A DNA stretch of 22,705 bases from a virus. The stretch is taken from IMG/VR virus record IMGVR_UViG_3300017917_000504, positions 1 to 22,705 of that record. One strand, written 5' to 3'. Shown here piece after piece: positions 1-22,705 of this stretch. The notes under the pieces were generated by a model. That model saw only the letters and a list, made by a program, of their open reading frames with translations. It was not told where the DNA came from and made no database searches. How positions within the stretch are numbered: the stretch's first letter is position 1; every line of letters starts with the position of its first letter. Made by a program: the position numbers and the translations under genes.

Positions 1-453
1 ACTGAAGAAGTAAAACAATTATCTGCCAGTGAGCAGAAAAAAGAAGATTGGATGAACGCTAAGTGGCGTCCAATGATGGGTTGGATGTACATGGCTGTAT
101 GTACCGCTGACTTTATAGTATTCCCTGTATTATGGAGTTTAGTTCATACTGTTTTACATACAGGACAATACACGCAATGGCAACCATTGACTCTACAAGG
201 CGCTGGATTATTCCATATTGCCATGGGTGCTGTGTTAGGTTTAGCTGCATTTGGCCGCACACAAGAAAAAATTGCCGGTGCAAACAACGGTGGCTTACAA
301 CCTACATCACAGAGTGTGACCACAACATTTGGCACACCATCCGCGCCAAGTTTTGGTAGTCCAGCACCAGCATTTGGATCAGCACCAGCTGCTCCAGCGT
401 TTGGTAGCACTAAACCAGCAGGACCAGCGCCACAAGCGTTCCCTGCACTTTAA
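1..453 (+). CDS. Holin-like membrane protein (5' end outside window)
   Basis: The frame is open from the first base, so the true start lies upstream; 150 residues are visible. A charged stretch leads into two hydrophobic segments, roughly residues 22-43 and 63-82. The second contains PLTLQGAGLFHIAMGAVLG followed by GRTQEKIAG, a pattern I associate with three-TM holin-like proteins of environmental T4-like phages. A holin would permeabilise the inner membrane to time lysis. The last third is low-complexity Ala/Pro/Ser with four Phe-Gly dipeptides, probably disordered and on one face of the membrane. The next gene, a small secreted protein, follows after 9 bases and may share the transcript and a lysis or envelope role. 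The membrane assignment is firm; the holin name rests on remembered family resemblance. Confidence 0.6.
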   Translation, partial: TEEVKQLSASEQKKEDWMNAKWRPMMGWMYMAVCTADFIVFPVLWSLVHTVLHTGQYTQWQPLTLQGAGLFHIAMGAVLGLAAFGRTQEKIAGANNGGLQPTSQSVTTTFGTPSAPSFGSPAPAFGSAPAAPAFGSTKPAGPAPQAFPAL

Positions 454-462
454 GGAGATAGT

Positions 463-678
463 ATGAGATTGTTTAATTTTATAGCATGGACTGGTATTGC
501 TATTGCAGTAGCCTTAGTAGCACAACCTGCACAGGCAGAAGCAGTAGTTAAAAAGGTTTGCCGTCCAGATCCTAAAACTAAAAAAGAAGTCTGCAAAAAT
601 GTTAAGACACACAAAAAGTTAGAAGGCACAAAGGTTCCAGAAAAGGCACCAGCAAAGCCGCAACAAAAGAAGAAGTAA
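463..678 (+). CDS. Small secreted Lys-rich protein
   Basis: A 71-residue protein with a clear Sec signal peptide: MRLF, a hydrophobic core (about residues 5-20) and an Ala-x-Ala site (AQA before EA) near residue 25. The mature part is about 46 residues, very rich in Lys, with two cysteines (VCRPD and VCKN) that could form a disulfide in the periplasm, and a Pro/Lys tail. There is no lipobox, so it is not an evident outer spanin lipoprotein. A good Shine-Dalgarno (AAGGAG, 452-457) fixes the ATG. It sits between a holin-like gene and a strong terminator, so it is probably the last gene of a lysis or envelope unit. Function unknown; a cationic periplasmic peptide acting on the envelope is only a guess. 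Confidence 0.6.
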   Translation: MRLFNFIAWTGIAIAVALVAQPAQAEAVVKKVCRPDPKTKKEVCKNVKTHKKLEGTKVPEKAPAKPQQKKK

Positions 679-681
679 AAG

Positions 682-710
682 TTGTAAACCTCAGCAACAG
701 GTAGTATAAT
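682..710 (+). promoter_or_regulatory. Sigma70-like promoter for the dnaJ gene
   Basis: TTGTAA (682-687), a 17-base spacer and a perfect TATAAT (705-710). Transcription would begin near 717, about 23 bases before the dnaJ ATG. The -10 box lies in the loop of the terminator hairpin, so promoter and terminator share the same bases. Confidence 0.6.
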
Positions 711-732
711 TACTATTACCTGTTGCTTTTTT
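693..732 (+). terminator. Rho-independent terminator
   Basis: Perfect 11-bp stem (AGCAACAGGTA at 693-703 with TACCTGTTGCT at 717-727) followed by a run of T through 732. It ends the holin / secreted-protein unit. The loop contains TATAAT. Confidence 0.9.
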
Positions 733-739
733 ATTCACT

Positions 740-1534
740 ATGCAAGACCATTATAAAGTATTAGGCGTTGATCGCAACGCTAGTCCAGATGCTATTAAAA
801 AGGCTTATCGTAAACTGGCCAGTTTATACCACCCCGACAAAGAAGGTGGTAGCAAAACTAAATTCCAGGAAGTCGAAGCCGCATACCGCACACTGTCGGA
901 TCCTAACCTACGAGCACAGTATGATAACCCTAACCCATTTGGGGGACAACCCGGGTTTGGTGGATTTAGGCAACAAGAATTCGATCTTGATAGTATATTC
1001 AGTATGTTTGGTGCTAGATTTCAACATCCAGGATTTCAAGCCAGACAGCGAGCACAAATGCAATTATGGGTCACTATACAAGATGTAGCTCGTGGTGGTC
1101 CAAGAACTATTACTGTAGGAACTCAACATGGCACACAAGCAGTTGAGATCGAAATACCTAAAGGTATTGATGACGGCGATTCAATACAATATCCAAACAT
1201 AGGTCCAGGAGGAATGGATTTAATTGTCACGTTTAGAATTCATCCTAATCCAAAATATCATCGCAGTGGTCAAAATATTATCATGGAACAAAATGTTAGT
1301 ATTTGGGATTTGATACTTGGCAGTGAAATTACTATAACAGATTTATTAAGTAATCAATTACAATTAACTATTCCGCCAGGAACACAACCCGGAACTCTTC
1401 TTAGAATGAGAGAACGTGGTATGCCTCATCGTTCAGGACCAACAGGAGATTTGCTAGTAAAAATACAGGCTACTATTCCAAAAACAATTGCCCCAGAAAT
1501 ATTAGAGGCTATTGAGAAAAATAGAAGCCAATAA
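740..1534 (+). CDS. DnaJ/CbpA-type J-domain co-chaperone
   Basis: A 264-residue Hsp40. The J domain spans residues 3-65 (DHYKVLGVDRNAS) with the essential HPD motif at 31-33, which stimulates DnaK ATPase. A Gly/Phe-rich linker (about 66-85) and a C-terminal beta-rich substrate-binding region follow. There is no Cys-rich zinc finger, so the architecture is CbpA/type-B like. It would work with host DnaK, since no DnaK is seen here. The ATG at 740 begins directly before the J domain and lacks a clear Shine-Dalgarno; the transcript from the promoter at 682-710 would have only a short leader. The next gene, after 63 bases, is a ClpA-type unfoldase, suggesting a joint effect on host or phage protein quality control. 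The J-domain call is secure. Confidence 0.9.
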   Translation: MQDHYKVLGVDRNASPDAIKKAYRKLASLYHPDKEGGSKTKFQEVEAAYRTLSDPNLRAQYDNPNPFGGQPGFGGFRQQEFDLDSIFSMFGARFQHPGFQARQRAQMQLWVTIQDVARGGPRTITVGTQHGTQAVEIEIPKGIDDGDSIQYPNIGPGGMDLIVTFRIHPNPKYHRSGQNIIMEQNVSIWDLILGSEITITDLLSNQLQLTIPPGTQPGTLLRMRERGMPHRSGPTGDLLVKIQATIPKTIAPEILEAIEKNRSQ

Positions 1535-1537
1535 TCG

Positions 1538-1566
1538 TTGTTTAATTTGTACCAATACTATATACT
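1538..1566 (+). promoter_or_regulatory. Sigma70-like promoter for the clpA-like gene
   Basis: TTGTTT (1538-1543), 17-base spacer, TATACT (1561-1566). It lies in the 63-base gap before the unfoldase ATG. The -35 match is weak (3 of 6), the -10 match good (5 of 6). Confidence 0.45.
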
Positions 1567-1597
1567 TGTAGTAAGATTTTTATAACTAAAAGGCCTT

Positions 1598-3883
1598 ATG
1601 CAAAACAATCCAGAAATTGAACAGATTATTGAATCTGCGGTTAAAATAGCTCGTACCAAACAACATGAATATGTTCTTACCGAACATGTGCTTTTAGCCA
1701 TGATTCAGCATATTCCGTTTCGTAAAGTTTTAGAAAAATTTGGAACAGATTTAGAATTACTTGAATCAGAACTTGACAGCTATCTTGATAATTTGCACAG
1801 TCTAGTTAAACCTAATAAAGATGTGCAACCTCGTAAAACCAATGCACTTGAAAGAACTTTCAATCGTGCATTAACTCAAGTATTGTTTACTGGCCGTAGA
1901 ACTATTACAGTATTAGATTTGTATTTGGCTATGATGTCAGAAACTAACAGCCATGCACACTACTATTTGTTAAAGTATGGAATTAAAAAATCTGAGTTTG
2001 CTGAGTTTTATCAGAAACATTATAATCATGCTGATGTAAAAATTTCTGATCAACAAGCTAATGAAATATTAGAAGAACATTGTACAAATCTTACCGCTTT
2101 AGCTAGAGACAATAAACTAGAACCAATGATTGGTCGTAGTACAGAGTTAGAAGAAATGATTGCTGTGTTAGCACGTCGCTTTAAGGCCAACGTGTTAATG
2201 GTCGGCGATCCTGGTGTAGGTAAAACTGCTATTGTCGAAGGCCTAGCACAAGAAATTATGGCTGGCCGTGTTCCTGAATTCCTTAAAGGACACGAAGTAT
2301 GGGGACTTGAAATTGGATCACTGTTAGCAGGATCCAAGTATCGCGGCGAGTTTGAAGAAAAGTTTAAACAAGTTATCACTGCACTAGAGTCTAAAAAGAA
2401 ATGCATTTTGTTTGTTGACGAAGCTCACACGATGAAAGGTGCTGGAACTTCTAGCAACAGTACACTAGACTTTGCCAATATGTTAAAGCCGGCTATTACT
2501 AAAGGTAATTTAAAAGTAGTAGCGTCAACTACTTGGGAAGAGTACTACGAATCGTTTGAAAAAGATCGCGCACTAATGCGTCGTTTTTATCGTGTTGCTG
2601 TAGATGAACCCGATGCAGAAACTACAGAACAAATTTTAATTGGATTAAGTCCACGTTTAGAACAGTTCCACAATGTCTTAATCGAAACAGAAGCTATTAC
2701 GGCTGCTGTAGACTTGGCCAATCGTTATATTCACGATCGTAAGAATCCAGACAAGTCAATTGATTTAATTGATGCGGCATCGGCACGTGAGCGTGTACAG
2801 GACAAAGGTCTTACTACAATTACTAAAGATTTGATTATGGCGCAGTTAAGTCGTGTCACCGGAGTTCCGTTAGATCGACTACAAAACGAGCGTAGCACAA
2901 AGATTGTAGAACTAGAATCAAATATTAAACAAAAGCTCTATGGACAAGACGAAGCAGTTGATGCGGTGTTAGAGCGTGTTTATATTAACTTCTCTGGCAT
3001 CGGCAACGAGAAAAAACCTGTTGCTAGTTTCTTATTCTTAGGACCTACAGGAACAGGTAAAACAGAACTTGCTAAATTACTTGCTACAAATCTAGACATG
3101 AAATTGTTAAAGTATGACATGTCAGAATATCAAGAGAAGCATACAGTATCTAGTTTAATCGGTGCTCCTCCTGGATATGTTGGCTTTGAAGATGGTAATG
3201 TGGGTGGCGGCAAACTTATTAGTGATGTTAGTAAGAACCCATTTTGCATACTGTTATTTGACGAAATTGAAAAAGCACACCCAGACGTTATTAACATTAT
3301 GCTACAAATGTTAGACGAAGCACGTATTACAAGTGCTAATGGCAAGTCAGTGGACTTAAAGAACGCTATTATTATCATGACTTCAAATTTAGGTGCTCGA
3401 GATAACGAATCTAATAATATCGGTTTTGGACAAAGTTTAGAAAAAACTGGTAGTGAAGACAAAGCAATGAAGGAGTTTTTTAAACCTGAACTACGTAATC
3501 GTATCGATCGAATTTGTAAATTTAATAAACTTGACAAACTTGCTATCAAGAAAATTGTTATTAAATTTATCGACGAGTTGCAAACTAGTTTAACTGCTAA
3601 GGGAATTAAATTAACATTAACCGAATCAGTGATTGATATGCTGGCTGAAAAAGGATATGATCCTAAAATGGGTGCTCGTCCACTTGGTCGCAAAATTGAT
3701 GAATTAATTCGTGTTCCGTTAAGTAAAAAAATCTTATTTGATAGATTAACAGACTGCACAATTCATGCTATTATGAAAGATGATAACGTTGATTTTATGA
3801 TTGAAACGCCAGAACCAAAAGTATTACCAACAGTCAACGAAGACGGGTACATTGTCCTTGATCAATTCAAACCTAAAATTTAA
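1598..3883 (+). CDS. clpA: ClpA-type AAA+ protein unfoldase
   Basis: 761 residues, close to the size of E. coli ClpA (758). An N-terminal Clp-N double repeat (about 1-145) is followed by two AAA+ modules. D1 has Walker A GDPGVGKT at 203-210 and Walker B with DE at 274-275. D2 has Walker A GPTGTGKT at 482-489 and Walker B with DE at 555-556. There is no ClpB-type coiled-coil middle domain. In D2 the tripeptide IGF sits at 608-610, where ClpA carries its ClpP-docking IGL/IGF loop, so the protein looks able to dock on host ClpP. It would unfold substrates by ATP hydrolysis in the cytoplasm. No ClpP or ClpS gene is visible. All catalytic motifs are intact, so this is not a decaying gene. It follows the DnaJ gene and overlaps the start of the next frame. 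Confidence 0.92.
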   Translation: MQNNPEIEQIIESAVKIARTKQHEYVLTEHVLLAMIQHIPFRKVLEKFGTDLELLESELDSYLDNLHSLVKPNKDVQPRKTNALERTFNRALTQVLFTGRRTITVLDLYLAMMSETNSHAHYYLLKYGIKKSEFAEFYQKHYNHADVKISDQQANEILEEHCTNLTALARDNKLEPMIGRSTELEEMIAVLARRFKANVLMVGDPGVGKTAIVEGLAQEIMAGRVPEFLKGHEVWGLEIGSLLAGSKYRGEFEEKFKQVITALESKKKCILFVDEAHTMKGAGTSSNSTLDFANMLKPAITKGNLKVVASTTWEEYYESFEKDRALMRRFYRVAVDEPDAETTEQILIGLSPRLEQFHNVLIETEAITAAVDLANRYIHDRKNPDKSIDLIDAASARERVQDKGLTTITKDLIMAQLSRVTGVPLDRLQNERSTKIVELESNIKQKLYGQDEAVDAVLERVYINFSGIGNEKKPVASFLFLGPTGTGKTELAKLLATNLDMKLLKYDMSEYQEKHTVSSLIGAPPGYVGFEDGNVGGGKLISDVSKNPFCILLFDEIEKAHPDVINIMLQMLDEARITSANGKSVDLKNAIIIMTSNLGARDNESNNIGFGQSLEKTGSEDKAMKEFFKPELRNRIDRICKFNKLDKLAIKKIVIKFIDELQTSLTAKGIKLTLTESVIDMLAEKGYDPKMGARPLGRKIDELIRVPLSKKILFDRLTDCTIHAIMKDDNVDFMIETPEPKVLPTVNEDGYIVLDQFKPKI

Positions 3884-4556
3884 ACCTGTTAATAAAGATC
3901 GATTATTTTACGATCGTTATCAATACTGCTTGGGATTTTATTTGCGTGAAGTTAGTTGCTTACGCGATTTAAATCACCAGCATATTGATATTATTATTGA
4001 ACGTCGACGTCAGTGGCGACAAATGAGTATAGGCCAATGGGGGCTAGGTACTAAAAGAAATATTTTAGCACATCGTACCAGAGAAATCGCCGACGATACT
4101 GTGGCTAATTTACACACCTTAACTGATGTGCTATTGCGTAGCCGTGTAGATTTTAAACTAGTCACTAGTGTGTGTACGGCGTGGATTTACACCAACGATT
4201 TAAGTTTATTCGAAACTGTAGATCAATTAGATTTTATCTTAGAAAAAAACTATACCGAAGCAGTAATAACACGTCCTAAAGATACTATTAAATTACGACA
4301 CCCTAAGCATTCAAATCGTGCTTATTTGGCAAATGTAAAATTAACCGCAGAAGAAAAGAAAAATCTTAACAATTTTTTTGACAACCAATTAGGGCATGTT
4401 AGAATTAGCCCTAGCTTACAGACGTTTTTTGAAGGGTCATTTCATCGTACACAAGAGTATTTCTTTTTTGATTATACTGGTGATAGTTGGTTATTAATGC
4501 TGAACTTAATTCGCCCGGGTCTAGTAAGAAAGACGTTGGACATAATTGCTAGGTAA
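3858..4556 (+). CDS. Conserved phage protein, unknown function
   Basis: An open frame rich in aromatic and basic residues, whose convincing part begins around FKPVNKDRLFYDRYQYCLGF. No ATG exists near that point. I place the start at a TTG (3858) inside the last codons of the clpA-like gene (overlap 26 bases); another TTG lies at 3852, and a longer in-frame TTG at 3801 would add residues that look like clpA read out of frame. The product (about 232 residues) has an Arg-rich segment (IIERRRQWR), no membrane segment and no motif I recognise. The C-terminus contains EYFFFDYTGDSWLLMLNLI, suggesting a folded globular domain. Overlap implies coupling to clpA translation. Gene existence is well supported; start and role are not. 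Confidence 0.6.
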   Translation: MINSNLKFKPVNKDRLFYDRYQYCLGFYLREVSCLRDLNHQHIDIIIERRRQWRQMSIGQWGLGTKRNILAHRTREIADDTVANLHTLTDVLLRSRVDFKLVTSVCTAWIYTNDLSLFETVDQLDFILEKNYTEAVITRPKDTIKLRHPKHSNRAYLANVKLTAEEKKNLNNFFDNQLGHVRISPSLQTFFEGSFHRTQEYFFFDYTGDSWLLMLNLIRPGLVRKTLDIIAR

Positions 4557-4559
4557 ATA
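4552..4559 (+). promoter_or_regulatory. T4-late-like promoter box
   Basis: GGTAAATA, resembling the T4-like late -10 element (TATAAATA and relatives). It overlaps the preceding stop codon and ends 7 bases before the ATG at 4567, which has no Shine-Dalgarno at normal distance. Confidence 0.35.
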
Positions 4560-4566
4560 ATACACT

Positions 4567-4761
4567 ATGGCAAAAATTAACGAACAAACCCTTGTTATCA
4601 CACTTAGTCAGCTGGTTAAAGATGATAGTCCTACCGTGGAAATATTGGCTCCGGATGTTGTAGCTCAATTAGAAGCTGTAGTAGCAGAATTAGCTGGTGC
4701 TGGCATTATAGTAGAGATTCTCAGTGTTCCAGGCACAATGGTAGAGCTTAAAAAAACATGA
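4567..4761 (+). CDS. Small conserved-looking protein, unknown function
   Basis: 64 residues, MAKINEQTLVITLSQLVKD, with an amphipathic helix (VVAQLEAVVAELAGAG) and a final beta-like strand (IIVEILSVPGTMVEL). No Cys, no membrane segment, no signal peptide. A TAAATA box lies just upstream and no Shine-Dalgarno is visible. The stop overlaps the ATG of the next gene (ATGA), so the two are probably translationally coupled. The coupling and late-type box suggest a small late or virion-related protein; I do not recognise the family. Confidence 0.55.
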   Translation: MAKINEQTLVITLSQLVKDDSPTVEILAPDVVAQLEAVVAELAGAGIIVEILSVPGTMVELKKT

Positions 4762-5123
4762 CCTTAAACGAATTATACTTACTAAACCGCACTGTTTATG
4801 GCTCTGCGTCAGGCAATTACGACGGTAGTAGCCAAGACTTTTTTGGAGACCCTGTGCGTGCTGCAAACTACTATGGTGGTCAAGGCGCAATTCAAACCGT
4901 GACTATTCGTATCAGTGGATTCGTAGGTAATATTAAAATTCAAGGCACTTTAAATGATCAACCTAGCATTCAAGCTGCTTGGTTTGATTTAGAAGAACTT
5001 AATAGTCCATCTCCAAGTACAGCAGTCGATGGGCGCACTATTGTTGGAAACTTTACATTTTTAAGAGCTAAAGTCACTGGGTTTGACGGCGGCATTATTG
5101 ATTCAATCATTGAAGCATTCTAA
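4758..5123 (+). CDS. Probable small beta-rich virion protein
   Basis: 121 residues that begin with the ATGA overlap to the previous gene. After a short helical start (TLNELYLLNRTVYGS) the sequence alternates like a beta-sandwich: QTVTIRISGFVGNIKIQGTL, then AAWFDLEEL, and near the end NFTFLRAKVTGFDGGIIDSI. I associate this IQGTL / AWFDL / FLRAKVTGF pattern with small head, neck or fibre accessory proteins of marine T4-like phages, but no specific gene can be assigned. It has no membrane or signal segment. Neighbours on both sides are also small and possibly structural. The structural role is an inference from the fold pattern. Confidence 0.55.
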   Translation: MTLNELYLLNRTVYGSASGNYDGSSQDFFGDPVRAANYYGGQGAIQTVTIRISGFVGNIKIQGTLNDQPSIQAAWFDLEELNSPSPSTAVDGRTIVGNFTFLRAKVTGFDGGIIDSIIEAF

Positions 5124-5124
5124 A

Positions 5125-5143
5125 ATTTAATTAGATTTAATTA
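5125..5143 (+). repeat. Tandem AT-rich 9-mer before the 5143 gene
   Basis: ATTTAATTA at 5125-5133 and again at 5135-5143, one base apart (10-base period), the second copy running into the ATG. It replaces a Shine-Dalgarno. It may be an A/T-rich regulatory site, or simply base composition. Confidence 0.35.
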
Positions 5144-5580
5144 TGAAAAATACTGTAGCATTTTCTTGCGAAATCGGCACCACCGATGCATCAGCTCCAT
5201 TAGGTATGGAAATTTGGATCGACGATCAGAAAATTTTTGATGTTGATCATGTTGATTCTGTTGTTAAGTGTGATTCTTTTATCGATGACGATGATGGCGA
5301 TCATGAGTTAAAATTTGTAATGAAAAACAAGACAATTGATCATACTCAAATAGATGAAGATGGGCAGATATTAAAAGATGCTTGTTTGACTGTAAGCAAT
5401 GTAACCTTTGACGATATTAAACTAGGGCATACATTTATAGAACAAACAAATTATACCCATGATTTTAACGGTACTCAAGATAAAGTTACAGATAAATTCT
5501 ACGGTGCAATGGGCTGTAACGGCACTGTAAGTCTTAAATTTAGTACTCCGATATACCTCTGGCTCTTAGAGCACATGTAG
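5143..5580 (+). CDS. Conserved phage protein, predicted beta-rich, acidic
   Basis: 145 residues, strongly acidic, with the run DSFIDDDDGDHELKFVMKNK in the first half and repeated beta-strand patterns (MEIWIDDQKIFDVDHV, LTVSNVTFDDIKL). The end, GCNGTVSLKFSTPIYLWLLE, resembles conserved C-termini I remember from uncharacterised proteins of T4-like environmental phages. Asp clusters and the sandwich-like pattern would fit a carbohydrate- or metal-binding module, but no catalytic motif is visible. No signal peptide or membrane segment. The ATG lacks a Shine-Dalgarno. A virion or adsorption-related role is only suggested by the neighbouring 4758 gene. Confidence 0.5.
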   Translation: MKNTVAFSCEIGTTDASAPLGMEIWIDDQKIFDVDHVDSVVKCDSFIDDDDGDHELKFVMKNKTIDHTQIDEDGQILKDACLTVSNVTFDDIKLGHTFIEQTNYTHDFNGTQDKVTDKFYGAMGCNGTVSLKFSTPIYLWLLEHM

Positions 5581-5581
5581 C

Positions 5582-5589
5582 CATAAATA
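5582..5589 (+). promoter_or_regulatory. T4-late-like promoter box
   Basis: CATAAATA, 5 bases before the ATG at 5595. It is the closest match in the window to the T4 late element TATAAATA. No Shine-Dalgarno lies between the box and the ATG. Confidence 0.45.
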
Positions 5590-5594
5590 TTACA

Positions 5595-6374
5595 ATGAAC
5601 ATTATCGTTGTATATCCTGGGCGTTTTCACCCTTTTCACCGCGGACACATGGCTAGCTATGATTGGCTAACTGGTAAGTTTGGCGACGGTGTTTATATCG
5701 CAACAAGTAATGTTCAAAACGAAACTGATAGTCCGTTTAGTTATGCAGACAAAGTTAAAATGATGACTAAGTTAGGTATTCCGGCTGGTCACATTGTGCA
5801 AACTAAAAATCCATATCAAGTTAAAGAAATAACCGACAGCTTGACTCCAGAAGAAAAAGCCACTACAGCATTGGTGTTTGCAGTTAGTGCCAAAGATGCA
5901 GAACGTTTTAGTTTCAAACCTAAAAAGAATGGTGAGCCTAGTTATTTGCAACCGTTGCCAGAAAATCTCAAACAACTTAAACCAATGAATAAAGCAGGTT
6001 ATGTAGTTATAACTCCTACTGTTAATTTTAAGGTTAAAGGTGCAGATGCAAACAGTGCCAGTCAAATACGCAAATTGTACCAAGACGGCAACGATCAAGA
6101 TCGTTCAAATATTATTACTGATTTGTATGGCGAGCCCGATGCAGCTATTAAAGAAATATTTGATCAAAAACTAGGAACAACACCAGAAACAATCATACAA
6201 TACGGAACACCTATTATTGACGGTGGTGAAGCAAAAGTAAATGTTATGAGAGAAAGCCGAGTTAACCGTACTAAAGTTCGCGAACTACAAGAATGTATCC
6301 AAGCAGTTAGAAAACAAATTGAAGAAGCAAAACGTATCAACGCTGACTACATCGACGAAAAAAATAGTCGCTAG
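5595..6374 (+). CDS. HxGH-family nucleotidyltransferase (NMNAT/cytidylyltransferase-like)
   Basis: 259 residues. The N-terminus reads MNIIVVYPGRFHPFHRGH, the strand-loop-helix with an HxGH motif at residues 15-18 that defines the nucleotidylyl/cytidylyltransferase superfamily. The second signature, SASQIR, corresponds to the ISSTxxR motif that binds the nucleotide phosphates. The family joins an NTP to a phosphorylated partner such as NMN, phosphopantetheine or a phospho-alcohol; the substrate cannot be read from the sequence, though NMN adenylyltransferase is a reasonable candidate. A C-terminal extension of about 75 residues is helical and charged (RVNRTKVRELQECIQAVRKQ), probably coiled-coil. 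A TAAATA box sits directly before the ATG. Superfamily is secure; substrate is open. Confidence 0.8.
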   Translation: MNIIVVYPGRFHPFHRGHMASYDWLTGKFGDGVYIATSNVQNETDSPFSYADKVKMMTKLGIPAGHIVQTKNPYQVKEITDSLTPEEKATTALVFAVSAKDAERFSFKPKKNGEPSYLQPLPENLKQLKPMNKAGYVVITPTVNFKVKGADANSASQIRKLYQDGNDQDRSNIITDLYGEPDAAIKEIFDQKLGTTPETIIQYGTPIIDGGEAKVNVMRESRVNRTKVRELQECIQAVRKQIEEAKRINADYIDEKNSR

Positions 6375-6384
6375 TCTAATCACG

Positions 6385-6392
6385 ATTAAATA
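6385..6392 (+). promoter_or_regulatory. Possible late-type promoter box with inverted repeat
   Basis: ATTAAATA, 27 bases before the ATG at 6420, so unlike the other boxes it leaves room for a leader with a Shine-Dalgarno (AAGGAA near 6410). It overlaps the inverted repeat TAATC-ac-GATTA (6377-6388). Confidence 0.35.
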
Positions 6393-6419
6393 TTCCACAA
6401 CTTAACAATAAGGAAAAAC

Positions 6420-7376
6420 ATGGCTGACGCACAACCAACCGCACAAACACCTGCTGAGGGCGCAAACCCTGGGCAACAGCAAATTCAAGTTAATATTGAC
6501 TATTTAAAAACTACCCGTGTACACATCTGTATGCCATGTTATGGCGGTATGTTAACTGAATCAACGTTTATGAGTTATATCAAATGGTCCAACGCTGCTC
6601 GTCAGTTAGGCTTGGACTGGACTATGGAAACAATGACTAACGAGTCATTGATTAGCCGCGCTCGTAATACACTCACAGCAAAATTCTTACACAATAAAGA
6701 TTCCACACACTTAATGTTTATTGATGCTGACATTGGCTGGGAGCCATGGCACTTGTTGGTTATGTTAAATGCTGACAAAGACGTTATTGGCGGATTATAT
6801 CCAATGAAATCACTACCAGTTAAATGGTGTGTTAACGGTTTTGAAGGTGCACGCGAAGAAGGTCCACTGCAAGAAGTATCAAAAACTGGCACAGGCTTTA
6901 TGTTGATCAAGCGTCATGTATTTGAGAAATTAAATGCTCACCCTGCAACCAAGCCATTTATGAATGACATCGGCTTGCCAGAAGAATTAAACCCCTACAT
7001 GAAAACTTACTTTGACACAGCAGTTCGTGAAAACCGCTACTACAGTGAGGACTGGACATTCTGCGAAAACTGGCGTGATCTAGGTGGTGATGTTTGGGTA
7101 GACAAGCGTGTATTGTTGCGCCATACAGGTACTTACGTATTTGACTTCCAAGCACAGGATCAACTGTATCGCGACTTGCATACATTGGCATTACAAAATA
7201 ATGCTGCGTTAGGCAATGTAGTTGGTGCACCAGCACAATCTCAACCACAACCAGCGCAACCTGTCACAACAGTAGCTCCAGAGCAACCAAAGCCTGTAGC
7301 AAAAGTATTGGCTAAAAGCAAGCGTGCAGAGCCTGTAAAATCTGCTCCTGCTAAAGCAAAAGCTAAAAAGAAGTAA
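6420..7376 (+). CDS. GT-A-type glycosyltransferase
   Basis: 318 residues. A disordered, Gln/Pro-rich head (1-30) is followed by a GT-A-like fold: VHICMPCYGGM as the first strand, NESLISRARNTL, then LMFIDADIGWEP with the metal-binding DAD at 102-104, and the segment KDVIGGLYPMK. The later VSKTGTGFMLIKRHVF and SEDWTFCENW look like acceptor and catalytic loops, and LLRHTG may supply a metal-binding His. It would transfer a sugar from a nucleotide-sugar; possible acceptors are phage DNA bases, virion proteins or host surface glycans. The last 35 residues are Lys/Ala/Pro-rich and cationic, which could hold the enzyme on DNA. A Shine-Dalgarno (AAGGAA) precedes the ATG and a terminator follows the stop. 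Fold call good; substrate unknown. Confidence 0.75.
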   Translation: MADAQPTAQTPAEGANPGQQQIQVNIDYLKTTRVHICMPCYGGMLTESTFMSYIKWSNAARQLGLDWTMETMTNESLISRARNTLTAKFLHNKDSTHLMFIDADIGWEPWHLLVMLNADKDVIGGLYPMKSLPVKWCVNGFEGAREEGPLQEVSKTGTGFMLIKRHVFEKLNAHPATKPFMNDIGLPEELNPYMKTYFDTAVRENRYYSEDWTFCENWRDLGGDVWVDKRVLLRHTGTYVFDFQAQDQLYRDLHTLALQNNAALGNVVGAPAQSQPQPAQPVTTVAPEQPKPVAKVLAKSKRAEPVKSAPAKAKAKKK

Positions 7377-7397
7377 TTAAACTATGTACTAATAACA

Positions 7398-7425
7398 AGA
7401 GCCGCTTTGACAGCGGCTTTTGTTT
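7398..7425 (+). terminator. Rho-independent terminator
   Basis: GCCGCT (7401-7406) pairs with AGCGGC (7412-7417) across a 5-base loop; the stem extends outward through A/U and G/U pairs and is followed by TTTTGTTT. It separates the glycosyltransferase unit from the large cassette. Confidence 0.85.
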
Positions 7426-7429
7426 ATCC

Positions 7430-7437
7430 AATAAATA
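7430..7437 (+). promoter_or_regulatory. T4-late-like promoter box for the 1436-residue gene
   Basis: AATAAATA ending 5 bases before the ATG at 7443, directly after a terminator, so the gene needs its own promoter. There is no Shine-Dalgarno, and by T4 spacing the first transcribed base would fall on or next to the ATG. Confidence 0.5.
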
Positions 7438-7442
7438 CAGTC

Positions 7443-10400
7443 ATGAATATTCAAGAATTAGACGCCTATAACCTTGACGATGCTGTCAAATTTAATGATC
7501 GGTTAAACCCTGCACTGTGGAACCGCACGGAACATTTAAAGCCTGAAATTAAAGCACAATTACTATTGATTGCTGAAGATTTCCGCGAAAGTTTAGGCAT
7601 TAAAGATCTAGATTTAAAAGATATTACTATTAGTGGTTCTAACGCCGCTTACACTTACACACCTAATTCAGATATTGATTTACACCTAGTTGTTGATCAA
7701 CCCGAAGATCCTATCTACCGTGAATTGTTTGATGCTAAAAAAGCACAGTATAATGATACACACGATATTAAAATTAAAGGATTTGATGTTGAAGTATATG
7801 TAGAAGCTGCAGATAAACCTCCAATCAGTCAAGGCACTTATAGTTTATTACAGGACAAGTGGGTGCAGGTTCCTAAGCGTGTTAAAGCCGACGTAGATGA
7901 TACTGCTACTCGCAATAAGTTTGAAACTATAGGACATGCCGTTGAACGTGCGATTAAGACTGGCAGTCGTGAAAAAATGGATCGCATGGCTCGCAAGATC
8001 AAGCGTATGCGTCAAACAGGATTAGATCAACACGGCGAGTTTGGTCCTGAAAATCTAGCGTTTAAAATGTTGCGTAGTCAGGGTGTATTGAAACAATTAC
8101 ATGATGCACGTGTTGAAGCAAAGAATAAAGAGCTTAGTTTAAAAGAACGTCGTCGACCACACTCAGTATTTACTTATGGTTTTAAACATGAGTCAGCGGT
8201 TGACGAAGGTAGTGCAGGTGTTAAACCAGTCACATTAACTCCGGACGGCCTAAGTCCAGATACTGTAATGATTGTTAGTGATGTTAATGATCAATCTTCT
8301 GATGAAGAAATATTAAAAGATTTTATTGACTTTTGCTCTAAGGAATTGAAACTCGAGCAAATGCCTACAATTAAGTTAAAGCGCGATCCACAATGGCCTG
8401 TGGTGCATAAAACATTTGGTCGTTATACAAATGATAAAAACTTATTAGAAGTTGCTTGGGGACAACGTCACATCATGGACGTACTTCGCACAGTAGCACA
8501 CGAACTAACACATAAACATCAACATGAACGTGATGGTGATGCTATGGGTGCTGATGCCGGCGAAACGGGTAGCAAGTGGGAAAATGAAGCCAATGCTCGC
8601 GCTGGTATTTTGATGCGTGATTATGCTAGACTACATCCTGATTACTTTGCTGTAGGTCAAGTAGAAGAATTGCACGGCGACGAAGTTAACGAGTCGGCTT
8701 CTGGATACATTCCAACAAAAAAGCAAGCTAAAGATCCACGTTTCGTAATGGCCCTGACTAAAGATGTACAACCGGGGGCGGTGGGTAAAGAAGCCAACAA
8801 GTTAAAACTTAAAACTAACAGCCAAGGCAAACCACAGCAGTTACGTGCTGATGGCTTGTTTGAGGATTTAATGCTTGAATATAAAAAGTTTAAACAAGCA
8901 AATGAAGACTACAGCCCAGATACTCCTCCGGGACCTGAATCTAAACCTACCATGCCTAAAGGTACTGTGCGTGTAGACGTTAGTGACATGTACGATTGGT
9001 ACAAACTAGGTAAGAATATTAGCAATCTTAAAGCGGCAGATAAGTCACAATTCGGCAAGGGACCTCCTAGCACTATAGTTTCGTTTGGTGACGAAGATAC
9101 TGAACACAAGTATATTAAAGATTTAGAAAACTTAGGTTTAACTACTACAGACATTGATCCTTTAGATCCTAAAAAACCTAAGGGTATTTCACGTCAGAAA
9201 GTAGATCCTACTTACAATGTAAATGAAAGCGAAGAGCTCGACGAAGTGCGTATGGCTCCTAGTAACCTGCGTCAGTTTGCTGACAGCGAGGCAGCCGAAG
9301 GCATACAAGCGGGCTTTGAAGCAGAGTTGATCTTCCGCGACACAGAAGGTGACAGTGATTCGGATGACTTAGAACCTGACTATGATTACGATGAGCGTTG
9401 CCGCAGTCTAAGTCAAGTTGTTGATTTCTTCAGTAACGACGACTGGGGCTATGGACTTAGCCGTCGTGAGCGTGATGAGTTGTCCGAAAAGTTAGACGAA
9501 GCCTACTACGAGTGGCATGACGAACAAATGTATGAAGCATGGCAGGACGAGCGTGATGAAAAAGTTCGCGACCTACTGTTAGAAGAACAGCCTTGGACAG
9601 AGCGTTTGCATGCTATGTTAGTAGATGGTATGGAGTTGTCCGATGAAGAAGCTGAAAAGATTATTGAGTTAGGCGAAGCTCGCAAAAATGGCAAAGGCAA
9701 GCCCGGTGAAGAATACACCGAAGAAGAGCTAGAAATGCTGGCCAAGTATAGTGAAGCTGCCTCGGATGCTGACTTAATCTTAGACGAAGAAGTTGAAAGC
9801 AGTATTGCTGCAGAAGATAAGATTTATGATAGTGCGTTAGATCTTTTCCGCGACGACTTTTATATTGGCGATGATTCTGGATTTTTTAGTGATGTTGGTT
9901 GGCGCTGGATGTCAGATATTGCTGATGAATTTAATTTAAGCTGGCCATATTATACCGGTGGTAGCAACGGTGGCGATCGTGATTGGGATAGTATTGCTGA
10001 CAGTTTAAGCGATGCTATTGATATGCCAGTGCGTGTAAGTTCTGGCTATCACCAAATGACACGCAAGCCGGGCGTATGGATTGTAGAACCTGATTCTAGT
10101 TTAGAGCCCGATGAGCGCGAAGACGTAGGTTTGGAAATTGTAAGTCCTCCTATGCCACTTAAACAAGCACTGGAAAAACTACAGCAAGTAACCGACTGGG
10201 CCAACGGTCCTGGCAATGCTTATACTAACGATTCAACTGGCCTGCACATGGGTGTAAGTATTCCCTACAAAGGCGGCAATGTTGATTACCTAAAACTAAT
10301 CATGTTCCTAGGTGATGAGTATGTGTTACAGCAGTTTGGTCGTGAGTCAAACACTTACACTAAAGCCGCCATGAAGGAAATACGCAGTCGTGCTGGATCA

Positions 10401-11753
10401 GAGCGTAATGCTACGGCTGTATTGGAATTGTTAAGAAACAACTTAGTAGAGTTAGCCGAGCGTGAATTGGCCCGATCCACCGGCGAAGGCAAATACACAT
10501 CAGCACACAAACAAGGCAAGTATATTGAGTTCCGATCAGCCGGGGGTGACTGGTTAGCTGAAGATAACGCTGATCCAGAAAAGTTACCAGCCACTATGAT
10601 GCGTTATGCTTATGCTATGTATCTAGCAGGTCGTCCAGACTTAGAGCGTAAAGAATACGCTAAGAAGTTATACAAGTTAGTTGCTAACGGTACAGATGAT
10701 TCAACTATGGCACTGTTTAGTCAGTTTGCTACAGGTATGATTGACAAAGATCAACTTAAGAAGCAGTGGGCTGAAAAGACTTTAAGTAAAGAAGAACCTC
10801 GAGCTGTAGGCAAAGACAACTGGGTAGTTGTAGATAAAAGAACTCGACAACCCATGCCTGGTGGCACATACAACGGTTATACTCGTAGCGAAGCACTGGA
10901 GAGAGCCGAAGAAAAATTTGGTGAAATGGGTTGGCGCTTTGACTTAGAACCGCAAAATACTGGTCGCTGGGAAGTTTATCGTGATGATCAAGGTCAAGAA
11001 GAAACACTGGAAATTATCGATGCCAAGGGTAAAGCCGAAGCTGTGGATAAGGCCTATGAAAAATACACCGGAGTTATTCCATTCAAGGTCCGTGCTTATC
11101 ACGGTGAAGATGATCCGGGTCCAAAGAAAGAACCCTCACGTCGTGCTAAGTTGGCTAAACAGATTATTCAAAAGCCAGCTAAACCAAAAGATTATAACTA
11201 TGAAATTGTAAATCTTGGGGATGTAAATCTAGGAGTGGTGGATAAATTTTATGCTGTTGATAAAAAAGATGCTGACGCAACTTTTGATAAATGGTTGCAA
11301 ATGAAAGGTCTACCAAACGATACTAACAATTATGGTTACAGACCACGAAAACAACAAACAGCACAACAGACAGGTAATGCTGATCCAGCGGCATCTAGTG
11401 ATTGGGAAGCTGTATGGCGCCCAACCGGTCGTGTAGTAGATACCCTGGCGCATGCTGATGCTGAACAAGCAACAACCTGGCGCCAAATGGTTATTCGCCA
11501 ACACGGATTCGAAGACAACGGCGATCTTATTATTCGTCGTGCTGGTGAGCAAACTCCTAATGTAGCACAAAACTTCTCAGCACAAACACCGCCCGACGCT
11601 ACACAACAAGTAGGATCCTGGAGCATATATGATGTGACCCTGAACCGCGAAATTGCCAGAATGGACAATGTGTCTTGGCAACAGGCTACAGATCGTGCTG
11701 AAGAACTTGAACGCGGCACAGGACATAACATGAGTGTTAGAGGTTTGAATTAA
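7443..11753 (+). CDS. Giant modular protein: NTase, zincin, amidoligase-like domains and repeats
   Basis: 1436 residues. Residues 20-130 form a polymerase-beta-type nucleotidyltransferase: GSN at 65-67, DID at 77-79 and a third acidic pair DVE at 115-117. A zinc-protease-like domain follows with HELTH at 353-357 and WENEAN at about 379-384. Residues 415-600 hold linker modules (SGYIP, EDYSP, DVSDMYDWYKLG). Residues 620-1080 resemble the glutamine-synthetase-fold amidoligase family: GFEAE at 624-628, GLEIVSPP at 896-903, GLH at 933-935 and EFR at 1029-1031. The tail carries about five 40-70-residue repeats starting at W1127, W1176, Y1253, W1321 and W1393. Possible prohead-protease sites (VDE|G 255, VNE|S 417 and 595) fall between modules. 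This fits a 'polyvalent' protein injected with DNA. The ATG at 7443 is preferred because it follows a late-type box; an upstream TTG frame extension lies in the terminator. Confidence 0.75.
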   Translation: MNIQELDAYNLDDAVKFNDRLNPALWNRTEHLKPEIKAQLLLIAEDFRESLGIKDLDLKDITISGSNAAYTYTPNSDIDLHLVVDQPEDPIYRELFDAKKAQYNDTHDIKIKGFDVEVYVEAADKPPISQGTYSLLQDKWVQVPKRVKADVDDTATRNKFETIGHAVERAIKTGSREKMDRMARKIKRMRQTGLDQHGEFGPENLAFKMLRSQGVLKQLHDARVEAKNKELSLKERRRPHSVFTYGFKHESAVDEGSAGVKPVTLTPDGLSPDTVMIVSDVNDQSSDEEILKDFIDFCSKELKLEQMPTIKLKRDPQWPVVHKTFGRYTNDKNLLEVAWGQRHIMDVLRTVAHELTHKHQHERDGDAMGADAGETGSKWENEANARAGILMRDYARLHPDYFAVGQVEELHGDEVNESASGYIPTKKQAKDPRFVMALTKDVQPGAVGKEANKLKLKTNSQGKPQQLRADGLFEDLMLEYKKFKQANEDYSPDTPPGPESKPTMPKGTVRVDVSDMYDWYKLGKNISNLKAADKSQFGKGPPSTIVSFGDEDTEHKYIKDLENLGLTTTDIDPLDPKKPKGISRQKVDPTYNVNESEELDEVRMAPSNLRQFADSEAAEGIQAGFEAELIFRDTEGDSDSDDLEPDYDYDERCRSLSQVVDFFSNDDWGYGLSRRERDELSEKLDEAYYEWHDEQMYEAWQDERDEKVRDLLLEEQPWTERLHAMLVDGMELSDEEAEKIIELGEARKNGKGKPGEEYTEEELEMLAKYSEAASDADLILDEEVESSIAAEDKIYDSALDLFRDDFYIGDDSGFFSDVGWRWMSDIADEFNLSWPYYTGGSNGGDRDWDSIADSLSDAIDMPVRVSSGYHQMTRKPGVWIVEPDSSLEPDEREDVGLEIVSPPMPLKQALEKLQQVTDWANGPGNAYTNDSTGLHMGVSIPYKGGNVDYLKLIMFLGDEYVLQQFGRESNTYTKAAMKEIRSRAGSERNATAVLELLRNNLVELAERELARSTGEGKYTSAHKQGKYIEFRSAGGDWLAEDNADPEKLPATMMRYAYAMYLAGRPDLERKEYAKKLYKLVANGTDDSTMALFSQFATGMIDKDQLKKQWAEKTLSKEEPRAVGKDNWVVVDKRTRQPMPGGTYNGYTRSEALERAEEKFGEMGWRFDLEPQNTGRWEVYRDDQGQEETLEIIDAKGKAEAVDKAYEKYTGVIPFKVRAYHGEDDPGPKKEPSRRAKLAKQIIQKPAKPKDYNYEIVNLGDVNLGVVDKFYAVDKKDADATFDKWLQMKGLPNDTNNYGYRPRKQQTAQQTGNADPAASSDWEAVWRPTGRVVDTLAHADAEQATTWRQMVIRQHGFEDNGDLIIRRAGEQTPNVAQNFSAQTPPDATQQVGSWSIYDVTLNREIARMDNVSWQQATDRAEELERGTGHNMSVRGLN

Positions 11754-11754
11754 C

Positions 11755-13560
11755 ATGCGAGCTCAGGAGTTTATTGTTGAAGCTGAACAGCGTCAAATGG
11801 AGCCTGAGTTATACGAAGAGGTTCCTAACTCAATTTTAAAAAAAGCTGTACAAGCGGCACTACCCGGAGTTAAACTACAATTTAGAAACACTCCTGAAGG
11901 TTACTTGAATGTGACCAATGATGATGATTCTGTTCGTCTCGACATTGGCATGAGCATCTACGACAGCGAGTTAAGTTTTAACATTGAAAATGCTTATCTA
12001 ACCAAGCATGCCAAGGGCGGTGCAATGACCGCAATTATTGCCAATGCCTTTGCACTAGCAGAAAAGAAATATGGAATACCTCGTGCTCGTTCCTTGAATA
12101 TAGAACAGGATCGCAGTCACGGTGTATGGCAACATATTGCCAACAAACTTGGTTTAGAATATTCAGCACATCAAATTGGCGAGTCAGCAGAATCAATACA
12201 AGAATCTGTACATGCTTACCATGGCACATTTCAACCTACCTTAACTCGGTTTAATGCACTCAGTCACTTTGGCACACTACAAGCCGCAGAAGATCGCTTG
12301 AAAGAAAAAGCTCGCAGAGAGAAAATCAAAGATCCTGGACGTGTTTATGAAGTTGTACTAGATATTAAAAATCCGTTCATAGCCAAAGACTTTGCTGGCG
12401 TACACAGCCCTACACATTTTGTGTTTGATCTTAAAAGCAAAAAGTTAATCAGCCAAGAAGAATTATCAGCAATAAACCAGCACATGGGAACACCAAAGCA
12501 AGCCAAATTACTAATTAAAAAATTGCGTGAACTAGGATTTGACAGTATTGCTTACAAAAACAAATACGAAGATAAAGGTAGCACAAGTTATGTTATCTTA
12601 GATCCTAGTCAAGTAGTAAGTGTTCGTCCTTTAAAACAAAAGGAAGCAGTCACTGAAGCCAGCATACCTGATGAGATAGAAGATTTCCTGTACGACTTAA
12701 CGCCAGAAGATGTAGGTGTAGAAGAGTTTGGCCCTTATCGTGTGCATTACGAAGGCTTTACAGATGATTGCCAAAGTAGTAGTGACTACTGTGTTAATCC
12801 TGAAGCAGTTTATCAACAAGTGTTTGCTGATCATATTGCTAGAGAAGGCGGTCGCAGGCCTATAGAACAAAACTTTACCGGCGATGAAGATTATCCAATA
12901 CTGTACAGTATCTTTAAGATTCCACGTCAAGTAAAAGAACGTGCAGAACGTTCTAGAGATGCTATTGAAAACATAGTGACTATGGGCAACATAGATGATT
13001 ACTTTGTTAGATCTACCGATATTGATAAAATAGGATACAGTGCTCATCAAGACTTTGGTCGTGCACCAGATATTGGAGACCCTGACTATGATCCCGATGC
13101 ACTGCCAAAAAAGAAAGGTCGCCCAGCACTGTGGTTCTATCCTGCTAGTTATTATCTTAAACATAAAGATTTGTTTGCTGGTGGTCGTCCTTATATCTGG
13201 TTAGTTAAACGTCGCCCTAATGCGTATCTACAGCCTACACAAGGAGCGACTCGACCTGAAGCTCCTAAAGGCATGGTCCGTGCTGGCCTGATGCATAACG
13301 AATCTGGTGTGCCGGTTGCTGTATTTTTCCGTCCCGAATTTGATGTTGTAGATCGTTGGCATGAACCTAAACAAGTAAAAGAAAACTTTGCTGATGGTAA
13401 AGTCAAAGGCAAAAGTCGTCCTGGACGTGTTAAACGTGCTGGTGCAAGTTGTAAAGGCTCAGTATCTAGTTTGCGAGCTAAAGCTAAGAAGGCAGGCGGT
13501 GAGCGTGGTAAAATGTATCACTGGTGTGCAAATATGAAGTCGGGTCGTAGCAAGAAATAA
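11755..13560 (+). CDS. Putative injected internal head protein with ADP-ribosyltransferase-like domain
   Basis: 601 residues. The N-terminus MRAQEFIVEA closely resembles the T4 internal-protein capsid-targeting peptide (MKTYQEFIAEA), including an I-x-E|A cleavage site after residue 9. Residues 20-140 may be a degenerate acetyltransferase-like fold (GGAMTAIIANAFALAEKKYG, then VWQHIANKLGLEY). Residues 152-293 resemble ADP-ribosyltransferases of phage polyvalent proteins: AYHGT at 154-158, SHFGT at 170-174, a strand VYEVVLDIKNPF and YVILDPSQVVSV. It would use NAD+ to modify a host target. Sites IQE|S (150) and VTE|A (301) flank this domain. The last 50 residues are basic with C566, H589, W590 and C591. 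The start is one base after the previous stop (TAACATG), so coupling is likely. ART catalytic residues cannot be fixed without a structure. Confidence 0.7.
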   Translation: MRAQEFIVEAEQRQMEPELYEEVPNSILKKAVQAALPGVKLQFRNTPEGYLNVTNDDDSVRLDIGMSIYDSELSFNIENAYLTKHAKGGAMTAIIANAFALAEKKYGIPRARSLNIEQDRSHGVWQHIANKLGLEYSAHQIGESAESIQESVHAYHGTFQPTLTRFNALSHFGTLQAAEDRLKEKARREKIKDPGRVYEVVLDIKNPFIAKDFAGVHSPTHFVFDLKSKKLISQEELSAINQHMGTPKQAKLLIKKLRELGFDSIAYKNKYEDKGSTSYVILDPSQVVSVRPLKQKEAVTEASIPDEIEDFLYDLTPEDVGVEEFGPYRVHYEGFTDDCQSSSDYCVNPEAVYQQVFADHIAREGGRRPIEQNFTGDEDYPILYSIFKIPRQVKERAERSRDAIENIVTMGNIDDYFVRSTDIDKIGYSAHQDFGRAPDIGDPDYDPDALPKKKGRPALWFYPASYYLKHKDLFAGGRPYIWLVKRRPNAYLQPTQGATRPEAPKGMVRAGLMHNESGVPVAVFFRPEFDVVDRWHEPKQVKENFADGKVKGKSRPGRVKRAGASCKGSVSSLRAKAKKAGGERGKMYHWCANMKSGRSKK

Positions 13561-13570
13561 GTAACTTCGT

Positions 13571-14146
13571 ATGTTGCTTATTGATCACATTTACAAAAAA
13601 CAAAGAACATTAGATCAACTACCCAAGCGTGGTAAGCGTATCCTTATAGGTGAAGAACGCGATTGGCTAGGACAGTACGTAGATCGCTTTCCTGGAGGAT
13701 TTGAAATTTGGCGCTGGCGTTCATCAATGGCAATAACCTATAACATATTCAATCCTATAACCCGTAAAGTAGAGTTAAGTATATCAGGCACACGCTATCT
13801 TACCAACGACTGGGCCTTTAAAATCTACGGTGTATATGCTCGCCCTAAGAATCAAGTTCGTGCCATAGACGTGTATGAATACTTGATACGTCGATTAAAC
13901 TTAGTACTAGTGTCAGATCAATACCAAAGTCCAGGTGGGCAACGTATTTGGCGTGAGCTAAAACGTAAAAGTAGTTTAAATGTTTATGGCTATGATTTCC
14001 GCACACATACGGCATACGAAACTCGAGGCAAAAACTTTGATTTACTTTATGTGACTACAAAAGAACTAGAAAATGCTAAACCTGGTACAATTAAAGATCT
14101 TAAAGGTTGGGCTAGCAACGTGAGATTAGTAGCTAGATTGGCTTAA
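13571..14146 (+). CDS. Conserved phage protein, unknown function
   Basis: 191 residues, basic, without cysteines, signal peptide or membrane segments. It reads like one folded domain: FEIWRWRSSMAITYNIFN, then VELSISGTRYLTNDWAFKIY, and the motif LVSDQYQSPGGQRIWRELKR, which I remember as a recurring element of uncharacterised proteins in environmental T4-like phages. The end (FDLLYVTTKELENA) looks like a terminal helix. It lies ten bases after the ART-like gene, in the same cassette, and its stop overlaps the promoter-like box for the next gene. It has no capsid-targeting peptide at the N-terminus. Function unknown. Confidence 0.6.
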   Translation: MLLIDHIYKKQRTLDQLPKRGKRILIGEERDWLGQYVDRFPGGFEIWRWRSSMAITYNIFNPITRKVELSISGTRYLTNDWAFKIYGVYARPKNQVRAIDVYEYLIRRLNLVLVSDQYQSPGGQRIWRELKRKSSLNVYGYDFRTHTAYETRGKNFDLLYVTTKELENAKPGTIKDLKGWASNVRLVARLA

Positions 14147-14149
14147 ATA
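14142..14149 (+). promoter_or_regulatory. T4-late-like promoter box
   Basis: CTTAAATA overlapping the upstream stop codon and ending 5 bases before the ATG at 14155. No Shine-Dalgarno. An ATG at 14151 is in another frame. Confidence 0.45.
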
Positions 14150-14154
14150 CATGT

Positions 14155-14343
14155 ATGAGAGCTCAAGAATTTAGCAGCGGTATTAAAACATATACTGCTA
14201 GTATCAAATTACGCACACCCGGCACTGACCCGGTTATTGATACTCTAGTCTATGCTCGTACTCCTTATCTAGCTCGTTTATTATTGCAACGTCAATACGG
14301 CCGCACTTGCATAGTATCAAATCTTAGAGAAATCACAGACTAA
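14155..14343 (+). CDS. Small protein with capsid-targeting-like N-terminus
   Basis: 62 residues. It starts MRAQEF, identical to the first six residues of the ART-like protein at 11755, although the codons differ at three silent positions. No LxE-type cleavage site follows at once (SSGIKTYTAS). The body is a small alpha-beta unit: TASIKLRTPGTDPVIDTLVY, then ARLLLQRQYG. The shared peptide suggests packaging inside the head, like T4 internal proteins. A TAAATA box sits directly before the ATG and another directly after the stop. Role inside the virion unknown. Confidence 0.6.
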   Translation: MRAQEFSSGIKTYTASIKLRTPGTDPVIDTLVYARTPYLARLLLQRQYGRTCIVSNLREITD

Positions 14344-14351
14344 TTTAAACC

Positions 14352-14359
14352 GCTAAATA
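14352..14359 (+). promoter_or_regulatory. T4-late-like promoter box
   Basis: GCTAAATA ending 4 bases before the ATG at 14364, in the 20-base gap between two small genes. No Shine-Dalgarno is present. Confidence 0.45.
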
Positions 14360-14363
14360 CAGC

Positions 14364-14663
14364 ATGACCAAGCAATTTGTCCGTGTTGTATGTAATGTAG
14401 CCTGTAAATGGGAAGGACTTCCTCCTATCTATCGAGTATATGTCAACGATGAATTGTTTGCAGAAAGAACATGGATCTGGCCCGATGAGTGTTATTTGCG
14501 AGAGGAGTTGCAAATTAATGCCGAGCCGGGGGAATATCGCATACATTACGAATTAGTTCCTCCAAATTTAGCAGAATTATTAATATCTATTCCTGTAGTA
14601 GATTACGGTACTGCTACGGTCACTAAAGATGGAATACTAAGGATTGAAAATGCGACTGTTTGA
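14364..14663 (+). CDS. Small conserved phage protein, predicted beta fold
   Basis: 99 residues. The centre reads YRVYVNDELFAERTWIWPDE, then YLREELQINAEPGEYRIHYE, a strand-rich pattern of a small beta domain that I recall from uncharacterised proteins of environmental T4-like phages. There are two early cysteines (VCNVACKW). No signal peptide or membrane segment. Its last codons overlap the next gene by 14 bases. The position between two genes with capsid-targeting-like N-termini suggests a virion-linked role, but the protein itself lacks such a peptide. Confidence 0.55.
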   Translation: MTKQFVRVVCNVACKWEGLPPIYRVYVNDELFAERTWIWPDECYLREELQINAEPGEYRIHYELVPPNLAELLISIPVVDYGTATVTKDGILRIENATV

Positions 14664-14853
14664 AATTGTTAATTTACGTGAAACTGCTAGTTCTGGCGCT
14701 ACTAGTTCAGGTAGTGTAGCTACTGTAGCGGCACCGTTAGGCGGCATGATTAGCAGAAATGGTGGTAGTTTCTTTTCTGGCACTAAATACACTAGTGACG
14801 ATGCAACGCCTAATACGCCAGCAGAGTATAAAAAATATAAACGGAAGAAATAA
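14650..14853 (+). CDS. Small Gly/Ser-rich protein, possible internal head peptide
   Basis: 67 residues starting at ATG 14650, chosen because TAAGGA (14638-14643) is a proper Shine-Dalgarno; an in-frame TTG at 14644 is too close to it. The N-terminus MRLFEIVNLRETASSG has an L-x-E site after residue 11, followed by T and a low-complexity Gly/Ser/Ala stretch (GATSSGSVATVAAPLGG), then a Lys-rich tail (YKKYKRKK). The short hydrophobic-acidic leader, LxE site and basic tail fit a packaged, DNA-associated internal peptide. It overlaps the upstream gene by 14 bases and the Dps gene by one base (TAATG), so it is coupled to both. Confidence 0.55.
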   Translation: MRLFEIVNLRETASSGATSSGSVATVAAPLGGMISRNGGSFFSGTKYTSDDATPNTPAEYKKYKRKK

Positions 14854-15293
14854 TGTTAGCTGATTTATTAAAGACCTATTTGGCCAGTACATTTTCGTAC
14901 TACTTAAAAGCCCATATGTTCCATTGGAACGTGGAGGGTCCTGACTTCGGTGAATTACATGGTTTCTTCTCTGAAATTTATGAAGATGCCTTTTCAGCCG
15001 TAGATCCTATTGCTGAATATATTCGCACCACAGAAGAATATGCTCCTGGAAGCCTAAGTCGCTTCCAAGAATTAAGTCAAATACAGGACCAAACTAAGGT
15101 TCCTCGTGCCCGTTTAATGTTAGAAGAATTACTCGCAGATACACAAACTATGAAAGACTTGAGTAAACAAGTCTTTGATGCTAGTACAGAAGAAGGTCGT
15201 GATGATGTTGCTAATTTTGCAGCCGACCGACTAGCACAGCATGGCAAGTATATGTGGCAGTTAAAGAGTTATTTAAAAGAAGCAAGGGCATGA
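14853..15293 (+). CDS. dps: Dps-like miniferritin
   Basis: 146 residues of the Dps/ferritin-like superfamily. H24-W-N in AHMFHWNVEG, H36, D51 and E55 reproduce exactly the spacing of the E. coli Dps ferroxidase ligands (H51, H63, D78, E82), so the iron-oxidising site looks intact. Dps forms a 12-mer shell that oxidises Fe(II) with peroxide, stores iron and protects DNA. This copy is shorter than E. coli Dps (167) because it lacks the long Lys-rich N-terminal tail used for DNA binding. Its ATG overlaps the stop of the preceding Gly/Ser-rich protein, inside the putative packaged-protein cassette. It could protect phage DNA from peroxide or take iron from the host. Family call secure; role inferred. 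Confidence 0.88.
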   Translation: MLADLLKTYLASTFSYYLKAHMFHWNVEGPDFGELHGFFSEIYEDAFSAVDPIAEYIRTTEEYAPGSLSRFQELSQIQDQTKVPRARLMLEELLADTQTMKDLSKQVFDASTEEGRDDVANFAADRLAQHGKYMWQLKSYLKEARA

Positions 15294-15296
15294 TCC

Positions 15297-16004
15297 GTGA
15301 GTTACGACCATAACGATATCTACAATATAGTTGAAAGACTGGCTATCCTAGAAGGCCGTATTACTCCCGCCACTGTTAAACATGGCCTAAACAAACAACA
15401 AAAGTCAGTGCCACAATTGCCTGCACTTTTCAAACCCAAAGATATTAGCCCGGTGTTAGGTAGTAAGAAAGATCCAGAACATCCTATGCATGGCTACATG
15501 GTTGGCGACAGTGTAGAAAACGACAAAGAACCTGTTGAAGAAGCTGTAGCAACAGAGGACGTATTAGAAAAAGTTAAAAAATCATTTGCTGATTATTTGA
15601 GTAATGTAGCAGACGAAATTAAACAAGATACAGACTTAAAAGATAAGAAAAAAGAAGATAGTGATCTTAAGAAAAAAGACAAAATTGATCGTGATTTAAT
15701 TGCTAAAGTTGTTAAACAAGAATTAGATGAAGATCCTATCGAAGGCGACGACTTAGGAGATATGGCTCCTACACCAGTACAAAATCCTGTAATGGCAGAA
15801 TCGCATCCAGTTAAAACTATTACTAATGAGTGCGGCTTGTGGGAAATACACGGCAACGAACCAACAGGATTTGAAATCCGACATGGTAATCGTGCAATGC
15901 GTTCAAAATTTAAATCAATTGATGAAGCTGTTATGGCTTTAGAAATGTTTGCGGCCCGTCGTAAGGCGCAAGACGAATCACAGGATTACATAGAAGAAGC
16001 CTAA
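15297..16004 (+). CDS. Putative head-associated protein with LxE-type N-terminal site
   Basis: 235 residues from a GTG at 15297, preceded by AAGGG (15284-15288); the ATG at 15290 is out of frame and ends after seven codons. The N-terminus is helical and contains AILEGRI, an I-x-E|G site at residues 17-20. Next comes a basic, proline-containing segment (VKHGLNKQQKSVPQLPALFK, then KDISPVLGSKKDPEHP). I remember closely similar segments in uncharacterised structural-type proteins of marine T4-like phages. Residues 90-145 are a highly charged coiled-coil (KDKKKEDSDLKKKD). The end has a small domain (GLWEIHGNEPTGFEIRHGNR). A scaffold/core or internal head protein would fit. Function unproven. Confidence 0.55.
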   Translation: MSYDHNDIYNIVERLAILEGRITPATVKHGLNKQQKSVPQLPALFKPKDISPVLGSKKDPEHPMHGYMVGDSVENDKEPVEEAVATEDVLEKVKKSFADYLSNVADEIKQDTDLKDKKKEDSDLKKKDKIDRDLIAKVVKQELDEDPIEGDDLGDMAPTPVQNPVMAESHPVKTITNECGLWEIHGNEPTGFEIRHGNRAMRSKFKSIDEAVMALEMFAARRKAQDESQDYIEEA

Positions 16005-16014
16005 GGAAAAAGAA

Positions 16015-18633
16015 ATGAATTTGTTAGACCTATACGAAGGCCGCGAGCCACATCAACAAGCGATAGATAAGTTAGAACAACGTCGCATTGCAGACTTAGA
16101 AGCACGTATGGACGATTGCGCTCGACGTGGTGATGTAGCAGGTTTCCGTAAAGCCAAAGAAGAACGCGATAGTTATCATACAATCAAAACCAACGAAGCT
16201 GAATTAGATGAAAAGTTAAAAGGTCTTCCTAGTAAGAAACTAGGTTCAGCACGTGACTTAGGCAAGAGTGTTAAAAAGTTTAGAGCACAACGTGGCCTAG
16301 ATGAAGGCGAAATGAAACGTGCCATGGAAAAAGATGCTGAGCGTATGAGTCGTGAAGCATTTTGCAAAAAGTATGGCAACGAAGATTGGGTTTGCGAGTT
16401 CTGGGATAATGTAAACGGTCCTATGGATGAATCTGGTATTGGTCACGATATTGCCGACAAGAAAGAAAAGATTGCACGTGCAACTCCGCAGAGTAAAGCC
16501 GGCGCTGTAGCAAGCACTGTTAAAAATGCTGCTAAGTGGTTGGCTGGTAAAGGTGGTCCTGGTAAAGAAGGCCCAACTTACGAAGCGGCTCAAAAAAAAA
16601 ATTCTGAAAAAGTAAACGAGTATATTTCTGTAGCTTCTGATAAGAATTTTAAAGAAGCAGAACCATACAAAAATTACAAAATCTATGTACGTAAACAGCC
16701 ATTTGGTAACACTGGCCTTTACACAGCACACACAGAAATCGATCGCAAAGGCTTCATGGAAAAGGGCACTTCACCCGAAGAAGCTGTCCAAGCAATACGC
16801 GACAAGATTGACTTTGTATTAAACGCACAAAAGAAAGTTACAGGCTCGAGTACTATTGACTTCAATGTTAAATTTGCCACAGACTTGTTAGCTGATCCTA
16901 AGCAAACTTTCTACGCTAAACTAGAAAATGTCAACGGTGAACCTAAGTTAGTTATTGCTGGCGATACAGTTGCCAATGATCCTGAGTTGTTGGCCGCAGG
17001 TGACTTTAAACGTAGTGCTGTGCGTAATCAAGTAGATGATCAGGGCCGTGCCACACCATTACCGGGTATTCCGTTGACTGCTAAGAGTTTGCGTGCTGGT
17101 GAATGGATTGCTAATGGTCGTTACACTATCGGTAAAGAAACCCAAGACCGTGATGGTAATCGCGTGTTTGATTTAACTTATCATAGTACAGCACACACCA
17201 AGAGCGATAAACTACGCCTTAATCAGCCAGCATTTACATTAGGCACAACTCGTGACGTTGACGAAGATAAGGCACGTGATTTAACCGCGGCTGTGATGCT
17301 TAAAAAAGCACATGCGGCATTTCCTAGTGCAAAAGATGCCACAGAAGCATTAGCATTGTGGATTGCTGACAAAGAGCAACGCGATGTTAATCGTTTAGAA
17401 AAAGAAAACGAGCAAGAAGAAGAAATGATTGCTCGTATTATAGATCAATTAAAATCAAAAGAAGTCGACGAAGGTTGGAGCGATGCTATAGTTGCTCGTA
17501 GAACTGGTCGTCCACGCACACCATATTCAATCTATATCAAAGGCCGGAAGTGGAAAGACTTTGAAAACGAAGATCATGCCGAGAATGTAGCAAATAAATT
17601 ACGTGCTAAATTTAAAGCCGAAGGCAAAGATCCTAGTGTTATTACTATTGCTCCTACCGACTATGATAAAGGTATGGACGAAGCTGCCAATCCAGCACAG
17701 CAGGCCGCCATTGCTATTGCTAAGAAAAAAGAACAAGGCGTAACAGAGGACACAGGTTCATGGATTGTGTATGATCCTGAGACCAAGCAGATCAAAAAAC
17801 GTTTTAAGACACACACTGCCGGCAAGAGTTATGCCCAAACACACAAGTTAGGCTTTGCCAGTAGTGAATATTACTTTGACAATATTAAAACGGCTGTAAC
17901 AGCAGAAGGTATGACAGATTTTCAAAAGCGTCGCCAGCGTGAGCGTGACATAGATGCTGGTCGGCCTGTAGCACGTCAACGCCCAAGTAAGCAGACTGAC
18001 TACCAGAAGCGTCGTGCTCAGGATCGTAAGGACATGGAGTTAGGCGAGGAAAAGACACGCTTGGATCCTAAGTGCTGGAAGGGTAAGAAGATTGGTACGC
18101 CTAAGACTAAGATGAAAGGCGGAGTTCGTGTTAATAACTGTGTGCCTGCTGAATCCGTTGAAGAGGAAGCCAAAAAAGGTCTTTACTACTATGTAAACAA
18201 GCGTAAGAAAGCTGGCACAAGTAGAGATAAAGATGATCCTCGCGCACCTTCGGCACAAGACTGGAAAAATGCAGCCAAGACTGCTAAAAAAGAATCAGTC
18301 GAAGAAGAGTGGAGTGAAAAATACAAACGCAGTATCGATTGCTCACATCCTAAAGGCTTTTCACAAAAAGCTCACTGTGCTGGTCGTAAGAAGAACGAAG
18401 GTATGTTTAGCACATTAGGTGAAGACAACGAAGCTCGCGATGCAGTTGAATCAGCAATTATACGTCGTATCTTAGTTGCACATAAAGACTTATTACAAAA
18501 GTTTGGTCCACAAAAAGTTATGGATGCAGCTTCTGCTATTGCTGACGATCATGCAGATGTAGAAGAAATTGGTACTAGTGATGTTAGTGCTTACGTTCAT
18601 GAAGTCGAACGCTACTTAGCAATGAATCACTAA
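16015..18633 (+). CDS. Large multi-module protein, candidate packaged polyprotein
   Basis: 872 residues, very charged, behind a good Shine-Dalgarno (AAGGA). MNLLDLYEGRE has a perfect L-x-E|G site after residue 8. It then looks like beads on a string: a Lys/Arg-rich helical region (10-135), SGIGHDIADKKEKIARATPQ (from 140), beta-alpha modules starting near Y221, Y504 and W583, AANPAQQAAIAIAKKK (from 557), a basic DFQKRRQRERDID region, a C687-W688 to C709 peptide, a C776 to C788 peptide, and a helical end (796-872). Junctions often show hydrophobic-x-E|[SGA]: MDE|S 139, VDE|G 486, MDE|A 556; weaker TAE|G 631, PAE|S 713, KNE|G 795. No enzyme motif is recognised. Cleavage in the prohead would yield many small basic peptides. 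Inference from pattern only. Confidence 0.6.
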   Translation: MNLLDLYEGREPHQQAIDKLEQRRIADLEARMDDCARRGDVAGFRKAKEERDSYHTIKTNEAELDEKLKGLPSKKLGSARDLGKSVKKFRAQRGLDEGEMKRAMEKDAERMSREAFCKKYGNEDWVCEFWDNVNGPMDESGIGHDIADKKEKIARATPQSKAGAVASTVKNAAKWLAGKGGPGKEGPTYEAAQKKNSEKVNEYISVASDKNFKEAEPYKNYKIYVRKQPFGNTGLYTAHTEIDRKGFMEKGTSPEEAVQAIRDKIDFVLNAQKKVTGSSTIDFNVKFATDLLADPKQTFYAKLENVNGEPKLVIAGDTVANDPELLAAGDFKRSAVRNQVDDQGRATPLPGIPLTAKSLRAGEWIANGRYTIGKETQDRDGNRVFDLTYHSTAHTKSDKLRLNQPAFTLGTTRDVDEDKARDLTAAVMLKKAHAAFPSAKDATEALALWIADKEQRDVNRLEKENEQEEEMIARIIDQLKSKEVDEGWSDAIVARRTGRPRTPYSIYIKGRKWKDFENEDHAENVANKLRAKFKAEGKDPSVITIAPTDYDKGMDEAANPAQQAAIAIAKKKEQGVTEDTGSWIVYDPETKQIKKRFKTHTAGKSYAQTHKLGFASSEYYFDNIKTAVTAEGMTDFQKRRQRERDIDAGRPVARQRPSKQTDYQKRRAQDRKDMELGEEKTRLDPKCWKGKKIGTPKTKMKGGVRVNNCVPAESVEEEAKKGLYYYVNKRKKAGTSRDKDDPRAPSAQDWKNAAKTAKKESVEEEWSEKYKRSIDCSHPKGFSQKAHCAGRKKNEGMFSTLGEDNEARDAVESAIIRRILVAHKDLLQKFGPQKVMDAASAIADDHADVEEIGTSDVSAYVHEVERYLAMNH

Positions 18634-18634
18634 C

Positions 18635-19342
18635 ATGAAGGTTAGCGACTTTCGCATTGTCAATCATGATAAGTTAGATGCTATACTTGTGCGTCTATGC
18701 GAGTTAGTTATTGCGGGACAAAAGAAAGATCCTACTAAGTATGGCATGGTTGCCGCCGCAGTATTAGATACAGACAATAACTGTGTGGCTGCATTAAATT
18801 ATCGTCAAGGCGACAAAGATGTTCATGGCGAGCGTGCTGCCATCGAAGCATACAATAAACGCTTTGGCGAAATACCAGAAGGCTCAATTATTTTAACTAC
18901 TTGTAGCCCTTGCACAGAACCCATGCCAGAACGTGTAGGCGAAAGTTGTAAAGATTTAATTTCTAATAGCCCAGTTCATAAAGTTTATGCTGGATATAGA
19001 GATCCTAGTCAACAAACCGAAGCCGGTGATAAAACTTATCACTTACAAATAACACGCAACAAAAAGATACAAGCTCTATGCCAAGCATTTGCTGATACAT
19101 GGCTCGATGACGAACAGTTAAATGAATTAACATTTATGGGTAGTCAATGCACTAAGGATTGTTCGGGTCACCGTGCTGGATATGCATGGTCTAAAGCACG
19201 TGGTGGGCAAAACGCTAACAGTCCATTTAGTCCAAGTTTTAATAAAGGCTCTGCAATTGCTACAAAAGAAATACAAACAGCTAAACCACAACCTAAACCC
19301 GCAACAAATCCACTAAGACCTATTGCAGGACCACGAGTATGA
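18635..19342 (+). CDS. Cytidine-deaminase-fold protein with Cys-rich C-terminal module
   Basis: 235 residues. The deaminase core has HGE at 64-66 (His zinc ligand, Glu proton carrier) and ILTTCSPCTEPMPERVGESC with Cys at 90, 93 and 105. The zinc pair may be C90/C93 (CxxC) or, as in RibD-like deaminases with a spaced second Cys, C93/C105. The family removes an amino group from cytosine, deoxycytidylate or related rings. After residue 165 comes a separate module, CTKDCSGHRAGYAWSKARGG, then a Ser/Asn-rich tail, not part of the deaminase fold. The start is one base after the upstream stop (TAACATG), as at 11755. The substrate may be a nucleotide, or a nucleic-acid base if the protein is packaged. 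Confidence 0.7.
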   Translation: MKVSDFRIVNHDKLDAILVRLCELVIAGQKKDPTKYGMVAAAVLDTDNNCVAALNYRQGDKDVHGERAAIEAYNKRFGEIPEGSIILTTCSPCTEPMPERVGESCKDLISNSPVHKVYAGYRDPSQQTEAGDKTYHLQITRNKKIQALCQAFADTWLDDEQLNELTFMGSQCTKDCSGHRAGYAWSKARGGQNANSPFSPSFNKGSAIATKEIQTAKPQPKPATNPLRPIAGPRV

Positions 19343-19425
19343 ACGAAGAATATCAATATCCTTACCCAGTATATCCCGAGGACGACGGAAGTGATTGCCC
19401 AAGAAATCCTTACGCACCTGTCTGA
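19339..19425 (+). CDS. Possible 28-residue Tyr/Pro/Asp-rich peptide
   Basis: An ATG that overlaps the deaminase stop (ATGA) opens a 28-codon frame, MNEEYQYPYPVYPEDDGSDC and eight more residues, ending at TGA 19423-19425. It overlaps the first 35 bases of the methyltransferase-like gene in another frame. Composition (Tyr, Pro, Asp) is unlike random AT-rich sequence, and the ATGA junction supports coupled translation. It could be a real peptide, or a translational relay bringing ribosomes to the GTG at 19391. Confidence 0.35.
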   Translation: MNEEYQYPYPVYPEDDGSDCPRNPYAPV

Positions 19426-19972
19426 GTCCAGCGGCTACACACTCGAAGGTAGCTTTACCTCTGACCTACTTGCCAGCAAGATTTGGTTGTTAACAGAACT
19501 TGCTCGTATCGCACCTAGCGTTGGAACTGTATATGTATTAGGATCTTGGTACGGTAATCTTGCTGTTATCAATCAACTAGATCCTACAATCAAATACAAA
19601 AAATTAATCAATGTAGAAACCGATAAAAAGTTTTTACATGCTAGTCAACGCATACACAATCATTTGGGTATAGACAACACGGAATACATGCTCAAAGATG
19701 CTAATGACTTAGACTATAGACAATTAGGCCTGGATGGCGTAGTTATTAACACAAGCCTAACCGACATGCAAGGACAAGCATGGTTTGACAATATACCCGA
19801 AGGCACACTAGTTGTTATGCAAAGTCGAGATCATGATCCTGGCAATGCAGCACACAGCACACAAGATATTATAGATCGTTTTCCTTTATCTGAAATCATT
19901 TACGATGGAGAATTAGATTTAGAAGATCCCGAAACCGAATATACTCGCTATATGGTTATTGGAATCAAATAG
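19391..19972 (+). CDS. SAM-dependent methyltransferase-like protein
   Basis: 193 residues from a GTG at 19391 with GAGG (19378-19381) nine bases upstream. After a helical start the sequence has a class I Rossmann pattern: VYVLGSWYGNLAVI as glycine-containing motif I, LINVETD as the acidic end of strand 2, LKDANDLDY as motif III and LDGVVINTSLTDM as motif IV, then IPEGTLVVMQSRDHDPGN. The family transfers a methyl group from S-adenosylmethionine; the target is unknown and no nucleic-acid recognition domain is present. The N-terminus MIAQEILTHLSESSG shows L-x-E|S after residue 12 and loosely resembles MRAQEF, so it may be packaged too. Last gene of the cassette. Confidence 0.6.
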   Translation: MIAQEILTHLSESSGYTLEGSFTSDLLASKIWLLTELARIAPSVGTVYVLGSWYGNLAVINQLDPTIKYKKLINVETDKKFLHASQRIHNHLGIDNTEYMLKDANDLDYRQLGLDGVVINTSLTDMQGQAWFDNIPEGTLVVMQSRDHDPGNAAHSTQDIIDRFPLSEIIYDGELDLEDPETEYTRYMVIGIK

Positions 19973-19979
19973 AACACCT

Positions 19980-20041
19980 ACCTTAGGACCTTATGGTTCG
20001 GTGTGCCCGGCTGCTGGGCAGATAGGACGGAGTCGTGCCCC
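19980..20041 (+). other. GC-rich structured segment with two alternative hairpins
   Basis: In the 153-base gap before the DsbA-like gene. TGCCC (20004-20008) can pair with GGGCA (20016-20020); the same GGGCA can instead pair with a second TGCCC (20036-20040). It is much GC-richer than its surroundings and lies upstream of the promoter at 20072, so it belongs to the 3' end of the cassette transcript or to a separate small RNA. There is no T-run, so it is not a plain terminator. Confidence 0.4.
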
Positions 20042-20071
20042 AAATATCTAAAGTGAGCATTACCAAAATAC

Positions 20072-20099
20072 TTGCATCTACTGTAAAATCCTATATAAT
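20072..20099 (+). promoter_or_regulatory. Sigma70-like promoter for the DsbA-like gene
   Basis: TTGCAT (20072-20077), 16-base spacer, perfect TATAAT (20094-20099). A start near 20106 leaves a leader of about 20 bases that holds AGGAG (20115-20119) before the ATG at 20126. Confidence 0.55.
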
Positions 20100-20125
20100 T
20101 ACTAAACTAATAACAGGAGAATTAA

Positions 20126-20386
20126 ATGTCAGACCGCGTATTTACAGCAGAACAAACTAAGAAACTTGAACAAATCATTAACGAAGGTATTCAAGTCACT
20201 TCCGAAATTGAAACATTAAGTGGCGGTCTTAACGACACCATTAAAGCTGTTGCTGAAGAATTAGAAATCAAACCTGGCATCTTGAAAAAAGCAATTAAAC
20301 TTGCACACAAGTCTGAATTCGGACGCGAGAAAGATGATCACGATTTGTTAGAACAAATTTTAACACAAGTTGGGAAAACTTTATAA
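20126..20386 (+). CDS. dsbA: DsbA-like dsDNA-binding protein (late transcription)
   Basis: 86 residues, similar in size to T4 DsbA (about 89). It is wholly helical, with LNDTIKAVAEELEIKPGILK followed by KAIKLAHKSEFGREKDDHDL, matching the pattern of T4 DsbA-type proteins: a helix, a short turn after a Glu-Leu pair, then a basic helix and an acidic end. In T4 this small protein binds double-stranded DNA near late promoters and helps late transcription. This is the phage protein, not the thiol oxidoreductase DsbA. A strong Shine-Dalgarno and its own sigma70-like promoter suggest early or middle expression, which would suit a regulator of late genes. The radical SAM gene begins immediately after its stop. 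Confidence 0.7.
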   Translation: MSDRVFTAEQTKKLEQIINEGIQVTSEIETLSGGLNDTIKAVAEELEIKPGILKKAIKLAHKSEFGREKDDHDLLEQILTQVGKTL

Positions 20387-21460
20387 GTGCAATTTAAATT
20401 AACTGATCTATCAATTAAAAGTTATCAGTTATTTGATTCTAAACAGTATCAAGGAAAATACTGTCTAAGTCCTTTTTGCATGATACAAATAGATACTGGT
20501 GGCCATGTGCGTTTGTGCGGTTGTGGTGCTTGGATGCCTATTACTATTGGAAATATTTTAGAAACTCCATTAGTTGAAATATTAGCCAACCCACTAGCAC
20601 AGTCCGTGCGCCAAAGTATTATTGATGGGACTTATCAATATTGCAATGAAAAGGTATGTGGGGTTATTCAAAACGACGGATTGAATACCATAGAAAGTGT
20701 TCCGCCTAATATCAAAACTCTGCTAGAAGATTCATCAAAGTTTCAGATTCCATACGAAATTAGTATTCACGGAGATCCTACTTGCAATCTTAGTTGCCCT
20801 AGTTGTAGGACTCATGTGATTAAAGTTAGCGACGAAGATATTGAAAAGCAAAATAAAATTGGAGAATTAATTTTCAAGAATTTGCTTGGATCTGCTAACG
20901 AACAGACCATGCATGTAATAATCAGCGGCATTGGTGAGATATTTGCAAGTCCTATGTTATTAGAATTTATGAATAGAATAACACTGGACAAATATCCTAA
21001 TATCACCTTTACTATTGCTACTAACGGTTTGCTTTGCGAAAAACGCTGGGATAGAATTCAGCATTTAGAACCAGCAATAAAACGAGTTATAGTTAGTATA
21101 GACGCAACTTGTGCTGAGACTTATGAAAAGATAAGGCGTGGCGGCGAGTGGAGTGTGCTATTACAGAACATGGAATTTCTAAAAAATAAAAAACAGTTAA
21201 ACAATATAAAATTACATACCAGGATGATTGTACAAAACGGTAATTACAAAGAGATTCTAAAGTTCTATGATTTCTCTAAAGAGTTTGATACAGATCTAAT
21301 TGAGTATTCTCGAGTGACCGATTGGGGCACATGGTCTAAAGCTGAGTTTGCTCAAGAAGATGTTTTTAATCCACAACATCCTAATTATGAGGTTGCAAAA
21401 GACCTTATAAATCAAGTAAAATTAAAAACAGATACTTGGTTTGAAGGTAATTTTAGTTAG
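20387..21460 (+). CDS. Radical SAM protein with N-terminal SPASM-like Cys-rich region
   Basis: 357 residues from a GTG directly after the preceding stop. The radical SAM motif CNLSCPSC (C133, C137, C140; CX3CX2C) binds the [4Fe-4S] cluster that cleaves S-adenosylmethionine to a 5'-deoxyadenosyl radical. Support for the TIM-barrel core: VIISGIGEIFASP (the GGE-type strand), FTIATNGLL and VIVSIDATCAETYEKIR. The first 95 residues carry six cysteines (26, 31, 44, 46, 86, 91) with IGNILETPLVEILANP, a SPASM-like auxiliary-cluster pattern, which usually lies at the C-terminus. The substrate is unknown; SPASM enzymes often modify peptides or proteins. It sits between DsbA-like and DNA polymerase genes, apparently transcribed with the former. 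Confidence 0.82.
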   Translation: MQFKLTDLSIKSYQLFDSKQYQGKYCLSPFCMIQIDTGGHVRLCGCGAWMPITIGNILETPLVEILANPLAQSVRQSIIDGTYQYCNEKVCGVIQNDGLNTIESVPPNIKTLLEDSSKFQIPYEISIHGDPTCNLSCPSCRTHVIKVSDEDIEKQNKIGELIFKNLLGSANEQTMHVIISGIGEIFASPMLLEFMNRITLDKYPNITFTIATNGLLCEKRWDRIQHLEPAIKRVIVSIDATCAETYEKIRRGGEWSVLLQNMEFLKNKKQLNNIKLHTRMIVQNGNYKEILKFYDFSKEFDTDLIEYSRVTDWGTWSKAEFAQEDVFNPQHPNYEVAKDLINQVKLKTDTWFEGNFS

Positions 21461-21467
21461 TTGTTTG

Positions 21468-21484
21468 TGTTTACTAAGTAAACA
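21468..21484 (+). repeat. Perfect inverted repeat TGTTTAC-taa-GTAAACA
   Basis: Seven-base arms with a 3-base centre, eight bases after the radical SAM stop. It could be a hairpin at the end of that transcript (no T-run) or an operator before the polymerase gene. Confidence 0.5.
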
Positions 21485-21519
21485 TAGAATCGCTCACTTA
21501 AGAGCATGTAGAAAGGTTA

Positions 21520-21540
21520 GTCAGCCACAAGTGACAGGAG
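21520..21540 (+). promoter_or_regulatory. Candidate translational operator hairpin of the DNA polymerase gene
   Basis: GTCA (21520-21523), an 8-base loop (GCCACAAG) and TGAC (21532-21535), followed at once by the Shine-Dalgarno AGGAG (21536-21540). T4 gp43 represses its own translation by binding a hairpin with an 8-base loop at the same place. The stem here is only 4 bp. Confidence 0.35.
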
Positions 21541-21543
21541 ATT

Positions 21544-22705
21544 ATGAGTTATATTGACGCACTATTTGATCGTGAGCACGATCGCATACATGTAGTTGAA
21601 AGGGTAGATGGCAAAAGACGCTATCAAGAATATCCAGCCAACTACATTTTTTATTACGAGGATCCTCGTGGTAAATTTCAAAGCATATTTGGCACACCGG
21701 TAAGCCGATTTAGTTCTAGAAACAATAAAGAGTTCCGCAAGGAGTTGCGTATTCAATCGGGCAAGAAATTGTTTGAGTCTGATATCAATCCTGTGTTCCG
21801 TTGTTTAGAGGACAACTACAAAGGACAAGACGGTCCTAAACTACAAACAGCATTTTTTGACATCGAGGTGGACTTTGATCCAGATCGAGGATTTAGTCCA
21901 CCAAGTGATCCATTTAATGCTATTACTGCTATTTCTGTTTACTTACAATGGCTAGAACAACTAGTCACCTTAGTAATTCCGCCTAAACATATGAGCCAAG
22001 AAACTGCTCAGGAAATTGCTAGTGAGTTTGAAAATACTATTGTATTTGATTCAGAAGAAGAATTACTTAAAACATTCTTAGACTTGATTGAGGATGCGGA
22101 TGCACTATCTGGTTGGAACTCAGAAGGTTTCGATATTCCGTACACAATTAATCGTGTCACTCGCGTGTTAAGCAAGGACGATACTAGACGTTTTTGTTTA
22201 TGGAACCAGTTTCCTAAAGGACGTACATTTGAGCGATTTGGTAATGAACAAGAAACATATGATTTAATTGGTCGTGTGCATATGGACTATATGCAACTGT
22301 ATCGCAAATATACATATGAAGAACGCCATAGTTATAGTTTGGATGCTATTCTTGAGTATGAAGGCTTAGAAGGTAAGACCAAGTTCGAAGGAACGCTGGA
22401 TCAACTGTATAACCAAAACTTCAAAACATTTATTGAGTATAACCGACAAGACGTTAACGGACTTGCACAGTTAGACAAGAAACTAAAGTTCTTAGATCTA
22501 GCCAACACCTTAGCACATGAAAATACTGTGTTGCTACAAACAACAATGGGTGCGGTAGCTGTGACTGAACAGGCTATTATTAATGAAGCACATGAACGTG
22601 GAATGGTCGTTCCTAATCGTAAGGAGCGGTATTCGGACGAAGATACGCAAGCCGCAGGTGCGTATGTTGCATATCCACGTAAAGGTGTGCATGAGTATGT
22701 AGGCT
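21544..22705 (+). CDS. 43: Family-B DNA polymerase, T4 gp43 type (3' end outside window)
   Basis: The first 387 residues are visible; the frame is open at the window end. All three 3'-5' exonuclease motifs are present in order: Exo I FFDIEVDFD with D106 and E108, Exo II GWNSEGFDIPY with N192 and D197, Exo III YNRQD with Y299 and D303. The N-terminus (MSYIDALFDREHDRIHVVER) and the spacing match the N-terminal and exonuclease domains of phage T4 gp43, a polymerase of about 900 residues. The finger and palm domains lie beyond the window. It replicates phage DNA with the sliding clamp. AGGAG precedes the ATG and a small hairpin may control translation. No frameshift or missing exonuclease residue is seen, so proofreading should be intact. 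Confidence 0.93.
   Translation, partial: MSYIDALFDREHDRIHVVERVDGKRRYQEYPANYIFYYEDPRGKFQSIFGTPVSRFSSRNNKEFRKELRIQSGKKLFESDINPVFRCLEDNYKGQDGPKLQTAFFDIEVDFDPDRGFSPPSDPFNAITAISVYLQWLEQLVTLVIPPKHMSQETAQEIASEFENTIVFDSEEELLKTFLDLIEDADALSGWNSEGFDIPYTINRVTRVLSKDDTRRFCLWNQFPKGRTFERFGNEQETYDLIGRVHMDYMQLYRKYTYEERHSYSLDAILEYEGLEGKTKFEGTLDQLYNQNFKTFIEYNRQDVNGLAQLDKKLKFLDLANTLAHENTVLLQTTMGAVAVTEQAIINEAHERGMVVPNRKERYSDEDTQAAGAYVAYPRKGVHEYVG

Follow-up and report, generated by a model that had tools for sequence, protein, structure and literature searches.

A phage gene cassette with predicted T4-like capsid-targeting leaders and putative prohead protease sites at the joints of its polyvalent proteins

Based on the analysis of a 22,705-base fragment of a virus record (the window) and of its relatives, we consider it likely that a cassette of genes encodes polyvalent effectors which are directed into the phage head by T4-style capsid targeting, and whose module joints are cut by the prohead protease. 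The cleavage is inferred and no N-terminus has been read. Targeting and cutting by way of the N-terminal leader is the firmer part of this likely reading and is inferred without virion proteomics of this phage, and cutting at the internal joints, also inferred, is likely with slightly less firmness. In the proposed mechanism the leader M-R-x-x-E-F-[I/V/L]-x-E would be the equivalent of the T4 capsid-targeting sequence (CTS), would bind the scaffold core of the prohead and would bring the protein into the prohead, where a gp21-type protease would cut after the Glu. The motif phi-x-E/ (phi, hydrophobic residue; slash, predicted cut) at the joints would let the same protease free modules within the capsid, among them ADP-ribosyltransferase, metallopeptidase-like, small basic Cys-containing and other modules, and the freed modules would be ejected together with the DNA. 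Scaffold binding, cutting in the prohead, packaging in this phage, ejection and effects on the host are all inferred. The leader end and the joint would be one interchangeable element, and therefore a module that follows phi-x-E could be relocated either to the start of a gene or into a chain.

The cassette (Table 1; genes are named by start position) is flanked by 6420 (phrog_1574, function unknown), which we take to be the gene of a glycosyltransferase-like protein, and by 20126, taken to be DsbA-like, and then by the DNA polymerase gene 21544, whose product was about 50% identical to the polymerases of the jumbo myoviruses PA5oct and Phosso. Judged by DNA polymerase, PA5oct is the closest cultured relative; its genes between the cytidylyltransferase homolog and the polymerase showed no leader. 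Other genes fill the equivalent genome position there. Genes 11755 and 16015 gave no match to cultured phage genomes, PADLOC gave no convincing match, and no T4-type late promoter TATAAATA was found anywhere in the window, including upstream of the cassette. Relatives were collected by scans of IMG/VR, which yielded 95 related loci, 12 of them syntenic with the cassette (13 including the window).

Table 1. Positions of genes, modules and predicted sites in the window.
Feature	Position	Strand	Remarks
Cytidylyltransferase/NMNAT-like gene	5595..6374	+	phrog_395; adjoins cassette
Long polyvalent protein, 1436 aa from ATG 7443	7443..11753	+	Pfam Amidoligase_2, weak NTP_transf_2
Polyvalent protein, leader and four modules	11755..13560	+	Predicted cuts after E9, E150, E301, E543
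Leader MRAQEFIVE/	11755..11781	+	Predicted capsid-targeting sequence, predicted cut after E9
IVE/A site	E9 of 11755	+	
11755 first module	11782-12204	+	
11755 ART-PolyVal module	12205-12657	+	
11755 third module	12658-13383	+	
11755 KSRPGR module	13384-13557	+	
Basic protein, unknown function	13571..14146	+	No leader
Small basic protein	14155..14343	+	Leader-like start MRAQEFSSG without cut site
Conserved cassette gene	14364..14663	+	No leader
67-aa protein	14650..14853	+	Leader MRLFEIVNLRE/
LRE/T site	E11 of 14650 (14680-14682)	+	
Dps/ferritin-like gene	14853..15293	+	PF00210, E 6e-21; no leader
Acidic protein, conserved ILE/G	15297..16004	+	Not a typical capsid-targeting start
ILE/G site	E19 of 15297 (15351-15353)	+	
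872-aa chain, about eight modules	16015..18633	+	LYE/G near start, not a typical CTS start
LYE/G site	E8 of 16015 (16036-16038)	+	
Deaminase-domain protein	18635..19342	+	PF00383; leader-like start MKVSDF without cut site
Protein with possible methyltransferase fold	19391..19972	+	HLSE/SSGY; sub-threshold homolog match
LSE/S site	E12 of 19391 (19424-19426)	+	

An earlier note, made from the sequence alone, had claimed that five cassette genes carry a phi-x-E site close to their start and had interpreted these sites as T4-like capsid targeting. All five sites are present, and the interpretation is supported; the internal joints of the long proteins had been overlooked. The description of the genes as co-directional and tightly spaced held as well, as did the Dps-like and deaminase assignments, and the ART-like assignment held by way of homologs: ART-PolyVal scored 25 bits in 11755, below the Pfam cut-off of 31.2, and 45.9-49.8 bits, above it, in N-terminal homologs of two related loci (L001 and L005). 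The methyltransferase-like assignment rests on a sub-threshold match in one homolog only. A single-sequence AlphaFold model of the ART region of 11755 reached a pLDDT of 35 and was discarded.

Within the window the motif [IL]xE[AGST] was found in residues 2-21 after 7/23 gene starts as compared to 8/122 internal Met positions (Fisher p = 0.003). Two of the seven motif-bearing starts fall outside the cassette (ClpA-like 1598 and DsbA-like 20126), and since 5/11 cassette genes as compared to 2/12 other genes gives p ~0.15 by hand calculation, the window by itself does not settle the question. Raw density of phi-x-E was tried as a signal and dropped, as it was flat between the cassette (2.2 per 100 residues) and the other genes of the window (2.5). 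The explanation that the five motifs are chance matches to a short pattern finds its support in these two results. However, it is all but excluded, being contradicted by the junction offset profile described below, and conservation among orthologs also speaks against it. The five sites are only modestly unusual in the window, and it is the homologs that make the case.

In the syntenic loci the cassette genes and many unrelated inserted genes begin with MRAQEFVTE, MRANEFIVE, MRASEFIAE, MRSKEFITE and the like, and the consensus M-R-x-x-E-F-(I/V/L)-x-E precedes unrelated domains. With the pattern ^M[RKI]x(1-4)[ED][FLIY][ILVFA]xE this recurrence was detected at 9% of gene starts in the 13 syntenic loci (including the window) as compared to 0.08% of internal Mets. 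The earlier note would have been refuted by sites no commoner at these N-termini than in other phage genes; this fails, with about 100 times more leaders at gene starts than at internal Mets in the homologous cassettes. As the pattern was composed after inspection of the syntenic starts, the remaining loci, whose phages are related too, are the fairer test, and there the pattern was found at 3.7% of gene starts as compared to 0.18% of internal Mets. Leaders are few and clustered in large genomes; in the 349-kb record G001 they occur in 4/412 ORFs, two of them in the cassette and two adjacent to each other at 134 kb. Among 93 canonical leaders, in which the Glu at P1 is fixed by the construction of the pattern, P3 is I, V or L (one F) and P2 is any of 13 different residues. 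Identical leaders use different codons (GAA or GAG, TTT or TTC, and AGA, CGA or CGT). Because codons vary while P3 is kept and P2 drifts, the leader is a signal conserved at the protein level. A leader acting as a DNA-level element for translation start or recombination, without a role for the protein, might be suggested by the head-to-tail genes and their frequent exchange, but the codon variation contradicts it, and internal joints, which lack a start codon, show the P3/P1 pattern again; we regard this alternative as all but excluded.

The large proteins consist of modules in series, and modules that stand directly behind the leader in one phage are found inside the long proteins of another, directly after phi-x-E, with unrelated sequence upstream of that motif between copies. 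We stripped the leaders, searched the remainders against all proteins and scored the residue homologous to P1 in the internal matches. Among 165 non-redundant junctions, 65% had phi-x-E exactly at P1, whereas no other offset between -14 and +14 exceeded 6%; when the two most frequent modules were left out (n=92), the figures were 45% and no more than 11%. A few internal cases are leaders behind a miscalled upstream start, and the alignments begin imprecisely, but neither would produce a spike at offset zero. In 57 non-redundant internal copies of the KSRPGR module, P1 was Glu in 57/57 and P3 hydrophobic in 91% (background 27%), with P2 and P4-P16 unconserved. Similarly, for the WSxKYK module P1 was Glu in 20/21 and P3 hydrophobic in 95%. 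Pfam gave no significant match for the small modules, and PHROGs matched only modules C/D among them.

It could be argued that the leaders do target and are cut, but that the phi-x-E motifs inside the chains serve the modules as structural caps only, the chains being injected intact as is the N4 virion RNA polymerase. In favour of this, packaging without cutting is known for large polyvalent proteins (PMC5512222), and two modules dominate the junction set. Against it, the three-residue signal is common to many modules that are otherwise unrelated, P2 and the upstream sequence being free to vary; the internal signal falls where, elsewhere, the leader of the same module ends; the spike persists without the two commonest modules (45% of 92); and one related chain (L050) has a Tat signal inside, just after LEE/. 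Packaging without internal cutting is in our view unlikely.

A short N-terminal propeptide ending in L/I-x-E is found in 11755, 14650 and 19391 and in their orthologs, whereas 15297 and 16015 have the cut site without the typical CTS start. Not every cassette gene bears the tag: 13571, 14364 and 14853 lack a leader, and 14155 and 18635 start leader-like without a cut site. The homologs of 13571 occur with a leader or behind a joint (MRAQEFQE/VALL, xLNE/VTMV). For 14650 the ATG was taken as the start (the longest ORF begins at TTG 14644), and its orthologs begin MRASEFIAE/N, MRLHEFVDLTE/N and MRAREFLPE/N. Twelve of 14 aligned members of the 15297 family have ILE, LIE, IEE, IQE or LNE at the equivalent place, and relatives of 16015 have LAE/G, LAE/G, LRE/G and LHE/G a few residues further along. 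Inside 16015 three joints have homolog support, VDE/GWSDA (E486), VTE/DTGSW (E578) and VEE/EWSEKYK (E764), and E678, E717 and E803 are further candidates. Homologs of 19391 gave 27 distinct junctions, some N-terminal and others within longer proteins after phi-x-E, with Glu at P1 in 27/27, L, V or I at P3 in 27/27 and eight different residues at P2. The long protein 7443 contains a weakly matched nucleotidyltransferase, an HExxH metallopeptidase-like stretch (AHELTHKHQHE) and an amidoligase, its best supported internal joint being VNE/SASGYIPT (E417, 8691-8693). Gene 5595 has no N-terminal leader and ends in ...DYIDE/KNSR; after the same end its relatives run on into a WSxKYK module (DYIDE/KWSQKYK in L023).

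Peptidase_S77 is the family of T4 gp21. It was found above the cut-off in all four searched related records longer than 190 kb (G001, which is syntenic, G010, G011 and G013) and in none of the shorter related fragments, including the window, which holds no Peptidase_S78 either. A genome without a gp21-type protease was a second refuting outcome named earlier; the window fragment holds none, and the presence of the protease in relatives is shown. G001 has a head operon in the T4 order of portal, two small core genes, protease (84690-85328), scaffold and capsid, the genes being named by position and similarity to T4. The major capsid proteins of the related phages carry LKE/N, LME/N or LSE/Q near the T4 gp23 site, with predicted cuts LME/NATAGATQAGNVATL in G011 and LKE/NASAGSTSAGNIATL in G001. 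The post-cut sequence of a 14650 ortholog (NATAGATGSGSIATV in L079) resembles the post-cut capsid protein arm of related phages, and from this likeness we infer that the small protein may imitate that arm. In T4, gp21 cleaves behind L/I-x-E, and the ten N-terminal residues of IPIII are enough for targeting to the capsid (PMC9026906). An alternative is that the metallopeptidase-like domain of 7443, not the prohead protease, performs the processing by autoproteolysis. The HExxH stretch supports this, and such domains have been proposed to self-process polyvalent proteins (PMC5512222). However, the motif is the published specificity of T4 gp21 and is common to the capsid proteins of the same phages, which encode a gp21-type protease, so that we judge autoproteolysis very unlikely.

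Additionally, published virion data from cultured cyanophages bear on capsid targeting. The third refuting outcome named earlier was absence of the proteins from virions; in S-CREM2 virions, homologs both of the 5595 cytidylyltransferase and of the first 7443 domain have been detected. The first domain of 7443 matches S-CREM2 126042-126722, which is ORF156, detected in virions by mass spectrometry with 6 unique peptides. Also found there by mass spectrometry were the cytidylyltransferase ORF154, of the same annotated family as 5595, and the module protein ORF160, in which LSE/A, LEE/K and ISE/G are predicted internal joints. All four non-lytic virion enzymes of S-CREM2 (SAM hydrolase, APH kinase, cytidylyltransferase and Cas9) carry F-phi-x-E leaders, that of the cytidylyltransferase ORF154 being MKNFSSFLTE/. 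Together with two hypothetical proteins they make up the leader-positive 6/25 non-structural virion ORFs, compared to 6/158 undetected ORFs (p = 0.002). This relaxed pattern was picked after inspection of cyanophage proteins; the family-strict pattern gave 0/25 and no enrichment on S-CREM2, because cyanophage leaders have the form MKxFxxFLTE. In S-SZBM1 virions the sole listed enzyme, a cytidylyltransferase, begins MRFRQFIIE/A, and T4-GC190 of the same family was detected in S-SM1 virions (PMC3037559). The S-CREM2 paper is silent on leaders and cleavage and allows that virion-detected proteins may be abundant contaminants, which is less likely since the virion enzymes have leaders in common. 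The joints in cultured cyanophages are looser. We found nothing in the open-access literature describing cyanophage capsid targeting or prohead-protease polyproteins; subscription journals and preprints were not covered.

In some relatives a twin-arginine signal follows directly after the predicted cut: MRAQELLVE/ITRRDFLRGAG in L017, MRISEITTE/NNRRNFMKAMG in L049 and L302, and MKISEIISE/LNRRDFLKKVG in L303. In L050 the Tat signal lies within the chain at residue 323, after LEE/M and before a GH19 domain. The predicted cut would leave these signals close to the N-terminus, the position in which Tat signals function; for L050, an internal translation start at the Met of LEE/M is a possible alternative. 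A bolder reading is that a mostly uncultivated group of T4-type phages packages polyproteins whose effector chains the prohead protease cuts at phi-x-E, and that the cut sometimes uncovers a Tat address (L017, L049, L303, L050) so that an injected module could reach the host periplasm. Taken jointly, we could as readily see this claim fail as hold.

The cassette resembles the T4 internal head proteins IPI, IPII, IPIII and Alt in its short N-terminal leader ending in phi-x-E, in the gp21-type protease of the related genomes and in its hypervariable genes behind a constant leader, and Alt is a packaged ADP-ribosyltransferase, too. The T4 ipI start MKTFKEF is recognisably similar, without homology having been shown. 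Whereas T4 has a few small single proteins, the cassette combines numerous enzymes unrelated to one another with long chains of several domains, in which the cut signal stands at the joints as well. With the polyvalent proteins described by Iyer et al. 2017 (PMC5512222), for which injection along with the DNA at the very onset of infection has been proposed, it has in common that a single chain unites biochemically dissimilar domains, ART-PolyVal among them; at least two unlike domains occur in 7443 (weak nucleotidyltransferase and amidoligase) and in 11755 (ART and three other modules). That study proposed metallopeptidase autoproteolysis, and a common leader or prohead-protease joints are not described in its relevant sections. 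The T4-like cyanophages S-CREM2, S-SM1 and S-SZBM1 have homologous modules or domains in purified virions (virion enzymes, T4-GC119/GC190) behind leaders MKxFxxFLTE or MRFRQFIIE, and differ in their somewhat looser joints; the papers on these proteins note neither the leader nor cut sites. In the giant phage SPN3US many head proteins are cut by the prohead protease gp245 and ejected with the genome (PMC10052503), a likeness noted without sequence comparison.

If the reading is true, a short sequence rule would predict from the genomes of T4-type phages, uncultivated ones included, the set of proteins that they inject, and would account for the unrelated enzymes, even Cas9, in cyanophage virions. 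It would also unite T4 capsid targeting with polyvalent effectors, and head maturation would double as polyprotein processing.

Searches of IMG/VR with the KSRPGR module, the last module of gene 11755, returned at least 590 matches. No Pfam or PHROGs family corresponded to it, and a search of cultured phages with gene 11755, the module included, turned up nothing similar. The module was also present on two MAG contigs labeled Pelagibacter and Neomarinimicrobiota (L167 and L168).

A leader of the same type, RFASFMAE followed by A after the predicted cut, is found on the Cas9-like nuclease ORF12 of the cultured T4-like cyanophage S-CREM2, a nuclease reported from cyanophage virions. In related loci, twin-arginine (Tat) export signals immediately follow the predicted leader cut, and two long chains hold internal ones; in L050 a GH19 domain lies downstream of the signal. 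Part of the small cassette protein 14650 is similar to the N-terminal arm that the major capsid protein of its relatives has in mature form, and the S-CREM2 module protein ORF160 also bears such a stretch, in a different form.

Genomic features discussed in the text
Feature	Record	Position
DnaJ-like gene	window	740-1534
ClpA/B-like gene	window	1598-3883
KSRPGR module	window	13384-13557
Small cassette protein	window	14650-14853
Dps/ferritin-like gene	window	14853-15293
Radical-SAM-like gene	window	20387-21460
Cas9-like nuclease	S-CREM2, OR473000.1	7704-10313
Compared major capsid proteins	larger related records G001; G011	86455; 257146
Tat signals	L017	7950
	L049	14101
	L302/L303	1501
	L050	7086 (residue 323)
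	G011	28229; 111824

DnaJ-like and ClpA/B-like chaperone genes adjoin, with the cassette downstream, and the pair is retained in several relatives. Between a DsbA-like gene and DNA polymerase lies a gene for what we take, from our reading of the sequence, to be a radical-SAM-like protein with Cys clusters, found in only three of the relatives fetched. The Dps/ferritin-like gene has no leader and is retained across most syntenic cassettes; its product possibly acts in the infected cell rather than in the head.

Follow-up and report, generated by a model that had tools for sequence, protein, structure and literature searches.

Why would a large phage place an ADP-ribosyltransferase (ART)-like domain between other folded modules, and set a protease-like site on either side of it? 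The question is raised by a gene for a 601-residue protein (Table 1) on a genome fragment of 22,705 bases, the IMG/VR virus record IMGVR_UViG_3300017917_000504, which is referred to in its entirety as the window. We consider it quite probable that this gene encodes a polyprotein of packaged effectors from a large T4-like phage, and that the polyprotein is processed by the prohead protease.

Table 1. Positions of the features discussed, in nucleotides of the window. An arrow within a motif marks the candidate cleavage position; residue numbers refer to the protein concerned.
Feature	Positions	Strand	Remarks
Upstream gene, 1448-residue multidomain protein	7407..11753	+	VDE↓G (267), VNE↓S (429), VNE↓S (607)
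Gene for the 601-residue polyprotein	11755..13560	+	ORF; folded blocks separated by low-pLDDT linkers
Capsid-targeting-like tag MRAQEFIVE	11755..11781	+	site IVE↓A at E9; ends like MKTYQEFIAE↓A of T4 IPII/IPIII
GNAT-fold domain and linker, residues 10–150	11782..12204	+	model residues 26–143 align with acetyltransferases, Z ~5–6.5
Two I-x-E↓S sites left of the ART	12181..12204	+	IGE↓S, E143 (12181–12183); IQE↓S, E150 (12202–12204); from the sequence; pLDDT <50 at 141–149
ART-fold domain, residues 151–301	12205..12657	+	PF18760, 25.1 bits; ART-fold chains, Z up to 7.6
VTE↓A site	12649..12660	+	E301 (12655–12657); V-x-E kept in all 12 ART proteins that continue into another module; pLDDT <50 at 297–301
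Domain C1a, residues 302–395	12658..12939	+	acidic; ends VKE↓R (E395)
Domain C1b, residues 396–543	12940..13383	+	ART-like fold; ends VKE↓N (E543)
C-terminal tail module NFADG...CANMKSGR	13384..13557	+	basic, pI 11.2

N-Terminal Tag and Domain Architecture

By sequence, the first nine residues of the protein are a T4-like targeting tag. The T4 internal proteins IPII and IPIII begin with MKTYQEFIAEA and have in common with this tag an EFI core and a hydrophobic-x-Glu end. The strict form of the tag was found in 138 of 1676 unique genes with complete starts, which are otherwise unrelated and in which P1' is mostly Ser, Ala, Asn, Gly, or Asp. Given a start of the form M[RK]xxx[FILVYM][ILVFM]x, residue 9 is Glu in 139 of 270 genes, followed in frequency by Ala with 16. 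One 349-kb phage contains a tag-like start in about 8 of its 401 genes, and the histogram of its N-termini is little informative. The pattern MRxxEF[IV]xE was absent from all seven cultured genomes searched, namely T4, in which the tag is spaced differently, and six genomes with capsid or module matches.

Structural models of the protein were obtained with AlphaFold for residues 1–400 (17 sequences, mean pLDDT 82.8) and for residues 391–601 (8 sequences). Structure comparison of these models points to several enzyme-type domains in one chain (GNAT-fold, ART-fold, and ART-like), which is a trait of polyvalent proteins. The full-length protein has no match in cultured phages, and a scan with its N-terminal domain returned no relatives.

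The initial annotation had placed an ART-like domain at about residues 152–293. This assignment is borne out by a match of residues 155–290 to the Pfam family ART-PolyVal (PF18760, E = 3.4e-5) and by an ART-fold alignment of residues 149–298. Since the bit score lies below the gathering score of 31.2, we did not file the domain under PF18760. Comparison of residues 149–298 with known structures (VIA) returned mostly ART chains with Z scores of 5.3–7.6, and these middling values support an ART fold rather than a function. A chain of the cyanophage A4 pre-ejectosome aligned with the ART region at Z 7.3, and this chain (PDB 9k3a chain B) is the only Foldseek match at E ≤ 0.001. Strand 1 of the domain reads AYHGT and contains H156, which is invariant among three close sequences. 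Of the residues that define the H-Y-D clade (strand 1 His, strand 2 Tyr, strand 5 Asp), H156 is present, and no Tyr is seen in strand 2 (SHFGT). Membership in the T4 Alt clade was rejected because the R-S-E active site that a passage of PMC5512222 describes for this clade needs an Arg in strand 1. If released, the fragment comprising residues 151–301 would have a mass of 17.1 kDa and a pI of 9.6. C1b has no Pfam or PHROGs family match and is possibly a second ART-like domain in the same precursor, as weakly hinted by structure comparison of its model: the 50 VIA matches listed are RES/MbcT/ParT-type toxins and PARPs, with a low best Z of 5.8.

Candidate Cleavage Sites

The three sites that had been named around the ART, IGE↓S at 143, IQE↓S at 150, and VTE↓A at 301, are all present in the translated ORF. 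That inventory overlooked E9, E395, and E543; in fact, every domain joint of the 601-residue protein has a hydrophobic-x-Glu site. Six [ILV]xE triplets lie at borders (IVE↓A, 9; IGE↓S, 143; IQE↓S, 150; VTE↓A, 301; VKE↓R, 395; VKE↓N, 543) and six inside domains (residues 21, 103, 184, 199, 259, and 324). The residue at P1' is Ala, Ser, Gly, Asn, or Asp at five of the six border sites versus none of the six inner sites. The number of [ILV]xE[ASG] motifs in the protein is weak evidence when taken alone (4 versus a shuffle mean of 1.8, P(≥4) = 0.105), and sites flanking both ends of the ART occur in 0.26% of shuffles (0.0026). The motif of T4 gp21 is given as L/I-X-E in a section of PMC9026906. 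Ile occupies P3 at residues 9, 143, and 150 and Val occupies P3 at residues 301, 395, and 543, so VTE↓A is not an exact T4 motif.

Sites buried in folded structure would speak against the proposed cleavage. In the model of residues 1–400 the pLDDT drops below 50 at residues 1–17, 85–87, 141–149, and 297–301, and the low-pLDDT segments of the second model are, in protein numbering, 391–397, 429–433, 544–553, and 555–563. Therefore E9, E143, E301, and E395 fall inside low-confidence linkers, and E150 and E543 at the edge of one. As the model places the sites in predicted linkers and starts the first ART strand at residue 152, the idea of cleavage around the ART withstands this structural check.

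ART Context in Related Loci

We compared 15 readable ART proteins, leaving out L093 (a near copy of L086 with the ART start missing) and the remote L100 and L101 (28–29% identity). The ART stands alone in L082, L083, and L098, is joined to the tail in L006, L084, L087, L091, and L097, and to C1a plus tail in L002. It precedes a stretch that by eye is HD-like in L089 and L092, and occurs in other module orders in L085, L086, and L094. On its right side, V-x-E↓A/D/N is found in all 12 proteins in which another module follows, and in none of the three that end after the ART (Fisher p 0.002, relatedness not corrected for). On its left side, each of the four internal ARTs is preceded by a motif that is different each time: only the 601-residue protein has IGE↓S and IQE↓S, and the other three have LTE↓D, LEE↓E, and VEE↓E. 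The ten ART-first proteins start with a short tag without the P1 Glu at its usual place. The expectation that homologues keep the sites while the linkers vary thus holds for the right site, which persists in 12 of 12 proteins despite a linker of variable length; the left sites are not conserved in their exact form.

Module Joints across Relatives

Similar joints surround the other modules. As a stand-alone domain, C1a follows the N-terminal tag directly in L111–L113 (MRAREFITE↓SLDPEI; SLNPEI in L113); in larger proteins it occupies internal positions and is preceded by LTE↓S, VAE↓A, IEE↓A, or other motifs. An [ILV]xE motif lies upstream of C1a in all 18 proteins and a site to its right in 12 of 16, the remaining two being unreadable at this position. 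C1b is a tagged stand-alone protein in L005, L007, L051, and L109. The tail module is found in IMG/VR contigs behind many different domains, and only 18 of the 55 tail-bearing proteins with a complete start carry the strict tag. In 67 contexts of the tail joint, P3 is Ile, Leu, Val, or Met in 55, with Val being the commonest, unlike the Leu or Ile of T4; P2 and P4–P6 vary. The Glu at P1 and the Asn at P1' are invariant and may belong to the tail itself. A tail-type module makes up most of the at least 590 related viral loci, of which the best 80 were analysed. We found no Pfam, PHROGs, or cultured-phage match for this module, although the low-complexity filter may hide it in the cultured-phage search; the L112 protein and one tagged protein also had no match in cultured phages. 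A search of genome contigs returned two metagenome-assembled bins only, which do not assign a host.

To define joints independently of the motif, domains of tagged genes were searched without their tags, and where such a domain was found inside a bigger protein, the first post-tag residue was taken as the joint. We excluded 16 hits that contained the whole tag including the upstream Met, some of which likely reflect wrong start codons (44/64 before exclusion). This search gave 49 nonredundant joints, and in 31 of them [ILV]xE lies no more than three residues away (-3 to +3), versus 9.5% of random positions (p 4e-20); the motif lies exactly at the joint in 18, and another 18 have no site nearby. 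The control with genes that lack the strict tag gave 28 of 129, the control motifs [ILV]xD, Q, K, A, and S produced no comparable peak, and Glu motifs with a non-hydrophobic P3 occur at the joint 6 times versus 18 for [ILV]xE. In an alignment of 28 exact joints, P3 is Leu, Val, Met, or Ile in 22 and P1 is Glu in 22 (background for Glu 7%), and tag positions 2, 5, and 6 do not differ from background. By these alignments, internal joints keep the processing half of the tag and have lost the targeting half. This pattern matches T4 genetics, in which, according to part of PMC9026906, the main determinants of IPIII targeting are residues 4 and 7, and those of its processing are residues 8 and 10. 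A test based on all-against-all alignment borders gave only a modest, weak [ILV]xE peak just inside left borders, probably because many of these borders are not true module joints.

A complete tag with its Met (MRANEFISE) was observed inside one open frame in L106 (4632–5627), L107, L108, and L110, resembling a recent gene fusion. At the corresponding joint L112 has just ELTE↓D.

Neighbouring Genes and Protease Genes of Relatives

The 1448-residue protein encoded upstream has the appearance of another such polyprotein. Relatives have separate genes for its nucleotidyltransferase, zincin-like, and amidoligase parts, and their stand-alone amidoligase genes start with tag variants whose last residues are LKE↓A, IVE↓A, or LTE↓D, at the place occupied by VNE↓S in the window. 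The zincin-like part contains a HELTH motif and has tagged stand-alone homologues.

Other genes of the window include one for an 872-residue protein with small basic Cys-bearing modules (16015–18633), one of which (EWSEKYKRSIDC..) follows ESVEE here and elsewhere stands right after an N-terminal tag. Adjacent DnaJ-like and ClpB-like Hsp100 genes occupy positions 740–3883, in a phage. The protein encoded at 20387–21460 contains CNLSCPSC, appears radical-SAM-like by eye, and adjoins an ORF that by eye is a DNA polymerase-like exonuclease.

A gp21-type S77 protease (PF03420) is encoded by 5 of 18 related contigs, which are all five contigs of at least 191 kb; no S77 match was found in the other 13, which are pieces of 50–130 kb. 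Four of the five S77-bearing contigs also encode gp23. In the capsid proteins of the large contigs, LKE↓N, LME↓N, LSE↓Q, and VAE↓A are, as judged by eye, candidate cleavage sites ahead of a mature-looking start. The nearest matches of these capsid proteins in cultured phages are from jumbo phages of Vibrio, Sinorhizobium, and Pseudomonas. Neither an S77 nor a head-shell gene was found among the tested ORFs of the 22.7-kb window. The 601-residue protein is likely an S77 substrate.

Proposed Processing and Alternative Explanations

In the mechanism that we propose, the first nine residues would act like the capsid-targeting sequence of T4 and direct the precursor to the core of the prohead. As the head matures, a gp21-type S77 protease would cut after Glu at E9, E143 or E150, E301, E395, and E543. 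The predicted products are the GNAT-fold domain, the ART (residues 151–301), C1a, the second ART-like domain, and the basic tail; these would remain associated with the DNA and accompany it into the host. The joints may be the processing halves of tags from once separate genes, retained upon fusion. The view of the initial annotation that the ART is a releasable part of a packaged precursor agrees with the T4-like tag, the linker sites, the conservation of the right site, and the S77 genes of relatives. What changes is the place of the ART, which is not special: since the same type of joint surrounds other modules, its release would be a single instance of a polyprotein scheme that applies more widely. 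Its arrival in the host as a free domain is our inference.

The same joints could also be relics of recombination, if tagged genes were fused at the tag, the xE motif was left over, and the full-length protein is packaged uncut or simply expressed. The whole tag within a single frame in L106–L108 and L110 shows that fusion through the tag does occur. Relics should decay evenly, yet only P3 and P1 are kept while positions 2, 5, and 6 have reached background, a pattern that cleavage predicts and an inert relic does not. Furthermore, the linker to the right of the ART varies in length and still retains V-x-E in 12 of 12 proteins, and we therefore regard this explanation as unlikely. It is still less probable that the sites arise by chance of composition in ordinary acidic interdomain linkers of a protein that acts uncut in the producing cell. 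The number of sites in this single protein is indeed unremarkable (P = 0.105), but composition accounts neither for the missing joint peak of [ILV]xD/Q/K/A/S, nor for the scarcity of non-hydrophobic-xE (6 versus 18), nor for the preference for Glu at tag residue 9.

Least probable, by a narrow step, is processing by a different protease, for example by the zincin-like domain in the 1448-residue neighbour. Its HELTH motif and the tagged stand-alone homologues make it a candidate, and processing of polyvalent proteins by zincins has been proposed in general terms (PMC5512222, in part). Nevertheless, the joint motif resembles the L/I-X-E of gp21 (from a portion of PMC9026906) and is identical at the N-terminal tag, and S77 is present in the largest contigs. 

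Returning to cleavage by the prohead protease, we see an even chance that it extends to a modular code of uncultivated T4-like jumbo phages. Any tagged domain could then be fused into an effector polyprotein with only hydrophobic-x-Glu left of its tag, and from each polyprotein the prohead protease would make several enzymes that are injected individually and in a fixed ratio.

If correct, this scheme would account for the way in which single injected enzymes arise from multidomain polyvalent phage proteins, and would tie such proteins to the T4-type head-maturation protease rather than to built-in zincins. The tag and the hydrophobic-x-Glu joints would form a readable signature for predicting packaged proteins of uncultivated large phages, including many without known function, and this signature yields testable predictions of exact peptide ends.

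Comparison with Known Systems

We found no paper in the open-access literature on prohead-protease joints between effector domains. The known parts, namely T4 targeting, gp21 processing, and polyvalent effectors, appear here in a combination not found in the open-access literature searched. Polyvalent proteins with ART-PolyVal (Iyer et al. 2017, PMC5512222) are likewise mosaics of enzyme domains that include an ART, and the neighbouring protein described here has zincin-like and amidoligase parts. The excerpts of that paper at hand propose built-in zincins as processors and do not mention prohead-protease joints.

Head and ejection proteins of phiKZ and SPN3US resemble the scheme proposed here, in that many head proteins undergo multiple cuts after Glu by a gp21 relative, as described in parts of PMC9026906 and PMC10052503. 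However, these cuts remove propeptides and not separate enzyme modules, and the phiKZ motif is S/A-x-E. In the cyanophage A4 pre-ejectosome (PDB 9k3a chain B), segment 1418–1604 aligns with residues 148–295 and is ART-fold-like, but it belongs to a single large ejection protein from a different phage. T4 Alt is a packaged ART that gp21 trims at either terminus, according to a passage of PMC9026906, and thus shares with the 601-residue protein an ART with head-protease-type sites on both sides. The flanks of Alt are short propeptides, whereas those of the present ART are other folded modules, and strand 1 contains His here (AYHGT).

The closest parallel is offered by the T4 internal proteins IPI, IPII, and IPIII, which also have a short N-terminal tag (with QEFIxE↓A in IPII and IPIII) and a hydrophobic-x-Glu site that is cut in T4 by gp21, an S77 protease. 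Another point of likeness is that S77 and gp23 genes occur among the large related contigs. The tag described here is one residue shorter than that of the T4 proteins. Furthermore, each T4 internal protein is a small product on its own and is cut once, at the N-terminus, whereas here the motif recurs at every joint of a multidomain protein.
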